A stretch of 58,409 bases of DNA from positions 1 to 58,409 of the IMG/VR virus record IMGVR_UViG_3300029319_000050; one strand, written 5' to 3'. Origin of the DNA: a virus. The position numbers and the translations under genes are program-made. Under the pieces are notes generated by a model that did no database searches, was not told the DNA's origin, and saw only the letters and a list, made by a program, of their open reading frames with translations. Positions 1 through 58,409 of this stretch are shown one piece after another; position 1 is the stretch's first letter, and every line of letters starts with the position of its first letter.

Positions 1-98
1 TATAAACTAGGATTAGTAGGTGTTGCACCTTTTTTCTTTTTCTTTTTAGCTTTACCACCTTTTTTCATTTTTAAAGCTGATAACATTCTAGCTTGTTT
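1..98. repeat. Terminal direct repeat, left copy (contig overlap)
   Basis: These 98 bases are identical to 58311-58408. The repeat sits at the exact contig ends and a coding frame continues through it, which is what an assembler leaves when it closes a circular or circularly permuted molecule. The unique genome would then be about 58,310 bp. A true phage terminal repeat of this exact length cannot be excluded. Confidence 0.9.
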
Positions 99-185
99 TG
101 CATGGCTTTTACTTGCTTTATTTAAAGCTTTTGCAACTTTTTTAACAGTTCTTTTCTTAGTATTTACTTTTTTCTTAATAGGCAT
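1..185 (-). CDS. Lys-rich small protein, N-terminal part (continues at the right end of the window)
   Basis: This is the first part of a gene cut by the linear representation. The ATG at 185 opens a highly basic N-terminus (MPIKKKVNTKKRTVKK...) and runs off the left edge. Joined through the terminal overlap to the frame ending at 58202, it gives a 97-residue protein. The start codon overlaps the stop of the upstream adaptor gene (TAATG), so the two are probably translationally coupled. The function is unknown. The C-terminal part carries a conserved motif described at the right-end entry. Confidence 0.8.
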   Translation of the reverse strand, partial: MPIKKKVNTKKRTVKKVAKALNKASKSHAKQARMLSALKMKKGGKAKKKKKKGATPTNPSL

Positions 186-832
186 TATGAAGGTTCTCTC
201 CTTAGTTGATCATATCTATATTCTTGTCTTGTAGCTCTACCCTCAGTCATATTCTTTAATCTATCTAATGACTGAATAAATCTTTGTTCATATACAGGTA
301 TTATTTCATAATTTTTCATAAATACGCAAGCCTCTACTAAAGTGCCATACAGTATAGTTTCAGGTGCATTTTTAGATAACCAAGTTGTTCCGCTATCACC
401 TGCAGCTGTTAATGAAGCTGGTTTATATAAATAATGTAACTCGACATCAAAATCACTGGAAGGAGAGGGGGCTACTATAAAAGTATCGTCATCAAATAAA
501 GCATAATAAAGTGGTGTGCCTGTTGTACTAGCAGACGAAGTATAGTCTCTGATGAAAGTTACGTGCTTATATTTTAAATACGTATAATCACCACTAGAAT
601 TTTTAACAGCCATTGAATATGGTGCTAAAAAATCATCAGGTGTAGTTAAATAAGGTGAAGACGTGCTAAGTTGACCTTCTACGTTTTTTCTAAAATTTGC
701 TGTTTCAACTAATTTTAAAATTCTATCTTCTGCATTTTCAATAAAATTATTTAAGTTATTTACAAAAGCTGTTTCATCATTTTGCATATAATCTTGTACA
801 GCTGTTTTAAGTTCTGAATACGTATAACTCAT
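185..832 (-). CDS. Head-tail connector / adaptor-like virion protein
   Basis: This 215-residue protein lies at the end of the head gene cluster. An alpha-helical N-terminus (MSYTYSELKTAVQDYM, then an N-rich helix to about residue 45) is followed by a beta-rich middle and a helical C-terminus rich in Arg and Tyr. This layout and the position after the gp4-like gene fit a second connector protein at the portal-tail junction of short-tailed phages. The start overlaps the upstream stop in an ATGA arrangement. The family assignment rests on layout and context; no catalytic motif is expected or seen. Confidence 0.55.
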   Translation of the reverse strand: MSYTYSELKTAVQDYMQNDETAFVNNLNNFIENAEDRILKLVETANFRKNVEGQLSTSSPYLTTPDDFLAPYSMAVKNSSGDYTYLKYKHVTFIRDYTSSASTTGTPLYYALFDDDTFIVAPSPSSDFDVELHYLYKPASLTAAGDSGTTWLSKNAPETILYGTLVEACVFMKNYEIIPVYEQRFIQSLDRLKNMTEGRATRQEYRYDQLRREPS

Positions 833-1539
833 GTGTTAATTTGACCCCCCATACCTGAATGGTTAGTACAATAATAATACAATGTTGGAGCACCAGAAGC
901 AACCTCAATCTGTGTATATGCACCTGATGATCCTGGAGTACCATTTGTTGTTACTCCAGTAGTATATTCTGTTCCACCACCATGTGTTCCATTAGATGTA
1001 GTAGAAAACCTAAGAGGGTGATTACTGTTAGAGCTATCGGATTGATCAAATCGATATGTTTCCCCTTCAGTTAAATTTAGCGTGGCTGCTCTAGTACCAT
1101 CTATATAAAAATAATTAGCTCCATAATATTCAGCTACAGTAACTGTATAAGTAGTTATAGACGGTGCTGGTGTTGGTGCTGGAGTGGGAGACGGAGTAGG
1201 GGATGCAACATCTGATATAGTTACTTCGCCAACACTACCTGTCGCTGATTTTAAATTAAAACTTCCCCCTATAAAATCGTCAGTTGTGTTATATTGAGGA
1301 TTAGCACTTTCAGTTCTAACAATACCTAAATTAACTTCTTGATCGATATCAGGTCTTGACTCATATAATGCTTCTGGATCTACAACATAACGTTTTGGTT
1401 GTATTTGTGGATGTTTAGGTTCGTATTGATCAGGTCCAACTTTTAGACCATCCCAAGTCTTTTTTAAATCTTTATACTTATATCTTAAACCTGATCTATC
1501 ACATATTCCATAAGAATACTTACCTTTTGCATAACTCAT
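829..1539 (-). CDS. Virion protein with C-terminal cupredoxin-like domain
   Basis: This 236-residue protein has two parts. Residues 1 to about 105 resemble a small virion protein seen in marine phages (MSYAKGKYSYGICDRSG..., then WDGLKVGPDQYEPKHPQ). A Pro/Thr linker at about 113-128 joins a beta-rich domain of about 105 residues. That domain ends in YYYCTNHSGMGG and has an upstream SNHPLRF, giving the His ... Cys-x2-His-x2-Met ligand order of type-1 copper proteins; amicyanin and pseudoazurin have a very similar Cys-x2-His loop. There is no signal peptide. It lies between two connector genes, so a virion location is likely. Whether it binds copper is not known from sequence. Confidence 0.7.
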   Translation of the reverse strand: MSYAKGKYSYGICDRSGLRYKYKDLKKTWDGLKVGPDQYEPKHPQIQPKRYVVDPEALYESRPDIDQEVNLGIVRTESANPQYNTTDDFIGGSFNLKSATGSVGEVTISDVASPTPSPTPAPTPAPSITTYTVTVAEYYGANYFYIDGTRAATLNLTEGETYRFDQSDSSNSNHPLRFSTTSNGTHGGGTEYTTGVTTNGTPGSSGAYTQIEVASGAPTLYYYCTNHSGMGGQINT

Positions 1540-2207
1540 GTTGATTGCCTAAAAGGAACTAAACGTAAACTAGATCTATCCCTATCAGACTCATATGCTC
1601 TCTTAAAATCTTCTTCGTACATTTGTTTTAACATTAATGCTTTTTGAGGGTTTTTCTTTACTGATATATAGTAAGCTAAACCACTAACCATACAGGGTAT
1701 AAACCTTGCAGGTAAATCTTGATCTTCTGTTGATTTGTTGACGTCTTGTATTCTTTTCCACCTATAAGTAATTAATTTATCAGTAGAATTTTCTGGTGTA
1801 GGGTATAAATATATTTTAGGTGTAGTTGTTCTTTCTACATAAAATTGTGATGGTCTTCCTGTAGATGTTTTAACAGGTATATTAAAATATTCAGAACGGT
1901 CTATCCTTTCCATCTGTAAATCGTTTGTAGTACCACCTGAAGTTCTTCTTAGGACTGCATCTAATACATCAATATCGTATTCATTTAGGTCGTAAGAAGC
2001 AGTATCTTTAGTTAAATCTAAAGAAACTTGTTCTACTTCCCAAAGTTGTACCCCTCTATTAGACCAGTCTGCAAACAATATATTAAGACACCGTCTAGCA
2101 GCATTAGCATCATAACCAGTACGAAGTTCTAACCCTGCTAGTTCGTAAGCCTCTTCAATTACATCTGATGTAGATAACGAAAAGGTTCTAGTGCCTGATG
2201 TCGCCAT
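1536..2207 (-). CDS. Head-tail adaptor, P22 gp4-like
   Basis: This 223-residue protein opens with a helical segment (STSDVIEEAYELAGLELRTG) followed by RRCLNILFADWSNRGVQLWEVE, a pattern typical of P22 gp4-type tail accessory factors. These bind the portal ring and start tail assembly in podoviruses. A beta-rich middle and a Tyr/Arg-rich C-terminus follow. It overlaps the preceding gene at TAATG and the following one by four bases. Together with the gp10-like hub gene at 47460 it is the main evidence for a short-tailed virion. Confidence 0.7.
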   Translation of the reverse strand: MATSGTRTFSLSTSDVIEEAYELAGLELRTGYDANAARRCLNILFADWSNRGVQLWEVEQVSLDLTKDTASYDLNEYDIDVLDAVLRRTSGGTTNDLQMERIDRSEYFNIPVKTSTGRPSQFYVERTTTPKIYLYPTPENSTDKLITYRWKRIQDVNKSTEDQDLPARFIPCMVSGLAYYISVKKNPQKALMLKQMYEEDFKRAYESDRDRSSLRLVPFRQST

Positions 2208-2614
2208 TATTCAAAATCTTTGTACAATGTCAACACTATAACGTATGAATCACCGCTTGTGTGACCAGTAGTCGTTAGTTTTATATCACCAGTCTTTCCA
2301 CTACCTGAGGTATTTCTAATCCCACCGAACTCTGTGAAATCTTCATCAGTTGTATAATCTGAATTTAAATCCCAACAGATAGTGTCAGTAGAAGCGTCCC
2401 ATAAAAGCTTTACGCTCATACCAAAAGTCGAATAAACAATTTTAGCTAATCTTACACCAGTACAAGTTGCACCATCCGTGCTTCGAGTAGCTAAAGCACT
2501 AACATCTACTTTAGTAACCGCTGATTCACCTGTTCCATCGGATGTGTTGGTCAGCTGAATTACAGCTGACCTATCACTATCTGACAGAGTTGTTGAAGTT
2601 ACTGCGTCTGCCAT
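2207..2614 (-). CDS. Probable virion structural protein, unknown function
   Basis: This 135-residue protein is rich in Thr, Ser and Asp, with predicted beta strands and no Lys-rich or membrane segments. It sits between the capsid genes and the tail adaptor gene, so a head-decoration or neck role is possible. Residues 55-80 (VRLAKIVYSTFGMSVKLLWD) are the most hydrophobic stretch. I recognise no named family. Confidence 0.55.
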   Translation of the reverse strand: MADAVTSTTLSDSDRSAVIQLTNTSDGTGESAVTKVDVSALATRSTDGATCTGVRLAKIVYSTFGMSVKLLWDASTDTICWDLNSDYTTDEDFTEFGGIRNTSGSGKTGDIKLTTTGHTSGDSYVIVLTLYKDFE

Positions 2615-2629
2615 ATTAAGCTCCTATGA

Positions 2630-3136
2630 TTAAGCGTCAGCAAAAGGTGTAACTACTGTGCCTGAAGCAAGTACTATTCCTTCTACAGCATATTTTGCTG
2701 ATGCAATAGCAGTACATCTAATAATAGTACCAGCAATACCACCTTTAGTAGAACCGTTTAAAGTAATAACGTCATTAGATGCACCTGAAATAAATGTTTT
2801 TCCTGCTGCATCGCTTTTACCTAAATATAAACCACCAACGAACTTATCAGTACCGTCTGTTTTTATATCTACATCTGTAGCTGCAGTTTCAATAACGAAA
2901 GTGTATGTAGCACCTAAGTTATTTAATGAGTTAGGGTCTGTAGGGTCACTAGGTGCAGTAGTAACAATAGAGGGTAAAGTAAATTTACCGTCTGCATCAT
3001 TACAAGTAAGTATGCGTCCTGCGTGACTGTCTACGGTTAAGGTTGTGTCTGCTGTTAAACTTACTACTGAAGTATTACCTGCGGTAATAAATCCTGAAAT
3101 AGATCTAACAGGACCTGAAAAGGTTGATTTAGCCAT
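2630..3136 (-). CDS. Probable capsid-associated structural protein
   Basis: The start is taken at the ATG at 3136 (MAKSTFSGPVRSISG), which has a good ribosome-binding site (AGGAG) just upstream; the frame is open further 5' but without start signals. The 168-residue product is beta-rich, with repeated Thr/Gly/Asp segments such as LTADTTLTVDSHAGRILTC. It lies just downstream of the major capsid gene, behind a terminator. This suggests a decoration or head-fibre protein expressed from its own level control. No named family is recognised. Confidence 0.6.
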   Translation of the reverse strand: MAKSTFSGPVRSISGFITAGNTSVVSLTADTTLTVDSHAGRILTCNDADGKFTLPSIVTTAPSDPTDPNSLNNLGATYTFVIETAATDVDIKTDGTDKFVGGLYLGKSDAAGKTFISGASNDVITLNGSTKGGIAGTIIRCTAIASAKYAVEGIVLASGTVVTPFADA

Positions 3137-3158
3137 TATAACTCCTATAACTAAATAC

Positions 3159-3203
3159 GTTGTTTCATCTATGGAGATAGTCTGCCGAGCCAGTTGAAAC
3201 AAC
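3159..3203. promoter_or_regulatory. Perfect 9-bp inverted repeat in the leader of the capsid-associated gene
   Basis: GTTGTTTCA at 3159-3167 is matched by TGAAACAAC at 3195-3203. Two short inner stems (CTAT/ATAG and CTG/CAG) lie in the 27-base loop, giving a possible three-arm fold. It lies between the terminator after the capsid gene and the start of the next gene. It could be an mRNA leader structure, a processing site or an operator. Confidence 0.45.
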
Positions 3204-3241
3204 AATTAATCTCGGTTTAATTAATTGTAAGTTATATGGTA

Positions 3242-3270
3242 GAAAAAAGAAAGGGGACCGAAGCCCCCTT
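3242..3270 (-). terminator. Intrinsic terminator after the major capsid gene
   Basis: On the minus strand an AAGGGG/CCCCTT stem closed by a cTTCGg tetraloop, with one bulged T, is followed by TCTTTTTTCT. It sits about 40 bases after the capsid stop codon. It probably lowers expression of the genes beyond relative to capsid protein. Confidence 0.75.
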
Positions 3271-3310
3271 ATTAGTAAGGTGTTTTACAACACCTGCCCC
3301 AGTATCGAGA

Positions 3311-4219
3311 TTAGGCTCCTGGAGATCCGTACATTCCACGCCAGTCACTAAAGCCGAAAGAATATCTTTCTCTAGCTTTGTATCTTACGTTTCCTGTTTC
3401 GAAGTCACCTTCCATGCCTGTCTTGATTCCGCTTCTGACGAAGTGCTTTAACCCATTAGGAGAGTCAGTTTTGATAAAGAAAGCATCTGTGTCAGTTAAG
3501 AAATGGTTAACAGTGTAACCTTCAGGAAGCATTCCCATATTTCTTAACGCATTGATGTCGTTATCAGAAGTTGCCACTCTATTAGGAGTATTAAGCAGTC
3601 TATCAGCTACAAATTGAAGCTGTGGTGGAACGATAAGCTTTCTAGCTTGTACGTTCACTTTTAGACCTCTTTCATCTTTGAAAGCTGCAATGTCAATCAT
3701 TGCATTTTCAAGTGAAGTTTCATTCAAGTCAGCAGCTGTGCTAGGCTCGTTAGATTGATCTCCTGCTGTCAAGGTAGGGTGATCGGTAGCGAATAATTCT
3801 TTACCGTCGCCTCCTGGAAAGCTTGAGTTAAATCCATTGTTTAACACATTGGCAGCCTTGATTTGCTTTGTCTGAGACATAGATCTAGCTAATGCTCGAG
3901 TATATCTTGAAGACAAAGTATCATAAAGATTATCTTCGATAGCTTCTTCAGTTAGTGAGAAAGCCAATGCTACAGTTTCATGTGAATACCTAGCAGTGAA
4001 GGTTTCTTGTGCATAGTCATAGCTGACTGAGGCACCTTCGCCTTTCACTGGAGCTTCACCGAAGCCTGATAACATTACTTCTTCCTCAAATGCTCTTTCA
4101 GAAGTTTCTGTGTCGAAGATTTCTTCGTGTTCGTTCTCGTAACGTGCATACTCTAAACCAAAAAGTGCGTTCAATCCTGGTTCGAGTTCTTTTACTAATT
4201 GAGCTCTATTAATTGCCAT
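3311..4219 (-). CDS. Major capsid protein (Mu gpT-like family)
   Basis: This 302-residue protein builds the icosahedral shell. The segment around residues 125-170 (NVLNNGFNSSFPGGDG, then LFATDHPTL and SNEPSTAADLNETSLENAM) is characteristic of the Mu gpT-like major head protein group. The N-terminus is acidic and helical (EELEPGLNALFG-type region). The length fits the family without a long scaffold domain, and a separate scaffold gene lies upstream. The order scaffold, head protein, capsid protein, terminator is the usual head-gene layout. Confidence 0.85.
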   Translation of the reverse strand: MAINRAQLVKELEPGLNALFGLEYARYENEHEEIFDTETSERAFEEEVMLSGFGEAPVKGEGASVSYDYAQETFTARYSHETVALAFSLTEEAIEDNLYDTLSSRYTRALARSMSQTKQIKAANVLNNGFNSSFPGGDGKELFATDHPTLTAGDQSNEPSTAADLNETSLENAMIDIAAFKDERGLKVNVQARKLIVPPQLQFVADRLLNTPNRVATSDNDINALRNMGMLPEGYTVNHFLTDTDAFFIKTDSPNGLKHFVRSGIKTGMEGDFETGNVRYKARERYSFGFSDWRGMYGSPGA

Positions 4220-4231
4220 TTATATCACCTT

Positions 4232-4771
4232 TTAGTCGTTACCGAATGTTGAAGCAGGGAATATGAAATAACCTCTAGCGTATTGTCCAATGCTATTTCC
4301 TGGCTTATCAACAAAGCCAACTTGCTTAGCAATACCACTAGCTGTTGTAGTCGTTACTCCTTCCTTCGAACGTCCGTTGTTAGTATCACCTGCGGTAGTA
4401 GAGATAGTATGTACTTTACCGACATCTGCTTGAGTTGGAGTACCTGTGTACTGTGCCTCATAGACGATATCTGGATCAGTATATACATATGCTTTAATAT
4501 CCGCAGAACCTAAGGTTGTAGTGCCATCTACAAATCTCTTTACAAACTGCACTGCACCTGTACTGTCTTGGTATTCAGCACCTGCAAACACACCTAAAGG
4601 GGCGTCAGTAGCACCTGCTTGAAGTACATATCCACTTGTTAGCTTAACAACGTCTCCAGAGAAAATATCTCCAGATGCTCCACTTTGGATTGCAAATTCA
4701 GAAGGTCTAATTGTACCACCTGTTAGGTGATAGGCAGGAGTGAATCCATCTGGATCATTTACATTTGCCAT
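4232..4771 (-). CDS. Probable head decoration / stabilisation protein
   Basis: This 179-residue beta-rich protein lies directly upstream of the major capsid gene with a 12-base gap. It is rich in Gly, Thr and Ala and contains GDVVKLTSGYVLQAGA and PLGVFAGAEY, a pattern seen in small capsid-associated proteins encoded next to gpT-like capsid genes. It has no Cys, no membrane segment and no signal peptide. The name rests on position and composition. Confidence 0.6.
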   Translation of the reverse strand: MANVNDPDGFTPAYHLTGGTIRPSEFAIQSGASGDIFSGDVVKLTSGYVLQAGATDAPLGVFAGAEYQDSTGAVQFVKRFVDGTTTLGSADIKAYVYTDPDIVYEAQYTGTPTQADVGKVHTISTTAGDTNNGRSKEGVTTTTASGIAKQVGFVDKPGNSIGQYARGYFIFPASTFGND

Positions 4772-4802
4772 TTATTTCACCATTAAGTTAATAATTTATA
4801 AT

Positions 4803-5264
4803 TTACCCTTTCTTCAAACCACCTGATCCAAAAGTAACTTTACTTGACCTATTAGGTTTCTCTATAGGCATAAGATCATTACTTTCTCTCATTAAGTTTG
4901 TATCAAGAGCTTCCATTTGATTCTCAGCAATGCCTCTATAATAAGCATTACGTTCCTCAGCAGTTTCTTCTGGTATTTTTGCTAAAACCAATCCACCTAC
5001 ACCAATAACACCGTCATTCCTTCCACCTTCAATAGTAGGTGCATGGAAGTCAGGATGATCTTCGGATCTCACTGGTTCCCAACCCTCACGAATACGTTTA
5101 CTCATATTAGTCTTATCTTCTGTTCCCAAAAGAGACTCTCTAAGCCAACGATGTTTAAATCCTGGAGGTGCTGGAGGTGCATCCAAAGTTGATGGTGGTG
5201 TCCATGGTTTTCTGCGAGAAGTGTTTTCTCGTGTTTTTGCAGTTCGTGGAGTTCGATCTGACAT
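4803..5264 (-). CDS. Conserved phage protein, unknown function, in head cluster
   Basis: This 153-residue protein has a basic, Pro-rich N-terminus (RTPRTAKTRENTSRRKPW) and a central PPGFKHRWLRESLLG segment. It lies two bases downstream of the scaffold gene and is read in series with it. It could be a capsid-assembly accessory. I see no catalytic or metal-binding motif. Confidence 0.55.
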   Translation of the reverse strand: MSDRTPRTAKTRENTSRRKPWTPPSTLDAPPAPPGFKHRWLRESLLGTEDKTNMSKRIREGWEPVRSEDHPDFHAPTIEGGRNDGVIGVGGLVLAKIPEETAEERNAYYRGIAENQMEALDTNLMRESNDLMPIEKPNRSSKVTFGSGGLKKG

Positions 5265-5266
5265 AT

Positions 5267-6196
5267 TTATACTCCTTTTACGTGTTTAGCATATTCTTCT
5301 AGTGGTACACCTAATCTTTTAGCTATCGCTACTTGAGAAGGTGACAACCGTACTCTGCGTGCAGACTTATTACTTGCTGTCCTTGTAGGGGCAGCAACTT
5401 TAGGCTGTACGTTACTTTTTGCATCAGTAGTTTCCTCTGATGTAAACTTGTGTGGGAATTCGGCTTGCATACGCTTGTCGATTTCCTTGTAGTATTCGTC
5501 TGATTGTAGGTCGTAACCTAAATCATGCAACTCTTTGTGTATCCCAAATGCAGCAAACGTCATGACTTGATCTTGTCCAAACCATTGATTTTTAGCAGCC
5601 CATTCTTGTGCTTTTGGGTCTGGAGGTGGTGCCTCTTGTGTTTGTTGCGGTAATTCAGGTACATCTACTTCTTGTTCCGTTTCTTCTGTATCTAAACGTT
5701 TTTTAACTCTCGTTAGATTTTCAGCTTCAGCTCCAAGACGTGCAATATTTTCGTTAGCCGATGCCATTGCATCTGCATCACCATTTTCGTAAGCTAATTT
5801 ATATTGCTTTTTCGCTTGGTCTAATTGTGATTGTACACGACTTTCAGCTTCATTGACTAGTGTTGCGTCAGAATTTTTTAAAGATGTTTTTAATTTCTGA
5901 TTTTCACTAATTACGTTTTCAGCGTACTTAACAGCTTCTTCTCGCTGTCTTTCAGCTTCTCGCATTTTATAAGTTAGTTGACTTATGCGTTTTTTGACAC
6001 CTTCGGAATAGTCCTCAAGCTCATCTTCTTTAGCTTCTGACTTAGGTTCCTCAGATGGTTCCTCTACTTCTTTTACAGAATCTTTATTAACTTCAAACTC
6101 AACTTCATTAGTTTCTGCTTCTTCGTTAATAACATCTGCTTCTCTTATGTCTACGTCTTTTTCTTCGACTTCGACTGTTAATTTAGGTTCAGCCAT
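5267..6196 (-). CDS. Capsid scaffolding protein
   Basis: This 309-residue protein has the usual layout of a phage internal scaffold: a very acidic, disordered N-terminus (residues 1-65, rich in Glu), a long coiled coil (about 70-170) and a basic C-terminal helix (ARRVRLSPSQVAIAKRLG...) able to bind the inner capsid surface. It lies just before the head genes. Scaffolds of this kind guide shell assembly and then leave the procapsid. No protease gene is seen nearby, so exit without cleavage is possible. Confidence 0.75.
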   Translation of the reverse strand: MAEPKLTVEVEEKDVDIREADVINEEAETNEVEFEVNKDSVKEVEEPSEEPKSEAKEDELEDYSEGVKKRISQLTYKMREAERQREEAVKYAENVISENQKLKTSLKNSDATLVNEAESRVQSQLDQAKKQYKLAYENGDADAMASANENIARLGAEAENLTRVKKRLDTEETEQEVDVPELPQQTQEAPPPDPKAQEWAAKNQWFGQDQVMTFAAFGIHKELHDLGYDLQSDEYYKEIDKRMQAEFPHKFTSEETTDAKSNVQPKVAAPTRTASNKSARRVRLSPSQVAIAKRLGVPLEEYAKHVKGV

Positions 6197-6204
6197 ATTT
6201 TTTC

Positions 6205-6651
6205 CTATGCGTGGTGGACAACGTTTTCAGGATCTTTGATAACAGCTAAAACTTCATCATCATTTAACAATCGCATTTCGCCACCGTCAATTTTGATTCT
6301 AGCTCCAGCATATCTGCCAAAGATAATCCAGTCGCCTTTTTTGCACCAAGCCCCACAAGGATACTTGTCAGGATCAGTGTAAGCGTCAGGTCCGAGATCG
6401 ACTACATACCCCACGTTAGTAGATAGCCTTTCTCTTTCAACCGTTTCTTTTGCTAATACTATACCACCTTTTGTCTTTTTAGCAATGGTATAGGGCAAGA
6501 TTAAAATTCTATAGCCTGTGGGAACAGGAAGTTTATCAATTTCCCTCTCACAGTCTTCTGGGGTTGTTATACCTTTAGTTTCTTCAACTACAGGTTCTTT
6601 TTTCGTTCTATTTGAAAAATCTAGTACTTTATCTGGTACTTTCTCACTCAT
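6205..6651 (-). CDS. GroES-like co-chaperonin
   Basis: This 148-residue protein contains a Cpn10/GroES domain from about residue 40. PVPTGYRILILPY is the first strand, a mobile-loop segment follows (KTKGGIVLAKETVERE), then GYVVDLGPDAY, KKGDWIIFGRYAGARIKI and LLNDDEVLAVI. In T4 (gp31) and marine phages such proteins replace host GroES so that GroEL can fold the capsid protein. I chose the second ATG because GGGAGG abuts the first and lies six bases before the second. It overlaps the upstream small gene and precedes the scaffold gene, which fits a capsid-folding job. Confidence 0.85.
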   Translation of the reverse strand: MSEKVPDKVLDFSNRTKKEPVVEETKGITTPEDCEREIDKLPVPTGYRILILPYTIAKKTKGGIVLAKETVERERLSTNVGYVVDLGPDAYTDPDKYPCGAWCKKGDWIIFGRYAGARIKIDGGEMRLLNDDEVLAVIKDPENVVHHA

Positions 6652-6853
6652 CTTCATCCTCCCAAAGACTTATTTCATTTTCAAGCAGGTCTTTAATAGT
6701 AAATTCAGCGAAGCTTAGACCTGAAAGCTCGCCTATAATGCGTTGATACTGTTCATGGTCTTGTATAGACCCAGATTTCAACGTTTCCGTAAGTTGTGCG
6801 TCTCTTTCTCTGACTAATTTGAGAAATTTACGTACTAAATCAATATAATCCAC
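6644..6853 (-). CDS. Small acidic helical protein, unknown
   Basis: This 69-residue protein is all-helical by composition and ends in an acidic tail (WEDEDE). It contains DHEQYQRIIGELSGL, a helix seen in small proteins encoded beside portal and scaffold genes of marine phages. Overlaps with both neighbours suggest translational coupling. The function is unknown. Confidence 0.6.
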   Translation of the reverse strand: MDYIDLVRKFLKLVRERDAQLTETLKSGSIQDHEQYQRIIGELSGLSFAEFTIKDLLENEISLWEDEDE

Positions 6854-7062
6854 TAATCAGGCTGTTTATGGAACATTAACCCTTGTGTTGCTGCTCCTGT
6901 ACCTCTAGTTTTTACTAAAGTTGCCTTTCTTTCGTTAACTTTTACGTTAACTGGTCCGCCTTGTCGCATTTCTGGCGCATATCCGAATTTAGCAACCAAT
7001 TTTTTAGGTAATTTACGTAAACCTGCTCCTTTTTTTCCTTTTGGTATCGGTTTTTTCTCCAT
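6853..7062 (-). CDS. Small basic protein, unknown
   Basis: This 69-residue protein is strongly basic at its N-terminus (KKPIPKGKKGAGLRKLPKKL), followed by EMRQGGPVNVKVNERKATLVKTRGTG. It lies between the portal gene and the small acidic protein gene, with a good AGGAG site. It belongs to the set of Lys/Arg-rich late proteins of this genome. It might be packaged or bind nucleic acid, but nothing shows this directly. Confidence 0.6.
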   Translation of the reverse strand: MEKKPIPKGKKGAGLRKLPKKLVAKFGYAPEMRQGGPVNVKVNERKATLVKTRGTGAATQGLMFHKQPD

Positions 7063-7075
7063 TTTAACTCCTATT

Positions 7076-9514
7076 TTAATTATTATCAGGTAAATTTCTA
7101 GCTTCTTGTGCTTGTTTTGCTAATTCTACTAGATCTTTTACCCTTTGTTCTTCTTTTTCTATTAAATCAGACTGTAAATTAACTGCTAAACGTGCATCTT
7201 GTTTATTTTCTTCTGATTCAATACGTTCTCTATCCACATCAGCTCTAATATTTTCTCTTTCAATCTCAGTTTGAGCCCTTAGTTGAGCTTCTGCTTGACG
7301 TAATTGCAGTTTAGCTTGTTCTAATTGCATCTGAGCATTAAACATTTGCATTTGTGGATCGATTTGTGCGTTAAGTTGTGCTTGTTGTATGGCTTGATCT
7401 CTACCTGTTATTTGTTGTGTAGCAGCAGCAGCCTGTGCAGCAATCGCATTTTGTACTTCCATCGGTAATGGTTGACCTTCAGGTGGCATTTCCATACCTT
7501 GTTGTGCTAATATTTGAGTAACTTCAAGTCTATATTTCAAGGCGAAGTGTTCTTGTATATGAGCTTGTAGTGCAGCAACAGCTTGAGCGTTAGATTGCAC
7601 GTTAGGGTTTTGTAAAAATGCAGTATGTGCAGCTATATGGGCATCGTGATCTTGTTCTAAAAATGCTTTTAACGGTGTGCCTACCATTACATCTTGGTTT
7701 TCTTGTACAGGATCTTTAGGAAACTCACTAGCCTCAGGTCTTAATATTTCATCTACGTCTTTTACATCAAGTGCTATATACATATTTTTATAAGCTTCAC
7801 GTAAATTATGTATTCCTGGAGCACTTTGAGCTAACTGTAGTTGAGTTTGAGCCATCGTAATTCTTTGTGAAGTACTAAAAATATTAGGATCACTTACAGG
7901 AATCACATCTACCTTCCTATCGAAGTCTTGTACAAAAACACTTCTTGAAGCACCTGCAACATCAAAAGGATATTCATCAGGAATAGATTCACTAAACACT
8001 CTTGCTAAAATTTTAAATTCTAATTTTTGTGCATAATGTAAACGTTTATGTATTGCAGACATAACTTTAGAACCACGTTCTAATAATGCAATAGTTGTAC
8101 CTACAGGAGCTTCTTGATTACCGTCGCCTACTTGCATATCGGCAATCGATGCAAACCTACGACCACTATCTACTAATACACCTAATAATTGTGCTAACGT
8201 ACCACTAGGTTCTTTATACGGTAGTGGCATAATCGCATCACGTAATGTACCTCCTGGAATATCTACGTCTCTAAATTCTCCAGGCTGTAACGGTTCATCA
8301 AGTTTACTTACATTCATACCTCTAGCTTTAAAACCAGCAGGTAAATTAGATAATGTTCCAGCATCAATTAGCTGTCTTAAAATAGAAGTTGCAGATTGAC
8401 TTAGACCACCAATCATATGAATTAAACCAAATCCATAAAACCCTAATCCAGGAAGGAATTTATAATGTACAAAATGTTGTACTTTACGTTTTAATGGATC
8501 GTCTTCTCTATAATTTTTACGAATAGATAAAATAGTATTCGTTTCTTTTACGAAAGTTACAATATATGGTAAAGCAATCCCTGTAGGATTACCGTCTTTG
8601 TCTACATCTGCAAAACCATCTAAATCAAGGTTAACGTGCATTTCTAAAAGAGTATATTCTTCATCTTCCCCTATAGCTGATAACCCTTGTAGTTCTTCCA
8701 TTTTTTCAGTAACTTGATCATCATCATAAGTAGGCTCGCTCAAAGGAACGTCTTTATAAAAACCATTAACTTGTAATTTTCGTAAATCGTTATATGGCAT
8801 TTTAATTACATGAGTAACTCTAGGGCTAGTCATTAAATCGGTAGCGTAATAAGGTACGACTAAATCTTCAGCCATAATAAATTTAGAACAAGCCCTACCC
8901 ATAGCAGGATCAAAATAAACTTTTTTAAATGCAGAACCTGATAACGGTAAATAAAATAAAAGCTGATCCATATCAGGATCGTATTCTTCCATTACGTGGC
9001 ATATTTGATAGTTCATAAATTCACGAACTCGTTCTGCCTGTTTACTTCTTTCGTCATCCATATCACCGATAACTTGAGTATTTACTGGTCCACCAGCAGG
9101 TAAAAGTTCTTTATACGCTTGAGCTTGAAACTGTGTTACCGCTTCAGCTAATAATGGGTGATGTACTCCACTAGCCCCTTGAAAAGGTTGAGTACGTTCT
9201 TGATCGTATTTAATACCTAATAATTCTAAACCTTGAGTAAAAGCATTATACCAATCTTCTCTTGATTCATAATCTTCTTCGTAATTATCACTTAACGTTG
9301 AACATAAGGTACCAAGTTCATCTTCGTCAATACTTTCAGCTAAATTATCACCAAAGGCAAGAGACTCCATTCCGATTTCTTCTAGGTCTAAATCCCCTAT
9401 TTCTTGGATTAAAACTTCTAAATCTTGTGGAGGTGGTTCTGCAGCAGCATCGATTTCTATTTCAATGGCTTCTTCGTCGGTGATAGGTTTTTGATTATTG
9501 TTTTCTATTGCCAT
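7076..9514 (-). CDS. Portal protein
   Basis: This 812-residue protein forms the dodecameric portal through which DNA enters and leaves the head. An acidic N-terminus is followed by QPFQGASGVHHPLLAEAV and ...AYKELLPAGGPV, segments typical of large P22-like or marine podovirus portals. The core includes HFVHYKFLPGLGFYGFGLIHMIGG. From about residue 680 the C-terminus becomes a long Gln/Ala-rich helix, matching the barrel helix seen in large podoviral portals. It lies downstream of the large terminase gene, as expected. The length is large but normal for this type. Confidence 0.85.
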   Translation of the reverse strand: MAIENNNQKPITDEEAIEIEIDAAAEPPPQDLEVLIQEIGDLDLEEIGMESLAFGDNLAESIDEDELGTLCSTLSDNYEEDYESREDWYNAFTQGLELLGIKYDQERTQPFQGASGVHHPLLAEAVTQFQAQAYKELLPAGGPVNTQVIGDMDDERSKQAERVREFMNYQICHVMEEYDPDMDQLLFYLPLSGSAFKKVYFDPAMGRACSKFIMAEDLVVPYYATDLMTSPRVTHVIKMPYNDLRKLQVNGFYKDVPLSEPTYDDDQVTEKMEELQGLSAIGEDEEYTLLEMHVNLDLDGFADVDKDGNPTGIALPYIVTFVKETNTILSIRKNYREDDPLKRKVQHFVHYKFLPGLGFYGFGLIHMIGGLSQSATSILRQLIDAGTLSNLPAGFKARGMNVSKLDEPLQPGEFRDVDIPGGTLRDAIMPLPYKEPSGTLAQLLGVLVDSGRRFASIADMQVGDGNQEAPVGTTIALLERGSKVMSAIHKRLHYAQKLEFKILARVFSESIPDEYPFDVAGASRSVFVQDFDRKVDVIPVSDPNIFSTSQRITMAQTQLQLAQSAPGIHNLREAYKNMYIALDVKDVDEILRPEASEFPKDPVQENQDVMVGTPLKAFLEQDHDAHIAAHTAFLQNPNVQSNAQAVAALQAHIQEHFALKYRLEVTQILAQQGMEMPPEGQPLPMEVQNAIAAQAAAATQQITGRDQAIQQAQLNAQIDPQMQMFNAQMQLEQAKLQLRQAEAQLRAQTEIERENIRADVDRERIESEENKQDARLAVNLQSDLIEKEEQRVKDLVELAKQAQEARNLPDNN

Positions 9515-10188
9515 TAGTCTTTATTATATAAATTATCAAATGTTATGTTAGGATCCATATAACTATCATGTCCTTCAGCAGAATGGATATGTTGAGAAGG
9601 TGTAAAATCTGGAGCACCTTCTCCAGTAACCCAAAGTGCTGGGCTTGTTGCTCTAACTCGGTTATTCGGTAAAGCTACAAAATTACCAGTCCACTTACCT
9701 GCATCAGTCAAGTATAACACATGACTTTGTTTATGTTGTGCAGGATCATCAGCTATACTGTTTCCTGTATAATCTACAGTGAATAAATACCTACCAGTAA
9801 AAAATTCACCACCTATTTTACATTGCCAAGGGCTAGAACTTACTCGATCCATTACTACAACACTATGGTTACGTGATTCACAATCCCAAGGTTGAGCTAA
9901 ATGATCTTCCATAGGTTCGCCCCAATCTTCCAATGGTATATCAGCAATTAATGCTTGTATAGGCATACGTGCCCACATTGCTCCTCCATGCACACTTGAT
10001 TCTTGATCATCTAATTCTATTTCACAGCCTGTAAAAACAACTTGAAAAGATAATGATCTATCTGGAATAGTATTTACAGCTATAGCAAGGGCATGAAGGT
10101 ATTCTCCATGATAGTCTTGATGATTAGCTGTAAATTCCTTTCGCACCCAGCATTTAAAATGCGGGATGTTAGAAATTAAATAAGACAC
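9514..10188 (-). CDS. Conserved phage protein between terminase and portal, unknown
   Basis: This 224-residue protein starts at a GTG; the Shine-Dalgarno sequence is weak. It contains FQVVFTGCEIELDD, GGAMWARMPIQALI and HVLYLTDAGKWTGNFVALPNN, and is rich in His and Trp. It looks like a compact mixed alpha/beta protein without membrane segments. It is read in series with the terminase and portal genes, so a packaging or head-assembly role is plausible. I do not recognise a family. Confidence 0.6.
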   Translation of the reverse strand: MSYLISNIPHFKCWVRKEFTANHQDYHGEYLHALAIAVNTIPDRSLSFQVVFTGCEIELDDQESSVHGGAMWARMPIQALIADIPLEDWGEPMEDHLAQPWDCESRNHSVVVMDRVSSSPWQCKIGGEFFTGRYLFTVDYTGNSIADDPAQHKQSHVLYLTDAGKWTGNFVALPNNRVRATSPALWVTGEGAPDFTPSQHIHSAEGHDSYMDPNITFDNLYNKD

Positions 10189-10191
10189 TTT

Positions 10192-10302
10192 CTATCTTTT
10201 TTTCTTGCGTCCCATTTTCTTTTTGACACCACCTCGTGATCTCATTTTAGATTTTTTCTTTACTCCGCCACCAGCACGGTACTTAGGCATTTTCTTTGCC
10301 AT
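10192..10302 (-). CDS. Tiny Lys/Arg-rich protein (36 aa)
   Basis: An ATG at 10302 with GGAGTAATT upstream opens a 36-codon frame (MAKKMPKYRAGGGVKK...) filling the gap between large terminase and the next gene. About half the residues are Lys or Arg and most of the rest Gly, Ser or Met. It resembles other basic late proteins here in the KYRAGGGV and GGVKKK motifs. It may bind DNA; the function is unknown. Confidence 0.6.
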   Translation of the reverse strand: MAKKMPKYRAGGGVKKKSKMRSRGGVKKKMGRKKKR

Positions 10303-10310
10303 AATTACTC

Positions 10311-11831
10311 CTAATAATATACTTTATTAAAATACGATGGTTCGTCATCGAACTCATCGCTCCAATCGTTACTTAATCTAAGGAATCCTCCTTGCCTAAA
10401 TCTCATTAAGGCTTGAGTCATACTATCAACTAAGTCGTCATGCTCTCCGTTAGGAAAGTCGTTCACTTCTTCTACAAGTTCTTCAGCCCAATTCGTTTGG
10501 GGCACCCAAACTTTACCGTCAGCTAAAATTGAACTTATTGAGTTCACACGAGCTACTTTATCCTGTCCTCTGCTTGGAGTAAAGTTAAATATAGGTATCC
10601 CTACCGCTCTTAATTCTTGTGTTAATGGTAAGCCACTAGCTTTCGCTTCAATAATAACAGAATCAGGTTGCCATTGTTTATAATATTTTATTGCAGCTTC
10701 TTTTAATTCAGGGAAATCAAACCGATCATGAAGGACATCTAATAAAATAATATGAGCTTGTTTTCCATCGTAATATTCTTCACCTATTTTACCACTAGGG
10801 TAAAAAATCCCCCATGTAGTAACCGCTGTATAGTCAGCCGATTCTTTCTTTAAAAATGCAGTATCAAAAGATTGAATAATATATTCACAATAAGGCGGAT
10901 TATCATCTTCCCAAGTATTAAACCATTCTTTAGGGATAATTGCCATTTCCCCACCAGTAGGTTGTTGCATATAATTAGCAAACCATTTAGAAGGTGAAAT
11001 ACTAGCTTTTACTTTTTCTAATTCATCTAACGACCAAAAATTACTCCAAAGCGGATTACCGCTAGGTAAAATAGCAGGGAACTCAATTATTTCCCACTGG
11101 TCAGCGTTTTCATCGGTAGCCATCTTTTTAATTAATTTACCTGTTAAATCACGTTTCGACCACCTAGTCATAACGATAATAATCGCACCTCCTGGCTGTA
11201 ACCTTTGTCGTGGACCTGTCATAAACCATTCGTAAGTATCGTCTAAAGCTTTTTCCGACATTGCATCTTGTTCAGAATGTGGGTCATCAATAATAAATAA
11301 ATCCGCACCACGACCTGCAAGTGCACCTCCAACACCAGCAGCAAAGTATTCCCCACCTTTCGATGTATTCCATTTACCTGCTGATTTAGAATCTGCTTTT
11401 AGAGATGTTTCTGGAAAGAGTTCTTGATATTCTTCACTATCAATTAAATCCCTTATTTTTCTACCAAAATTAACTGCAAGGTCAGCGGTATGGGTTGCTT
11501 GAATAATTTTTAAATCAGGTTTTTTACCTAATAAATATGCAGGAAAATAATGAGAAGCGAACTCTGATTTAGTATGACGTGGTGCCATATTAACGATAAC
11601 ACGTTTAGTTTTACCTTCCGCTATATCATCAAAAACTTTTGCCATCTTTTTATGGTGTTCCCCTTCGATAAAGGTATCCCATAAAGTTTTTACAAAGGTT
11701 AAAAAATTAGAAGTTGCAGCATCACGTTGATTACGTTTTTGTAATTCTTCTAATAAAAGTAAATATTCTTTAGCCTCGTTTTCGCTTAGATACGAAAGGT
11801 CTATATTTTGAAGTTGCTCTAATTGAGCCAT
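10311..11831 (-). CDS. terL: Terminase large subunit
   Basis: This 506-residue packaging motor has an N-terminal ATPase and a C-terminal RNase H-like nuclease. The Walker A variant is APRHTKSE (residues 83-90), Walker B is LFIIDDPH, and a motif III-like IVMTRWSKRDL follows. Nuclease acidic residues are seen in QSFDTAFLKKESADYTA, SVIIEAKASG and GEHDDLVDSM. It pumps DNA into the procapsid and cuts concatemers with the small subunit. The small subunit gene is unusually about 2.5 kb upstream (14316), separated by repeats and two small genes. Length and motifs are normal. Confidence 0.92.
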   Translation of the reverse strand: MAQLEQLQNIDLSYLSENEAKEYLLLLEELQKRNQRDAATSNFLTFVKTLWDTFIEGEHHKKMAKVFDDIAEGKTKRVIVNMAPRHTKSEFASHYFPAYLLGKKPDLKIIQATHTADLAVNFGRKIRDLIDSEEYQELFPETSLKADSKSAGKWNTSKGGEYFAAGVGGALAGRGADLFIIDDPHSEQDAMSEKALDDTYEWFMTGPRQRLQPGGAIIIVMTRWSKRDLTGKLIKKMATDENADQWEIIEFPAILPSGNPLWSNFWSLDELEKVKASISPSKWFANYMQQPTGGEMAIIPKEWFNTWEDDNPPYCEYIIQSFDTAFLKKESADYTAVTTWGIFYPSGKIGEEYYDGKQAHIILLDVLHDRFDFPELKEAAIKYYKQWQPDSVIIEAKASGLPLTQELRAVGIPIFNFTPSRGQDKVARVNSISSILADGKVWVPQTNWAEELVEEVNDFPNGEHDDLVDSMTQALMRFRQGGFLRLSNDWSDEFDDEPSYFNKVYY

Positions 11832-11836
11832 TGCGT

Positions 11837-12607
11837 TTATTTATTACGAATATTTTTTAAAGCGTCGATTAAACCGCCAGTAGATAATTCACTTTTAGCC
11901 ATAAATCTTTTACCTACTTCTTCTGCAGCATCTACTTTTCGAATATCCCCCATATTTCCTAAAGCTTTTTCAGCTGATTTTATTTGTCTTTCGATATTCA
12001 TTAATTCATCGTTTCTTCTGGAAGCTTTATATGCAGTATCCATAACTCTTTGTCTTTGTACTAAATCAAAGTCGTCGGCATTAATTCTTGTAAATAAATT
12101 ATCAGAATCAACTTTACCTTTAGAAGGACCCATGATAGATTTTAAGGCTCGCATACTATCGTCTACCATTTGCATATATAAACTACGTCTATCGTATAAA
12201 TCTTGTAAAAATTTAGGTGCGTTAGCAATTTGTTTAGCTCCTTGAACACCCCTACCTACTGGTGTAAATGTAGCCATAGACATTAATAATTCTTCTATCC
12301 CACCAGAAGACGGAGAACGTTCTTCTAATGCATCTAAAAATCTCATTTTTTCAGCTTCCGACATCGCTTCCTCTTTAGTCATTGGCTTTGGACGTAAAAC
12401 GTTATCAGTAATTTGTTCTAAACGGTTAGCGGTCTTCGGTGCTTTTTGAATAACTTTTCTTAATTGATCGTCAGAAAGCTCACGTGGTTCGTAGCCACGT
12501 GATTTAAGTTCTTCAGTAATAAGTTCAGTCATTTTTTTAGTATTAGCAAATAACTGTTGACTATCTAACATGTTGGGGAGATCTGAATTTCTTGTGCTTT
12601 CTGACAT
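11837..12607 (-). CDS. Late protein of unknown function, helical
   Basis: This 256-residue protein is mostly helical, with coiled-coil-like stretches (LITEELKSRGYEPRELSDDQLRKVIQ and DELMNIERQIKSAEKALG). It is the second gene of the late block, just before large terminase. There is no Shine-Dalgarno sequence near the ATG, so translation may be weak or coupled. A role in packaging or as an internal head protein is possible, but no family is recognised. Confidence 0.5.
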   Translation of the reverse strand: MSESTRNSDLPNMLDSQQLFANTKKMTELITEELKSRGYEPRELSDDQLRKVIQKAPKTANRLEQITDNVLRPKPMTKEEAMSEAEKMRFLDALEERSPSSGGIEELLMSMATFTPVGRGVQGAKQIANAPKFLQDLYDRRSLYMQMVDDSMRALKSIMGPSKGKVDSDNLFTRINADDFDLVQRQRVMDTAYKASRRNDELMNIERQIKSAEKALGNMGDIRKVDAAEEVGKRFMAKSELSTGGLIDALKNIRNK

Positions 12608-12621
12608 AAAATGATTATATA

Positions 12622-12885
12622 TTAATTTGCTTCAATAAGTAAATATATAACACCAGCAATAAATAAACCAACGAAGATCCAGTCAGCCACGGATAGTGGT
12701 TGTGGAGTAGGGTCTATTTTTGGTTTTTTACGAGTAGCAGGTTTTTTCGCAGCTTTTTTGATGGTAACTTTAGTTGTTTCATAAGCTTCATTTATATCAG
12801 GGGTTGCAGGGTTATCAGCCTTGTACCTTCCTTTAGCAGTCCTTGCTCTTTTTCTGGTTGTCGTTTTCTTCTTTACTTTTGCCAT
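12622..12885 (-). CDS. Basic protein with C-terminal membrane anchor
   Basis: This 87-residue protein is Lys/Arg/Thr-rich to about residue 60 (KKKTTTRKRARTAKGRYK; KKAAKKPATRKKPK). It ends in one hydrophobic segment (WIFVGLFIAGVIYLLIEA), probably a tail-anchored membrane helix. It is the first gene of the late block, with a GGAG site 5 bases from the ATG. A basic domain tethered to the inner membrane could hold DNA near the membrane; this is inference. Confidence 0.6.
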   Translation of the reverse strand: MAKVKKKTTTRKRARTAKGRYKADNPATPDINEAYETTKVTIKKAAKKPATRKKPKIDPTPQPLSVADWIFVGLFIAGVIYLLIEAN

Positions 12886-12919
12886 AATTACTCCTCAAGT
12901 TTTTTATGATGATGATTTG

Positions 12920-12947
12920 ATTATATTCCAAAAGTGTATATAGGCAA
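12920..12947 (-). promoter_or_regulatory. Candidate late promoter (sigma70-like)
   Basis: On the minus strand TTGCCT is followed by a 16-base spacer and a perfect TATAAT, about 35 bases before the first gene of the late block. It lacks the upstream box shared by the early promoters. No phage RNA polymerase gene is seen, so host holoenzyme should read it. Confidence 0.55.
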
Positions 12948-12990
12948 AATTTTTATTTGTAAAGTTACTAGCGTTGAGTCCGCCCATTAA

Positions 12991-13005
12991 GGGAGGGTGG
13001 GTGGG
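12991..13005 (+). promoter_or_regulatory. G-quadruplex motif upstream of the late promoter
   Basis: GGGAGGGTGGGTGGG has four G3 tracts with single-base loops, a very stable parallel G4 arrangement in vitro. It lies on the plus strand, which is the template for the late genes. A second G-rich run follows at 13027-13040 (GGGGGG TA GGGGGG). In DNA this AT-rich the pair is striking. The site lies about 45 bases upstream of the candidate late promoter -35. The 12886-13096 gap otherwise holds no gene. Confidence 0.7.
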
Positions 13006-13096
13006 ACGCCGTTAGCGTAAATTTAAGGGGGGTAGGGGGGTATATAAGCTTATATATAAGTAGGTAGTTTAGTTAAGATACTGTTTGTTCAGGCAT

Positions 13097-13120
13097 AAAA
13101 AAAGGGGCGTTATGCCCCTT
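13097..13120 (-). terminator. Intrinsic terminator after the 117-aa gene
   Basis: The minus strand shows a 7-bp AAGGGGC/GCCCCTT stem with a 5-base loop, then seven Ts. It ends the unit that contains the small gene at 13140 and insulates it from the late promoter region. Confidence 0.85.
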
Positions 13121-13127
13121 ATTAGTT

Positions 13128-13141
13128 AAGCGTTTACGCTT
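13128..13141. promoter_or_regulatory. Palindromic operator-like site at the 3' end of the 117-aa gene
   Basis: AAGCGTTTACGCTT has perfect 6-bp arms (AAGCGT/ACGCTT). The identical 14-mer, inverted, lies upstream of the same gene at 13537-13550. The site overlaps the stop codon. Such a pair could allow looping or autoregulation. Confidence 0.5.
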
Positions 13142-13493
13142 AGACTACTTTAACAACTCCTAAATCAACTAAAGCAGGTCTATAGTAATTAAGAACTTTA
13201 GCCTCAGTTTGCGTTGTTTGAAAGTCCTCTGACGCTTTCATAGCTTCAAGCAATGTTTCAGCTTCAATTACGTTAGTAGTAGAGTTAGCGTTTGCAATCT
13301 CTACCATACAATTAATAATAGCTATTACTTGACTACTTTTGCCTGTATACGCTTGAGAATCTAAAAGCTCTAAAGCTTTAGTAGCTCCCCCACCTTTAAA
13401 ACGTGTTTGCGATAGTTTAGCAAATTTAGCTTTTTTATTATCAACTGCCTCAACAGCTTGTTTAACAGTTTGCGTTTTATTTTCTTTTTTCAT
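13140..13493 (-). CDS. Small protein with winged-helix-like C-terminus (paralog 1 of 3)
   Basis: This 117-residue protein has a Lys-rich N-terminus and a helical body. Its C-terminal pattern (KVLNYYRPALVDLGVVKVV) matches the ends of the 93-aa protein at 13831 (KVIRYYTPDMAERGLIELV) and the 114-aa protein at 23069 (RIFRFYKKRFLDEGILEVV). That ending looks like the recognition helix and wing of a small winged-helix domain. The gene is flanked by two inverted copies of a 14-bp palindrome and closed by a terminator, suggesting an autoregulated DNA-binding protein. The family is not named. Confidence 0.6.
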   Translation of the reverse strand: MKKENKTQTVKQAVEAVDNKKAKFAKLSQTRFKGGGATKALELLDSQAYTGKSSQVIAIINCMVEIANANSTTNVIEAETLLEAMKASEDFQTTQTEAKVLNYYRPALVDLGVVKVV

Positions 13494-13536
13494 AATTTTT
13501 CTCCTATATGTTTATGTTTAAAAGATAACTTATTAT

Positions 13537-13550
13537 AAGCGTAAACGCTT
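13537..13550. promoter_or_regulatory. Palindromic operator-like site in the promoter region of the 117-aa gene
   Basis: AAGCGTAAACGCTT abuts a TATAAT-like hexamer on the minus strand (13532-13537). A further half-type copy (AAGCGTTTAAGCG) follows at 13560-13572. A protein bound here would cover the -10 to -35 region. It is the inverse of the site at 13128-13141. Confidence 0.5.
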
Positions 13551-13613
13551 AATAAATACAAGCGTTTAAGCGTAAATAATATAATTAATTTAAGCGACGA
13601 TTTTTTAAAAATT

Positions 13614-13780
13614 TACGACGAGCGACGAGCGACGAACCACGAGTGACGACTGACGACTGACGACTGACGAGCCACGATTATATAAGATTGGATATTGGAT
13701 ATTGGATATTGGATATTGGATATTGGTTAATTGGATTGGACGACCGACGATTGGATGATTGGATGATTGGATGATTGGAT
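13614..13780. repeat. Three adjacent G-rich tandem repeat arrays
   Basis: Array A (13614-13677) is a degenerate 7-mer family (GACGACT, GACGAGC, GACGAAC). Array B (13692-13726) is five exact copies of ATATTGG. Array C (13749-13780) is four exact copies of GATTGGAT. None is coding in a credible way. Together with the palindromes and terminator this accounts for the 13494-13830 gap. Array A recurs beside the small terminase gene at 14254-14305. Confidence 0.85.
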
Positions 13781-13797
13781 TGGAGATTGGATTGGGC

Positions 13798-13824
13798 AAA
13801 AAAATGCCCACCGAAGTGGGCACT
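13798..13824 (-). terminator. Intrinsic terminator with UUCG tetraloop after the 93-aa gene
   Basis: A 7-bp TGCCCAC/GTGGGCA stem is capped by TTCG on the minus strand and followed by seven Ts. This is a textbook rho-independent terminator. It begins seven bases past the stop codon of the gene at 13831. Confidence 0.92.
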
Positions 13825-13830
13825 TAGCAA

Positions 13831-14112
13831 CTAAGCTACAAGCTCGATTAAGCCACGCTCCGCCATGTCTGGTGTGTAATATCTAATTACCTTAATGACA
13901 GGCTGGATGGTTTTAAAATCATCGACTCCTTTTAAGAACTCGGCAACTTTTTCAACTGATGCTAATCCAGTCTTATCAGCGCACTGGCTGATCGCCCAAA
14001 GGACAAACATCGCTTGCGGTGCCATCTTTGGGATGTCATCGCAAAGCAGTTTAAAGGCAGTCACCCCTCGAGTAGATCTCACGGTGACGTTTGGTTTTTC
14101 GAATTTTTTCAT
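13831..14112 (-). CDS. Small protein with winged-helix-like C-terminus (paralog 2 of 3)
   Basis: This 93-residue protein has a basic start (MKKFEKPNVTVRSTRG), a helical middle (APQAMFVLWAISQC) and a C-terminus KVIRYYTPDMAERGLIELV shared with two other small proteins in the genome. The shared ending suggests a common helix-turn-helix-like fold. It is a single-gene unit with its own promoter and a strong terminator, a layout often used for regulators. The function is unproven. Confidence 0.6.
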   Translation of the reverse strand: MKKFEKPNVTVRSTRGVTAFKLLCDDIPKMAPQAMFVLWAISQCADKTGLASVEKVAEFLKGVDDFKTIQPVIKVIRYYTPDMAERGLIELVA

Positions 14113-14172
14113 ATTTTTCTCCTTTCTAAAATTCGTTAATTGTTAAATTACCTATTAACTTAACTATATACA

Positions 14173-14201
14173 ATATTGCCAGATAACTATTAAAAAGTAA
14201 A
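14173..14201 (-). promoter_or_regulatory. Early-type promoter, gene at 13831
   Basis: The minus strand reads TTTACT, 17 bases, CAATAT. The -35 and spacing match the early promoter family, but the upstream box is replaced by AAAAAGTTC. It is a weak member of the set. Confidence 0.4.
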
Positions 14202-14253
14202 GAACTTTTTTATCTAATTTATCCGTGCTCTTTTATCGTAAATGGCTGTGCTG

Positions 14254-14305
14254 CGACGACTGACGACTGACGAACCACGAGCGACGAGCGACGACTGACG
14301 AACCA
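14254..14305. repeat. Second copy of the 7-mer array next to small terminase
   Basis: The degenerate GACGACT/GACGAGC/GACGAAC family of 13614-13677 recurs here, ending about ten bases from the small terminase stop codon. TTGG-containing motifs like those of arrays B and C continue into the 3' coding part of that gene (14320-14460). Confidence 0.8.
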
Positions 14306-14315
14306 GGGACTGTGG

Positions 14316-14861
14316 TTATTGGTCTTTGGATTGGTCGATTGGTTGGATAACTTGGGCTTCTATGATTTTTGGAAAGTTGGCTTGGATTAATTGCTCAAGA
14401 CGTTGGATTATTTCTTCTTTGGGCATAGATTGGATCTGTTGTTGGATTACCTCACGACGATCCACGTACAGACCACCTGCCTTACCACGATGGACCTCTG
14501 CAGTAATGGCAGCAGACAGTTGACCAGTGTCTTTGGCTTCTTCCCTTAGGTCGTAAAGAGCTGAAAGATGCGAATCCATGTTTACCTGAGACCTCTCTTG
14601 CAACTTAATCGATTGGTCTATAAGGTGGTTTCGGACTACTGGGTTGTGATTTAGTAACACGCTCCCTTGTCGTTTAGCTGCATTACGGTTTTTGGTATAG
14701 CCTGCTTTAATCGCTGCTTGGGTAGCACTTTCGCCTTTTAAATACTCCCTAATAAATCGTTTTTGTTTAGAGTTTAACGGTTGCCAAATCTTACCATCGG
14801 AATCTACCATACCTTTTCCATCATCAGTTGGTTCTAAATGTGTATACTCTAAATCTTTCAT
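14316..14861 (-). CDS. terS: Terminase small subunit
   Basis: This 181-residue DNA-recognition subunit has a Terminase_2-type N-terminal helix-turn-helix. LNSKQKRFIREYLKGESATQ, then AAIKAGYTKNRNAAKRQGS and LLNHNPVVRNHL are hallmark segments. A coiled-coil oligomerisation region follows (about 90-160), and the tail is rich in Gln, Ile and Asp. I chose the ATG at 14861; an in-frame TTG at 14885 has no better ribosome-binding site. The 3' end of the gene contains TTGGATT motifs like those in the downstream repeats, which suggests a packaging site within and next to this gene, as in other pac-type phages. Confidence 0.88.
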   Translation of the reverse strand: MKDLEYTHLEPTDDGKGMVDSDGKIWQPLNSKQKRFIREYLKGESATQAAIKAGYTKNRNAAKRQGSVLLNHNPVVRNHLIDQSIKLQERSQVNMDSHLSALYDLREEAKDTGQLSAAITAEVHRGKAGGLYVDRREVIQQQIQSMPKEEIIQRLEQLIQANFPKIIEAQVIQPIDQSKDQ

Positions 14862-14946
14862 AGGCTGTAACCCCAGTTGCTCCAATATATATCTCTAATT
14901 CTAAAATAAAATAATAAAAAGAAAAAACTTTTCCTTTCTGTTTAGT

Positions 14947-14974
14947 ATAGTATGCCACATCGGTTGGCTCACAA
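14947..14974 (-). promoter_or_regulatory. Candidate promoter of small terminase
   Basis: TTGTGA, 16 bases, TACTAT on the minus strand lies about 85 bases upstream of the ATG. It differs from the early family and from the main late promoter. An inverted repeat with AGTAATAG motifs lies just upstream. Each hexamer matches the consensus in only four of six positions. Confidence 0.35.
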
Positions 14975-14979
14975 CTCTA

Positions 14980-15078
14980 AAAAAGTAATAGGTTCGTTAA
15001 AAACTAATAGATTTAAGAAAAAGTAATAGACTAAAAAACCTTATAACCAAGAGACTTTGAAGAAGAATCTATTACTTT
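14980..15078. repeat. AGTAATAG motif cluster with 11-bp inverted repeat
   Basis: AAAAAGTAATAG occurs at 14980-14991 and 15018-15029, and its inverse CTATTACTTT at 15069-15078. The pair AAAGTAATAGA (15020-15030) and TCTATTACTTT (15068-15078) is a perfect 11-bp inverted repeat. This AT-rich tract fills most of the 14886-15183 gap between the small terminase gene and the next terminator. It could be an operator cluster or a replication-related site. Confidence 0.55.
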
Positions 15079-15183
15079 ATTGAAGATATTAGCTGTTTTA
15101 AGAATTTTTTTACAAAAATAAAATATTTTAGAAATAACTATATAACACTAATAAATTAATAGATAAACGATTGGTACAGGCAT

Positions 15184-15208
15184 AAAAAAGCCCCGACAAT
15201 CGAGGCTT
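15184..15208 (-). terminator. Intrinsic terminator after the 229-aa gene
   Basis: An AAGCC/GGCTT outer stem, one G-T wobble, a CGA/TCG inner stem and a 3-base loop are followed by six Ts on the minus strand. The wobble is consistent with a minus-strand RNA. Confidence 0.85.
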
Positions 15209-15214
15209 TACAAA

Positions 15215-15904
15215 TTACCAAGGACGGAATATTAATTTACCCAGACTAACACGAGACATCAAATCTTCAAATGCTCTATTTAAATCTTCGTCAAAACTAA
15301 TTCTTCCTAATGAAGCAGTGGTACATTGGTCATGTCCCTCGAATATTAAACTAACAACTTGGTCATCATGCTCCATACGCTTTTTATACTCCTCTTTGGT
15401 AGACTCAGTAAAGTCGAAAAATTGTTTAACTACCCATTTCAACTTACTATTAATCTTTAAATGTTTAGTTGTACAAAATAAAGCATAACTACCCATCGTC
15501 TCTCCTTCTTGGAAATCGACTAAATATATACCGTCGCCACTCATAGCTTCTACACGGTCTTCTAAACCGTGATCGTATATATTTAAACCAAAATCGTGAT
15601 CCATAGGTCTTTTACTGTTTAATGCATATAATCTATAAGCGTTACGTTGGAAACGGTCGAAACAAAATCGAAAATTGGGTTTAATCGATAATTTACCAGT
15701 CTCGTAGTCAACCCCCTCGTGCTGTCTATAATCTACATCGATATCTAAGTTTCGGTCAATCAAGTCAGTTAACTCATACATCTTTATTTTTATAAACTCG
15801 TCACTGCCATAATCATGCATCTTATAACTATGTTCTAATAACCCTTGGGTTATCGTTACTTTTTGGTTAATTAAGTCAACCAATCTTTTTTTAGTATTTT
15901 CCAT
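15215..15904 (-). CDS. Accessory protein, unknown (229 aa)
   Basis: This 229-residue, acidic to neutral protein has a strong site (TAGGAGGAAAAAG) before its ATG. It contains FRFCFDRFQRNAYRLYALNSK and YALFCTTKHLKINSKLKWVVKQFFDF, a mixed alpha/beta composition without membrane segments. It forms a one-gene unit between its own promoter (15952-15992) and terminator (15184-15208). No family is recognised. Single-gene early units of this kind often encode host-takeover proteins; that is inference. Confidence 0.6.
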   Translation of the reverse strand: MENTKKRLVDLINQKVTITQGLLEHSYKMHDYGSDEFIKIKMYELTDLIDRNLDIDVDYRQHEGVDYETGKLSIKPNFRFCFDRFQRNAYRLYALNSKRPMDHDFGLNIYDHGLEDRVEAMSGDGIYLVDFQEGETMGSYALFCTTKHLKINSKLKWVVKQFFDFTESTKEEYKKRMEHDDQVVSLIFEGHDQCTTASLGRISFDEDLNRAFEDLMSRVSLGKLIFRPW

Positions 15905-15951
15905 AATCTTTTTCCTCCTAAATGTTAAAAATTATATTTACTAATAATATT

Positions 15952-15992
15952 ATTATACTAGCGAGGCTGAGCGAAAAAAGCCATTTACCAGT
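15952..15992 (-). promoter_or_regulatory. Early-family promoter with upstream box, gene at 15215
   Basis: On the minus strand the 13-mer ACTGGTAAATGGC (15980-15992) precedes a T-rich -35 (CTTTTT), a 17-base spacer and a perfect TATAAT (15952-15957). The same 13-mer occurs at 17408-17420. Confidence 0.65.
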
Positions 15993-16002
15993 GCCCCATT
16001 TA

Positions 16003-16029
16003 TAAAAAAAGCCCCATAATAGAGGCTTT
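16003..16029 (-). terminator. Intrinsic terminator after the 25-aa gene
   Basis: AAAGCC/GGCTTT with an internal G-T wobble and C-G pair, a 6-base loop and a T run on the minus strand. It closes the unit 17337-16044, just before the next promoter. Confidence 0.82.
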
Positions 16030-16043
16030 CCATAAAAGAATTT

Positions 16044-16121
16044 TTACATTGGTGGATCATCATCATAGAAAATAGACCACAGTAAAAAACTAGCGATTAT
16101 TAATAAAACGATATCAAACAT
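16044..16121 (-). CDS. 25-aa membrane microprotein
   Basis: An ATG at 16121 overlaps the stop of the upstream gene (TAATG) and opens a 25-codon frame. Residues 3-19 are strongly hydrophobic (DIVLLIIASFLLWSIFY), followed by acidic DDD and PPM. This looks like a single membrane helix with a short acidic tail. Coupled translation, clean hydrophobicity and a terminator right after the stop argue for a real gene. The function is unknown. Confidence 0.5.
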   Translation of the reverse strand: MFDIVLLIIASFLLWSIFYDDDPPM

Positions 16122-16462
16122 TAGAAATCAGCTGCTTCGAAATAATCATCTATCTTTGGATATTGGTTATTAAAATCGGCTACCGTAGTTCTATCTTCGA
16201 TAGCTTCCGCTCCTTTAACAATATCTTGGATATTAACTGATTCATTCCACTCAGGCTCTAAATTTTCGATCCTGCGTTGGTCAAGTAGTATTGCTAATGG
16301 TGTAATATTACCGTTGTTTTCTTTCAAACATAAAACCGTGCAATATTCACCTGCTGTATTTTCACGTGTCCTTTCTTTTGCGACCATCAAAGTTAATCCG
16401 TCAGGAAACTTTTTAATCAGTTGGATCTTTTCATAGACCTTTTGTAAAGTTGGCTTTGCCAT
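16121..16462 (-). CDS. Accessory protein, unknown (113 aa)
   Basis: This 113-residue protein contains KIQLIKKFPDGLTLMVAKER and EYCTVLCLKENNGNITPLAIL, suggesting a beta-strand core. The C-terminus is acidic. A good AGGAG site precedes the ATG. It lies in a four-gene unit running from the promoter region above 17337 and is coupled to the 25-aa membrane protein. No family is recognised. Confidence 0.6.
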   Translation of the reverse strand: MAKPTLQKVYEKIQLIKKFPDGLTLMVAKERTRENTAGEYCTVLCLKENNGNITPLAILLDQRRIENLEPEWNESVNIQDIVKGAEAIEDRTTVADFNNQYPKIDDYFEAADF

Positions 16463-16476
16463 AATTTTCTCCTTTC

Positions 16477-16770
16477 TTAAAACATTTCTAAAATGCCATC
16501 ACCTAAATAATGGTAATTAGCTTTCGTGGTTACGTTAGTAGCTGTTATATCGCAACCTTCCCAATTAAGTAATATCGGATCATCCGTTAAGCTATCAACT
16601 GGATAACCATTATTAAAATCAAGTAATCCTAGTTGCTTATCAATCACGTTATACCATAACTCACCGTAAAGTTGTTCTACTTTTTGGAAATCTTTTAAAG
16701 TACCTTTAAACATCAATATGTAGATTTCTTTTGGTTTAGACTCTACATAAAAATCGTATATTGTATCCAT
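16477..16770 (-). CDS. Accessory protein, unknown (97 aa)
   Basis: This 97-residue acidic protein is probably mixed alpha/beta, with EIYILMFKGTLKDFQKVEQL and LWYNVIDKQLGLLDF. It is read in series with neighbours at short spacing and has no membrane segment or metal motif. No family is recognised. Confidence 0.6.
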   Translation of the reverse strand: MDTIYDFYVESKPKEIYILMFKGTLKDFQKVEQLYGELWYNVIDKQLGLLDFNNGYPVDSLTDDPILLNWEGCDITATNVTTKANYHYLGDGILEMF

Positions 16771-16773
16771 AAG

Positions 16774-17079
16774 TCAGTTGTTGCTTACTAATACTGGCAT
16801 TCGTAGACTAAATCCCGTGCCGCCTTCATACTCAAAATGTATAAAGTTGTAGTCTTCATTCGTTTCTACATGAACAATAACATTACTCGGCTCGGTAACT
16901 CGACCTAACTGCATATCGTCTGCATGAACAACCTCTTGTTTGAAACTACCTAAATCTTTCGAATATATAATTTCGCTAAAGTGGTCTGTTGGATCATAGA
17001 GATCTTCCACTCGTTGCGGACTATCGCCAGTAGAGATTTCTATATTTTGGCAACCTGTTTTTATAAATAGTTCTTTCAT
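16774..17079 (-). CDS. Accessory protein, unknown (101 aa)
   Basis: This 101-residue acidic protein has strand-like segments (NVIVHVETNEDYNFIHFEYE; GTGFSLRMPVLVS) and a well-placed GGAG site. It belongs to the small unit between 17337 and 16044. The function is unknown. Confidence 0.6.
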   Translation of the reverse strand: MKELFIKTGCQNIEISTGDSPQRVEDLYDPTDHFSEIIYSKDLGSFKQEVVHADDMQLGRVTEPSNVIVHVETNEDYNFIHFEYEGGTGFSLRMPVLVSNN

Positions 17080-17103
17080 ATTAATTCTCCTTAATTAGGA
17101 GCC

Positions 17104-17337
17104 TCAAAGGACTCCAAACCTCCCTGTCTGTTTAGCCTCGTCTACGATACTTTGGACTTGCTCGTCTGTTGGTGGCGTCCAATGTATTGTATCAGGTATT
17201 TGTTTAAGTGCATGACCTAGCCTTGCTAGTGACTCAGTAGCCTCTTTAGTGCGGTCTACTCTGCTACATAATGCCCATATACCGATGAAATGTTCTATTA
17301 CTTCGGCTAATGGTTTATTAGATATTTCGTTCTTCAT
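17104..17337 (-). CDS. Accessory protein, unknown (77 aa)
   Basis: This 77-residue helical protein includes IEHFIGIWALCSRVDRTKEA and LGHALKQIPDTIHWTPPTDEQ. It is the first gene after the promoter at 17379-17420, with a GGAGG site. No family is recognised. Confidence 0.6.
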   Translation of the reverse strand: MKNEISNKPLAEVIEHFIGIWALCSRVDRTKEATESLARLGHALKQIPDTIHWTPPTDEQVQSIVDEAKQTGRFGVL

Positions 17338-17378
17338 AATTTCCTCCTTTGAAATATAAACGATTTTTAACTATAAAT

Positions 17379-17420
17379 AGTATAGTAAACAGGTATTAGA
17401 ATATAAAGCCATTTACCAGT
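17379..17420 (-). promoter_or_regulatory. Early-family promoter with upstream box, unit 17337-16044
   Basis: The minus strand carries ACTGGTAAATGGC, then TTTATA, a 17-base spacer and TATACT. The 13-base box is identical to that of the promoter at 15952-15992. Confidence 0.65.
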
Positions 17421-17421
17421 A

Positions 17422-17694
17422 CTACAATATAGAAAATTTATTTAATATTTTTCTATCAACGTCCGATAGTGGAAAAACATTTTCAACCCAAACTAACCTC
17501 GTATCATCCCAATACGTTCCATCAGTTGGGTCTTCCCAATTATTATCATCTAAATCATCACCTAACCAATCTGCTAATAAATCTTCATTGGTTGTTTCAT
17601 TATTTATATAATCAATATAATTAAATGTACCACTAAAATCATGAACATAATATTCACGTTCTCCTTCTTGGACTCCATAAGTAATTAAAATCAT
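17422..17694 (-). CDS. Accessory protein, unknown (90 aa)
   Basis: This 90-residue, very acidic protein is rich in Asp, Asn and Trp (WLGDDLDDNNWEDPTDGTYW). It overlaps the stop of the upstream gene by four bases, so is probably coupled. Its acidity might suggest a DNA mimic or a partner of a basic protein. That is only a composition-based thought. Confidence 0.6.
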   Translation of the reverse strand: MILITYGVQEGEREYYVHDFSGTFNYIDYINNETTNEDLLADWLGDDLDDNNWEDPTDGTYWDDTRLVWVENVFPLSDVDRKILNKFSIL

Positions 17695-17975
17695 TCATCA
17701 CCCCATGGAATACTATTTAGATTGTTATAATCGGTATAAGGCATATCAATATAAAACATTGGTAAATTACCTGCTGAAAAACCAACTCGAGCTTCAACGT
17801 CGTTATGGTCCATGGTGAATACAACTGGGAACTTTACGTCGTTTACCTCGTACCCTAAACTTTCTAACTCTCGTCGTAATTTAGCAATATCGATATTACG
17901 GTTTCGACCGTCGGCAATCGAACGTTCGTTTATATCGACTAATTCTTTCCATATTGCGTATTTAATTGTTGCCAT
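17691..17975 (-). CDS. Accessory protein, unknown (94 aa)
   Basis: This 94-residue protein has a helical N-terminus (IDIAKLRRELESLGYEVND) and a beta-strand C-terminus (FPVVFTMDHNDVEARVGFSA; LPMFYIDMPY). It lies between two coupled small genes. No family is recognised. Confidence 0.6.
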   Translation of the reverse strand: MATIKYAIWKELVDINERSIADGRNRNIDIAKLRRELESLGYEVNDVKFPVVFTMDHNDVEARVGFSAGNLPMFYIDMPYTDYNNLNSIPWGDE

Positions 17976-17979
17976 TATG

Positions 17980-18408
17980 CTAACTCCTCATTGATTGATT
18001 TGATATTTCGTTCACGAATCCATAATTAAATATCGGATCGTTAACTTTTCTAATTTGTTTTACTAACTTATCAAAGTCGTAATTTGATTGTTCCTTACCT
18101 TCGAAATATTCTCTTTCCACTATTTCCCATTTATCAATTATGTAAGTACCATTATCGTAATTATCGACATCTAAACGTCCATAAGATCCAACACCTAACG
18201 AAAGTGTTCCCCCTATCGTATTACCAATTAATTGTGCAAGTCTTGCAATACCGTAAGATGAATCAGAACATCTTATTCCATACAATTTAGCTACATGTAA
18301 AAAAGCTTCAACTTGATCACGTCCACCGTTCCAATGTAGGTAAAGTGAATTCCATTTTGGTTTTGGTGCGTAATCATCTCTAATAGTTATCACCGCTCTA
18401 TTTCCCAT
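17980..18408 (-). CDS. Conserved phage/plasmid protein, unknown (142 aa)
   Basis: This 142-residue protein begins MGNRAVITIRDD and contains SLYLHWNGGRDQVEAFLHVA. I associate this start and the YLHWNGG motif with a conserved hypothetical family in phages and mobile elements; no function is known to me. A perfect AGGAGG site precedes the ATG. The C-terminal third is Asp/Tyr-rich (LDVDNYDNGTYIIDKWEIV). It overlaps the upstream 54-aa gene by 11 bases. Confidence 0.7.
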   Translation of the reverse strand: MGNRAVITIRDDYAPKPKWNSLYLHWNGGRDQVEAFLHVAKLYGIRCSDSSYGIARLAQLIGNTIGGTLSLGVGSYGRLDVDNYDNGTYIIDKWEIVEREYFEGKEQSNYDFDKLVKQIRKVNDPIFNYGFVNEISNQSMRS

Positions 18409-18562
18409 TTTTATCCTCCTTGTTTAAATGCATTGCAACATCTTCCATAATCATAGTCAAAGTTTCATCTTTAAGCACAGAAGCGTTCAAGGTTTTTATA
18501 TGTGTATCCTCTACATCTGTGTGATGAACATCGATTTTTATGTCGACTGCAAAATCTTCCAT
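18398..18562 (-). CDS. Small acidic protein, unknown (54 aa)
   Basis: An ATG at 18562 with GGAG eight bases upstream opens a 54-codon frame ending in TAG at 18398. The product (MEDFAVDIKIDVHHTDVED...) is acidic and His/Asp-rich in its first half, with a Met-rich helix after. It is the first gene after the promoter at 18596-18632, and its end carries the ribosome-binding site of the next gene. The function is unknown. Confidence 0.6.
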   Translation of the reverse strand: MEDFAVDIKIDVHHTDVEDTHIKTLNASVLKDETLTMIMEDVAMHLNKEDKNGK

Positions 18563-18595
18563 ATCTTTCTCCTTTCTTTTTAAAGTTATATATAA

Positions 18596-18632
18596 ATAAT
18601 AAAAACCATTTAACCGATAGTAAAGCCATTTA
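18596..18632 (-). promoter_or_regulatory. Early-family promoter with upstream box, unit 18562-17422
   Basis: The minus strand reads TTAAATGGC, TTTACT, a 17-base spacer with CGGTTAAATGG, then TATTAT. The TTTACT, spacing and box fit the other family members. Confidence 0.7.
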
Positions 18633-18637
18633 AGAGG

Positions 18638-18883
18638 CTAATCTTCATATGCTAAATCAGCCATTTGTTTAGTCGTATTTTTCTTCATAAGTTTGGCTAT
18701 ATCTTTACGGTCTAATATCCTACGTAAAGCTTCTGAAATGTGGTAACTCGCTAATTTAGGGTTCTTTTCGTCGGATAATCTGAACTTAATTTTAATTTCT
18801 ATTTCTTGTTCTTGTCCGTTACCTCGTTTAGTAATACTATCTAAAACATACCCAGTCGAACCAATAAACCTTGTTTTAGTCAT
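18638..18883 (-). CDS. Accessory protein, unknown (81 aa)
   Basis: This 81-residue basic protein has a strand-rich first half (TRFIGSTGYVLDSITK; EIEIKIKFRL) and a helical second half (ASYHISEALRRILDRKDIAKL). GGAG abuts the chosen ATG; a GTG at 18898 overlapping the upstream gene is an alternative start. No family is recognised. Confidence 0.55.
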   Translation of the reverse strand: MTKTRFIGSTGYVLDSITKRGNGQEQEIEIKIKFRLSDEKNPKLASYHISEALRRILDRKDIAKLMKKNTTKQMADLAYED

Positions 18884-18887
18884 CTCC

Positions 18888-19148
18888 TTATCCCCCACCT
18901 TGTATTACTACTGACTCAAATATCTTTGTTTCGCCTGTATCTGAAAAACCCTCGTATGAGTCTATATCTGCAAATTCTTTTTTCCAGACCCAAAAATTTT
19001 CATATTTTAAATGGTCTTTTAAATCTTCATCAGCAAAACTATTTATTTCATAATCAGTTAATTTAATTCGTACATCAACTTGACTAGCATCAAGTTCGCA
19101 CTCGTTTTTCAATTCATTTAATCTATCAATTAGATTTTGTAGGTTCAT
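18888..19148 (-). CDS. Accessory protein, unknown (86 aa)
   Basis: The start is set at 19148 because GGAGGAG lies six bases upstream; the open frame before it overlaps the neighbour. The product has a helix (MNLQNLIDRLNELKNECELD), then DVRIKLTDYEINSFADEDL and an acidic middle, ending in Gly residues. I have the impression of a small nucleic-acid or NTP-related protein, but no motif supports this. Confidence 0.55.
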   Translation of the reverse strand: MNLQNLIDRLNELKNECELDASQVDVRIKLTDYEINSFADEDLKDHLKYENFWVWKKEFADIDSYEGFSDTGETKIFESVVIQGGG

Positions 19149-19422
19149 CTTCTCCTCCTTGCTCGAAATAATCTGCGTTATCACTTGTTATACCTTGATA
19201 TTTATCAGGTAGTTCTTCTACTAAACTTAATGCTATTAGTTCCTCTTCATGTGGATCTAAATATATGGTTACTAAACCAGACCATCTTACATAAACAAAA
19301 CAACTTGGTGCTACTTGGTAAACGTCATTTACAAAAGTTTCTAGTTTAAGAGGTTTCTCAAAAGCATTTAATACAAAGTATGTTGCTTGACCGTAATCTG
19401 GGAATGTTAAATTTTTAACCAT
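19126..19422 (-). CDS. Accessory protein, unknown (98 aa)
   Basis: The chosen ATG (MVKNLTFPDYGQAT) overlaps the stop of the MazG-like gene; a TTG 24 bases upstream is the alternative. The product has strands YFVLNAF, CFVYVRWSGLVTIYLD and a helix EELIALSLVEEL, with an acidic C-terminus. Coupled translation with the MazG-like gene suggests a shared unit. No family is recognised. Confidence 0.55.
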   Translation of the reverse strand: MVKNLTFPDYGQATYFVLNAFEKPLKLETFVNDVYQVAPSCFVYVRWSGLVTIYLDPHEEELIALSLVEELPDKYQGITSDNADYFEQGGEDEPTKSN

Positions 19423-19819
19423 CTTTCTTAAATAAACCGTCTTCAAGTTTACCTGTACGTTTACTAATCACTTTATAAACTTCGTTCATCGTATATCCAG
19501 GATTAAAACCTAACTGTTTACAAAGTACAATCAAACATACAAAACAATCACCTAGTCCGTCAATAATATTAGGTTTATCTTTATAGGCGATAGCTTTAGC
19601 AGTTTCACCAACTTCTTCTACAAGTTTTAACATCTGCATAGTTGGTTGTACATCTTCGTTTAATAGACCACGATCCTCTGCCCACTCGATAATATTAGCG
19701 ACTGCTATATCTTCACGCTCTGGGCATATATCTTTTAATGGGATAGGGATCGTTACTAAAGGCTCACCTTCAATTAGCCTATCTTCTTCTACTTGATAAT
19801 TAGGTTCATCTCTTTCCAT
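19415..19819 (-). CDS. MazG-like nucleotide pyrophosphohydrolase
   Basis: This 134-residue protein has an acidic N-terminus. A MazG-type helical domain follows from about residue 60: MLKLVEEVGETAKAIAYKDK supplies the metal-binding Glu residues and NIIDGLGDCFVCLIVL the second acidic motif. Such enzymes hydrolyse (d)NTPs to monophosphates, or ppGpp-like nucleotides, in the cytoplasm. Phage MazG proteins are thought to modify the nucleotide pool during infection; here one could remove dTTP or dCTP and favour a modified base, which is inference. The start follows a GGAAG site just after the upstream stop. Confidence 0.75.
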   Translation of the reverse strand: MERDEPNYQVEEDRLIEGEPLVTIPIPLKDICPEREDIAVANIIEWAEDRGLLNEDVQPTMQMLKLVEEVGETAKAIAYKDKPNIIDGLGDCFVCLIVLCKQLGFNPGYTMNEVYKVISKRTGKLEDGLFKKDG

Positions 19820-19820
19820 A

Positions 19821-20225
19821 TTAACTTCCCATAAATGCAAACTGCATCATAGGCTCTTCATCATAGCCTTTTTCCATAAACTCTATTTCAGCAGTCATTT
19901 GTTCTAAATCTAAAGGGTTATCGGCTAATGCACCTGTTTCATAATCGAAACCTGTAATAATACCGATCCCTGCATAAGCGTTATTGACCGTATGCGACAT
20001 ATCTTTAAATCGCCAATACCTTTGGTTACTATGTAATAAACCATTATCGTCTAACATAACTTGTAAATATTTTGACGGAACTTTATCACATGGGTAATCA
20101 GTCATAGTAACTGTATCACATTTAATAACATGGTATGCCCAATCGAGAGAGTTATCGTTTGGCATTTTTTGTTTTAACACTGTTTGGTCAACAGGGTTAA
20201 CTACATAAACATCTATTTCTTTCAT
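19821..20225 (-). CDS. DUF3846-like accessory protein
   Basis: This 134-residue acidic protein contains KYLQVMLDDNGLLHSNQRYW and YAGIGIITGFDYETGALADN, a pattern like the DUF3846 group of phage and plasmid proteins (recalled, not searched). The function of that group is unknown. It is the first gene after the promoter at 20265-20306 and is followed without a gap by the MazG-like gene. Confidence 0.6.
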   Translation of the reverse strand: MKEIDVYVVNPVDQTVLKQKMPNDNSLDWAYHVIKCDTVTMTDYPCDKVPSKYLQVMLDDNGLLHSNQRYWRFKDMSHTVNNAYAGIGIITGFDYETGALADNPLDLEQMTAEIEFMEKGYDEEPMMQFAFMGS

Positions 20226-20264
20226 AATTTTCTCCTTTCTAAAAGTTGTTTACTTACATTATTT

Positions 20265-20306
20265 ATAATAAAAAACAATAAACCGAATGTAAAGCCATTA
20301 AACAGT
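20265..20306 (-). promoter_or_regulatory. Early-family promoter with upstream box, unit 20225-18638
   Basis: The minus strand reads ACTGTTTAATGGC, TTTACA, a 17-base spacer and TATTAT. The box is identical to that at 23483-23495. This is the best-matching member of the family. Confidence 0.75.
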
Positions 20307-20310
20307 AATT

Positions 20311-20459
20311 AAAAGTGGTGGTGTGATCTTTAAGGGTATTATGAAAAACAGATATTTGGAAAACAAACTACAAACCAAATATCATGGGGCATTGCACTCA
20401 AAGATCACTTTTATACAATAAGCTTCCACCATCACTTAACGGAGGTATGCAAACCACCC
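20311..20459. ncRNA. Structured RNA candidate 1 (about 150 nt)
   Basis: The non-coding stretch folds into nested perfect stems: TGGTGG/CCACCA (20316-20321 with 20426-20431), GTGATCTTT/AAAGATCAC (20323-20331 with 20400-20408) and GATATTTGG/CCAAATATC (20351-20359 with 20375-20383). A 3' hairpin GGAGGT/ACCACC (20441-20446 with 20453-20458) follows. Perfect pairs give no strand information; one terminal G-U (315/432) weakly favours plus. GGTATGCAA in its 3' hairpin also occurs in candidate 2. No known RNA class is recognised. Confidence 0.5.
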
Positions 20460-20463
20460 CAAA

Positions 20464-20691
20464 CTACCAAAACTTTTTCTCCTCCTTTCTTTTAATTAAT
20501 CCCATTTGGACATGGATATCTTCTAATATTTCTTTTGCGTACTTACGTTTAGTCAACGGTTCCATGTCTTCTAGTATTTCAATATGATGTAATAAAGGTT
20601 TCCAATTACGTTCGTAAATCCTATCTAATGGCTTAACTTTATATTGCCATTTAATAATACTACCATCGTCACTTTTTAAATTACCTTGCAT
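20464..20691 (-). CDS. Accessory protein, unknown (75 aa)
   Basis: The ATG at 20691 overlaps the upstream stop (TAATG); a TTG at 20700 is the alternative. The 75-residue basic, helical product contains WQYKVKPLDRIYERNWKPLL and a Lys-rich end (LIKRKEEKKFW). It lies between the two structured RNA candidates. An RNA-binding role is an idea from context only. Confidence 0.5.
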   Translation of the reverse strand: MQGNLKSDDGSIIKWQYKVKPLDRIYERNWKPLLHHIEILEDMEPLTKRKYAKEILEDIHVQMGLIKRKEEKKFW

Positions 20692-20885
20692 TAACACCAA
20701 GCCTCTTTTATCACTTCATCGTTTTTACGTTTATCGTGATATTGTTTTACTATCTTACCGTCACTATAATAAAGCGTTACATAATCATCCCCTGCACGGT
20801 ATTCACGTGAAGGAAGATTATGTTTCTCATAATTAAGTTGTTCTCGTCTAGCTTCTAATCTAGCAACTTGATCTGGATATGCCAT
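20691..20885 (-). CDS. Accessory protein, unknown (64 aa)
   Basis: This 64-residue charged protein has a helical start (YPDQVARLEARREQLNYEK) and a strand pair (DDYVTLYYSDGKIVKQYHD). A GGAG site precedes the ATG. It lies just 3' (on its own strand) of the structured region 20906-21360. No family is recognised. Confidence 0.55.
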   Translation of the reverse strand: MAYPDQVARLEARREQLNYEKHNLPSREYRAGDDYVTLYYSDGKIVKQYHDKRKNDEVIKEAWC

Positions 20886-20905
20886 AATAATTTTCTCCTA
20901 AAAAA

Positions 20906-21360
20906 GTGTGGCTTATCAATCTCGGTATGCAATTGTTTTAATTGACTAACTTAGCTCTCCCTTATGACCTTTGAGAGTACCACTTGCTAGTTTTGTTTAA
21001 CGTAAAGGACTAGCAACCCATACAACCTCCTATTTTTACTTACAGAGAGTCATGCAAGTTGTGAGGTGCCTGATGAAAAAGTAGGGAGACACCTCACGGT
21101 TGGATATGATCTAGTGATGGTTTCTAGCACTTATTCTAGTTTCATCTCAGACCGACATCTACATTATTCTTGAAGGGAATGCAGTCAGGATTTACAGAGC
21201 TCATTCTCATATCCTATTTGTGTGGGCTGTTGGAGTATCACGATGACCTTTAAATGGTAAGACTCCCCTTTAACAGAATACAAATGGGAACCTTTCATAG
21301 TCAGGCTTTATATCGTGGAAGGCTCAGTAACAGCTAATTTCACCTTCACCCCTCGCACAC
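20906..21360 (+). ncRNA. Structured RNA candidate 2 (about 455 nt)
   Basis: This 480-base gene-free stretch is full of long complementary arms. Seen helices: GTGTG/CACAC closing the ends (20906-20910 with 21356-21360); TTGCTAGT/ACTAGCAA (20984-20991 with 21009-21016); GTGAGGTG/CACCTCAC (21061-21068 with 21090-21097); GGATATGA/TCATATCC (21102-21109 with 21207-21214); 21175-21181 with 21202-21208; 21212-21223 with 21278-21289; CTGTT/AACAG and GGAGT/ACTCC inside it; 21291-21298 with 21315-21322. Several helices contain internal G-U pairs that fit only a plus-strand RNA, opposite to the neighbouring genes. Some helices overlap at their ends. No promoter, U-run terminator or known class is evident. 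Confidence 0.55.
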
Positions 21361-21365
21361 AAAAC

Positions 21366-21563
21366 TTATCTACCAATAGTCTCTAAATCGTTTTCAGTAA
21401 TATATTGGTAAGCTCCTTTATTATACACTGGAGCAATCTGTTTACGTCGTTGGGTAGCAACTTCTTGAGCTAGTATTTCACCGCACTCTAAACAAGTATT
21501 TCTACCTAATGCCCATCGACCTCTATCGACAGGCTCGTCACATAATTTACAAAGTCTTTTCAT
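21366..21563 (-). CDS. Small zinc-ribbon-like protein (65 aa)
   Basis: This 65-residue basic protein begins MKRLCKLCDEPVDRGR and continues NTCLECGEIL: two Cys-x2-Cys knuckles 15 residues apart, a likely zinc ribbon. The rest is helical with QRRKQIAPVYNKGAYQYI. It is a single-gene unit after the promoter at 21594-21630, ending next to the structured RNA candidate. It is probably nucleic-acid binding. Confidence 0.65.
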   Translation of the reverse strand: MKRLCKLCDEPVDRGRWALGRNTCLECGEILAQEVATQRRKQIAPVYNKGAYQYITENDLETIGR

Positions 21564-21593
21564 AATTTTTTCTCCTAAATAATTACTATATAA

Positions 21594-21630
21594 ATAGTAA
21601 ATACCATTTAACCGAAAGTAAAGCGATTTA
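21594..21630 (-). promoter_or_regulatory. Early-family promoter with doubled upstream box, gene at 21366
   Basis: The minus strand reads GGTAAATCGC, TTTACT, a 17-base spacer (again CGGTTAAATGG) and TACTAT. A second partial box (TAAATCGCTTTAGG) lies just upstream at 21630-21643, within the 3' end of the neighbouring gene. Confidence 0.7.
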
Positions 21631-21987
21631 CCTAAAGCGATTTATCGTATTTTTCATAGGTTTTTTAAACTGTGCTATCGCCCTACCTTCGTGTAGTTTT
21701 TGTACAGCTCTACTTGCTGCTGCATATAAACGTATTTGTTGTATATATTTAGCTTCGTTTTCTTCAGCCATCCTCAATATTTCTGGATCTACACTATGTT
21801 CGTCGTAAGAACATGCGTACTCGTTTATTCTATCTTCATATTCTGGAACAACTTTTTCAGATTTAGGTCGTTTAACAGCTTCATTTTTGCATTTATCACT
21901 ACAATAAACAATTCGACGTTTATGTCCTAAACCTGTGGGTATTTCTTTGTAACAAACATTACAATATCTAATACCGTCAATTATCAT
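21628..21987 (-). CDS. Zinc-finger protein, unknown (119 aa)
   Basis: Residues 1-35 hold IRYCNVCYKEIP and RRIVYCSDKCKNEAVKR, four cysteines in two C-x2-C/C-x3-C pairs like a treble-clef or FCS-type zinc finger. The remainder is an acidic linker and a helical C-terminus (YIQQIRLYAAASRAVQKLH). The ATG at 21987 is preferred over 22005, which would lie in the T-run of the upstream terminator. It may bind nucleic acid or act as an adaptor; no named family is assigned. Confidence 0.6.
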   Translation of the reverse strand: MIIDGIRYCNVCYKEIPTGLGHKRRIVYCSDKCKNEAVKRPKSEKVVPEYEDRINEYACSYDEHSVDPEILRMAEENEAKYIQQIRLYAAASRAVQKLHEGRAIAQFKKPMKNTINRFR

Positions 21988-22002
21988 TTTAATAACCCAA
22001 TA

Positions 22003-22032
22003 CAAAAAAGCCCCATACTTAGATGAGGCTTT
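22003..22032 (-). terminator. Intrinsic terminator between the 126-aa and 119-aa genes
   Basis: AAAGCC/GGCTTT with a G-T wobble and further C-G, A-T pairs, then six Ts on the minus strand. It lies only about 35 bases downstream of a near-consensus promoter, so it probably acts on a very short transcript as well as on the upstream gene. Confidence 0.85.
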
Positions 22033-22068
22033 CGACTTCTATTTGAGGAGGATAATAGATTATTGTCT
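22003..22068 (-). ncRNA. Candidate 65-nt small RNA with anti-SD motif
   Basis: The promoter at 22075-22102 should start transcription near 22068, and the terminator stops it at about 22003. The resulting RNA would contain UAUCCUCCUCAAAUAG before the terminator hairpin; UCCUCCU is complementary to the AGGAGGA-type ribosome-binding sites of many genes here. No open frame of note lies inside. It could also be a leader that attenuates the zinc-finger gene downstream. Confidence 0.45.
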
Positions 22069-22074
22069 TTTATA

Positions 22075-22102
22075 ATCATACCTAAAACAACAATATTGTC
22101 AA
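22075..22102 (-). promoter_or_regulatory. Near-consensus sigma70 promoter
   Basis: Perfect TTGACA (22097-22102), a 16-base spacer and TATGAT (22075-22080) on the minus strand. It overlaps the last codons of the gene at 22099. It lacks the box and TTTACT of the early family and has the closest match to consensus in the window. Confidence 0.65.
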
Positions 22103-22479
22103 CCCTCATCTTGTAGCACAATAGCTTCGATAGCGTCTTGTATAGGGGTGTTTTTAGTTACCTCTACCTTATCGTTAAGGAAGACCTTATCGACGCTTAT
22201 ATAAACCTCTGGGTCTATTACAGGATCGTTTTCGATCTTTTTATACATTTTACCGTCGATATAAACTGTCTTTACCTTAGTAAGTGCTTGTACTAACTTG
22301 GTAACAAGTTCAATATTTTCTGCACTCGAAGGCATAATATATTCACCTCTAAGTTTAACAGCAATCGTCGGTCCACGTTTTTCTATCTTATAATCAGATA
22401 GCTTTGGGTGACGAGTATCCTCGTCTTGACCGTGTGCATCAAATGCACTAGGGTCGTAATCATCTGGGAATGTAACCAT
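22099..22479 (-). CDS. Accessory protein, unknown (126 aa)
   Basis: This 126-residue acidic protein is probably an alpha/beta fold: KRGPTIAVKLRGEYIMPSS, a helix IELVTKLVQALTK, then TVYIDGKMYKKI and VYISVDKVFLNDKVEV. A GGAG site precedes the ATG. It is a single-gene unit with its own promoter and terminator. No family is recognised. Confidence 0.6.
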   Translation of the reverse strand: MVTFPDDYDPSAFDAHGQDEDTRHPKLSDYKIEKRGPTIAVKLRGEYIMPSSAENIELVTKLVQALTKVKTVYIDGKMYKKIENDPVIDPEVYISVDKVFLNDKVEVTKNTPIQDAIEAIVLQDEG

Positions 22480-22515
22480 TTAATTCTCCTTTCTAAAAAA
22501 TTAATAACTATATAA

Positions 22516-22552
22516 AGCATATAAAACAAAGTAAGCAAAGTAAAGCGATTTA
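22516..22552 (-). promoter_or_regulatory. Early-family promoter with upstream box, gene at 22099
   Basis: The minus strand reads AGTAGTAAATCGC, TTTACT, a 17-base spacer and TATGCT. It abuts the stop codon of the upstream gene. Confidence 0.65.
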
Positions 22553-23032
22553 CTACTTAACGATTCTTAAATGCTTTCTTCTTGCTTCCGACTCAAGTTT
22601 GCGATTGTAATCGTAATATTCTTTATATGAATAATTGTCTACTTGGTTTATAACCATTTCGTATAATACGTCAGTAAACCATCCTCGAGTTGAAAGAAAA
22701 TCTGCACTGGTTTTTAAACCTGCATGTCTAAATAATTGTTCTGCTGTAATTGGATTTGGATAACAACCTAATTTGTTTAAAACATGTTGTCGTAATAACC
22801 ATTCCTGGATACCAAGTTCATCTAATACTGGTAAATGAAACCAACCACTATGAATAATTATTTGTTGCGTTATAGGATCTAGATCTGATATTTCATAACC
22901 TTCTTCATTAAACTCTGGAGTACCTTCGTAAGTGAATAAGTTCTCCCAATCATCAACTTCAGATAGGTCGTAATCTAGTATAACTTTGTCGTCCTTCATC
23001 ATGCCTCTTGGTGAACGAAATATCACATCCAT
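22553..23032 (-). CDS. Accessory protein, unknown (159 aa)
   Basis: This 159-residue acidic protein is mostly helical (DELGIQEWLLRQHVLNKLG; AEQLFRHAGLKTSADFLS) with a Tyr-rich, then basic C-terminus (YYDYNRKLESEARRKHL). The Shine-Dalgarno sequence is weak. It follows the paralog-3 gene by 36 bases and probably shares its promoter. No family is recognised. Confidence 0.55.
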   Translation of the reverse strand: MDVIFRSPRGMMKDDKVILDYDLSEVDDWENLFTYEGTPEFNEEGYEISDLDPITQQIIIHSGWFHLPVLDELGIQEWLLRQHVLNKLGCYPNPITAEQLFRHAGLKTSADFLSTRGWFTDVLYEMVINQVDNYSYKEYYDYNRKLESEARRKHLRIVK

Positions 23033-23068
23033 GATACTTCACCACCAAGAGGTTTGTAAAATGAAGTC

Positions 23069-23413
23069 TTAGCTAACAACTTCTAAGATACCTTCATCTA
23101 AGAATCTTTTCTTATAAAACCTAAAGATTCTCAATGGGCTTTGGGTAGTAGTTAGAATGCCTTCTTTAAAAGCATACTCCATCAACTCACCAACGTTAGC
23201 TTGTTTACCCTTGAAGGTTTCTAATGCTTCTAGGATAGACCACATTTGGTTAGGTAGATTAGCAGTAGCGTCTGGCTCTTGCTTAATCCTAACCGTTAAA
23301 GACTCGATTGTAGATCTAGTCTTCTTTACAGGTGCAGGTATTGCTACCTTGCCTTTTGCCTTTGGGGCTTTTGCGACAACTTTAGTGTCGACTTTTTTCT
23401 TAGCTTTTGCCAT
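23069..23413 (-). CDS. Small protein with winged-helix-like C-terminus (paralog 3 of 3)
   Basis: The first 35 residues are Lys/Ala/Pro-rich (KAKKKVDTKVVAKAPKAKGK), a disordered basic tail. The rest resembles the two small proteins at 13140 and 13831: a helical MWSILEALETFKGKQANVGE segment and the ending RIFRFYKKRFLDEGILEVV. The fold could be a small winged helix with a DNA-binding tail. It has its own boxed promoter. Weak similarity among the three is visible by eye; the function is unproven. Confidence 0.6.
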   Translation of the reverse strand: MAKAKKKVDTKVVAKAPKAKGKVAIPAPVKKTRSTIESLTVRIKQEPDATANLPNQMWSILEALETFKGKQANVGELMEYAFKEGILTTTQSPLRIFRFYKKRFLDEGILEVVS

Positions 23414-23453
23414 AATATTCTCCTTTCTAAATTAAGTTAACAAAAACAATTTT

Positions 23454-23495
23454 ATAGTGCCTTACAATAATATGAAAGTAAAGCCATTAAACAGT
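23454..23495 (-). promoter_or_regulatory. Early-family promoter with upstream box, unit 23413-22553
   Basis: The minus strand reads ACTGTTTAATGGC, TTTACT, a 17-base spacer and CACTAT (or TATAAA three bases later). The box equals that at 20294-20306. Confidence 0.6.
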
Positions 23496-23501
23496 GGAGA
23501 G

Positions 23502-23822
23502 TTATTCTACCCTCCACACCCTTACACCGTGAATAGTTTTTTTATGGACACCTTCGCCAATTTCTTCTAAGACTTGGTGAACTGCAAACTTAGTGTCTTT
23601 AAATTCACCATTATTTGTCTTTTTAAAACTATTAACAGCATTCCTTAACCGATGCCTTAAACGTGTCAGGTCTTTTTCTCTATCAGTAGATAACTCATCT
23701 ACTTGTATTAAAAAAGATTGTCCCTTACTCATTTTGGCAAACGGATAGTTATATTTAGATACTCGAGCCCTACTGGGTATTGGAATATCATCATCTATAA
23801 CTATGTTTAGTTCGTCCGACAT
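23502..23822 (-). CDS. Accessory protein, unknown (106 aa)
   Basis: The ATG at 23822 has a perfect AGGAGG site; the longer open frame overlaps the upstream gene. The product begins acidic (MSDELNIVIDDDIPIPSRAR), then KYNYPFAKMSKGQSFLIQVD and an Arg-rich helix (LTRLRHRLRNAVNSFKK), ending in a strand (IHGVRVWRVE). This strand-helix pattern is reminiscent of small AbrB/MraZ-like or phage DNA-binding folds, but no assignment is made. Confidence 0.6.
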   Translation of the reverse strand: MSDELNIVIDDDIPIPSRARVSKYNYPFAKMSKGQSFLIQVDELSTDREKDLTRLRHRLRNAVNSFKKTNNGEFKDTKFAVHQVLEEIGEGVHKKTIHGVRVWRVE

Positions 23823-23830
23823 ATATCCTC

Positions 23831-24073
23831 CTAATGTGTTTGGACCTTTTTGATTACACCTTCTTTTATTAAATGATGTGCCCAAAAAGCTAACATATGC
23901 TCAGGTTTAAAACCCTCCACCGATGGATCAAGTTCTACACCTTCTTCTACCATGAGGTCGGAAAGAAGTTGAGCTAACTCCTCCTCACCGACATCATACA
24001 AATAAACCCATAGAACACTAGCTAACCTAGTGCTCATGGGAAAAGACTCTACTAAGTCACGCGACATTAGCAT
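23831..24073 (-). CDS. Accessory protein, unknown (80 aa)
   Basis: This 80-residue acidic helical protein (TRLASVLWVYLYDVGEEELA; EGFKPEHMLAFWAHHLIKEG) overlaps the end of the DUF932 gene by 17 bases. Two in-frame ATGs lie six bases apart at the start. It is read with its neighbours in the unit 25088-23502. No family is recognised. Confidence 0.55.
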   Translation of the reverse strand: MLMSRDLVESFPMSTRLASVLWVYLYDVGEEELAQLLSDLMVEEGVELDPSVEGFKPEHMLAFWAHHLIKEGVIKKVQTH

Positions 24074-25088
24074 ACTCTAAGGCAAGGTTCAGGGCTTTTG
24101 CTTTTCTATTAGCACCTGCTCCAAACCAAGCACTGTGTAAACTATTACCAGTTTCATGCTCAGCCTTTTTATGATCTTCAACAAAGGTGACTGCATTTAA
24201 TGCACCCCACCATGTACCTGCTGCAGACTTCATGTTTGCTCCAGGCTGTCGATCAACTGCTTCGATAACACTATTCGCAGACCTACCTAATTGGTCTACA
24301 ATTAACGGTTCTTCACCAATAGCTTTACCTTCAGCTTTGGCTTTACGGAACGCTAATAGTTCATCATAGACAGTAGGTTGATAAACTCTAGTTACAAACT
24401 CTTGTAATAAAGATTTATCTGCCTTCTTCTTAGCTAAGAACTCAGCTTGTTCTTTAAAGTTTTCTAAGGTAGCCACAGTAAGTCCTAATGCTTCTTCAGC
24501 CTCTTGCATAACGTCAAGATTAAAATCTTTAACGTGAGGCATTCTAAATGCATTACCACCCTGTGACAGGGCAAGTGTAAGAGTATTATTACAAACTACA
24601 CGTATTGGTGTGCATCTTATAGATAAAGATTTACCAACTTTATGTGGTTGATTTATTAATAAATACCCTTTAATTTCGTCACCTCCAGGAAGTTCAAAGT
24701 CGTACTTAACTTTCGCTAAGCCCCATATCTCCGAACCATTCCTAAGTGACCCTGCAGTTTCCATAGTCATATTACCTGCTTTAGTAAACCTTTCGAAAAA
24801 CTCGAAGATTTTCTCGTTCTGTACAGGTACATAACTATTACCGCAATGGGATAATACTTCGTTATCAGAATCTCTAACAACAAAGTACGTGCTAGGGGTT
24901 TGGATAACTTCAACATCATCTGACCAGTCAGGTTCTGATAAAGTGTATCCTGGACGTTTAGAGACTGTCCAGTCTAAGCCTGCAGCTTTCATCATCTCAT
25001 GAGGCGACAGGTTGTCGTCGACTTTAACACCGAGTCCGTGCCAAGGCACTTCCCCTGCGTAAGCCATCGTTTCTACTAAATGTGCCAT
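24057..25088 (-). CDS. DUF932 / phage-plasmid-like protein (TIGR03299 type)
   Basis: This 343-residue protein starts MAHLVETMAYAGEVPWHGLG, followed by a PWHGLG-x-V motif and later LINQPHKVGKSLSIRCTPIRVVCNNTLTLAL, which mark the DUF932 family found in phages and plasmids. The biochemical role of this family is not established; proposals include roles in replication or host takeover. Length is normal for the family. It is the first gene of a three-gene unit behind a boxed early promoter, with a GGAG site. Confidence 0.85.
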   Translation of the reverse strand: MAHLVETMAYAGEVPWHGLGVKVDDNLSPHEMMKAAGLDWTVSKRPGYTLSEPDWSDDVEVIQTPSTYFVVRDSDNEVLSHCGNSYVPVQNEKIFEFFERFTKAGNMTMETAGSLRNGSEIWGLAKVKYDFELPGGDEIKGYLLINQPHKVGKSLSIRCTPIRVVCNNTLTLALSQGGNAFRMPHVKDFNLDVMQEAEEALGLTVATLENFKEQAEFLAKKKADKSLLQEFVTRVYQPTVYDELLAFRKAKAEGKAIGEEPLIVDQLGRSANSVIEAVDRQPGANMKSAAGTWWGALNAVTFVEDHKKAEHETGNSLHSAWFGAGANRKAKALNLALEYANVA

Positions 25089-25142
25089 AATATTCTCCTT
25101 TCTATTTTATGACATGTCAGCCATTATTAGCTAACTTTTAAT

Positions 25143-25179
25143 ACTTTATATAACAGTAAAAGGATAGTAAAGCGATTTA
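25143..25179 (-). promoter_or_regulatory. Early-family promoter with upstream box, unit 25088-23502
   Basis: The minus strand reads CATAAATCGC, TTTACT and 17 bases to TAAAGT, or 15 bases to TATAAA. The box and -35 are conserved; the -10 is ambiguous. Confidence 0.55.
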
Positions 25180-25187
25180 TGAGTTAT

Positions 25188-25580
25188 TTATATAAGAATA
25201 TTTTTAAGTAACATATTCCAATCTTCTTCAGTGTATTGTGGCTGCATTTCATACAAACAAGGGGTAGAAGATAAACCCCCTTCTAATAAAGATCTAAATT
25301 GATTGCCATCGTATAAACGTATCCATTTATTTTTATCATGTTGGATTAATGAAAAAACTTTACCACCTGAAGCCATACGTTTAAAAGACCAATTACATTG
25401 GAAGTTAGAAAACTTTATTTTATTACCTCTAGCTATTTTTAGTTCTAGCCAAAACTCTTTTGATTGGATACATCCATTCACATCTGGTGTACCTTGAGTC
25501 ATCGGTGACTCGACTCTTTGCCAATGTACTTGCGGTATATGTTTTCTAAGTGATTGGTATAAGGTTGTTTCTTTAGGCAT
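25188..25580 (-). CDS. PD-(D/E)xK nuclease (VRR-NUC / resolvase-like)
   Basis: This 130-residue protein shows a PD-(D/E)xK core: MTQGTPDVNGCIQSKEFWLELK gives the Asp (TPDV) and Glu-Lys (ELK), followed by NFQCNWSFKRM, a Gln helix common in VRR-NUC and phage endonuclease I-like enzymes. Such nucleases cut branched DNA, for example to debranch replication intermediates before packaging. It is the last gene of the replication unit and overlaps its neighbour by eight bases. The subfamily is uncertain. Confidence 0.7.
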   Translation of the reverse strand: MPKETTLYQSLRKHIPQVHWQRVESPMTQGTPDVNGCIQSKEFWLELKIARGNKIKFSNFQCNWSFKRMASGGKVFSLIQHDKNKWIRLYDGNQFRSLLEGGLSSTPCLYEMQPQYTEEDWNMLLKNILI

Positions 25581-25884
25581 AAGTTGTAAAGTCTTTATTA
25601 TTTAATGCTATCTTTACACCTTTTTCTTGTAACCATTGTTTAAATAAAACTTTAGCGTCTTGTTTAGCTTGGATTTCTGTTTTATATTCACGTGCTAATT
25701 TTCTGCCTGCATAGTAATCACCACCACTAATCCTACAACAACTAATTATTTGATGTACTCTTTGTTTAGTTATATTGTATTGATTACCTATTTCTTCATA
25801 AGTTTTTCCTTGTTTATGAAGTTCATACATTTCTTTATATTGGTTGGCTTTAGTTATTCTTAGGTTTTCTTCTATTCCTTGCAT
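25573..25884 (-). CDS. Helix-turn-helix protein (103 aa)
   Basis: Residues 15-48 (KEMYELHKQGKTYEEIGNQY then NITKQRVHQIISCC) match the helix-turn-helix of sigma factor region 4 and resolvase-type proteins, where RVHQI is the recognition helix. The C-terminal half is basic and helical (AREYKTEIQAKQDAKVLFKQ). It lies in the replication unit. It is a candidate transcription regulator, for example for the boxed early promoters, which is inference. Confidence 0.7.
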   Translation of the reverse strand: MQGIEENLRITKANQYKEMYELHKQGKTYEEIGNQYNITKQRVHQIISCCRISGGDYYAGRKLAREYKTEIQAKQDAKVLFKQWLQEKGVKIALNNKDFTTYA

Positions 25885-25969
25885 TAGGTTTCTCCTTATT
25901 AAATATTTGATCCCAGTTAGACTCTATCTTTTTACGGTCTTCTGGTCTACGTTTTGATCCTTTGCTCAT
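25850..25969 (-). CDS. Small conserved phage protein (39 aa)
   Basis: An ATG at 25969 with GGAG seven bases upstream opens MSKGSKRRPEDRKKIESNWD, followed by QIFNK. Very similar short proteins starting MSKGSKxRP are widespread in phages, so I take this as a real gene though only 39 codons long. It overlaps both neighbours. The function is unknown. Confidence 0.65.
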   Translation of the reverse strand: MSKGSKRRPEDRKKIESNWDQIFNKEKPNARNRRKPKNN

Positions 25970-26159
25970 TTTTCTCTCCGTAAGTTGTGCGTCTTTCAAC
26001 GTTCTTTGGTTTTGGTGTATAAACTAAAACAAACGCACCACAGTTTGGGCAACTTAAATTTGTTTCCATCACGTAATCTTCATCTTCCTCTATATCGTGA
26101 TCTCCACCCCATATAAGTTGTGTATTACAGTTCCAACAATTCACTTTATCTCTCCCCAA
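25947..26159 (-). CDS. Zinc-ribbon protein (70 aa)
   Basis: This 70-residue protein holds NCWNCNTQLIWGG near the N-terminus and LSCPNCGAFVLVY after a 20-residue acidic linker: two C-x2-C knuckles, a typical zinc ribbon. The C-terminal tail is basic (KPKNVERRTTYGEKNEQRIK). It overlaps the DNA polymerase stop. A role with nucleic acid or as a polymerase-associated factor is possible. Confidence 0.65.
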   Translation of the reverse strand: MGRDKVNCWNCNTQLIWGGDHDIEEDEDYVMETNLSCPNCGAFVLVYTPKPKNVERRTTYGEKNEQRIKT

Positions 26160-28000
26160 CTTGCTCCTACTTCCATATCTATTTCCATAGGCACCGTTAA
26201 ATTAACACAATTAATCATAGCTTCTTTAACTTTATCTTTTTGTTCTTCGGTTGCTAGAGAAAAATCTAGTTCATCGTGCACTTGTAATAATGGTATTATT
26301 CCTTGTTTACGTACCTCTAACATTGCTAACTTGGTCATATCTGCTGCTGAACCTTGAATTAATCTATTTAATGCTTTATATGTATATGCACGTTTTAATT
26401 CATTACCATATTTTTCTTCAGCCTTTTCCTTAGGTAATGGTGATACTTCATTAAAACTACCATTCGGTTCCCATAAATCAAACCTAGCTTTCCTACCACC
26501 TAATGTTTTTACATACCCTCTATCAGAACCTAACTTAGTACAATAATCCATAAGCCCTTTTATAAAAGGAACTTTAGTATGGTATTGAGATAGTAGCTCG
26601 TTACCTTCTTCCTCAGATACCCCTAGCTCGTTTATAAGCTTTTTAACACCCATCCCATACGTTAGCCCTAGATTAATATCTTTAGCTTGTTTGCGAGGTA
26701 TGCTTGCCATATCTGCTACGATTTGGTGGAAGTCAGCATTACCACTTAAATAACTTTCTACTGCTTGATCAGCCCCTGTCATTTTTAAACGACTAGCATA
26801 ATGGACAGTAATTCTTGGTTCTTGTTGGCTATAATCAAAACAACACCACTCTTCTCCATCTTCTGGAATAAATATCGAACGGATCATTGGACCTATTTCA
26901 GGATCTCTTGCAGGCACTTGTTGTAAGTTTGGATTAGAATAACTAAACCTACCTGTAACTGTACCACCTATCTCTGACCTAGAACTATGTGCTTCTGCAT
27001 GTATTCTACCGTTTACTTCATGGTCAAAGATCATTTTCTTTATAAAAGTGCCACCAGCTTTGTTATATTTACGAGCCTTAGCAATAGCTTTAGGTAGCTC
27101 GTGTTCGTGGTTTTCTAACCAATTAGCTTGGAAACTTGGTGAGCCTTTTTCAGTATATGGGTAATATAAATTAATTTTATCGAATGCTTTTTGTATAGAT
27201 GCGTTAGCCCATATATCCACTTCTACACCGTATTGTCTTTTGATATCTAATAAGATTGCTTGTTCTTTTACCGTAAGTTGTTGCATAATCTTTTCAGCTT
27301 TTTCTAGGTCAACCCTAACCCCAAGCATCCGCATTTCTATAACAAGCTTTACTATTTGCATTTCAGTATTAAAAGCTTTATCTAAGTTCTCATCAGATAT
27401 TTTAGTCTTTAATACTTTCCATAAATCTAACGTAAGTGCTGCATCTTGTGCAGCATAAGGTCCAACATATTTGGACGGTAACTTCCACATCTCACCTTTA
27501 TCTTTTAATCCATAAGCATTTAGTGCCTCGTCTAATAAGTTTTCATCTTTTTTATCACCACAATATTTTTCACCTAAATTATCTAGTGAATATGAAAAAG
27601 CATTTTCATCTAATAATGGTGCAGCAATAAGAGTATCTTTTATATCTCCTTTTACTTCAAAACCTTCAGATGTGAGCCACCCTAAATCGTATGCAGCGTT
27701 ATGAAATACTTTTGTATTATCTGCATCTAGTTGTTTTTTAAGCCACCTATAAACAATACCTTTATCTAAATTACCTCCACCAAGATGAGAGAAAGGAAGA
27801 TAAATACTTCCCTCCTCCCAAGCCACTGCAACACCTATTATCTCTCCATCTTTTCTAGCCCAACCTGATCCCTTAGTCCTCAAATTAGGGTCTCGAGTTT
27901 CTAAGTCTATACTGAACTCTCGACATCCAGTTAGGTTAGGTAGAGTTTCTGGGATAACCCAGTCTGTTGCAGGGCTAAACAGTGTCTTCTGTAGGCTCAC
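26141..28000 (-). CDS. DNA polymerase, family A (PolA) with proofreading exonuclease
   Basis: This 619-residue replicative polymerase starts at a GTG. Exonuclease motifs are all present: Asp32/Glu34 in SIDLETRD, Asn101/Asp105 in HNAAYDLGW, Tyr182/Asp186 in YAAQDAAL. Polymerase motif A is FDYSQQEPRI (389-396), motif B RKQAKDINLGLTYG (436-449), motif C QVHDELDF (574-580). Motif B has Leu (444) at the place of E. coli Phe762, and motif A has Gln where Ile is usual. There is no 5' nuclease domain. It is read in one unit with the TS-like and hmU-kinase-like genes, as if to incorporate a modified nucleotide. Confidence 0.92.
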   Translation of the reverse strand: MSLQKTLFSPATDWVIPETLPNLTGCREFSIDLETRDPNLRTKGSGWARKDGEIIGVAVAWEEGSIYLPFSHLGGGNLDKGIVYRWLKKQLDADNTKVFHNAAYDLGWLTSEGFEVKGDIKDTLIAAPLLDENAFSYSLDNLGEKYCGDKKDENLLDEALNAYGLKDKGEMWKLPSKYVGPYAAQDAALTLDLWKVLKTKISDENLDKAFNTEMQIVKLVIEMRMLGVRVDLEKAEKIMQQLTVKEQAILLDIKRQYGVEVDIWANASIQKAFDKINLYYPYTEKGSPSFQANWLENHEHELPKAIAKARKYNKAGGTFIKKMIFDHEVNGRIHAEAHSSRSEIGGTVTGRFSYSNPNLQQVPARDPEIGPMIRSIFIPEDGEEWCCFDYSQQEPRITVHYASRLKMTGADQAVESYLSGNADFHQIVADMASIPRKQAKDINLGLTYGMGVKKLINELGVSEEEGNELLSQYHTKVPFIKGLMDYCTKLGSDRGYVKTLGGRKARFDLWEPNGSFNEVSPLPKEKAEEKYGNELKRAYTYKALNRLIQGSAADMTKLAMLEVRKQGIIPLLQVHDELDFSLATEEQKDKVKEAMINCVNLTVPMEIDMEVGASWGEIK

Positions 28001-28304
28001 TTAGTTTATCCTTAGCAAGTTGGTCGAATATATGCGACTCTACTAATAAGAGGTATCGTCTAAGATCACCAATATCGTCTAATATACCGTCTGCACTAGG
28101 GTCTTGTAGGGCAGTCTCAAAGACATCGTAACCAAGCTTTTTAACTTGGTTCTCTATCCTATCCCACTTGCGAGCTAACATCATGAAAGCACCTACACCA
28201 CCACGTTGTTTCCAACTTGTACCGTAAGACTGCTCAGCAACTTTTAGGGCTTCTACATCACCCCATGCAAGGTCTTCCATTAGCTTATAATTATTACCAC
28301 TCAT
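27975..28304 (-). CDS. Conserved phage protein, possibly nucleotide-modification associated (109 aa)
   Basis: This 109-residue helical protein contains YGTSWKQRGGVGAFMMLARK followed by WDRIENQVKKLGYDVFE and DGILDDIGDLRRYLLLVESH. This pattern is common in phage genomes. It faintly recalls the DUF1599 / Nmad1 group, whose members occur with nucleotide-modification genes; this is from memory and unverified. It overlaps the polymerase gene and almost touches the TS-like gene, so it may serve the same pathway. Confidence 0.6.
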   Translation of the reverse strand: MSGNNYKLMEDLAWGDVEALKVAEQSYGTSWKQRGGVGAFMMLARKWDRIENQVKKLGYDVFETALQDPSADGILDDIGDLRRYLLLVESHIFDQLAKDKLSEPTEDTV

Positions 28305-29311
28305 TTATCTCTCCTCTTAATATAAAGTACACAAGCCTCTCTCCAATCTTTTTGTATGATTGTTTCAGCCATTTCTAAAGCGTTTTGTTTTTCCCCACTC
28401 TTATATAAGTTCCAACTTTTAATAATAGGTATAGCAACACGTTCTAAGAATGGGTTATTAAATTTATAATCGTTACGGTAATCACCGTCCATTACAAACT
28501 TTAATTCTCTATCAAAAGTTGTTTTATCTTTTACTAAAGGTATAGTCTGCTCATGTAGAAGCTGTGCAACCTTAGTATCATTAAATCTAGTTAAACTAGT
28601 TATTGGGTTAATAGTAGAAACTTTATCTTTCCATATTGGGTAATCTATATAGATGTGTAAATTATCTGTAAAGTGATAATAAGCACCTACTTTTACACCA
28701 ATCATTGCTGCCATATATTCATGTAATACACTAAAGTGAACCATGTTAGCACCAAAACAACCCCATATTAAATCGTTAGACCTGTTAGTTACAGTCATAC
28801 GTAAAGCACCGTCTCTAATTTTAAAATAGATTTGGGTGTTACAAGGAACATCTTTACCTTTACCGTCAAGATGATTTAAATCTTGTTCTGTACCCCACAT
28901 CTGTAATACACAACGTCTATCATCTGGATTTCTTTTTAACATATTTATAATTACTTGTAGTTGGTCTTTACCAAACATCCACCTCCACCTATAACCATAA
29001 GCACCCCATAAACTAATCCCATCATCACTGAACTCACGCATACGAGGTACAAAATGTTCCATAGAAGATAAATCTCCACGACCTGCTAACATCCATAAAC
29101 TTTCAGCTAAATGGAAAAAAGGATTACAATCCCTTACAGAATCTGCTAATACTCTTACCGTTGGGTATTGGTATTTAATTAAGATAGGATCTTTTAGTTC
29201 CCAAACTTTACCGTTGCGACTATCGTATTCAATGTAATTAATATCAGAACCAAATAAATCTAATCCTTTATAAAACGCATCGTTTACATTAAACGCTGTT
29301 ATCGTATGCAT
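28301..29311 (-). CDS. Thymidylate synthase family enzyme (ThyA or dUMP hydroxymethylase)
   Basis: This 336-residue protein has the ThyA fold signatures: GAYGYRWRW (about 103-111), catalytic Cys157 in KDVPCNTQIYFKIR, Arg177/Asp180 in NRSNDLIWG, Asn189 in GANMVHFSVL and His219/Tyr221 in DNLHIYIDY. Asn at the base-discriminating place suggests a uracil rather than cytosine substrate. Unusual are Asn after the catalytic Cys (His in most ThyA) and one extra residue before Asn189. Next to an hmU-DNA-kinase-like gene it may make 5-hydroxymethyl-dUMP instead of dTMP. The start is set at the ATG with AGGAG; a GTG at 29335 is the alternative. Confidence 0.85.
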   Translation of the reverse strand: MHTITAFNVNDAFYKGLDLFGSDINYIEYDSRNGKVWELKDPILIKYQYPTVRVLADSVRDCNPFFHLAESLWMLAGRGDLSSMEHFVPRMREFSDDGISLWGAYGYRWRWMFGKDQLQVIINMLKRNPDDRRCVLQMWGTEQDLNHLDGKGKDVPCNTQIYFKIRDGALRMTVTNRSNDLIWGCFGANMVHFSVLHEYMAAMIGVKVGAYYHFTDNLHIYIDYPIWKDKVSTINPITSLTRFNDTKVAQLLHEQTIPLVKDKTTFDRELKFVMDGDYRNDYKFNNPFLERVAIPIIKSWNLYKSGEKQNALEMAETIIQKDWREACVLYIKRRDK

Positions 29312-30158
29312 ATTTACTCCTTGTTCTTCCTTCACCTTTTAATATCCTTGAGTATTTATCAAACTCACATAAACCACCTTCTACTTCTCTAAGTTCAAAG
29401 TTATGTCTATTAGAATTCATAATATGTATAGGTAATCTTTCTTTACATATTTCAAATAACTCTCTCATCTCACCCACCCAATCATTAGACTTTCTTGTAT
29501 AATCAAGTGGTCTACCTGTTAACCTGTTAAGTCCACGCATAGCTCCTGGACCAGCATTAGCCCAAGTCAATCTATCTTTAGCATCTTTACCAAACATAGT
29601 AAAACTCAAATCAGTAACTACCTCATATGCCATAAATGGACCTTGATAAGGAAAGGTTCGTAAGTAACTCCACATACCTTCTAAAGAGTTTTTATGTTTA
29701 TGAGCTTCTTCAAGTATTTCATCTTTTCTACCCCACATATAATTTATACATCGGATAATACCTTGTAGCTTATCTAAACCGTCAGGGCTTTTAATTACAT
29801 ATGCACCAGTAATCCATTGATCTTGTTTTCTAATTTGTACATCGGCAATCAAGGGATCCCAGTCTGTTAATAAATCGTATTTAACTAAAGTCTTACCTGT
29901 TTTAATTAAATTAAACCACCTAAAGATAACAGTTGCCATAAAAATATCCTCTGTGTTACCTAAAGGCTCACGGACATTTTCTATATACCACCTGCTAGTT
30001 CTATCGTCGTTACGAAATACTTGACAGAATTTATATTCTTTTAGTATTTCGTCTTCAGTCCAAGGGGGATCAGAACCTTCTTCTTCTTTTTTGACTCTGA
30101 TCCTTTCCCTTTCGTTTATCCAATAGATATACCTATCTAATTCCTCCTCGATAAACAT
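29289..30158 (-). CDS. 5-hydroxymethyluracil DNA kinase-like protein (alpha-glutamyl/putrescinyl thymine pyrophosphorylase family)
   Basis: This 289-residue protein matches the aGPT-PPlase/HMUDK family by its spaced motifs: FCQVFRNDDRTSRW (44-57), VIFRWFN (77-83), TGAYVI (117-122), FPYQGPFMAYEVVTDL (169-184), WANAGPGAMRGLNRL (199-213) and LCEFDKYSR (263-271). In hypermodifying phages members phosphorylate 5-hydroxymethyluracil in DNA, the activating step before a side chain is attached. It overlaps the TS-like gene by 23 bases and touches the methyltransferase gene, so all three are co-translated. No dedicated transferase for the next step is recognised nearby. Confidence 0.82.
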   Translation of the reverse strand: MFIEEELDRYIYWINERERIRVKKEEEGSDPPWTEDEILKEYKFCQVFRNDDRTSRWYIENVREPLGNTEDIFMATVIFRWFNLIKTGKTLVKYDLLTDWDPLIADVQIRKQDQWITGAYVIKSPDGLDKLQGIIRCINYMWGRKDEILEEAHKHKNSLEGMWSYLRTFPYQGPFMAYEVVTDLSFTMFGKDAKDRLTWANAGPGAMRGLNRLTGRPLDYTRKSNDWVGEMRELFEICKERLPIHIMNSNRHNFELREVEGGLCEFDKYSRILKGEGRTRSKYAYDNSV

Positions 30159-30997
30159 TACTTAGTTAATCTCCAAAAACAGTTATTAGATGTTTCAGGA
30201 TAAAATGTTGCGGCTGCAACTCTTAAAAACTGTCTACCGAACCTTTCTTCTAACATACTAAGTTGTTCAGGTGTCCAAATTTGTTTTGCACGTTGTGCTT
30301 GGTTGAACCTACGCATCTGTGTAAAGACACCTACTACAGACTCTAATTGAAAATACCTTTCTAATAAGTCCTTTAGTTCTTGAAAGCCCCACTCGTAAAT
30401 ATGGTCTTCTGGTAATTTATCATTAGAACCATCGTGGTTAGGTGTAGATATAAATACTGTTCCACCCTTTTTAACAACTCTGCTAAGTTCTGCAATCCAA
30501 GGCTCTACAGCTTCTCTAGGCATATGTTCTATAACTTCTGTAGACCAAGCTACGTCTATAGATTCGTTATTATGGGGTAGGATAGGATCAACACTAACGT
30601 CTTTAATTTCCAAAGTAGCGTTAAAGTTTTTCAACCATGTAGTTTCGTCAAGATGACAACCGTTACCTGACCAATATTGTATTTCCTGAAATGATGCAGG
30701 ATCGATATCGTATCCATAATATGAAGATATAACATCAGACTTTTTAACTACATATGATTTATATAAAGTCCTCAGTACCCAAACTTCACCACACCCAATC
30801 TCTAACGTATCTAACGGTCTACCTTGACGTTTAGATTCGTCTATTAAGAATGATGCAATCTTTTCAAACCTAGACATATGAGCAATCTCATCAGGTCTAA
30901 AGTTCGCAAAAACTCCTGCATGAGCAATATTCATACGAGTATTTTTACAATCGTTTGGATTTTCCTCCGCAGTTAACTTTTTTCTAATACTTGGCAT
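30158..30997 (-). CDS. Class I SAM-dependent methyltransferase
   Basis: This 279-residue protein shows motif I TLEIGCGEVW (64-73), an acidic motif II in YYGYDIDP (93-100), DVAWSTEVIEHM (148-159) and GGTVFISTPN (178-187), a Methyltransf_11-like order. It has no DPPY or NPPY motif of base-amino DNA methylases, so a small-molecule, sugar or modified-base substrate is more likely. It leads the unit with the hmU-kinase-like and TS-like genes. It might methylate the decorated base or an intermediate; this is inference. GGAG lies eight bases before the ATG. Confidence 0.8.
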   Translation of the reverse strand: MPSIRKKLTAEENPNDCKNTRMNIAHAGVFANFRPDEIAHMSRFEKIASFLIDESKRQGRPLDTLEIGCGEVWVLRTLYKSYVVKKSDVISSYYGYDIDPASFQEIQYWSGNGCHLDETTWLKNFNATLEIKDVSVDPILPHNNESIDVAWSTEVIEHMPREAVEPWIAELSRVVKKGGTVFISTPNHDGSNDKLPEDHIYEWGFQELKDLLERYFQLESVVGVFTQMRRFNQAQRAKQIWTPEQLSMLEERFGRQFLRVAAATFYPETSNNCFWRLTK

Positions 30998-31036
30998 AAG
31001 CTTCTCCTTTCTTGTTTACTTTTAAGTATAGATTAT

Positions 31037-31065
31037 ATATTACAAAAAACCTCTTTACAAGTCAA
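31037..31065 (-). promoter_or_regulatory. Promoter of the modification/PolA unit
   Basis: TTGACT (31060-31065), a 17-base spacer and TAATAT (31037-31042) on the minus strand, about 40 bases before the methyltransferase ATG. It overlaps the helicase stop codon. It lacks the upstream box of the other early promoters, hinting at different timing. Confidence 0.55.
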
Positions 31066-32548
31066 AATACTTCCTAGTTGTAGGTTCAACTAAATAAAGA
31101 CGTTTCTTTGCCCTTGTCATACCGACATAAAAAACCCTAGTTTCATCGTCAGGATCTCGTTGGTAACTATTAAAAACTTTATGTGTCATATCTGTTAGTA
31201 GTATTACGTTATCAGCCTCTGCTCCTTTTGCTGCATGTATAGTCGATATACGTATACGTGGTTGTTTTAATACCTTCTCTCCTCGTCTTAGCATAGCTTG
31301 TAGATAACTTCTCTCTGTTATAGAGATCATATCTAAAGAATCGAACCACTTAGCTGTAGGTAACTTACCCACTATACCTTCTATATAAGTTCTATCTACT
31401 AATTGTTCCCCTTCAAATAACTTTAATTGTCTTTTAGGCACTTGTTTTATATATCGCAAAAAAGTACCACATTCTTGCATAGTAAGTTTTTCACCTTTAT
31501 GAAACCTTTGCCAATTACGTACACCCTCTAATTTAATCCCTGTAATACTTGGGCTACCTTTTACTTCAAAAAACCAACCCTCGTGTCTACAATGGTCTAT
31601 AACGTTTTGTAATAAATAATTTGTTCTACCTAAAACAAGCCATGTACCGTCACTCATATCTATATGTTCAAACCCTCGTTCCCAACTAACTTCACCTTGA
31701 TCTTCTTTTGGGTTCCAAGATTTAGCTACTCTTTTAGATAATCTACCGATAGTTTTTCGAGCTAATTCGTGTACTGATTTAGGTATCCTATAACTTTGTT
31801 CTAGTACCTTTGCGTTCTTACAATTACTAATAAGATAATCTACATCAGCTCCTGCCCATTTATAAATAGCTTGATCGTCATCACCTGCTATATATACTTT
31901 ATGACTGCCTTCTATAATTTTACGTACCACTGCCCATTGCAAAGGACTTAAATCTTGTGCTTCATCTATAAATAAAGCATCAAGTTTAGGTGCATAACCT
32001 CTTTGTAAAAAGAAATCTAACATATCAGTATAATCGTATAATCTCCTAGACTTCTTATAGGCTTCGTACCCTCTACTAAATCTATCTAAAGCATACCAAT
32101 TAACTGCATCTTCTACTTCATGCCATAAATCTTCTAATGGTATTTTACGCATTCTTGCTAGGTTATCTATAAACATCAACCTATCGTCTTTAGTCATACT
32201 ATAAATACTTCCGTCTTCTGTACTTTGAGAACCTGTTAATTTTATATTTAATTTTTCGTTTAGTTCTATAAGGTGAGTACGTTCAAATACATCTTCTTTA
32301 TTTAAACCTAGTTGATGAAAACTTAATGAATGCAATGTTTTAAAATAAGGTAAATCTTTTTTAGATAATTCAAACTTATGCATTGCTCTCTCCATACCCT
32401 CGTTTACAGCTCGTTTAGTAAACGTAAAGAAACCAATCTTATCTGGAGATACTCCACTATCTAGTTCATTTTCTATGAGCTGTAATAACGTTGATGTCTT
32501 CCCAGTTCCTGGAGGTCCAAGAATCACCTGTGTTTTATCAGGTAGCAT
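31055..32548 (-). CDS. UvrD/Rep-like superfamily 1 helicase
   Basis: This 497-residue helicase has Walker A GPPGTGKTSTL near residue 13, motif Ia IGFFTFTKRAV, motif II FIDEAQDL, motif III VYIAGDDDQAIYKWAGA, motif IV-like LEQSYRIP, motif V ISTIHAAKGAEADNVIL and motif VI VFYVGMTRAKKRLYL. These are the UvrD/PcrA motifs. It is shorter than UvrD (about 720) and lacks large 1B/2B insertions. It probably unwinds DNA for PolA, as I see no DnaB-like or T7 gp4-like helicase. The start is the ATG overlapping the upstream gene; an upstream TTG is possible. Confidence 0.9.
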   Translation of the reverse strand: MLPDKTQVILGPPGTGKTSTLLQLIENELDSGVSPDKIGFFTFTKRAVNEGMERAMHKFELSKKDLPYFKTLHSLSFHQLGLNKEDVFERTHLIELNEKLNIKLTGSQSTEDGSIYSMTKDDRLMFIDNLARMRKIPLEDLWHEVEDAVNWYALDRFSRGYEAYKKSRRLYDYTDMLDFFLQRGYAPKLDALFIDEAQDLSPLQWAVVRKIIEGSHKVYIAGDDDQAIYKWAGADVDYLISNCKNAKVLEQSYRIPKSVHELARKTIGRLSKRVAKSWNPKEDQGEVSWERGFEHIDMSDGTWLVLGRTNYLLQNVIDHCRHEGWFFEVKGSPSITGIKLEGVRNWQRFHKGEKLTMQECGTFLRYIKQVPKRQLKLFEGEQLVDRTYIEGIVGKLPTAKWFDSLDMISITERSYLQAMLRRGEKVLKQPRIRISTIHAAKGAEADNVILLTDMTHKVFNSYQRDPDDETRVFYVGMTRAKKRLYLVEPTTRKYFDL

Positions 32549-32729
32549 TTGTTTTCTTAGCTGGGGATACAACCTCTATGTGCCATATCTCACCTCGTTC
32601 TAATGCTTTCTTAGCCTCTACTTTAAGTTCATCTAAAGTTTTTTCCATAACGTTTTCACAATATATAACTACCTTCATATAATCAAGGTTTTGTTTTTGT
32701 GATAAATTTATTTCTACTTTCTCTTTCAT
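32538..32729 (-). CDS. Small protein, unknown (63 aa)
   Basis: This 63-residue protein has a short strand (MKVVIYCENV) and a helix (KTLDELKVEAKKALERGEIW), then a strand IEVVSP and a basic tail. It lies between the AlkB-like and helicase genes, overlapping both. It may be a small partner of one of them. No family is recognised. Confidence 0.6.
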   Translation of the reverse strand: MKEKVEINLSQKQNLDYMKVVIYCENVMEKTLDELKVEAKKALERGEIWHIEVVSPAKKTNAT

Positions 32730-33310
32730 ATTCCTGTTCTAAATGTTAAATTAATCCTATCACCTATGGGTGGCACAGTATCTAAAATAGCATGGGTACT
32801 GTTCATTTGACTCTTACCGTCAAAAATAAGTACGTCACCGTCTTCTAATATGTATTGTTTTGTACGTATAATATTTAACATAGCAGTATTAATTACACTA
32901 GTGTTACTAGTTCTTTTAATATATTTTTCGTAAGTTCGCCACTCGAATACTCTAGGCGAACCGAAAGATACAGAAGCAACTAAATCTTTTTGTGTAGGCA
33001 CTGTATCAGAATGGTGGGGTATACCTTTACCATTATTGTCGTAATAGCCACATAAACAAAAATTAAATTTAACTTCTTTACCTAACTCTCTTTTAATTAA
33101 AGTTTGTAAATTATCTCTAATATAAATCATAGGTTGAGTCCATGGATCAGGATCATAATCCCTTCCTGCATAACTAAACTGTTTATCACCAAAAGCTCTA
33201 GTAGGTCTACCCATAACTTTTTTCCCGTCATACTCTCTAAGTTTAGGTCTATCCCATTTCTGTATTAAAGGGCTATATCCCCCCATACCTTCTTTAATAA
33301 ATTTAATCAT
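32726..33310 (-). CDS. AlkB-like 2-oxoglutarate/Fe(II) dioxygenase
   Basis: This 194-residue protein carries the iron site His-x-Asp in GIPHHSDTVP, the distal His in MNSTHAILD and the 2-oxoglutarate Arg pair in DRINLTFRTGI, the AlkB RxNxTxR ending. A nucleotide-recognition region with YYDNNGKG precedes the HxD, as in AlkB. AlkB proteins oxidise alkyl groups on DNA or RNA bases. In this phage it may repair template damage or further oxidise a modified base. It is read between primase and helicase genes in the replication unit. Confidence 0.85.
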   Translation of the reverse strand: MIKFIKEGMGGYSPLIQKWDRPKLREYDGKKVMGRPTRAFGDKQFSYAGRDYDPDPWTQPMIYIRDNLQTLIKRELGKEVKFNFCLCGYYDNNGKGIPHHSDTVPTQKDLVASVSFGSPRVFEWRTYEKYIKRTSNTSVINTAMLNIIRTKQYILEDGDVLIFDGKSQMNSTHAILDTVPPIGDRINLTFRTGI

Positions 33311-33413
33311 CTTTATTTATATCCTTATTAAATATTTTATTAGCTTGTTTTTGAAAAGATATTTCTATCCATCTATCTATAACTCTACGTACCCACTTTC
33401 TAATTTTACCCAC
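33303..33413 (-). CDS. Small basic amphipathic protein (36 aa)
   Basis: A GTG at 33413 overlaps the primase stop (TAGTG) with GAGGAAG upstream and opens 36 codons (starting MGKIRKWVRRVIDRWIEISF), ending inside the AlkB-like start. The product is one basic amphipathic helix with two Trp. The overlaps on both sides support translation, but the small size keeps this tentative. Confidence 0.42.
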   Translation of the reverse strand: MGKIRKWVRRVIDRWIEISFQKQANKIFNKDINKDD

Positions 33414-34942
33414 TAAATTTCTTCCTCGATATCTGTTATATCTTTAGGTATAGCAAAAACTTCATTCTGTGTTTGAAACTCAGGTACATACCATACGTTT
33501 GTACCTTTACCTTTGATATTAAAAAAGTGCGATCCACCTCCCATTTGTCTTAGCTTAGATGTAATTTTATTACGTGCATATTCTTTAAAACCATTCCGTG
33601 TTAAATAATCTACTAAATCACTAACCCTAAAATATGTCTTACTTGCATCAGTCCAAGGTTTATGTAAAAGTATTTCATCACGTTCCCTTGCAGGTCTTTC
33701 TGTACAAAACGTTTCTAGTAGTTCTTTAAAGTGACCTTCATTAGATGCATCGTCTGGCATTTCTATTACAGTTAATGTATCTAAGAGTTGTTGTATAAGT
33801 TGCCTCCATACATTATCTTTTACTTTAGGTGGTATAACGTTTAGTGCATCCATACACTTTCTTTGAAATCTATTTTGATTTAATAAGTCGTCAGTTTCTA
33901 ACTCTAATCTACCACCCTCAACATCTAAAAACCATATAGGTGGATCACTGTTTTGTTTAGTTAAATTACTAAACTGTGGTGTACCACCTGATGAACCAAT
34001 ACCAAACTTCCTAGTTCTACAAACTGTTGAATTACAATGTCCAGCAATAGGCTGATCATTACATCTATAAAAGTAATCTTTTTTAGCAACTTGTTTAATT
34101 ACAGTTAAAACTTCTTGTGCCACTAACGGTGGCGACATATTAGTCATATTAACTTGTTCTAATCTTTTTTCCCAATCGTCTTCGTATTTCTTTCTTAGGA
34201 ACACCCCTACATTAAATAATCCAGAGTTCCTAGTTCCTTTAGGAAAGCCCTGTGTAATAAGATGCTGTAAACAAGGTGGGGCTTGGTCTAACCATTCTTC
34301 ACTTTGCGATGCCTCTACTACATATTCTTCTAGTTCTTTAGCTGTTATAGTTTTTTCACTTGCATAATTTATAAATTCTTCAGGTGTTAGTGCAACTCCA
34401 GATTTACCATAAGCATATCTTGTAGAGTCCTCTCCACCAAAATATGGCATATTTAATGCACTGCCTTTATCGCCCCTTTCTAATAATAGTTTTGTTTGTT
34501 TTGGAAATATTTCTGCTTGCCCATAACCAAGACAAGCAGCAATATCTTTTAACTTCTTTTGCATTAATGCTGCTGGAACAGGATCGAATACAAATAAGAA
34601 TATATGTGCTCCACCACTTTTACTACGACATAAAACCAAAGGTAGTTTCATTTGGTGAAGTCTTTTTGCGAGTTTCTTTAGATCGATAGTAAAGTCATCT
34701 ACATCAACAGCACCCCAATTACAGCAATTATCTTCATTAATCGGTACAATACCAATCGAAGTTTTACCGTCAAGGTGCTGTTGCCACAAGTCTTTTAATC
34801 TGTTTTCAGTTAGTTGTTCTGAAACAGTTACAACCTTGCCACCTACTTTACCGTCATCTCTAAGTTCAGACGTTTGTGTAAATTTACCATATGCCTGCTT
34901 TAGCCCTGCAAAAAGTTTTGCATAATCTCGAGCTAAAGACAT
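33413..34942 (-). CDS. Archaeo-eukaryotic-type primase (TOTE-system primase-like)
   Basis: This 509-residue protein contains a primase-polymerase core: the metal motif WGAVDVDDF (about 74-82), then LVLCRSKSGGAHIFLFV with the Ser-x-His-like signature, and AEIFPKQTKLLLERGDKGSALNMPYFGG, an order matching the TOTE-type AEP primases. A Cys-rich region follows (APPCLQHLITQGFPKGTRNS; YRCNDQPIAGHCNSTVC), like the Zn or Fe-S site near the primase C-terminus. The last 180 residues are helical and may bind partners. It should lay primers for PolA. It lies directly downstream of the probable DNA-binding proteins. Confidence 0.82.
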   Translation of the reverse strand: MSLARDYAKLFAGLKQAYGKFTQTSELRDDGKVGGKVVTVSEQLTENRLKDLWQQHLDGKTSIGIVPINEDNCCNWGAVDVDDFTIDLKKLAKRLHQMKLPLVLCRSKSGGAHIFLFVFDPVPAALMQKKLKDIAACLGYGQAEIFPKQTKLLLERGDKGSALNMPYFGGEDSTRYAYGKSGVALTPEEFINYASEKTITAKELEEYVVEASQSEEWLDQAPPCLQHLITQGFPKGTRNSGLFNVGVFLRKKYEDDWEKRLEQVNMTNMSPPLVAQEVLTVIKQVAKKDYFYRCNDQPIAGHCNSTVCRTRKFGIGSSGGTPQFSNLTKQNSDPPIWFLDVEGGRLELETDDLLNQNRFQRKCMDALNVIPPKVKDNVWRQLIQQLLDTLTVIEMPDDASNEGHFKELLETFCTERPARERDEILLHKPWTDASKTYFRVSDLVDYLTRNGFKEYARNKITSKLRQMGGGSHFFNIKGKGTNVWYVPEFQTQNEVFAIPKDITDIEEEI

Positions 34943-34945
34943 AGC

Positions 34946-35692
34946 TTATAATACGTCTTCGTCTTTTACTTTAACATCGCCTGATCTTGCTGCTTGCATA
35001 AAGTCTTTAGCTTGATATGCAATAGCTTTTTCTGATCCTTGTATCTGATCGGCTTGTGTAACATTGAAGCCGAACCAAGAACCTTTATCATTAGATAGCT
35101 CAGTAGTAGTAAGTAAGTATTTATAAGCAAACATAGGTGCAGGAACTAAGTTTCCTTCTGAATTAGCTATCTTAGCCATACGTAAAATAGTCATCCATTT
35201 CCTAGCAACACCTAATTGGCTTCTACTAAAGCTTAAAACACACTGCTGGGGTCCATCATTTTTATCTAGTACCAAGATAAAGAATTGAGCAGTTTCGTCT
35301 ATAGTATTACCGTTTTCTAAAACGAGAATACCCTGATCATTCTTAGTACATTGGCGGACGATATCTGGAGAATGGTCTGCGGTTACTAAACCACCACCTT
35401 TTTCTCTAGGTATCCACTCTAGATACTTTTTAGTATAAGAACATGGGATTATCTCCACACCTTTCTCACCGTCATAAACCGCATTGGTAACGGTGTTATA
35501 CAACATACCTACCTCTGCTCCATCAACGTACTCTGGGGCACGTTTATTTACTTGTGGTGACATAGCTTGTAGTACCCTTATAAAAGGTATAGCTAAATCA
35601 TCACTGGTAACTTCTTCGAGTCCAGTACCTGCAGACAGCAGATCATCATCGAATAAAGCTACGTCTGTGCTCTTTTTACTTTCTTCTGACAT
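34946..35692 (-). CDS. Probable ssDNA-binding or replication accessory protein
   Basis: This 248-residue acidic protein is of a type often found between primase and early genes in marine phages: DLAIPFIRVLQAMSPQVNK, VGMLYNTVTNAVYDGEKG, KYLEWIPREKGGG and LSFSRSQLGVARKWMTIL. A beta-rich core with acidic ends is what ssDNA-binding proteins show, and no other SSB gene is visible, so this is my best candidate. I cannot name the family with certainty. It has a strong GGAGG site. Confidence 0.55.
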   Translation of the reverse strand: MSEESKKSTDVALFDDDLLSAGTGLEEVTSDDLAIPFIRVLQAMSPQVNKRAPEYVDGAEVGMLYNTVTNAVYDGEKGVEIIPCSYTKKYLEWIPREKGGGLVTADHSPDIVRQCTKNDQGILVLENGNTIDETAQFFILVLDKNDGPQQCVLSFSRSQLGVARKWMTILRMAKIANSEGNLVPAPMFAYKYLLTTTELSNDKGSWFGFNVTQADQIQGSEKAIAYQAKDFMQAARSGDVKVKDEDVL

Positions 35693-35707
35693 AAGTCCTC
35701 CTTCTTT

Positions 35708-36280
35708 CTAAGAAATTTTTGCACGACTACCAATAAAAAGACCAAATGTTTCTACAGGAATGTCACCATTACCGTTTTGTATTTGCTCTTTCACGAATGC
35801 TTTTAACGTGGAAGGGTGTACACCTTTATTACTAAAGGGTGATAAACCCATTGCACGGAGTTGATCGTAAGCTGCTTTTGCATCAAGAGATTGATCTTTA
35901 GCAAACTTTACTCCCACCTCATGTTTTATAATATCACCAAAGCCATTAGACTCAAGCCACTCGAAAGCTTCCTCTTGTCTACTTTTAGCTATGTGTGCAT
36001 TATAAAAATCCTCAACGACGATTTTAGTACCGTCACTAAGTTTTATTTCGCTGAAGCCTACTTCAGCCATTTTTTCAGGTAGTTGAACTTCCTGAATATT
36101 CCTAAGCTCCTCTTTAGCGATCTTTAATTGCTCTGTTAGGTCGTCTACACGTTTAGATGCATCGAGCTGTTTTTGAGCAAGTTCTGAAACGCTTTTCATC
36201 TCATCATCTGATGTGACGTTTTTCCATTCAGTTTCGCTATCGAAAAACTCAGCTGTTAGATTATCATTCGATTGACTCAT
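35708..36280 (-). CDS. Replication-unit protein with coiled coil, unknown
   Basis: The ATG at 36280 has AGGAGG eight bases upstream and is preferred over 36298. The 190-residue product has an acidic start, a coiled coil (about 30-70, KQLDASKRVDDLTEQLKIAK), a small beta region (FSEIKLSDGTKIVVED) and a helical C-terminus ending in IGSRAKIS. This type occurs near primase and SSB-like genes in marine phages. Its role is unknown; a DNA-binding or annealing accessory is possible. Confidence 0.6.
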   Translation of the reverse strand: MSQSNDNLTAEFFDSETEWKNVTSDDEMKSVSELAQKQLDASKRVDDLTEQLKIAKEELRNIQEVQLPEKMAEVGFSEIKLSDGTKIVVEDFYNAHIAKSRQEEAFEWLESNGFGDIIKHEVGVKFAKDQSLDAKAAYDQLRAMGLSPFSNKGVHPSTLKAFVKEQIQNGNGDIPVETFGLFIGSRAKIS

Positions 36281-36608
36281 GTAAGTCCTCCTTTGCATTT
36301 AAATCTAATGAAACTGGATAGTAAACTTGAGTTTCCCTATCCCATTTAAGTACCGTAAACTTATCAAACTTTTGTGCAATAATAGCACAACATACCCCAA
36401 TAGCTGAAGGATCACCTATAAGTAGTAAATAATCGTTATCTGGATTAAAATTAGATAGCTTACGTTTGAGTTTTCTAATAACTGGAATACTGCTAAACAT
36501 TATATTTGTATTAGCAGGAAGTAATACTTCAATATTACCAAATGAGGTTGCTTTTAGAATGTTCTTTCCAGGAGTTTCCTGAACAGCATACACTATGTTA
36601 TCACTCAT
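36264..36608 (-). CDS. Conserved early protein, unknown (114 aa)
   Basis: This 114-residue protein begins MSDNIVYAVQETPGKNILKA and contains DYLLLIGDPSAIGVCCAIIAQ and FTVLKWDRETQVYYPVSLDL, a pattern I have seen in replication regions of marine phages. It is probably a small alpha/beta protein. It is the first gene of the replication unit after the promoter at 36647-36675 and overlaps the next gene by 17 bases. Confidence 0.6.
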   Translation of the reverse strand: MSDNIVYAVQETPGKNILKATSFGNIEVLLPANTNIMFSSIPVIRKLKRKLSNFNPDNDYLLLIGDPSAIGVCCAIIAQKFDKFTVLKWDRETQVYYPVSLDLNAKEDLHESIE

Positions 36609-36646
36609 ACTTTCTTCCTTTCTATAGTTATTAGTTAAGCTTTATA

Positions 36647-36675
36647 AAGATATAAAAAAATATTAGCAAAGTAAA
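36647..36675 (-). promoter_or_regulatory. Early-family promoter of the replication unit
   Basis: The minus strand reads CGC, TTTACT, a 17-base spacer and TATCTT; the upstream box is reduced to AAAAACGC. The divergent plus-strand gene starts at 36723, so this 114-base gap holds both promoters. On the plus strand GTTTTT, 16 bases, TATAAA is a weak candidate for the helicase gene. Confidence 0.55.
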
Positions 36676-36722
36676 GCGTTTTTTTATTTTTTATAGTAAT
36701 ATAAATTTTTAGAAAGCAGAAG

Positions 36723-38159
36723 ATGAAATATAAATTTAAAACTGTGCCTTATGAGCACCAATTAAAAGCACTCAAAGAAAGCTGGAATAAGCCTTCTTAC
36801 GCTTATTTTATGGAAATGGGTACAGGTAAATCTAAAGTGCTCATCGATAATATAGCCCTTTTGTATGATAGAGGAGCCATAAATACAGCTGTTATTATTG
36901 CACCTAAGGGTGTATATCTAAACTGGTTAGATAAAGAAATACCTAATCATATGCCAGACCATGTAGAAACATATATAGCTTTATGGAAAGCCTCACCAAC
37001 TAAAAGAAAACAAGAGGCTTTAATGAAACTTTTTACAGAAAAAGATAAATTAAGGATTTTAATAATTAATGTAGAAGCTTTTTCATCACAAAAAGGTAAA
37101 GCGTTCACAGAAAAGTTTGTTAGGTCTACGCAATGTTTATTAGCTGTAGATGAAAGTACAACTATTAAAAATCCGAAAGCAGCAAGAACTAAAAATTTAT
37201 TAAAAATTGCTGACTATGCAAAATTTAAAAGGATATTAACAGGCTTTCCGATTACTAAATCACCTATGGATTTTTACACACAGTTTAAATTTTTAGATAC
37301 ACACATATTAGGCTATCAATCTTTTTATGCATTCCAAAACCACTTTGCAGAGGTCATTCAAAGGTCAATAGGGTCTCATAGCTTTCGTGAAATAAAAAGT
37401 TTTCGTAACTTAGACGAACTAAAACGTCTTACACAAGCCTATAGTTACAGGGTTTTAAAGAAAGAATGTTTAGATTTACCTGATAAAATTTATAACAAAC
37501 ATTATGTAGAACTAACCCCTGAACAAAATAAATTATATAAACAAATGAAAAAAGATGCGATGGCTATCTTAGATCAAGAAACAATTACAGCTACATCTGT
37601 CATGACACAATTATTAAGATTACATACGATGATATGTGGTTTCGTTAAAACAGACCAAGATGAAGTTATAGATATAGATAATAATAGATTAGATGCATTA
37701 TTAGAATTAGTTTCGTTTATGGACGGTAAAGTAATTATATGGGCTAATTATATCCATAATATCGAAAGAATTACCGAAGCACTTAAAAAAGTTTATGGAG
37801 GTGATAGTGTTGTTAGTTATTATGGTTCTACTAATTTAGATGATAGAAAAGAAGCAATAAAATTATTTCAATCTGAACAAGAACACCCTAGATTTTTTGT
37901 AGGTAATCAAATGACTGCAGGTTATGGTATTACGTTAACGGAAGCTAACAACGTAATTTATTATTCTAATAGTTTCGATTTAGAAAAAAGATTACAGTCA
38001 GAAGATCGAGCTCACCGTATAGGACAAGTTAATAAAGTTACTTATTATGATTTAACAGCTAAAGATACAATAGATGAAAAGATTGTTAAAACGTTATGTT
38101 CTAAACACGATTTAGCTAAACAAGTTTTAGGTGACGGTTATCAGTCTTGGCTTTCTTAA
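36723..38159 (+). CDS. SNF2-type DEAD/DEAH-box helicase
   Basis: This is the only plus-strand protein gene. Its 478 residues hold an SF2/SNF2 helicase: Walker A MEMGTGKSKVL (about 32-42), motif Ia TAVIIAPKGVYLNW, DExH-type AVDESTTIKNP, motif III ILTGFPITKS, motif V NQMTAGYGITLTEANNVIYY and motif VI QSEDRAHRIGQVNKVTYYDL. SNF2-like phage helicases translocate on DNA, possibly remodelling protein-DNA complexes or forks. It has a weak Shine-Dalgarno site. Its stop overlaps the stop of the facing late gene, with no terminator visible between. Divergence from the replication unit implies separate control. Confidence 0.9.
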   Translation: MKYKFKTVPYEHQLKALKESWNKPSYAYFMEMGTGKSKVLIDNIALLYDRGAINTAVIIAPKGVYLNWLDKEIPNHMPDHVETYIALWKASPTKRKQEALMKLFTEKDKLRILIINVEAFSSQKGKAFTEKFVRSTQCLLAVDESTTIKNPKAARTKNLLKIADYAKFKRILTGFPITKSPMDFYTQFKFLDTHILGYQSFYAFQNHFAEVIQRSIGSHSFREIKSFRNLDELKRLTQAYSYRVLKKECLDLPDKIYNKHYVELTPEQNKLYKQMKKDAMAILDQETITATSVMTQLLRLHTMICGFVKTDQDEVIDIDNNRLDALLELVSFMDGKVIIWANYIHNIERITEALKKVYGGDSVVSYYGSTNLDDRKEAIKLFQSEQEHPRFFVGNQMTAGYGITLTEANNVIYYSNSFDLEKRLQSEDRAHRIGQVNKVTYYDLTAKDTIDEKIVKTLCSKHDLAKQVLGDGYQSWLS

Positions 38160-39112
38160 AGTGCACCTTTTGAAGGTCCACTGACATCAATCGGATCTTC
38201 CATTTCGTCTTGTAATATATCTATAATATCTTGAGCGAAGTCCATTTGGTCTTCAAATAAATAACCGAAAACACCACCAATACCTCTGCCTAAATCACCA
38301 ACAAAATCACCAACACCTTGTAAAAACCCTGAACCTTCGTTAGTGCCATAAGTTGTAACATTACGTGGTAGGTAATCTGATATTTGTGTTCCAGGAAGTT
38401 GACCAGTGATACCACCTAAATCAGACATGACCGAATCATATGTTTGACCACCTGAGCCACCTAACCCACCGATGCCACGACTCATAGGTCCAGTGGTGTC
38501 ATCTCCCATCACACCATCACCTTGTACATTATCAGGTCTATTAGGTGTTGTAGTAGTACTGCTAGTGCCCTCAGGGAAAGTTTCTATTTTTTGTCCTAAA
38601 CCTCTAGCTATATCTATTGCATAAGGATCGGCACCAAAGCCTAGTTGCGGAAAAAATCCTGCACGTTGTCTTTGTATTAAACGTAACATAGGATCATTCA
38701 TTGCTTGAATTAATTCGCTTTCTTGTTGCCTAGCTGTAGGGTCATCAGGTATAGATATTCTAGGATCACCAACCATTTGATTAGATAAACCACCCATTTG
38801 CATACCCATTGCATTATCGAAGTCTGCAGTAGCTTCCATTAATTCGTTTATACGAGATTTAACTTTACCTGTTTCATCAGTTGTATATTTATCTACTTCT
38901 ACATCGTATACTGAGGGGTTATCTTTTTTAGACCTACCTTCTAATTTAGTAACTTCGAAGTCCATCCCTTTAATCATATTACGTATATCAGAACCTTCTC
39001 GCATAATATTATTAGGGTTATCACCTTGCATAGCTCTATCACCTAATTTTTGTGTCATCTGTGATAGAGACGAAATCCCTTGCATTAAATTTTTTATATC
39101 TTCGTTTATCAT
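38156..39112 (-). CDS. Late protein, probably internal virion, unknown (318 aa)
   Basis: This 318-residue acidic protein ends the late block. It is rich in Met, Gln, Gly and Asp (KLGDRAMQGDNPNN; GGLSNQMVGDPRISIPDDP), with a Gly-rich central stretch. It resembles the last internal or ejection proteins of marine podoviruses in position and composition. The C-terminus is acidic (DIIDILQDEMEDPID). Its stop codon overlaps the stop of the facing helicase gene. Confidence 0.5.
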   Translation of the reverse strand: MINEDIKNLMQGISSLSQMTQKLGDRAMQGDNPNNIMREGSDIRNMIKGMDFEVTKLEGRSKKDNPSVYDVEVDKYTTDETGKVKSRINELMEATADFDNAMGMQMGGLSNQMVGDPRISIPDDPTARQQESELIQAMNDPMLRLIQRQRAGFFPQLGFGADPYAIDIARGLGQKIETFPEGTSSTTTTPNRPDNVQGDGVMGDDTTGPMSRGIGGLGGSGGQTYDSVMSDLGGITGQLPGTQISDYLPRNVTTYGTNEGSGFLQGVGDFVGDLGRGIGGVFGYLFEDQMDFAQDIIDILQDEMEDPIDVSGPSKGAL

Positions 39113-42100
39113 TCTTCTAATAATTTTACTTCTTCAGGTATTTCATCATCACTAAGTATACCATCATAGTTACGTGCTATTAAACCACCAATAGGTGATG
39201 TTGTTTTAATTTGGTTCATGGATTTATACCTGTTTTGTATAAAACTTTCTAATGCTTGTTCATCTGTTATTAACCTTGTTAAAAGGTCGTAACTTTTTTC
39301 TGCTTGTGTTTTATCAAATAGTCTAAATCTTACACTCATTGCGTTTAAGGGTCCTAGTAAGAATTGAAAAAGTCTTTGCCCTAAAGAATCAGGTTGTGTG
39401 ATTTGTCGCACTATGTCTTTTGCATTTTGTGCACTTTCTTTTGAAATTTCTGACATAATCCTTTTATTACTAAATTGTGTTGTTTCAGCTAATTTTTTCA
39501 AACCATCAATATACTTTGGGCTAAAGAAAATTTTATATGATTGTTCAAAATTAGGATCATTGATAGTTTTAATTAAACTATCAAGATCTATAATTTTACC
39601 CATAAAAGGATCTTTCGTGGTTATATCATCTAAAAGTATTTTTTGTAGATGAAACTGAAATTGATTTTGTAATTCAGGTGATGTTTTTAATATTCGTGCT
39701 AATTTTCTTCTTCTACTATTTAGTTGCAATTTACTTTCGTTAGGTGTGCCTCTGAACACGTCGTACACATTACTTATGACATCGTCTGTATCTCCTGTAA
39801 ATTTCTCGAATTCCTTATTTATTTGTGACACTGCATCGTCATAGGATGCTCTAGCTTTTGCTATATAATCTAAATCTCTAGCTGCTTGTCTAAATATTTT
39901 TTGGTCTTTTTTTGTTGGGTATAATCTTCTAAAAATACCACTATGTTCAGCTAAAAATTCATTGACAGCATTTTGTCTTGTTGAAGGTTTTTGACTTCTT
40001 ATTTTATCTTTTAATCTTTCACCAAATGCAAACCTTAAATCTGTTATTAATGAATCATCACCTAATTCTAAAACATCAAAAATATCATCAAAGTACTCAT
40101 TGACATTAGCATTTTTGACACTTTTATTCATGGTTTCATCGAAAAGTTGAGAAGGTAAAACTCTTCCTTTTCTTAAATCACTTATAAATTGTTTTCTTGC
40201 TAATTCATTCGCTTTTGTATATTGATTTTTAGCAAAATTCCAAGCCTCCGAAGGACTAAGCTCCATATCACCCACAGTTATTTTATTACCTGTTAAATCT
40301 GCTTGATTTAATGTGGCACTAATATCTTCGTCAACAGCCTTCATTAATTTAGTTATTTCTTTAGGGTCTAGATCAACCTCTTTTTTTCCTCCTCTAATTA
40401 AATTTAACAATTTGCGTGTTTCGTAAAGCTCACCTAAATTAAGAGGACTTATAAATTTACCTTGTGCATCTCTGTTTGATAGTTTAAGTAATAATTCCTG
40501 CGAAGCATTAGCATTATCACCAAATATTCTTTGTGCAAAAGATGGATCATCTAATACTGTAAATATAGAGTTAGTTTTCTTTTGGTTTAGTAAATTAGTT
40601 AATGTGTTTCTTGTGCTTGTTGTAGTTGCTCTATAAGGTGCGGTGCCTACTTTTACAGTTTCAAATAATGCATCTTGTGCTTCCAAGTTTTCTTTTACTA
40701 AATTAGATAAATATGTTCCACCTTCATCAGGTAGTTGTCGATATAAACCAATACCTAAACCAGAGGCTGCTCCTTCGTATCCAGGAATTTCTTTAATTTT
40801 AGCAGCCAAACGTTTTTCATTTAATTTTAAATTACTTCTAACTTCTTCTAATATTTTATTTTTATTCTCTCCAGCAGCGGCTTTGAAATTTCTACCAAAA
40901 ACCTCTATCGCTTGTTCACCAAAATCTTCACCAAACTCTGTAGATAGTTGAGTAGCGAATTTTATTAAAGATTCTTCATTATCTTGTATATTTTGCAGAT
41001 AAGCTCGTCTGACTGCAGGATCAGTTCCTGGAGCATTAATAAAAGCATCTTCTAAAGCAAGAAGTTCCTGTGATTTATATTTTTGTCCAAGAGTAGGATT
41101 GAATCCAGGGACTTCATTAGGTTTTAATGTTGTTTCTGCTTCTTTTCTTGCATTTTGTAACATGTCGTTCATTTTATTTACTGCATCATTAGGCATTTTT
41201 TCACCTTTTAATGCTCTGTAAAATCCTCTACCTATGAAAGCTAATGAATTAAATACACCTGTGCCTGCACCTGCAAAAGCTGCTGGCTCTATTGATTGTT
41301 TCATTAAATCTACAAAATCAGCATCTTGATTCAAACCAAAAAATTGTTGACCTGCTAAAAGTTTTGCAAGCTCACCTGCAAAAGTAGCACTAGCTGAACC
41401 ACCTGCAGTAATAGCACCGCTAGTTAAATTTTTGACTACACCAACAGGTAAGTTTTTAAAAAGACCAGTTAATGCAACTTGTGCTCCAATATCTAAAGTT
41501 AGTGGAATAGCTTCTTCTGCTAAAAATTCAGCTATATCCCCCATGTCGGCTCCTGGACGATTAAATGCGACTAAACGATCTCCTTCGTTTGCTTGAAAAA
41601 CCGTGCCTATACCTGCTATATCTTCCACATAGTAAGGTTTTTTTCCAAGTTGTTTTGTTAATAATTTTACACTATCTTCAAAAGATAATTGTCTATTACC
41701 AAACCCTGCTTTTAACCTAGTTAGAAAATCTGCTCCAGATGTATTTACGTCTATTCCTATATTAGCAGCAGCTTGTAATTTTTCTTCATCGTCTAACCAT
41801 TCGCCAACAGGTCTACCAACATTTTTATATGCATCTAATATAAAATCTGTAGATAAAAACGGTGTTAGGTTTATGTTTGGTAATTTATCTTTTGAAGTTT
41901 CTGCAACATCAGCTATACCTTTTAATCCTTTACCTGCTTTTTGTAATGAGCTTTGAAAAGTTGTGGGATCGTAATCTACAGGTGTACGAGGTGCTTCTAA
42001 TTTTTTTACTAAATTACTATAATAATCTTCAACCGCTGGGTTTTCATCAAAATATTTATTTCTTTCATCATCAGATAAACTTGCAATATTTTGCAGCAAA

Positions 42101-42141
42101 GTAGATTCTTTTTGATTTAATAAGGTAAGTGGCTCAGCCAT
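39109..42141 (-). CDS. Large internal virion / DNA ejection-type protein (1010 aa)
   Basis: This is the largest protein of the genome at 1010 residues. It is mostly helical, Lys/Glu/Leu-rich, with a hydrophobic Gly/Ala-rich zone at about 205-300 (IPLTLDIGAQVALTGL; VGVVKNLTSGAITAGG; AAFAGAGTGVFNSLAF) that could insert in a membrane. Size, order and composition fit the internal core proteins that podoviruses eject to build a DNA conduit. I see no lytic transglycosylase motif. It overlaps the next gene by four bases. Confidence 0.65.
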   Translation of the reverse strand: MAEPLTLLNQKESTLLQNIASLSDDERNKYFDENPAVEDYYSNLVKKLEAPRTPVDYDPTTFQSSLQKAGKGLKGIADVAETSKDKLPNINLTPFLSTDFILDAYKNVGRPVGEWLDDEEKLQAAANIGIDVNTSGADFLTRLKAGFGNRQLSFEDSVKLLTKQLGKKPYYVEDIAGIGTVFQANEGDRLVAFNRPGADMGDIAEFLAEEAIPLTLDIGAQVALTGLFKNLPVGVVKNLTSGAITAGGSASATFAGELAKLLAGQQFFGLNQDADFVDLMKQSIEPAAFAGAGTGVFNSLAFIGRGFYRALKGEKMPNDAVNKMNDMLQNARKEAETTLKPNEVPGFNPTLGQKYKSQELLALEDAFINAPGTDPAVRRAYLQNIQDNEESLIKFATQLSTEFGEDFGEQAIEVFGRNFKAAAGENKNKILEEVRSNLKLNEKRLAAKIKEIPGYEGAASGLGIGLYRQLPDEGGTYLSNLVKENLEAQDALFETVKVGTAPYRATTTSTRNTLTNLLNQKKTNSIFTVLDDPSFAQRIFGDNANASQELLLKLSNRDAQGKFISPLNLGELYETRKLLNLIRGGKKEVDLDPKEITKLMKAVDEDISATLNQADLTGNKITVGDMELSPSEAWNFAKNQYTKANELARKQFISDLRKGRVLPSQLFDETMNKSVKNANVNEYFDDIFDVLELGDDSLITDLRFAFGERLKDKIRSQKPSTRQNAVNEFLAEHSGIFRRLYPTKKDQKIFRQAARDLDYIAKARASYDDAVSQINKEFEKFTGDTDDVISNVYDVFRGTPNESKLQLNSRRRKLARILKTSPELQNQFQFHLQKILLDDITTKDPFMGKIIDLDSLIKTINDPNFEQSYKIFFSPKYIDGLKKLAETTQFSNKRIMSEISKESAQNAKDIVRQITQPDSLGQRLFQFLLGPLNAMSVRFRLFDKTQAEKSYDLLTRLITDEQALESFIQNRYKSMNQIKTTSPIGGLIARNYDGILSDDEIPEEVKLLEE

Positions 42142-42142
42142 A

Positions 42143-43918
42143 TTAGTCTATACCTAATTTAATACCAAGAGATTTAGCAGCATCATTAACTAAATCTTGA
42201 CCCGATTTTTGGCTTGTAGTTAAATTATCTCCTGTTTGAACAGTTGCTGCTGGTGTGCTATCTGTTAAATACTTTTCTAAATATAGCTCATACGGTCCTC
42301 TAGCACCGCCTATACCTGATCCATATGTTTTAGCATAATTTAGAAATCTTTGGAACTCATCGTAATCTATGTTATTCGGATCAAGGAATGTGCTTATAGC
42401 ACCTTTAAAATCTTGATTTAAAATATCATCTGTAAGTCCCTCTTGGTCTCTCATCGATTTATATGCTTGTCCACCAAATATAGAACGTTGTCCTCTAGTT
42501 TCTCTTTCGTTTGCATCAAAAGATTTTGCAGCAAAATTAACAATTGTTCGCATAGCAGCCTGTGGTGTAGATGCATCACCTCCAATAGTACGTAATGCGT
42601 TAATAATATCTTTATCTGATACTGCTCTACTTTCCTGACCTTTTAATAATAATGAGTAATAAGCTAATTCTAAAAATAATGCTTTATATACTGCACTATC
42701 AGCTACTGCAGAACCTAATTCTGACCATTTAAAACCTATAGGATTACCGTCGTCATCTACAGCATTTTCTAAATTATTAGCAGAACTTGTTTGATTATCT
42801 GTTCCTAAATTATTGAATAATTTATTTGTATTAGCTAAAACTTTCTTTTGATCGTCAGATAATGTGCCTAAAAGTTTAGAAGTCGCTGTATCAATATTAG
42901 TTTTAAATCTACCTATTACATTAAATAAAGCACCAGTAACATTAGCTACATCCGCTGGAGTATTAGCCCCTTGTAAAATATCTAACATCTGATTTACAGG
43001 TGTTAATATATTACCAGCAGCGACAACTTTTTCTACACTAGCTTTTTGTCCGTCTTTATAATCATCAGAGTTTATCTTGCCTTTTAGACCGTCTTTTAAT
43101 GTTTTTAATTGTCCTGAATTATTTATTATAATTGTTCCTTGAGAAGCGAAACCATAAATAGGTGCTCCAGTTTCTTCATCATACCCTTTTATTACTTCTA
43201 ATATTTCTTCTCCCTCAGGAGTTGTCCTAATTCTACCAGCATCTAAAGGATCTTTACCTAATTCCATTAAATCAGATCTCCAAACATTTACTTGTTTAGT
43301 TCCAGCAGGGCTATCTTTTTCTGCTCTTAATGCTACGTCTAATAATTTACCATAAATTTTATCTTTAGATGCACTTTTTGCAGCTATGAAAGCTTTATCG
43401 ATCTCACGTTGTTCAGCCTTTGCTAATTTAAATCCTTCTTGAAACTTTGGTGACTGTCCTGCTGCGAATAAATTTGTAATAATTCTAGTAACTTCACTTT
43501 TTTCTTGTTCATTAGCGTCAGGGTATTGTAAATTTACTAATTCATTAGCAATTCTATCAACATTACCTAAATTAATATCATCGGTACCTGTTCCAGATAA
43601 TAATAACCTAGAAATATCATCTCTATCTAAACCACTAATTAAATCATCTAATCTATTAGCACCTGTTGCACCAGTTGTATCGGTCATACTTGTTGTGCCT
43701 GTAGATAATCTAGCAGTCGGTAAATTAGCAGCACCTGACATTTGTGATGTATCTAATACTGTTCCTGGACTTACATTAGGTGCACCTTGTAAATTAACAT
43801 TAGGTATATTTACACTACCGATTCCCTGACGAGGGGTATTAGCTCTATACATATCAAGAGGATATAAACCGTCTTGTTGTTCTATCATTTTTTGTAAATC
43901 AGTTAACGTAAGTGCCAT
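42143..43918 (-). CDS. Internal virion / ejection-type protein (591 aa)
   Basis: This 591-residue protein has a Thr/Gly-rich, low-complexity N-terminus (about 20-90) and a helical remainder with repeated Asp/Asn/Lys stretches. It lies between two other large putative internal proteins and overlaps the next start by one base. I recognise no enzyme motif. By position it is an ejection or tail-interior protein. Confidence 0.55.
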   Translation of the reverse strand: MALTLTDLQKMIEQQDGLYPLDMYRANTPRQGIGSVNIPNVNLQGAPNVSPGTVLDTSQMSGAANLPTARLSTGTTSMTDTTGATGANRLDDLISGLDRDDISRLLLSGTGTDDINLGNVDRIANELVNLQYPDANEQEKSEVTRIITNLFAAGQSPKFQEGFKLAKAEQREIDKAFIAAKSASKDKIYGKLLDVALRAEKDSPAGTKQVNVWRSDLMELGKDPLDAGRIRTTPEGEEILEVIKGYDEETGAPIYGFASQGTIIINNSGQLKTLKDGLKGKINSDDYKDGQKASVEKVVAAGNILTPVNQMLDILQGANTPADVANVTGALFNVIGRFKTNIDTATSKLLGTLSDDQKKVLANTNKLFNNLGTDNQTSSANNLENAVDDDGNPIGFKWSELGSAVADSAVYKALFLELAYYSLLLKGQESRAVSDKDIINALRTIGGDASTPQAAMRTIVNFAAKSFDANERETRGQRSIFGGQAYKSMRDQEGLTDDILNQDFKGAISTFLDPNNIDYDEFQRFLNYAKTYGSGIGGARGPYELYLEKYLTDSTPAATVQTGDNLTTSQKSGQDLVNDAAKSLGIKLGID

Positions 43919-45375
43919 TATCCTATGCTCCCTAACCCATAACCCATAGACATATCATAAGTATTACCAATAGGTACAACAGAAGTTGTAGATCCTGCTA
44001 ACGGTGCTAATCCACCAAAAATACCTGCTACATTAGCAATCGTTTGCATCGGTAAATTATATTGACCTACAAAGTTTTGATAATCTAAATCAAGACCTGC
44101 TTGTTGCATACCACGTTGAGTACTACCAATATTACCTAATAATTGTACATCTGCTCTTTGTAATCCTGGAAGTGCACTAGCAATACCTAATTGTTGTCTA
44201 CCTAAATTACCAAGTCCTGTACCAAGTTGTGAACCTAACTGACCTGTATAACGACCAGCACCTAATCCTAAAGTACCTAATGAAGTACCAAGTTGACCAA
44301 CACCTAATCCTGCTTGTCTACCTGCAGTTCCAGCAGCTTGACCTAATCTACCTAATTGTTGTGCTAATTGTGCTTGTTGAGCACCACCTAACTGTGTAGC
44401 CCCTAACAATCCTTGTAAGCCTGCTTGTTGACCTGCTAATGTTTGTTGCCCTAATGCACCAGTTTGTCCTGCTAACTGTGATAATAATCTAGCTTGATTT
44501 GCCTGCCTTGCTTGTTGTGCTTCGAAAGCTTGTTGTGCGGCTTGCTGTGCTCTACCGAAGCCTTGTGCTCTTAAACCACCTACTGCTTCTGCTGCTCCAC
44601 GACCTGCACGTCTTGCTAATTCTTCTGAAGCTAATCGACCTCTAGCCCCACCGAAAGCACCACTTCTAACTTGTGCTGCTCTATTAGCAATATCAGAAGT
44701 AGCTAACCCTTCACTAACATCTTGTAACGTTTGTTGTACTACTGCATCTTCAAAAGGATTAAAGAAAGCCCCTGTAGATCTAGGATCAAAAGCCCCTGTA
44801 GATAGAAGCCCTGCAATCCCTGCTTGTCCTAATCCACCTAGTGCCGAGGAGATAAACGGTGCTTGAGTTCCTGCAAGACCTCTAAAACCTGTTTGAGCTT
44901 CAGCAACACCTCTGCCTACATCTTGAGCCCCCATTCTTGCTGCATCTTCAGCTCTTTGATAAGCAGCTAATTCAGGTATTAAAGAACCCTCAATAGTGCT
45001 AACTCCACGACCTGCTAAATCTCTAGCTTGAGCTAAACCACTAGCTATTTGTTGTTGCCCCATCGCACCACTACGCATTAATTCTGCTGCAGCTTGTTCG
45101 GTAAGTTCTGTACCTCTATCTAAAAAAGGTCTATATGAACCTATAGCTTGTTCTCCTAACTGAAAAGCACGTCTTTCTTGAGGAGTAAAGTCAGCTATAC
45201 GTTGCCCTGTATAAGTAAAAGGGCTACTATCAGGTAAACCTAAAGTAGCAAGTTGATTTACTAATTGTTGATTTAATAACGGAAATAATCCAGGAATACC
45301 TGCACCGCCACCTGCTATAAAATCTTGAACAATCTGGTTAGGAGCAATTATTTGTTGTTGTTGTTCTACTGCCAT
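43918..45375 (-). CDS. Gln/Gly/Ala-rich internal virion protein (485 aa)
   Basis: This 485-residue protein begins MAVEQQQQIIAPNQIVQDFI and becomes an extended helical protein of Ala, Gln, Gly and Leu, with near-repeats such as AGQQAGLQGLLGATQLGGAQ and LGTSLGTLGLGAGRYTGQLG (about 300-420). Such low-complexity, amphipathic repeats suit a membrane-crossing ejection protein or a fibrous internal core. It is read with its neighbours with one-base overlaps. Confidence 0.6.
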   Translation of the reverse strand: MAVEQQQQIIAPNQIVQDFIAGGGAGIPGLFPLLNQQLVNQLATLGLPDSSPFTYTGQRIADFTPQERRAFQLGEQAIGSYRPFLDRGTELTEQAAAELMRSGAMGQQQIASGLAQARDLAGRGVSTIEGSLIPELAAYQRAEDAARMGAQDVGRGVAEAQTGFRGLAGTQAPFISSALGGLGQAGIAGLLSTGAFDPRSTGAFFNPFEDAVVQQTLQDVSEGLATSDIANRAAQVRSGAFGGARGRLASEELARRAGRGAAEAVGGLRAQGFGRAQQAAQQAFEAQQARQANQARLLSQLAGQTGALGQQTLAGQQAGLQGLLGATQLGGAQQAQLAQQLGRLGQAAGTAGRQAGLGVGQLGTSLGTLGLGAGRYTGQLGSQLGTGLGNLGRQQLGIASALPGLQRADVQLLGNIGSTQRGMQQAGLDLDYQNFVGQYNLPMQTIANVAGIFGGLAPLAGSTTSVVPIGNTYDMSMGYGLGSIG

Positions 45376-46424
45376 TATACTAATTTTGTCCTTATTTCTT
45401 CTAATTGAGCTATACCTTTATCGTAATCTCCTCCACCTAAATAATCTACCATAACTTTAGGTATAACATATTCTTGATCACTTAAATAAACTGGGATATC
45501 ATCGCTTGTAGGAGTTCCTGGACCTCTAATTTCACCGTCAGGTCTTACTCTTATTTCATCTGGTTTAGGTCCACCATTAGCTAAACCAATTTTACCCCCA
45601 AACATTGCACGTTTAGCACCTACGAATCTTTCTAAATTAGGAAATTGTGGTGTACTCACTACCGAGCCCTGTATATAAGGATTATTTTGTAAAGGGTTAA
45701 CTGCAGGTCGTAAATTTTGATCTGCGAACTGATATCGTGCTTGCGTACCGTATGGGTCCTCACCGTAAATAGCTTCTACTATTTTAGGCATTAATAAACT
45801 TTCTGCTAATCTTGCAATATTTTCATTTTTGTCATAAAACTGTTCTACTTTATCTACTCCAGAACCTACAAATTCTTTTGCCCTATCTATAAAACCTTTA
45901 TCAGCACTTGATGTTCCAAATTGTTGTATAGCCTGTTGACCATATTGTTGATTAGCACCTAAATTTGTTAAAAATTGATTACCTTTAGTATAACCACCTT
46001 GAGTTTTAGTAAAACCTTCTTGTCGCATGAGTTTGTCTAATGCAGAAGATTCAGTACCTATACCAAATAATCTACCCAAAGCAGAGTCACCTACACCTGC
46101 AAAAGTATCTTGAAAAGCTTGTACTGGTGTTCCTAACGAACCTATACCTTGACCTTGTGCACCAAACCCTTTTGCTAAACCAAAAGCGGCTAACATATTT
46201 TGTGCATAATTATCACTAGCAGAAGTTTTTGTACCTATACCAGCACCGATAGAAGCACCGACTGGTCCACCTATAACAGCACCGATAGTCGCACCGATTG
46301 CTGGACCTAATTTTTTAAATGCTTTCCTTAATTCACCGCCAATACCAAATTTTTCAGCGTTTTCGAAGTCATCAAGATATTTATTATTTAAAGTCGTAAT
46401 ACCGCCTTTTTCTAACATTTCCAT
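45375..46424 (-). CDS. Virion protein with glycine-zipper segment
   Basis: This 349-residue protein has a glycine-zipper hydrophobic stretch GAVIGGPVGASIGAGIG at about 46-62, as in proteins that form membrane channels. A Gln/Gly-rich linker follows, and a C-terminal DGEIRGPGTPTSDDIPVYLS then DQEYVIPKVMVDYLGG, a motif recurrent in phage internal and tail-associated proteins. It may help DNA cross the inner membrane; inferred. It overlaps the basic protein gene upstream by 13 bases. Confidence 0.6.
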   Translation of the reverse strand: MEMLEKGGITTLNNKYLDDFENAEKFGIGGELRKAFKKLGPAIGATIGAVIGGPVGASIGAGIGTKTSASDNYAQNMLAAFGLAKGFGAQGQGIGSLGTPVQAFQDTFAGVGDSALGRLFGIGTESSALDKLMRQEGFTKTQGGYTKGNQFLTNLGANQQYGQQAIQQFGTSSADKGFIDRAKEFVGSGVDKVEQFYDKNENIARLAESLLMPKIVEAIYGEDPYGTQARYQFADQNLRPAVNPLQNNPYIQGSVVSTPQFPNLERFVGAKRAMFGGKIGLANGGPKPDEIRVRPDGEIRGPGTPTSDDIPVYLSDQEYVIPKVMVDYLGGGDYDKGIAQLEEIRTKLV

Positions 46425-46717
46425 CTTCTACGTGCCTGTCTTAGTCTTGAATTAGGGTTTTTTGCTGCTTTTGGAAATTTTTTCATTTGTCCTGCACTTC
46501 TTGCACAAAATGATTTTCTTCTTTTTGCTGCTTTACTGCCTTTTTTAACTTTACCTGTAACTGCAGTTTTGAGCTTAGATCCTGGATTTGCCCTTCTATA
46601 AGCCCTAACTCCAGCAGCAGTCATCCCTGCTCCTTTTTTAGTAGGTCTATAGTTAGCTTTTTTACCTTTTGTAGTTCGAGGGATAGACTTAGTCTTCCTT
46701 CGTTTTTTAACTGCCAT
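46412..46717 (-). CDS. Lys/Arg-rich late protein (DUF6321-like) (101 aa)
   Basis: This 101-residue protein is about 40% Lys and Arg. It contains MTAAGVRAYRRANPGSKLKT, GSKAAKRRKSFCARSAGQMK and a terminal RRWKC, resembling the DUF6321 type seen in marine phages and giant viruses (recalled, not searched). It may be a nucleic-acid-binding virion component. A good AGGAG site precedes it. Confidence 0.7.
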   Translation of the reverse strand: MAVKKRRKTKSIPRTTKGKKANYRPTKKGAGMTAAGVRAYRRANPGSKLKTAVTGKVKKGSKAAKRRKSFCARSAGQMKKFPKAAKNPNSRLRQARRRWKC

Positions 46718-46732
46718 AAGCTCCTTGCATAT

Positions 46733-46831
46733 TTATAATGTTAAATCTAATAAATTAGATGCAGGCAGTAATGACAACCCCTGTAATTCTATATCATAGC
46801 TATTATTACTAATAATATAAAGTTTTTTAAG
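46733..46831 (-). other. Open +1 frame continuing the 103-aa protein
   Basis: The 109-base gap after the 103-aa gene contains no separate gene with a good start. In the +1 frame, however, 32 codons without a stop directly follow CCT TAA AAA (starting CTT AAA AAA). They would add LKKLYIISNNSYDIELQGLS and ten more residues, ending at 46733. A +1 shift at the stop, an assembly error in the A6 run, or chance could explain this. Confidence 0.3.
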
Positions 46832-47138
46832 GGGTAGAAACAGTAACTGAACCAACTGCTGAAGTAGCGGTTCCTACTACACATTTAGCTGTAAACGGTG
46901 TTGAAAGGTCTACAAACTCGAATCCATCCCATAGTTGCAATGCATTTGTAGAGGTATTAAATATTACTGTACCTATATTAAAACTTTGTTTATCTCTATC
47001 AGTCGTATTAACTTGATAAGTATTTAATAAATCTGCTTGCCCTAAATTAAGTTCAAGTATTCTAATTAATCTATTAAAAAGTTCTGGTGTAACCTCATTA
47101 TCTGCCAGAGGTAAGTTAGTTGGCAATAATTTAGCCAT
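46827..47138 (-). CDS. Late structural protein (103 aa)
   Basis: This 103-residue protein has a helical N-terminus (NEVTPELFNRLIRILELNLG) and a beta-rich C-terminus with GTVIFNTSTNALQLWDGFEF, a motif common in short fibre or tail-tip proteins (an add-on display domain). It ends at CCT TAA, where the next frame stays open. It is read after the 109-aa gene. Probably a virion component; the exact role is unknown. Confidence 0.55.
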   Translation of the reverse strand: MAKLLPTNLPLADNEVTPELFNRLIRILELNLGQADLLNTYQVNTTDRDKQSFNIGTVIFNTSTNALQLWDGFEFVDLSTPFTAKCVVGTATSAVGSVTVSTP

Positions 47139-47460
47139 CTTTAATTATTTTATTTCTTATTAATCGCTGTTGTAGTCCTGCTTCTTCAACATCTTCATAC
47201 CCAACTATTTTGCCCTTTTTTATTAAATTAGAAAAATACTTTGGTGGGTTTTCTATTTTTCCTATATCTTTATTATAAGTCGGTAATATATAAGTTTTTC
47301 CATCTACACCAAAAGTACCTAACTGCATAGAGGTAGTGGTTTTAAGTTCACCGTCTACAAGAACAGGTTCTGGGTATACTGTAAAGTTTTTAAGATGATA
47401 ATCGTTTAAAAAATTATAATTTTTTACAAAACGAGAGTCATTACGTGTTTCAACAGCCAT
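47131..47460 (-). CDS. Late protein, unknown (109 aa)
   Basis: This 109-residue protein overlaps the start of its neighbour and follows the tail hub gene by a one-base stop/start overlap. Segments: FVKNYNFLNDYHLKNFTVYP, then LGTFGVDGKTYILPTYNKDI and a basic C-terminus. It may be a tail component working with the hub. No family is recognised. Confidence 0.55.
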   Translation of the reverse strand: MAVETRNDSRFVKNYNFLNDYHLKNFTVYPEPVLVDGELKTTTSMQLGTFGVDGKTYILPTYNKDIGKIENPPKYFSNLIKKGKIVGYEDVEEAGLQQRLIRNKIIKDG

Positions 47461-49313
47461 TATCTTCTACCGTCTTGTCGTACGTCTACTCTGGTTGCTC
47501 CTAATCTCCAACCTGTACCTGTATTAGCAGGTGCATTATCATCATCGGATTCTACTCTAAATACAAACTGTCTACCTCTAGCTCTTATATGTTTTTGAGT
47601 TGTAGTTGAAGTAATTTCACTAGTATTAGCAGTAGATAAGTCTTCATTAGGAAAATTTCTAACTTTTGTAACCATGTTTAGTTGACCACCACCAGAATTA
47701 GATAAAAATTTAACATCAGGTATTAATCTATTTATAAACGAAAACGTATCTCCCTCACCTATATCTATATCAGAACTTTCTATAAATACATTAGTCATCG
47801 GTGATCCGTCATCATCGAAACCTGTTTCATGTTGAAATATATAATTACTAGATGCTGCTTGTGGGAAGGGTTGTACTCCCTCATCTAACCAAGCAGTCCT
47901 CGATAATTGACCATATACCCAAGTATTTTCTTCATAATTATAAATAACATAACGGTCTATTTCTGTTGAAGAACCTGACGGATAAAACCAACCTACTTCA
48001 TTTTTATTATTAATAGTAAAACTAATAATTTTATACGCTTGTGCTCTATTTAAATCGCTAAATACATAATTTTGTACCGTACATCTAACTTTTTGTACTG
48101 AGCCTGTATAAGCATAAAAATTTTCATAACCCATCCAAAATACAGCTTTAGGTGTAGTAATAGCACCTTTAGGTGAAATTAAACCAGAATTTTCATTAAT
48201 TAAATTTACACCAAACGTAAATGGTGGTCCAATAAATTGCATAGAATATAATGAAGTATCAGTCCAAATTAATATTTCTTGCCTAGCTTTTACTGCACCT
48301 ATAATTAAAGAACCTGAAGATAAACGTAAACTTCCAGCAGTATTAGTATTCAAAGGTTGAAACACAGCAGGATTTTCTTGATCACTAAACGTTATTAACA
48401 TAGGGTCAATTGAACCTGTTCTAGCACTTTCATCTGCATTTAATGGATCAGATCCTAATACAATTAAATGTCTATCAGTTTCTGAAGTTAAAACTTGTAA
48501 TCCTACTGTAGGTGCTAAATTAGCTCCTGATAATGATGATAAAGCTACAGCTCTAGTAGTTAATCCATTTGTTTGATCCCAATAAAATATACCACCACCT
48601 CTAGGATTTATTACTAAATCTTCACCAAAATTATCATGTGTCCATAATCTTAGTTGATTTGAAGCGGATATAGGAGAAGTGGACCCCCAACCACCTGCAC
48701 CCCAAGTATCAACACCCCAACCTGAGGAAGCAACAAAATTATCTAATCCTGTATTTATTTGATAAGCTCCTACAACTGAACTACCACCATTACCGCTATC
48801 TGATGCATTAGCTGTAGCTGTAGCAGTAAACGTATATGAATTAGCATTAACAATAGAAGCTATTTGATATTCTTGATTTAAAACACTTGCAGTTATATTC
48901 CCCCCTAAAGAAGTAGCACCACTAAAAGTTACGAAATCATTTACAACTGCACCGTGTGCTGTATCAGTCGCTGTTATAGTAGCTGAACCATTCGTAGCAG
49001 AAAAAGTTACATCTCCTGCAGCAGTAGTGCTTCTAATCGGAGTAATATCATTATAGGATGAGCCCTCTAAAATATAATATTTTAAGTTAGTACCAACACC
49101 TAATAGTTTCGTACTAGCTAAAGTTACCCAACTATGTAATGCTCTGCACGTTCCTAAAAAGGTAGTGCTAATTAATTTAGCCCAACCACCAAATTTTTCA
49201 GGTCTACCTTTTCTAAAACGTACTAAATTAACATCAAACCAACCACCTTCATTATCATAGTCAGTTCCTTCTCTGTTAACTCCTGGACGGAAAACAAGTT
49301 TTTGTAATGCCAT
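47460..49313 (-). CDS. Tail hub / packaged-DNA stabilisation protein, P22 gp10-like
   Basis: This 617-residue beta-rich protein begins MALQKLVFRPGVNREGTDYD, then NEGGWFDVNLVRFRKGRPEK and FGGWAKL, hallmarks of the Phage_stabilise (P22 gp10) type. A beta-propeller-like middle with repeated Trp/Gly/Asp segments (WGVDTWGAGGWGSTSPI) follows. gp10 plugs the portal vestibule after packaging and anchors tail fibres in short-tailed phages. The length is larger than P22 gp10 (about 470), with an insert at about 100-180 (FSATNGSATITATDTAHG). It lies just before internal-protein genes. Confidence 0.78.
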   Translation of the reverse strand: MALQKLVFRPGVNREGTDYDNEGGWFDVNLVRFRKGRPEKFGGWAKLISTTFLGTCRALHSWVTLASTKLLGVGTNLKYYILEGSSYNDITPIRSTTAAGDVTFSATNGSATITATDTAHGAVVNDFVTFSGATSLGGNITASVLNQEYQIASIVNANSYTFTATATANASDSGNGGSSVVGAYQINTGLDNFVASSGWGVDTWGAGGWGSTSPISASNQLRLWTHDNFGEDLVINPRGGGIFYWDQTNGLTTRAVALSSLSGANLAPTVGLQVLTSETDRHLIVLGSDPLNADESARTGSIDPMLITFSDQENPAVFQPLNTNTAGSLRLSSGSLIIGAVKARQEILIWTDTSLYSMQFIGPPFTFGVNLINENSGLISPKGAITTPKAVFWMGYENFYAYTGSVQKVRCTVQNYVFSDLNRAQAYKIISFTINNKNEVGWFYPSGSSTEIDRYVIYNYEENTWVYGQLSRTAWLDEGVQPFPQAASSNYIFQHETGFDDDGSPMTNVFIESSDIDIGEGDTFSFINRLIPDVKFLSNSGGGQLNMVTKVRNFPNEDLSTANTSEITSTTTQKHIRARGRQFVFRVESDDDNAPANTGTGWRLGATRVDVRQDGRR

Positions 49314-49757
49314 TTATATATGTTCCCATGTTTTACCCTCAAATAGTAGTGCTTCAGCCTCTCTACGTCTTACTAAACCTTCTAAAACATCACCATTTGC
49401 TTTATTCCATCTTTTTATTTGTGCTGGTACATCTTCGTATTCTCCAGCATTCAAAACTTTTAATAACGTACTATTCGCTAAGTTTGTTGGTCCTAAATTA
49501 AAAGTCCAAGATGTTAGTGCATCAAATTGATTTTGTGATAATGGCATAGTAACTAATTCTTCTACGTGTTCACCGTATTCTTGTAATTCATCTTCTAACA
49601 TCATATCCGCTTTTTCTTGTGACCAAGTATCACCTTTTGCTACACCTCTAGTTGAACCATAACCAATAGTCCAAACCCCTGCTGCACATTGATAGGCTTC
49701 TAACTTACACCCTTCAAACTTTTTAACTAAAGCTACACCCTCGTCTGATATATGCAT
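49314..49757 (-). CDS. Endolysin, GH24 lysozyme
   Basis: This 147-residue muramidase breaks host peptidoglycan at lysis. The GH24 triad is seen as Glu15 in KFEGCKLEAY, Cys24 in QCAAGVWTIGYG and Thr30 (E-8aa-C-5aa-T spacing, as in some lambdoid endolysins). Downstream LSQNQFDALTSWTFNLG and GLVRRREAEALLF are also family signatures. There is no export signal (residues 1-12 MHISDEGVALVK), so release probably needs the holin-like proteins. The start is the ATG at 49757 right after the nuclease stop; the longer frame lies inside that gene. Confidence 0.9.
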   Translation of the reverse strand: MHISDEGVALVKKFEGCKLEAYQCAAGVWTIGYGSTRGVAKGDTWSQEKADMMLEDELQEYGEHVEELVTMPLSQNQFDALTSWTFNLGPTNLANSTLLKVLNAGEYEDVPAQIKRWNKANGDVLEGLVRRREAEALLFEGKTWEHI

Positions 49758-49758
49758 A

Positions 49759-50133
49759 TTAATAATCCCCCCAGATTTTTGTTTTCTTTCCACCGTGATA
49801 TTCGACTGCGTGACCTTCTTGAATAAGTATTTTACAAATGTCTTGACCATCTTCTGTATATGGTATAGCTAATATTCTGCCATACTTGCCTTTTCCTAAA
49901 GACTTTATTTTAAAATTATTTACGCAAAGTTCTTCTAATCTTTTCTTTGCAGCCAAACCTAACTTCTTTTCAGCTAAATCACGAGTCCTTGACTCAGGTG
50001 TATCTATTCCTGCCAACCTGCAGCGTTGTTTATGCAGTTTTACATCAAAACCCAAGTCAAGGGTTACATCAACTGTATCACCATCAACTACACGATCTAG
50101 TATAGCATTATACACAAATGGCTCTACAGACAT
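49759..50133 (-). CDS. Staphylococcal nuclease-like (SNase) protein
   Basis: This 124-residue protein shows an OB-fold SNase core: RVVDGDTVDVTLDLGFD with the calcium Asp, CRLAGIDTPESRT with Arg39, Asp44 and Glu47, and GKYGRILAIPY with Arg86. Spacing equals that of the S. aureus enzyme (Arg35, Asp40, Glu43, Arg87). Such enzymes cut single- and double-stranded DNA and RNA. It has no signal peptide. It lies between holin-like and lysozyme genes, so it may be released or act at lysis, for example on host nucleic acid or viscous debris. It is shorter than usual at the C-terminus. Confidence 0.85.
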   Translation of the reverse strand: MSVEPFVYNAILDRVVDGDTVDVTLDLGFDVKLHKQRCRLAGIDTPESRTRDLAEKKLGLAAKKRLEELCVNNFKIKSLGKGKYGRILAIPYTEDGQDICKILIQEGHAVEYHGGKKTKIWGDY

Positions 50134-50135
50134 AT

Positions 50136-50615
50136 TTATTCTTCTTTTTGTGAATTAGAAGCACCAAAATAAAATGATATAACAGCACTAGCTAACCCAC
50201 CTAAATAACCAAGCACTAAATTTATCAATGCTTCACTATTTTGTTCTGGTGGTTGTAAAGTGACTAAAAATATGTACCCTAAAAAACCACCTAAAACAGC
50301 TAAACCCATAATCCTAGCTGTCCAATCTTTACTAAATCTACCTCTAGCGTCTTGTTTATCTTCAGTTTCTAATTTGAAAACATCAACATCAAGCTCTTTC
50401 ATCCTTAACTCAAAATCTTTTTCAGCCTTTTTTAATTGTAGAAGTTGCTCAGGAGTTGCTTGTTGTATCGCAGCATCTATAGATTTAGGATCAGATTTAC
50501 ACCCTAAAGTTTCACATAAAACTTTAGTAGCCATACCACCTAAAGGTCCACCTAATGCAGAACCTAAACTAGGTGCTATGCTACCAACGACGTTCTTTAA
50601 AACACCTTTTAACAT
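50136..50615 (-). CDS. Holin-like protein (3-TM, GTA-holin type)
   Basis: This 159-residue protein has a Gly-rich hydrophobic N-terminus (IAPSLGSALGGPLGGMAT), a charged helical middle (about 40-100) and two strong membrane helices, IMGLAVLGGFLGYIFLVTL and LINLVLGYLGGLASAVISFYF. Length and layout match the 3-TM holin type found in phages and gene transfer agents (PF11351 in memory). It would form the pore or membrane lesion that releases lysozyme. Confidence 0.7.
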   Translation of the reverse strand: MLKGVLKNVVGSIAPSLGSALGGPLGGMATKVLCETLGCKSDPKSIDAAIQQATPEQLLQLKKAEKDFELRMKELDVDVFKLETEDKQDARGRFSKDWTARIMGLAVLGGFLGYIFLVTLQPPEQNSEALINLVLGYLGGLASAVISFYFGASNSQKEE

Positions 50616-50648
50616 AAATAATATTGTATACCATTTATTTAGTTTATT

Positions 50649-50999
50649 TTAATCTTTCCTTTGATCATCACGATCAGCTTTTGCTATTTTATTACTGTCT
50701 ATTAAATTAGGAACACCTAATATTGTTTTTATTAAAGTATCTTGTCTTATAATTTCATTATCTAAACTTCGCACCCTATCTATTAATGCCACTAAAATTC
50801 CGTGTTGTGAATCAAGTTTTGTACCTAATCGTTCTTCCATATTAGCTATAAGCTCAGCTTGTTTATCGTCTAAAGTATCAAGTTTAGTTTCCATACCGTC
50901 GATAATTCTGTTTATGAGTTTCCAGATAAAAAGACCCAAGCCGCCTGCTGCAGCTATGGGAAATCCAACCTCATTGATGAGTTGGACGAAAGTGTCCAT
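50649..50999 (-). CDS. Membrane-anchored coiled-coil protein of the lysis cassette (116 aa)
   Basis: One N-terminal membrane helix (FPIAAAGGLGLFIWKLINRII, about 13-33) is followed by a long coiled coil (MEERLGTKLDSQHGILVALI...). It lies between the XhlA-like gene and the holin-like gene, with a 1-base gap upstream. It may be an anti-holin, pinholin partner or spanin-like part; no lipobox is seen. The function is unproven. Confidence 0.55.
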   Translation of the reverse strand: MDTFVQLINEVGFPIAAAGGLGLFIWKLINRIIDGMETKLDTLDDKQAELIANMEERLGTKLDSQHGILVALIDRVRSLDNEIIRQDTLIKTILGVPNLIDSNKIAKADRDDQRKD

Positions 51000-51185
51000 T
51001 TATAAAATGAACTTATCAATACCTAAAGAAGCTGCAAAAGCAATATATAAACCTAAAATCATCTTTTCAAGTTTTTCAAACTTTTTGCTGCCTTCATCTA
51101 ATCTTTTTTCGATATTACTATATCTCAATGCACATTCTTTTTCGTGCGATTCGATTTTAAGCATAGCCTCTTTTACGTTTGCCAT
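51000..51185 (-). CDS. XhlA-like small membrane protein (61 aa)
   Basis: A helical, charged first 40 residues (KIESHEKECALRYSNIEKRL) end in a membrane helix (MILGLYIAFAASLGIDKFIL). The pattern matches haemolysin XhlA-like proteins (PF10779 in memory), which act with holins in lysis. It overlaps the stop of the 35-aa gene and abuts the next gene. Confidence 0.6.
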   Translation of the reverse strand: MANVKEAMLKIESHEKECALRYSNIEKRLDEGSKKFEKLEKMILGLYIAFAASLGIDKFIL

Positions 51186-51292
51186 TATTCTTTAAATAAA
51201 GATTTTAATTTATTCCACCATTGTGGTTTTCTTTTATAAATAACAGCTAAAACAATAACTGATATTACTACTAATGAGATAAATGTTTCCAT
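51185..51292 (-). CDS. 35-aa membrane microprotein of the lysis cassette
   Basis: An ATG at 51292 with GGAG about seven bases upstream opens 35 codons, METFISLVVISVIVLAVIY then KRKPQWWNKLKSLFKE. This is one hydrophobic helix of about 17 residues and a basic, Trp-rich tail, typical of a small holin or lysis regulator. It fills the gap between the fibre-associated gene and the XhlA-like gene. Confidence 0.6.
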   Translation of the reverse strand: METFISLVVISVIVLAVIYKRKPQWWNKLKSLFKE

Positions 51293-51301
51293 ATTTACTC
51301 C

Positions 51302-51841
51302 TTATGAACTTGGTGGGGTTGGAAAATCACCTAATGGTCTTACTGGTGGAGTAGCATCGTTATAAACATAAAGTGCTGCTAGTGCGTCTACATCACTTAC
51401 AGCATCTATTTTATCTTTCATGCTAGAAGCTGTACTTCTTACATCTACTCTAAAATCTAACCAATCAGACGGTATGGCTTTTGAGCTTTCTGCATTCCTA
51501 ACCACCATCCAATCACTAGGTTGTAATAAAGAATATGCTTGATCGTCAATAATTTTTTTGTGATTAGTTTTTAAGGTATCTAAATCTAAAGCAGTTGCAG
51601 TACCCCAAGAAGCAGTAACCGTATTATTGGCAAAAGTTAAAGTTTCGTCAGTATTTATATAATATTCTTTATCTTTAAAATTTGTACGGTCATATACAAC
51701 TTCGTAAAGACCTACAGCTTCTAATTCAGAACTTGACCATACTTCAAATATATTTTTAGGGTACTTAATATCCCCTATTTGTATAGCTTTCGGTTGATTG
51801 TAAGTAGCAGTTATACTGCCTGATTCTACTAATGCCCACAT
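51302..51841 (-). CDS. Tail fibre-associated or assembly-type protein (179 aa)
   Basis: This 179-residue protein begins MWALVESGSITATYNQPKAI and contains SDWMVVRNAESSKAIPSDW, then DFRVDVRS, a pattern found at the C-terminal end of small tail-fibre assembly or tail-tip proteins (W-x-VR-x2-E ... IPxDW). It ends in a Pro-rich tail. It lies between fibre genes and the lysis cassette. Confidence 0.6.
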   Translation of the reverse strand: MWALVESGSITATYNQPKAIQIGDIKYPKNIFEVWSSSELEAVGLYEVVYDRTNFKDKEYYINTDETLTFANNTVTASWGTATALDLDTLKTNHKKIIDDQAYSLLQPSDWMVVRNAESSKAIPSDWLDFRVDVRSTASSMKDKIDAVSDVDALAALYVYNDATPPVRPLGDFPTPPSS

Positions 51842-51870
51842 AATTTTTATTCTACCTCAATAATTTTATT

Positions 51871-52926
51871 TTACCTAGCGGTTACTGGATTGCCTTTAGA
51901 TGTTACGAATGGATTTTCTGCAAATGCCATATAAATATATTTTTCACCACTACTATTTATAATTACATTAAGATGTCTTACTTTAAATCCATTACTTACT
52001 AAATCTACTAAATTTGGTAATGCATTATTGGCACTTGTACTATCAGGAAAAAGTCTTTTACTAGCAACATTATGAGGGTCTCTTTTATTATCTATTATTA
52101 CCCAATTCCTATCGTTCGGAACTCTTTTAAATAAAAGAAAAGCAGGTTTAAAACCTGTATAAATAAATGGTCCATCATTTGCTCCATTACCTGTATAGCT
52201 TCCAATCTTACTGTAGCCTTGTTTAGACGCAAAACAGTAGGCTACAACTTCATTTCCACTATCACCAGTTCTTGAAATACCGCCTACACTAAATACAGAA
52301 GAAGTTGGAGCGGTGCTATTCATGCCATCCGCAGAAGTAGCTTCTGCATCACTTGAATTAAGTTCTAAATATTTAGTTGTATAGTTGCTTAAATATTTAC
52401 TAGCAACATACCAATCAATCGTATCTACTGTATTTTTAAATATAATTATTTCAGGCTGAACCCCCAATCCATGTCCGATAGTGTTATTGTTTGTGCTTGG
52501 ATTTGAATAAGTAACAATACTAAATCCTGCTGTAGTATTTGCTTGTACTGTAGAAGTTAATGAGCCATCGGTATTAGAACTTGTTGTACCACCATTTGCT
52601 TTCCATTGCCAAGCCACAAATGTATCACCACTATTATTTGTAGAGCCAGCATCACCAAGAGTAAAACCATCTGTATCAAAAGATTTTAGTCTTGCTGTAG
52701 TTGTGCTTTCTGCATTGGTTAAATTAGAATGCAACCATTTTGTAACACCTCTAGTTGAATCAGCTAATTGATGGTCTTCAGATGAGCTTGTTCTCTTAAT
52801 CCAAATCCAATCAGGTTGTAAATCTGAATTACCATCATTGGTAATAGCAGTATTATCAGTACCATTTCCAGTATAAGTTGCTATCTGAAAATATACTGAG
52901 GGATCGTCTATACTTGTATAAGCCAT
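51871..52926 (-). CDS. Tail fibre protein (DUF7483-like repeats)
   Basis: This 351-residue beta-rich protein has two copies of a YTGNG unit (residues ~18 and ~242), each followed by LQPDWIWIKRTSSSEDHQL- or FKPAFLLFKRVPNDRNWVII-type strands, a pattern seen in marine phage fibres (I recall DUF7483). It overlaps the next gene's stop by one base. It probably contacts the host surface. Confidence 0.65.
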   Translation of the reverse strand: MAYTSIDDPSVYFQIATYTGNGTDNTAITNDGNSDLQPDWIWIKRTSSSEDHQLADSTRGVTKWLHSNLTNAESTTTARLKSFDTDGFTLGDAGSTNNSGDTFVAWQWKANGGTTSSNTDGSLTSTVQANTTAGFSIVTYSNPSTNNNTIGHGLGVQPEIIIFKNTVDTIDWYVASKYLSNYTTKYLELNSSDAEATSADGMNSTAPTSSVFSVGGISRTGDSGNEVVAYCFASKQGYSKIGSYTGNGANDGPFIYTGFKPAFLLFKRVPNDRNWVIIDNKRDPHNVASKRLFPDSTSANNALPNLVDLVSNGFKVRHLNVIINSSGEKYIYMAFAENPFVTSKGNPVTAR

Positions 52927-54362
52927 TATCCGTACTCCGCTATATTTTTAGTACACAGGGCATAGTATCCTGATGGAGGTGCATATTCAAAGTTACCATA
53001 ACCATTCTCATCAGTTGCTGCACTTGATATAGTAGAAGTTGTATAACCACCTAAATTATATTGGTCATCACTATCTTCATATTGCACAACCATAGGAAAA
53101 ATAAATTCATCTTGCATATTTGTTGGTAAGTCTACTGGTTGGCTTAAAGTTCCGCTTAATGCACTACCATTTTTATAAATTGTAAATGTTTTTGTTGAAG
53201 AATCTAAATCTAATGCTATACCAATTACATCATTTGTTGATAGACTTCCCCAACCTGTAGATTCATTAGATACTTGAGAACCATTTTGCCAATAATAATA
53301 ATCAATACTTGCTGCACTGCCTACTATAAAACTTGTGTTATACATTAATTGTGCATCTTGTGTTTCACTATTTTCTGCTGGGGTAGTTGATGCTCCATAA
53401 TAACCTGTATCTGTTGAATCAGCTATTTTAACCTCATAGTACCATTTACCGTTTTTTACTCCTTGAGTTCCAAAAGCTCTATTCCAAGTACCACCACCTC
53501 CAGTAACTTTAGTTGCTCCTTCAGTAATTGTAGGTGCGTTATTGTCACCCATTAATTCATTAAAAGTGCAAAAATTATTAGTAGGCACATCAGTCGCTTG
53601 GTCTGCGGATGTTATATTGTTTAAGGTAAAGTCGTTATTATTACTACTTGAATCATTACCCAAATCCGATGAATCACTAAAGTCTAAAAAGAAACCATTA
53701 CTATCAGGTATTGATAATGCACTTATATCTTTAGGTATCCAAATTCCATTTGTATCATATTCACCGAAGTCTGTTACATCAGGGGGTGTTCCGCCTGAAC
53801 CCCAAGCCTGTGCAATATATCCATTAAAGCCATTGTTAGCTATAACTCCGCCTTCTTGTTGTTGACCTATGGTTTGTGCGTTTGTTCTATTAAAGCCCAT
53901 AGCTGTACCTGAGCCTGGATTATTAACAGTATCATAATCAGTATGTGCAATCATTTGCCCATTCACCCAAACTCTTATTCTGTCATTAGATGTGCCTTGA
54001 GTAGTATCAAATTTAAAAAATAAATGATACCAAGCAGACGTATCTCTAAAACTTTGAGTACTTAATCTCCATACTATTGAGTTCCCATAAATACCTAATT
54101 TATCATTACTATCAAATAAAATTCTTAAATTAGTTGTATTTGCAGTCCCATTACCAAACTCTGCCAATCTTGTAGCACCTGATCCATTATTTAATTCAGT
54201 TCTTTTAATCCATATACTAAAAGCCATTCTTTCATAATCAGTTTGACTTGATGGGGTGAAGTGTAGATATTCAGTATTATCCTCTTCTAATTTCAAAGAG
54301 TTATCAATATCAAAACCAGTTGATACGCTTCCTCGATTAGCTGTCCTTTGGAGAGTTTCCAT
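52926..54362 (-). CDS. Tail fibre / adsorption protein with LamG-like and SPRY-like domains
   Basis: This 478-residue protein has two concanavalin-like parts. At about 35-200 is a LamG-type domain (AFSIWIKRTELNNGSGATRL; AWYHLFFKFDTTQGTSNDRI). At about 290-420 is a SPRY-type domain (VKNGKWYYEVKIADSTDTGY; DVIGIALDLDSSTKTFTIYK). Both folds bind carbohydrate or protein surfaces, so this is a strong candidate receptor-binding protein. It lies in the fibre gene cluster. Confidence 0.75.
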   Translation of the reverse strand: METLQRTANRGSVSTGFDIDNSLKLEEDNTEYLHFTPSSQTDYERMAFSIWIKRTELNNGSGATRLAEFGNGTANTTNLRILFDSNDKLGIYGNSIVWRLSTQSFRDTSAWYHLFFKFDTTQGTSNDRIRVWVNGQMIAHTDYDTVNNPGSGTAMGFNRTNAQTIGQQQEGGVIANNGFNGYIAQAWGSGGTPPDVTDFGEYDTNGIWIPKDISALSIPDSNGFFLDFSDSSDLGNDSSSNNNDFTLNNITSADQATDVPTNNFCTFNELMGDNNAPTITEGATKVTGGGGTWNRAFGTQGVKNGKWYYEVKIADSTDTGYYGASTTPAENSETQDAQLMYNTSFIVGSAASIDYYYWQNGSQVSNESTGWGSLSTNDVIGIALDLDSSTKTFTIYKNGSALSGTLSQPVDLPTNMQDEFIFPMVVQYEDSDDQYNLGGYTTSTISSAATDENGYGNFEYAPPSGYYALCTKNIAEYG

Positions 54363-54363
54363 A

Positions 54364-55344
54364 TTAGCTTTGTGTTAAGTTTTGACTAATACCTATATTT
54401 TGCCATTTTGAACCGTTATAACGGAATGCGTAAATGTCAGTTTTAGCATCGGTTGCTGTTTGCGTAGGAGTTACATCTCCAACAAACTCAAAAATTGCAT
54501 TCCAAGCTAAAGTATACGGTCCGCTAGAAGCATGTTGTGCTACTTCAATACTTATAATTGCTCCTTCAACTGCATTAGTTGGAGCTGATATTGTTGAGTT
54601 TTCTTCTAATAATAAAAATGCGTTTGCTGCTGCTTTGGCATCCCAAGCTACCGTACCGTCTGTTAAAGATACTTGGGTTATATTTGCTGAAGTAGATGCA
54701 GTAACAATTTGTGGCATTGTAACATTTTGGTTTTCATCTACTGAAATAGCAGGTGTTGTACCTACTGCTGATCCTAGACCGATAACTAAATCGTCTGCTG
54801 AATCATCTAAACCAATATAAAAATCTTGAGCGTTGCCATCAAATACTATTTTAGTATCTTCTGCTGTTGCATCACCAATCGTTAAAGTCGTACCGTTAAT
54901 TGATAAACTATCAGTAACAGCTAAATCAGTAAGTGCGTCTAAAACTGCTGCTCCAGATCCTGCTCCGTCTAATTGTACGACAGCTACTTTTCCTGGAGCT
55001 ATCGTTACGTTAGCACCAGAGCCTTGAGAAATAATAATATTTTGAGAACCACTAGTAGCGTTTTCTATAATTTGTACACGCTTCATAGTGTTCGGACCGA
55101 TCGTAATAGTACAAGCTGAATCTAATGTGCCTGTGTATTTAAGGTAAAAAGCTCGACCTGCATCTGAACTACCATCTGCTACAGTTGTAGTGTGTGTATC
55201 AGCATTAGTAGTAATAGCTTCGGTGCCTATACCAAGAGCTTCACCGATAAGTTCTAAATTTGTGTTGGTGCTTGTTCCCCAAGTACCTGACTCATCACCT
55301 GTTGCGATTTCTTTAAGTCTTAAATTATTTACATAAGTTGCCAT
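54364..55344 (-). CDS. Tail fibre / appendage structural protein (326 aa)
   Basis: This 326-residue beta-rich, Thr/Ser/Ala-rich protein starts MATYVNNLRLKEIATGDESG, then TWGTSTNTNLELIGEAL, an opening common to marine phage fibre proteins. Repeated GxxxTI and ITxG motifs suggest a beta-helical shaft, and the C-terminus (DIYAFRYNGSKWQNIGISQN) looks like a fibre tip. No enzyme motif is seen. Confidence 0.65.
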   Translation of the reverse strand: MATYVNNLRLKEIATGDESGTWGTSTNTNLELIGEALGIGTEAITTNADTHTTTVADGSSDAGRAFYLKYTGTLDSACTITIGPNTMKRVQIIENATSGSQNIIISQGSGANVTIAPGKVAVVQLDGAGSGAAVLDALTDLAVTDSLSINGTTLTIGDATAEDTKIVFDGNAQDFYIGLDDSADDLVIGLGSAVGTTPAISVDENQNVTMPQIVTASTSANITQVSLTDGTVAWDAKAAANAFLLLEENSTISAPTNAVEGAIISIEVAQHASSGPYTLAWNAIFEFVGDVTPTQTATDAKTDIYAFRYNGSKWQNIGISQNLTQS

Positions 55345-55387
55345 AATACTTTCCTATAATAAATGATTAATAAAAATTTTAATACTA

Positions 55388-56026
55388 TTAAGCAGCAATT
55401 TCTTTCCAATTAGGTGTTTGTGAATCATCTACTTCTTGCCACTTAAATGCATTACCTACTTCAGCTGTAGCCGATACACCAGTAAGTGTTACTGTAGCTT
55501 TAGCATTAAAAGTTAAAGTCCCAACTGTAGCAACTAAATTAGGTACATTCTCAGTATTAAACCTATTATCTGTTTGTGTTGTTGCTGTTCCTAAAGCTGA
55601 AGTACCTGCTTGCCCTGTAGGTGTTTGATTAGCTTTAGCTACGGTAGTAACTGAACCTAGTCCAACTGTCGCCTCAAGACCTGAAACAGATGTATTAGCT
55701 TCAGCATCTGTTGTGGCTGTGCCTAAAGCGGACGTGCCAGCTAAACCTGATACTTGTAAGACATTTTTAGATTGTGTGGTAGGTGTGCCTAAAGCAGAAA
55801 CACCTGCTAAACCGTTAACACCTATAACACCACCTGCGTCTACTGCTACGCCACCATCGGTAGCTGTTACGCTTAAACCAGTTAACGTTACATTAGCTTC
55901 AGCGTCAGTAGTTGCGGTTCCTAGTGCGGATGTTGCTGCTGAGGGTGCTGTTAGAGTGACGGATAAAGCTTCTCCCCAAGCACCTTCGCCCCATGTGCCT
56001 CGACCCCAACCGTTTATAATAGCCAT
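55388..56026 (-). CDS. Repeat-containing virion protein (212 aa)
   Basis: The N-terminus MAIINGWGRGTWGEGAWGEA is a Trp/Gly-rich motif known from marine phage structural proteins. It is followed by five or so repeats of about 30 residues built on SALGTATTDAEANVTLTGLS-type strands (about 25-190). Regular beta repeats of this type fit a fibre or head-decoration element. Repeat number may vary between relatives. Confidence 0.65.
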   Translation of the reverse strand: MAIINGWGRGTWGEGAWGEALSVTLTAPSAATSALGTATTDAEANVTLTGLSVTATDGGVAVDAGGVIGVNGLAGVSALGTPTTQSKNVLQVSGLAGTSALGTATTDAEANTSVSGLEATVGLGSVTTVAKANQTPTGQAGTSALGTATTQTDNRFNTENVPNLVATVGTLTFNAKATVTLTGVSATAEVGNAFKWQEVDDSQTPNWKEIAA

Positions 56027-56038
56027 AGTAGGCTAAAA

Positions 56039-56467
56039 TTAAGCGATTCTAATAATAGCTGTTGATGCAGCAGCAGCTGGAAAAACTATAGTAAAGTCAC
56101 CAGCAGTTGAAGTTTTATCTCCACCAAAGTCTATTGTTGCTACTGACTTATCGCTGTTAGTGTCATTATAGATCATACAGCCTCTTGCAGTCACTGTGGC
56201 AGTTCCAAAAGTTAAATCAGAAAAGTCAGTAAAACCTGTAGTACCAGAACTTGTTGGAGCTATATTAGTTAACGCTGCTCCACCTGAAGTGTAATTAGTA
56301 CCACTAGATTGTCCAGTAGTTGTAAATGCTGTAGTAGTTGCACCAAGTGTAGCACTTGAAGTGTACAACGCTAGTTTAAAAGAGTTACCACCTGATGCAG
56401 CAAAGTTATGTGTGCCTTCAAGTAATTCTTTTTTAAAACTAGTTGTTAATGTAGATGTAATTGCCAT
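56039..56467 (-). CDS. Late structural protein (142 aa)
   Basis: This 142-residue beta-rich protein begins MAITSTLTTSFKKELLEGTH, then NFAASGGNSFKLALYTSSA, a pattern common in marine phage genomes for a small virion protein, and ends in VFPAAAASTAIIRIA. It lies just upstream of the repeat-containing fibre gene. The exact role is unknown. Confidence 0.65.
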   Translation of the reverse strand: MAITSTLTTSFKKELLEGTHNFAASGGNSFKLALYTSSATLGATTTAFTTTGQSSGTNYTSGGAALTNIAPTSSGTTGFTDFSDLTFGTATVTARGCMIYNDTNSDKSVATIDFGGDKTSTAGDFTIVFPAAAASTAIIRIA

Positions 56468-56758
56468 TTAAAGCTCCTTTAAAATTTTAGCTAAATCTTC
56501 ATGTCCTTGCGATCTCAGTAAGTTTGCCATTGTGCATCGTTCACTGTTGATTGCCTGCTTTATATGGTAAAGTATTGTCTCATAAATCGCAAGTTTAAAT
56601 GCCTCTGCTTGTTGTCTAACATGAGGTGCTGCATTTTCACTAATTCCACAGATTCTTTCAGTTAATCTTTCTGCCCACCATTCAGGTGGATGCCCTCTAT
56701 TTTGCTCGGTTTCTACAGTAATAGCCCCCAAATTACTTTTTATAATATCGTCTAACAT
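56468..56758 (-). CDS. Small helical phage protein, unknown (96 aa)
   Basis: This 96-residue helical protein contains RGHPPEWWAERLTERICGIS and QQAEAFKLAIYETILYHIKQ. Proteins like this often sit between structural genes in marine phages. It overlaps the next gene by one base. There is no known function; the WW motif and Cys may be structural. Confidence 0.6.
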   Translation of the reverse strand: MLDDIIKSNLGAITVETEQNRGHPPEWWAERLTERICGISENAAPHVRQQAEAFKLAIYETILYHIKQAINSERCTMANLLRSQGHEDLAKILKEL

Positions 56759-57492
56759 TAATACCTTTTTGCCTCTGGTGGTGTATCCATTACTGTCCTG
56801 ATTTCTGTAATATTCGCTAATTGTTCTTGATGTAACATTTCTTTATATTTTGAATATTTTATTTGGTGATAATTATTTTCATCATCTAAAACCATAATAT
56901 CTGGATCGTCGAGTCTATGATAACCATAAACTCTTTTTTCTATAGGGCAATCTGTATCTAATAGTCCTGATCTAGCACCAACTTTTACAGTTATACCCCT
57001 TTCTATACATTTAGATAACCAAAACTCACAACATGCACGACCTGCTTCTGCAAAATGTAAATTACCTCTATATGTAAAATCGATACCAAATAAATTTATT
57101 GTACCAACTTGATTATATAAAGCATATGCAAAAGCATAGGGCACAGTATTATTTAAGTAAGCACAGTCTGCGTCTTGTACGACTTCTTCTAATGGAAATA
57201 AAACTGCTGAAGGACATCTTTCATCTAATTCGCAAGTATATACAGGGCAATCAGCTACAGGTAGCCATCTACGTAAAATGTCAGTTTGTGTGCCAGCATC
57301 ATCTGTATCCATAAACCTACTTACAGGATCTAACATAAATACTCTGTCGCATTTAGTGATAGCACCCATACAGTTAATACCCCATACTTCATCATAAGTT
57401 TTTGAGTGTATTAAACTTAAATGAAAGTCTAGTTGACTCTCTCCCATAGCCACAATAGCTATATTTTTACCTTTTAGGTTTCCGTCTCGCAT
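56758..57492 (-). CDS. Rossmann-like enzyme in the late block (unknown)
   Basis: This 244-residue protein looks like an alpha/beta (Rossmann-like) enzyme: GKNIAIVAMGESQLDFHLSL, EVWGINCMGAITKCDRVFML, and VGTINLFGIDFTYRGNLHFA with conserved Gly and Asp residues. The layout recalls the DUF115/MptE-like and GT42 sialyltransferase-like groups, which build or transfer nucleotide-linked groups, but I cannot assign it firmly. Its presence in the late block suggests a virion- or glycan-related role. It has a strong GGAG site. Confidence 0.6.
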   Translation of the reverse strand: MRDGNLKGKNIAIVAMGESQLDFHLSLIHSKTYDEVWGINCMGAITKCDRVFMLDPVSRFMDTDDAGTQTDILRRWLPVADCPVYTCELDERCPSAVLFPLEEVVQDADCAYLNNTVPYAFAYALYNQVGTINLFGIDFTYRGNLHFAEAGRACCEFWLSKCIERGITVKVGARSGLLDTDCPIEKRVYGYHRLDDPDIMVLDDENNYHQIKYSKYKEMLHQEQLANITEIRTVMDTPPEAKRY

Positions 57493-57508
57493 ATAAATCT
57501 CCTCAAAT

Positions 57509-57865
57509 TTATGTATATTTAGTCTTCTTTCTTCTATTTTTCATCACTGCACCACAACCTCTATGATACCGTGAAATTACTCCACCTTTCTTTTTCTTGA
57601 CGAATGTTTTTACATTAGTAGGTTTGCCTCCAGGATTACCTGCTGCTCTTTTTCTTCTTACAGCACTTTTTCTTTCAGCTTCTGTCATACGCTTAGCTTT
57701 TGATCTAGGTACACATTTAGGGTATTTACGTTTACTACCGCCTTTTGCAGACTTTCTACCACACTTTTGAAATTTACCTTTTTTCTTCGGTGCTCCTATA
57801 TCAACCCAGTCGCCTTTAGGACCTTTACCAAACCAAGCTGTTAAACCACCTTTAGGCTTTGCCAC
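57509..57865 (-). CDS. Lys/Arg-rich protein with conserved Cys motif (118 aa)
   Basis: This very basic 118-residue protein holds GLTAWFGKGPKGDWVDIGAP, then KCGRKSAKGGSKRKYPKCVP and RKSAVRRKRAAGNPGGKPTN, then VKTFVKKKKGG. This is a distinctive motif shared with phages and giant viruses (I recall it as DUF5872; not searched). Four Cys residues could bind zinc. It may compact or bind nucleic acid in the virion. It overlaps the next gene by 14 bases. Confidence 0.75.
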   Translation of the reverse strand: MAKPKGGLTAWFGKGPKGDWVDIGAPKKKGKFQKCGRKSAKGGSKRKYPKCVPRSKAKRMTEAERKSAVRRKRAAGNPGGKPTNVKTFVKKKKGGVISRYHRGCGAVMKNRRKKTKYT

Positions 57866-58202
57866 TTTTCTTCTTCCTAGTTCTTCTTATCGCTTCTTTA
57901 CCTTTTTTAAAAATACTAGCTACTGCAGTTTTGCCCATCACTTTAGCTCGTTGTTCTCCTACAGTTAATATTTGTATTTTTCTTGCGAAAGATTTTTTAA
58001 CTTTTTTTACTTTTGCTACTGTAGCTCTAGCGTCAGCAGGTGTAGCAAATTTAATTCTTACGGTATCTTTTGGGTTTTCGTCTGTGTATAAACGTCTACC
58101 ACTACCTTTAGGCTTTTTACCAGTGCCTACTTTAGGGTCTCTACGTTTCTTTTTACCACCCTTAGTAACAGACTTTTTAATGTTACTTCTTCTTATAGGC
58201 AT
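57852..58202 (-). CDS. Lys/Arg-rich late protein, unknown (116 aa)
   Basis: This 116-residue basic protein has disordered Lys-rich ends and a short ordered core (DTVRIKFATPADARATVAKV; ARKIQILTVGEQRAKVMGKT). It may bind DNA in the virion or during packaging. It overlaps both neighbours. No named family is assigned. Confidence 0.65.
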   Translation of the reverse strand: MPIRRSNIKKSVTKGGKKKRRDPKVGTGKKPKGSGRRLYTDENPKDTVRIKFATPADARATVAKVKKVKKSFARKIQILTVGEQRAKVMGKTAVASIFKKGKEAIRRTRKKKSGKA

Positions 58203-58409
58203 TACCTATACCCACCACCACGTTTTTTATACTCTCTAACCAACCATCCATTTGCATATGCAGACGGATAGACCTTAAACTTACGTTTAGCCTCAGCTTT
58301 TACTCTAGCATATAAACTAGGATTAGTAGGTGTTGCACCTTTTTTCTTTTTCTTTTTAGCTTTACCACCTTTTTTCATTTTTAAAGCTGATAACATTCTA
58401 GCTTGTTTC
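58202..58409 (-). CDS. Lys-rich small protein, C-terminal part (continues from the left end)
   Basis: This is the second part of the gene that starts at 185 and runs off the left edge; the frame is continuous through the terminal overlap. The C-terminal part has a Lys run (MKKGGKAKKKKKKGA) and the conserved SLYARVKAEAKRKFKVYPSA, then YANGWLVREYKKRGGGYR, a motif also seen in marine phage and giant virus proteins. The full product is 97 residues. An internal ATG at 58396 also exists but is not the likely start. The last base of the window differs from the left copy; the change is synonymous (GCA versus GCG, Ala). Confidence 0.78.
   Translation of the reverse strand, partial: KQARMLSALKMKKGGKAKKKKKKGATPTNPSLYARVKAEAKRKFKVYPSAYANGWLVREYKKRGGGYR
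58311..58408. repeat. Terminal direct repeat, right copy
   Basis: Identical to 1-98. The next base (58409, C) differs from its partner (99, T). Overlap length near 99 is typical of a k-mer assembler closing a circle. Confidence 0.9.

Follow-up and report, generated by a model that had tools for sequence, protein, structure and literature searches.

A predicted gene-sense array of compact RNA modules from undescribed families, gained, lost and swapped as cassettes in marine phages

The longest gap between open reading frames in the virus record IMGVR_UViG_3300029319_000050 (IMG/VR; positions 1 to 58,409, a stretch of 58,409 nt here called the window) very probably holds an array of four independent compact RNA modules, M1 to M4, which run in the sense of the genes, come from undescribed families, and behave as cassettes, being gained, lost, exchanged and nested. 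The array occupies positions 21360-20906 of the minus strand, between two cistrons of a 58-kb phage contig whose genes lie nearly all on that strand. We hold this anatomy, as read from sequence comparison, with high confidence. The best explanation of the whole, in which the four-module gene-sense array acts as a series of cis mRNA roadblocks, is preferred only tentatively and may well be wrong.

The gap (20886-21365, 480 nt), in which GC is locally raised and many helices are possible, had already been singled out by a first-pass annotation as the longest gene-free stretch, and this observation stands. The annotation read it as one RNA of about 455 nt on the plus strand. The exact loss of modules, the swaps of inner hairpins, and the homologs in unrelated phages indicate instead four separate modules of 78-141 nt, and the genes, the promoter-like blocks, and the compensatory and G-U/A-U exchanges all fit the minus strand. 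The supposed closing pair of ends (20906-20910 with 21356-21360) consists of the CACAC and GTGTG ends of two different modules: the GTGTG of M1 (21360-21356) pairs with the CACAC of M1 itself (21224-21220), not with the end of M4, and a relative without M1 still has M2 and M4. The argument that G-U pairs fix the plus strand is undone by exchanges in relatives, since the M1 pair 21350/21234, a G-U in the window, has become A-U in locus L178. Stem 2 of M4, which is CTCTC/GAGAG in the window versus CTCTC/GGGAG in L065 and L068, likewise fits the minus strand.

Against dinucleotide-shuffled sequences, the folding energy of the whole region did not stand out on the plus strand (z -0.78, 24 of 100 shuffles as good) or on the minus strand (z -1.55, 8 of 100). 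Taken to the letter, this is one of the outcomes that the annotation had named as refuting its claim. Considering that nested folding is blind to pseudoknots, folding energy is a weak test here, and covariation is the better one for pseudoknotted RNAs; the covariation that the annotation had proposed as a check was positive in the module homologs. When each module was folded separately, z was lower on the minus strand for each of M1-M4, and only M3 was clearly significant. No conserved protein frames, of the kind expected of a coding region, were found. The longest frames span 35 aa (plus strand) and 37 aa (minus strand), and they are broken in relatives by non-triplet indels and whole-module changes; a coding role was therefore rejected.

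Upstream of the array lies a gene for a 65-aa CxxC-type protein (21366-21563, minus strand; PHROG 4593, a family of unknown function), the stop codon of which falls 5 nt before M1. The 64-aa gene downstream (20691-20885, minus strand) has no Pfam or PHROG match, and the four ORFs nearest the array gave no Pfam match and only one function-unknown family in PHROGs. Directly 3' of M4, a T-run is joined to a Shine-Dalgarno sequence (TTTTTTAGGAG, 20895-20905, minus strand), that is, TTTTTT and then AGGAG; a T-run or T-rich stretch follows M4 in most of its contexts. A promoter-like block, GCTTTAC...TTTATATAGTA (21580-21625, minus strand), precedes the 65-aa gene, resembles blocks before other minus-strand genes, and is probably the start of the transcript that would carry the array. 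The recurring form of this block consists of GCTTTAC, an AT-rich TATA-like stretch, and then AGAAAGGAG or AGGAG, with minus-strand copies near 36678, 25174, 23485, 22547, 21625, 20296 and 18627; it is possibly the phage's own promoter class.

The window's DNA polymerase was closest, within the phage collection, to those of the seawater phage 023Pt_psg01 (54%), the lake phage DSL-LC04 (49%), and the SAR11 pelagiphages HTVC023P and HTVC027P (47-48%). In 023Pt_psg01, the closest named relative, a gene-free gap of 409 nt that is rich in inverted repeats follows small accessory genes (L219, 10194-10601); it has no Rfam match and could be a counterpart of the array. The window itself contains a second structured intergenic element (20301-20463, minus strand), which separates the gene at 20464 from that at 20225 and comprises nested helices of 9-12 bp followed by a T-run (z -2.67 on the minus strand and -3.92 on the plus strand); no clear homolog of it was seen among the loci compared. 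Genes for MazG-like pyrophosphohydrolases, recognized by eye from their translations, were also noticed directly 3' of several arrays (L006 at 10830, L011 at 14850, L047 at 3350) and near the array of the window (19415-19840).

Homologous contigs were located through the flanking 65-aa gene and a DUF932 gene. The resulting loci overlap, some contigs represent the same phage, and counts refer to distinct sequences where so stated. The loss of modules was read by aligning L002, L003 and L021 to the window. L003 is a close relative, with a DNA identity to the window of about 75-84% that rises to near 95% in the best protein segments; M1 and M3 are exactly missing from it, and M2 and M4 are kept. 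The contig behind L021 and L057 carries the 65-aa gene, M1 and the start of M2, then 10 Ns, and then the end of the same gene followed by M2 without M1. This 10-N junction (positions 2264-2273 of L227, contig IMGVR_UViG_3300037847_002334) joins two overlapping versions of the locus. Probably these are haplotypes from a single population that were scaffolded into one contig, although the arrangement may also be an artefact of assembly.

M1 (21220-21360, minus strand) is supported by covariation, the swap of its inner hairpin, a distant homolog, and its absence in L003. It is predicted to form three stems, P1 (21360-21356/21224-21220), P2 (21352-21348/21236-21232) and P3 (21347-21343/21322-21318), and a six-pair pseudoknot between GCTGTT (21334-21329) and AACAGC (21231-21226), around a swappable inner hairpin (21315-21241). 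A divergent homolog lies in L178, directly after a module of the Y family described below, and keeps P1, P2, P3 and the pseudoknot, the last having become GCAGTT/AACTGC there. With the inner hairpin left out, 100% of the cells were paired across three sequences, one divergent variant (L178) and near-copies; five pairs had changed on both sides, one of them in the pseudoknot, and slid controls gave no two-sided changes. The M1 core is also kept in L002 and L022, where the inner hairpin is another module, X, which occurs alone, outside M1, in L067, L026 and L010/L011. Two further matches to the M1 pattern (L073 and L075) were discarded as chance, the M1 structure being absent around them.

M2 (21102-21214, minus strand) is bounded by the closing stem GGATATGA/TCATATCC (21214-21207/21109-21102) and is 97% identical in L003 and L002. 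Its divergent homolog in L207 is closed by an entirely different stem and shows a compensated change from TAG/CTA to GCA/TGC, and the M2 core resembles another family, B. M3 (20984-21101, minus strand) comprises a hairpin (21097-21090/21068-21061), the loop of which is shorter in L002, and a 3' half (21058-20984) that ends in a GCTAG/CTAGC hairpin and recurs at 89% in another phage (L201). It is the module with the strongest folding on the minus strand (z -2.83, 0 of 200 shuffles as good).

M4 (20906-20983, minus strand) is a predicted three-way junction with P1 (GTGG/CCAC, 20983-20980/20911-20908), P2 (20977-20973/20959-20955) and P3 (20945-20941/20920-20916). A loop contact GGT/ACC (20969-20967/20926-20924), seen as AGT/ACT in variants, is possible. 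Copies of M4, listed with a sequence-only model, are identical over 78 of 78 positions in L066 and L067 and 97% identical in L065 and L068. Apart from M4, blastn found nothing shared with the window in L067, L065 and L068, and a single 146-bp match in L066; M4 precedes several unrelated proteins. In the variants (L065, L068, L045, L062, L069 and L022), P2 and P3 are kept by compensation, stem 2 occurring as CTCTC/GAGAG, TTTTC/GAGAA and AACAA/TTGTT. Its arms paired in 20 of 20 cases with their own partners versus 34 of 60 when swapped. The helices in this test were picked by eye, and the forms that carry inserts are misaligned by MAFFT, so that the covariation of M4 is weaker than that of M1 and Y.

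Y is another module of the same kind, an H-type pseudoknot (S1/S2) with invariant GGAT, TTAAAG, AATCC and ACAACG. At least 98 members were supported among the 120 pattern matches listed. Because the scans were seeded with patterns from known members, the conservation of pattern positions proves nothing. In 30 aligned members, 93.8% of cells pair, versus 74.5% after shuffling and 35-43% after sliding, with a covariation score of 0.508 versus 0.151; in stem S1 pairing is complete (100%), and each of the four positions shows compensatory changes. The Y model gave no convincing match in the window or in the cultured HTVC104P, HTVC023P, 023Pt_psg01 and DSL-LC04. Y too has a swappable inner domain, and such domains are themselves modules: module N sits inside Y in L098, L175 and L212, and domain V in 19 loci. 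One small hairpin, CCTAGATTAAATTYGGGG, is shared by the M1 module of L178, the M4 modules of L045, L062 and L069, and the family B module of L029. At least 10 module families were counted, which apart from Y are lightly sampled. On these comparisons, M1-M4 are taken to belong to undescribed RNA families common to uncultured marine phages. An ACCTCC motif, which resembles the 3' end of 16S rRNA (the anti-Shine-Dalgarno), was also seen to recur, perhaps by chance, in several modules (L129 4330-4560, L192 4200-4330, L006 10500-10600, L011 14490-14560, and about 20443 in the window).

Searches of databases gave no known counterpart. No match to Rfam 15 was obtained in the window or for the modules in module-bearing loci, the best sub-threshold score in the array being RAGATH-19 with 22.1 bits versus the 85.6 required, and ARAGORN found no tRNA or tmRNA in the window. 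The first-pass annotation was thus right to set aside tmRNA, RNase P RNA, 6S RNA and group I introns, and its suspicion of a new class, as far as sequence can tell, understated a case that appears to comprise several undescribed families. Against the 50,697 phage records of INPHARED, blast found no match for the arrays of the window, L067, L062, L137 and L129, and only fragments of 25-42 nt (E 0.04-0.5), taken as chance, for the array of L022. In GTDB species contigs, M4 and Y gave no match to exact patterns, which for Y covered inserts of up to 34 nt. A glutamine riboswitch (RF01739, 52.3 bits) was noted in L146 (7538-7592, plus strand), a viral contig that also has a Y module. No description of such arrays was found in the open-access literature; subscription papers and bioRxiv preprints were mostly outside this search, so priority cannot be claimed.

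All modules seen have the same sense as the neighboring genes. The contexts of Y comprise 81 distinct ones. In 44 of these, Y follows a stop codon by at most 60 nt and precedes a Shine-Dalgarno-led start by at most 60 nt, an arrangement found in 2.7% of random windows, and in 47 Y lies within 20 nt of a stop. The window array also follows a gene, as most Y modules do, rather than standing at a predicted start of transcription. Other modules begin where a consensus promoter would start transcription: the promoter matched at 12 of 12 positions in L076 and L088 (0 of 1000 shuffles) and at 10 of 12 in L066 and L067 (2-3 of 1000), while the match was weaker in L069 and not significant in L065 and L068. 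Stand-alone units, with a module and an intrinsic terminator and no ORF, occur in L129, L154, L159 and L174. When the Y and M4 contexts are pooled, a single T7-like primase cluster accounts for 46 of the 71 proteins encoded downstream, and Y lies directly 5' of the T7-like DNA primase gene in many contigs, including L099, L137, L180 and L206.

In vitro, the pseudoknotted xrRNAs of viruses block the bacterial enzyme RNase J1 (PMC5760640). On account of this precedent, of the flush position of most Y modules in intercistronic gaps, and of the indifference of M4 to the next gene, we chose as a tentative mechanism, possible but short of probable, that the modules are cis-acting mRNA elements which block nucleases or define transcript ends. 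Transcription would begin at the promoter-like block near 21600 and run through the 65-aa gene into the array, whose modules would each fold by themselves within the polycistronic RNA. Acting as physical roadblocks, the modules would stop exonucleases or fix processing ends, so that the ends of transcripts would be defined or protected; modules in tandem would give redundancy, and the fold, not the downstream gene, would be what counts. Against the roadblock mechanism, some Y modules form promoter-module-terminator units without an ORF, which suit a trans-acting RNA better. Moreover, the many different nested and conserved modules suggest distinct functions rather than one generic block, and the strong link of Y to one gene, that for the T7-like primase, could point to gene-specific control.

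The same stand-alone units lead to the rival that survives best, although we regard it as rather unlikely: the modules would be small RNAs, excised or discretely transcribed, which titrate in trans a host factor such as a defence protein, an RNase, a toxin or a signalling nucleotide. Phrased for the arrays, and with the same standing, each would be a counter-defence island made of RNA, whose specificities can be exchanged. The large number of conserved families, which are nested in one another and reshuffled from phage to phage, agrees with this, as does the indifference of M4 to the downstream gene; however, the majority of Y modules sit flush within operons and many have the same gene downstream, neither of which is needed in trans. 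A broader view, equally speculative, is that at least about 10 undescribed pseudoknotted families, which move as 55-140-nt cassettes and nest within combinatorial arrays, might make up an exchangeable RNA toolkit of uncultured marine phages, possibly with sponges or decoys against host defences, like protein anti-defence islands.

It is unlikely that the modules are ligand-binding leaders or RNA-polymerase-binding antiterminators, riboswitch-like or like HK022 put, which control the downstream cistrons. Their unpaired cores are conserved while the outer stems vary, some occupy leader positions right after promoters, a T-run or Shine-Dalgarno sequence comes just downstream, Y mostly precedes the primase gene, and putRNA offers a precedent of about 70 nt near a phage transcript start (PMC9378689). 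Yet M4 stands before unrelated genes, several unrelated folds are mixed in one leader, no hairpin that could serve as an alternative expression platform was identified, and the modules are pseudoknots whereas put is two stem-loops. Less probable still are new self-cleaving ribozymes that would cut the polycistronic RNA between cistrons: compact pseudoknotted folds, invariant unpaired cores (TTAAAG and ACAACG in Y) and intercistronic positions would suit them, but the known ribozyme families in Rfam were unmatched and no obvious invariant cleavage dinucleotide was recognized. Finally, one ornate plus-strand RNA of about 455 nt is almost certainly the wrong reading, because the plus-strand helices can be drawn only as inverted repeats look alike on both strands, while plus-strand folding is no better than shuffles, whole modules are missing from a relative, modules follow gene orientation in every other phage, and the G-U exchanges fit the minus strand.

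If the anatomy is true, gene annotation and Rfam alike have overlooked a layer of structured RNA in uncultured marine phages, and domain shuffling, familiar in proteins, extends to small RNAs, with modules nested in modules. The short length and exact borders of the modules make synthetic RNAs a direct way to test for inhibition of defence, self-cleavage, ligand binding and the blocking of nucleases.

We know of no counterpart for this modular, nested RNA architecture. The small stable RNAs C and D of T4 are likewise clustered, and their function is unknown; their cluster is one of tRNAs, whereas no tRNA gene was found in the window. GOLLD, ROOL and OLE are large structured noncoding RNAs, some of them in phages (PMC12286853), but they are single RNAs with Rfam models, unlike the small, separable and Rfam-unmatched modules found here. 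The structured leader RNAs manA, wcaG and PhotoRC-II of marine phages, also found by comparative genomics (PMC2864571), are single motifs tied to host-metabolism genes, in contrast to modules without a match in Rfam 15; as for gene association of the riboswitch type, M4 is upstream of unrelated genes and Y mostly upstream of primase. The type III antitoxin RNAs (ToxI and the AbiF antitoxin), of which phage mimics have a precedent (PMC3475682), likewise consist of pseudoknots that are lined up ahead of an ORF. However, ToxI is a tandem repeat of one unit of about 36 nt beside a toxin gene, whereas the modules here measure 78-141 nt and are mutually unrelated; there was no tandem repeat family in the array, and no recognizable toxin of the ToxN, AbiF or CptN type among the four nearest ORFs scanned. 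The antiterminator RNAs putL and putR of HK022, of about 70 nt, act in cis near the transcript start (PMC9378689). They are two stem-loops of lambdoid phages, unlike the pseudoknots and three-way junctions in arrays described here, which are also intercistronic or stand-alone; a put-like position at or near a predicted transcription start is seen in L066, L067, L076 and L088, whereas the window array and most Y modules come after a gene. The flaviviral xrRNAs are compact, pseudoknotted, often tandem, and act through their fold, and M1 and Y are likewise pseudoknotted according to the pairing evidence. The likeness lies in the compact pseudoknotted fold (the M1 pseudoknot and S1/S2 of Y). In contrast to the xrRNAs, the modules here belong to DNA phages, comprise many unrelated folds that are nested and shuffled, and match neither xrRNA sequences nor Rfam. 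If the cis-roadblock reading is right, their function would be a variant of something known, and the architecture would be the new part.

Follow-up and report, generated by a model that had tools for sequence, protein, structure and literature searches.

A candidate thymine-hypermodification cassette with a methyltransferase and no detected DNA kinase in a virus genome related to HTVC023P-type phages

The DNA analysed here (the window) is the whole of virus record IMGVR_UViG_3300029319_000050, which is 58,409 bp long and carries a 98-bp exact repeat at its ends. The repeat indicates that the window is probably a complete circular genome, and the absence of a gene family from it therefore carries weight. 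The virus is close to the HTVC023P-type phages, with 53–57% identity in the terminase and 47–54% in the polymerase. Between its UvrD helicase and family A DNA polymerase (PolA) genes lies a cassette of four genes, all on the minus strand, which encode a methyltransferase (MTase), a PF18723 protein, a thymidylate synthase (TS)-like hydroxymethylase and a conserved protein of 109 residues. The relevant features are as follows.

31055..32572, minus strand: UvrD-type helicase (Pfam UvrD), the upstream border of the cassette
30158..30997, minus strand: class I SAM-dependent methyltransferase, 279 aa (Pfam Methyltransf_23/11), the proposed hmdU-modifying enzyme
29289..30158, minus strand: PF18723 (HMUDK_hel / aGPT-Pplase1) protein, 289 aa (Pfam 4.6e-43), proposed as a companion protein by which hmdU in DNA is recognised or presented
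28301..29335, minus strand: predicted dUMP hydroxymethylase (TS-like), 344-aa ORF with a probable start near 29311 (336 aa), assigned from its signature and a tree
27975..28304, minus strand: 109-aa protein that accompanies hmdU cassettes, recognised by its conservation in the loci of relatives
26141..28000, minus strand: family A DNA polymerase (Pfam DNA_pol_A), the downstream border of the cassette
19415..19840, minus strand: MazG-type NTP pyrophosphohydrolase (PF03819, 1.2e-07)

A sequence-only reading of this DNA had described an operon of three overlapping genes, for the MTase, the 289-residue protein and the TS-like protein. The open reading frames at 30158–30997, 29289–30158 and 28301–29335 and the Pfam match obtained for each bear this out; the description was incomplete, because the 109-aa gene at 27975–28304 is a fourth member of the cassette. 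In HTVC023P, 023Pt_psg01 and DSL-LC04 the same site is free of the cassette, and UvrD adjoins PolA or is separated from it by small genes only.

A scan of viral contigs gave 59 hits, and 57 of these loci (L017–L073, with 48–94% identity) fall in the same clade as the window. In all of them that are long enough, the MTase gene is upstream of PF18723 and the hydroxymethylase gene downstream; a few loci are incomplete (for example, L050 stops within the MTase gene and L036 at PF18723), and one (L028) has small ORFs between the MTase and PF18723 genes. The MTase is present in all 57, PF18723 in 56, the hydroxymethylase in 55 and the 109-aa protein in 52. Since the gene order is kept in relatives that differ this much in sequence, the cassette is far beyond what chance would produce. 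One match on a 224-kb contig (L074, 28% identity) has no hydroxymethylase gene within 6 kb and probably lies outside the family.

The TS-like protein matches the Pfam family Thymidylat_synt (1.4e-21). Met9 of its 344-residue ORF aligns with the position at which the TS proteins of relatives start, and the gene therefore probably begins near 29311. The unusual active site that had been noticed from the sequence, with Cys followed by Asn and a one-residue insert before the base-contact Asn, is real on alignment, and the same combination is found in SPO1 gp29 and in the enzymes of M6 and Ab18; the corresponding residues are Cys-His in E. coli ThyA and Cys-Thr with Asp in T4 gp42. It has been cautioned that sequence alone separates hydroxymethylases poorly from synthases (PMC5977210). 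A position in the dTMP-synthase clade had been set beforehand as the outcome that would count against the proposal; in a maximum-likelihood tree the enzyme falls instead with the dUMP hydroxymethylases, grouping with those of M6 (to which it is 42% identical), Ab18 and Sonora (support 99/98) and then with SPO1 gp29 (99/99), and lies outside ThyA (96/85). With Cys-Asn in place of Cys-His and a place outside the ThyA clade, it does not have the features of a dTMP synthase. Its predicted role as a dUMP hydroxymethylase, which would supply the 5-hydroxymethyl-dU (hmdU) step, is well supported by the alignment and the tree.

The 289-residue protein had been read as resembling an hmU-DNA kinase. Its match to the HMUDK_hel profile PF18723 is indeed strong (4.6e-43, 148 bits against a cut-off of 25), and it is 41% identical to its counterpart in Epa5 and 33% identical to M6 gp55. 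The kinase assignment itself did not hold, because PF18723 is only the helical companion and a catalytic kinase domain is absent from the window. The kinase is a separate family: the protein has no Walker A motif with which it could be a kinase itself, and PF18723 adjoins a P-loop kinase gene in M6, Ab18 and Sonora, while in SBSphiC the two share a single open frame. In M6 the kinase gp54 (PF18748) is followed by PF18723 as gp55, and the order is the same in Ab18; in the published SN1 cassette, too, aGPT-Pplase1 and a nucleotide kinase have a gene each (PMC9476957). The invariant Arg, Asp, Lys, Tyr and Glu of PF18723 are kept in the kinase-free clade, which implies that the protein is under functional constraint there. 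Its structure was modelled with confidence (pLDDT 92.3), and a search with the model gave no significant match in the PDB, the best being helix-hairpin-helix (HhH) DNA glycosylases at E 0.7. Homology between PF18723 and the transferase ADDT was considered and rejected (hhalign probability 0.9%). We infer that the protein works on the DNA side, as a partner by which hmdU is recognised or presented.

The DNA-kinase step of the sequence-only reading was not borne out by the profile searches. The P-loop kinase family PF18748 and the transferase family PF18724 (ADDT) gave no match in the window or in the contigs of 18 relatives, and the second P-loop kinase family, PF18747, gave none in the window or in six of those 18; many of the relatives' contigs are fragments, which makes absences there weaker than that from the window. 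M6, Ab18 and Epa5, used as positive controls, gave matches for both PF18748 and PF18724, those of the Ab18 and Epa5 kinases to PF18748 being weak and below the curated cut-off. The sole relevant Walker A motif in the window is that of the UvrD helicase, and no small P-loop protein that might serve as a kinase was found elsewhere in it. A gene of 160–174 codons upstream of the MTase gene in some relatives was also considered as a kinase; the listed sequences have no Walker A motif and the gene is missing from the window. The TET-associated glycosyltransferase PF20691, by which hmU glycosylation would be recognised, was not found.

The MTase occupies the position in the operon that is held by the kinase gene in M6 and Ab18. 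It belongs to class I by its Pfam match (Methyltransf_23, 4e-11), and its score against N6_N4_Mtase, which represents methyltransferases of the DNA base ring, is 12.6 bits, below the cut-off of 26.7. The structural model (pLDDT 79.5, weak at residues 1–33 and 189–194) is nearest to the small-molecule methyltransferases TleD, AtmM, RebM and MitM, with E values of 1e-9 to 1e-12 and global TM-scores of about 0.5. The class I fold leaves the acceptor unfixed and would be compatible with O-, N- or C-methylation. The only full-length match (99%) in a scan of genomes was on a 5.2-kb contig of a Maricaulis MAG. The same contig also bears the phage's UvrD gene.

We then considered which genes accompany PF18723 in general. 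A further 159 loci were sorted by profile matches and Walker A motifs. The neighbour is a glycosyltransferase of the TET-associated type (TAGT) in 67, a protein of the P-loop class in 49, an MTase of this family in 18 and a fused kinase in one, with 24 unclassified. Several of the P-loop assignments rest on a nearby UvrD helicase, so that kinases number at most 49, and some loci are common to both scans, so that the counts are of loci and not of independent phages. LuckyBarnes, for example, has PF18723 with two TET-associated glycosyltransferases and no match to PF18748 or PF18747. The partners are kept apart: no TAGT was found in the 19 MTase records, and an MTase of this family is absent from 12 glycosyltransferase records, M6, Ab18 and three contigs of the kinase class. 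A tree of PF18723 implies six or more switches of partner, long branches leaving some of the joins unsure. The 67 loci with a glycosyltransferase show that PF18723 is not specific to kinases. It appears to be a general hmdU module, in which the modifying enzyme is swapped among P-loop kinase, glycosyltransferase and methyltransferase. A pelagiphage glycosyltransferase with TS and aGPT-PPlase1 has already been published (PMC9599517); we found no description of the MTase version of the cassette in the literature searched.

The 109-aa protein follows PF18723 across these classes, being encoded near it in 18 of 18 MTase loci, 55 of 67 glycosyltransferase loci and 15 of 49 P-loop-class loci, and it is 46% identical to Pam3_54, which sits within a full M6-type cassette. 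It gave no credible Pfam match, and a MazG-like identity was rejected (hhalign probability 0.1%). As to the enzyme that finishes the modification, the candidates named from the sequence had included the MTase and an AlkB-like enzyme. The first is the one that we favour; the second is not part of the core, since its gene is present in 14 of the 57 relatives' loci, some of these being truncated.

MTases from a distant branch of the family are likewise found with hydroxymethylases. With an E value under 1e-5, the MTase of the window matches just five phage records, and in all five a gene for a TS or pyrimidine hydroxymethylase lies a few genes downstream; AXL3 is in the database twice, and PW916 and MW202621 are 96% and 79% identical to it, so that these represent two independent lineages and not five. 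A viral scan with the MTase of MW202510 gave no match. A further 22 loci came from a scan with the AXL3 MTase; wherever the locus is long enough, it encodes a hydroxymethylase that has the T4 gp42 signature, Cys-Thr and Asp, from which its product is likely to be hmC. The profile of the hmdU-clade MTases matches the proteins of this hmC-type branch at E values of 1e-17 to 1e-23. Neither PF18723 nor the 109-aa gene was found in the hmC-type loci, where the MTase gene is among genes of the nucleotide pool (MazG, dNMP kinase and dCMP deaminase). AXL3 DNA resisted 35 of 37 restriction enzymes and was cut only by the two with A/T-only sites (PMC7504290), a pattern which fits a modified cytosine and which shows resistance, not its cause or the identity of the base. 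The conserved pairing of the distant branch with hydroxymethylases supports a predicted role of the MTase on hydroxymethyl pyrimidines.

The best explanation of these observations is a thymine-hypermodification cassette that is free of a kinase and uses a methyltransferase, to which as a whole we give about an even chance. In this scheme the TS-like enzyme would convert dUMP to 5-hydroxymethyl-dUMP, host kinases would carry the phosphorylation on to the triphosphate, and hmdU would enter the DNA in place of thymidine through the neighbouring family A polymerase, MazG perhaps lowering the competing dTTP and dUTP. The class I MTase would then use SAM to methylate the 5-hydroxymethyl oxygen, giving 5-methoxymethyl-dU as the simplest product, and the PF18723 protein would aid it from the DNA side by recognising or presenting hmdU. 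The purpose would presumably be escape from host nucleases. The parts differ in strength: hmdU in the phage DNA is very probable; that the MTase acts on the hydroxymethyl group, as gene context suggests, is a balanced proposition; and the exact product, to which the same context points, is less probable than that. A wider form of the proposal, in which PF18723 is an hmdU-presenting module with interchangeable enzymes and the MTase family makes 5-methoxymethyl pyrimidines, from hmU here and from hmC in AXL3-like phages, is offered tentatively.

It is also conceivable, and in our view rather unlikely, that plain hmdU is the final base, with the MTase acting on protein, RNA or a metabolite and the PF18723 protein protecting or reading hmdU DNA. 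There is a precedent in SP8, whose DNA has 100% undecorated hmdU (PMC7653180), and the MTase fold is a generic one. This arrangement would nevertheless leave unaccounted for the presence of the MTase in the cassette wherever it is visible, its apparent exchange with glycosyltransferases and kinases, and the tie of its distant homologues to hydroxymethylases.

The MTase could instead act on the pool of hmdUMP or hmdUTP, with the methylated nucleotide incorporated afterwards. The hmC-type phages point this way: there the MTase sits with pool genes and without PF18723, and it may act on nucleotides and not on DNA. The MTase of the hmdU clade, however, always comes with PF18723, and the relatives of that protein are found with enzymes whose substrate is DNA; we consider action on the pool unlikely here.

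We regard it as improbable that an unrecognised kinase of phage or host works with PF18723 to phosphorylate hmdU, the phosphate or a further adduct being final and the MTase acting elsewhere. The name of PF18723 (5-hmdU DNA kinase helical domain) and its adjacency or fusion to P-loop kinases speak for such a kinase, as does the finding that phosphorylation of hmdU in vitro raises restriction resistance (PMC7653180); the negative kinase searches described above and the 67 loci in which PF18723 is beside a glycosyltransferase speak against it. Equally improbable is a two-step decoration in which hmdU first receives a host metabolite from the PF18723 protein, whose invariant polar residues would allow it to be an enzyme, and the resulting adduct is then methylated by the MTase: ADDT was not found, and hmC-type cassettes have homologous MTases and no PF18723. 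The side chains of M6, reportedly derived from amino acids (Lee et al. 2018/2022), count in favour of such a decoration.

To our knowledge, all the hmdU-hypermodification routes known from cultured phages begin with phosphorylation of the DNA. A widespread clade in which a methyltransferase stands where the kinase would be, the kinase itself being absent, would imply that the chemistry is different, and it would predict a new base. Such a clade would also open PF18723, whose name has so far linked it with the kinase, to a direct test of its role. If the MTase does decorate hmdU, the product would be a DNA base so far undescribed, and if the MTase family makes 5-methoxymethyl pyrimidines, the O-methylated bases so made would be a class so far undescribed.

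Several known systems resemble the cassette in part. As in Pseudomonas phage M6 and Yuavirus, which make 5-NedU, a PF18723 protein (33% identity) and a dUMP hydroxymethylase (42%) are encoded upstream of a family A DNA polymerase; unlike the window, M6 has the P-loop kinase gp54, ADDT, a PLP enzyme, a radical-SAM-type gene and Nmad5 (see also PMC9476957), and phmmer found no homologues of the last three in the window. Among cultured phages, Abidjanvirus Ab18 and Epaquintavirus Epa5 have the PF18723 proteins nearest to that of the window (41%) and a similar hydroxymethylase, but differ in having their own kinase and ADDT, and in Ab18 also an FAD-dependent oxidoreductase. The HTVC023P-type pelagiphage clades, described with TS, aGPT-PPlase1 and a glucosyltransferase (PMC9599517), are of the same lineage by terminase and polymerase and have a hydroxymethylase and PF18723 near PolA; some of them carry a glycosyltransferase, where the clade of the window has the MTase. 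SPO1 gp29 shares the signature of Cys-Asn, insert and Asn and falls in the same clade as the window enzyme; we know of no further decoration of hmdU in SPO1. The operon of Stenotrophomonas phage AXL3 encodes an MTase of the distant branch, again beside a hydroxymethylase, and differs in that the latter has the Cys-Thr/Asp of T4 gp42 and that PF18723 and the 109-aa protein are missing. AXL3 is a culturable phage that combines a distant homologue of the MTase with restriction-resistant DNA.

The gene for an AlkB-like 2OG-Fe(II) oxygenase, which is also carried by 14 of the 57 relatives' loci, is accessory and lies outside the core cassette. Many relatives have a further gene of 160–174 aa between UvrD and the methyltransferase, placed immediately upstream of the latter in L025, L032, L037 and others; the window does not carry this gene. 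The other genes considered here are listed with the oxygenase.

32726-33310: AlkB-like 2OG-Fe(II) oxygenase, upstream of UvrD
33413-34942: primase carrying an archaeo-eukaryotic primase domain of the TOTE type
36723-38159, plus strand: SNF2-type helicase
39109-42141: 1010-aa protein
42143-43918: 591-aa protein

The SNF2-type helicase is the sole long plus-strand gene amid the minus-strand replication genes of the window. A comparison of the 1010-aa and 591-aa proteins with PHROG gave no matches at E 0.001.

A 5.2-kb contig from a Maricaulis MAG bin (L270) encodes a 99% identical methyltransferase and carries the phage's UvrD; it is likely to be phage DNA inside that bin.

The hmC-type operons (L078-L099) combine the methyltransferase with MazG, a dNMP kinase, a dCMP-hydroxymethylase-like enzyme and a dCMP deaminase, single members being undetected now and then. 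In Brevibacterium phage LuckyBarnes (L100), where a search for the PF18748 and PF18747 P-loop kinases found no match, the genes next to that for the PF18723 protein encode a pair of TET-associated glycosyltransferases as well as a hydroxymethylase-like enzyme.
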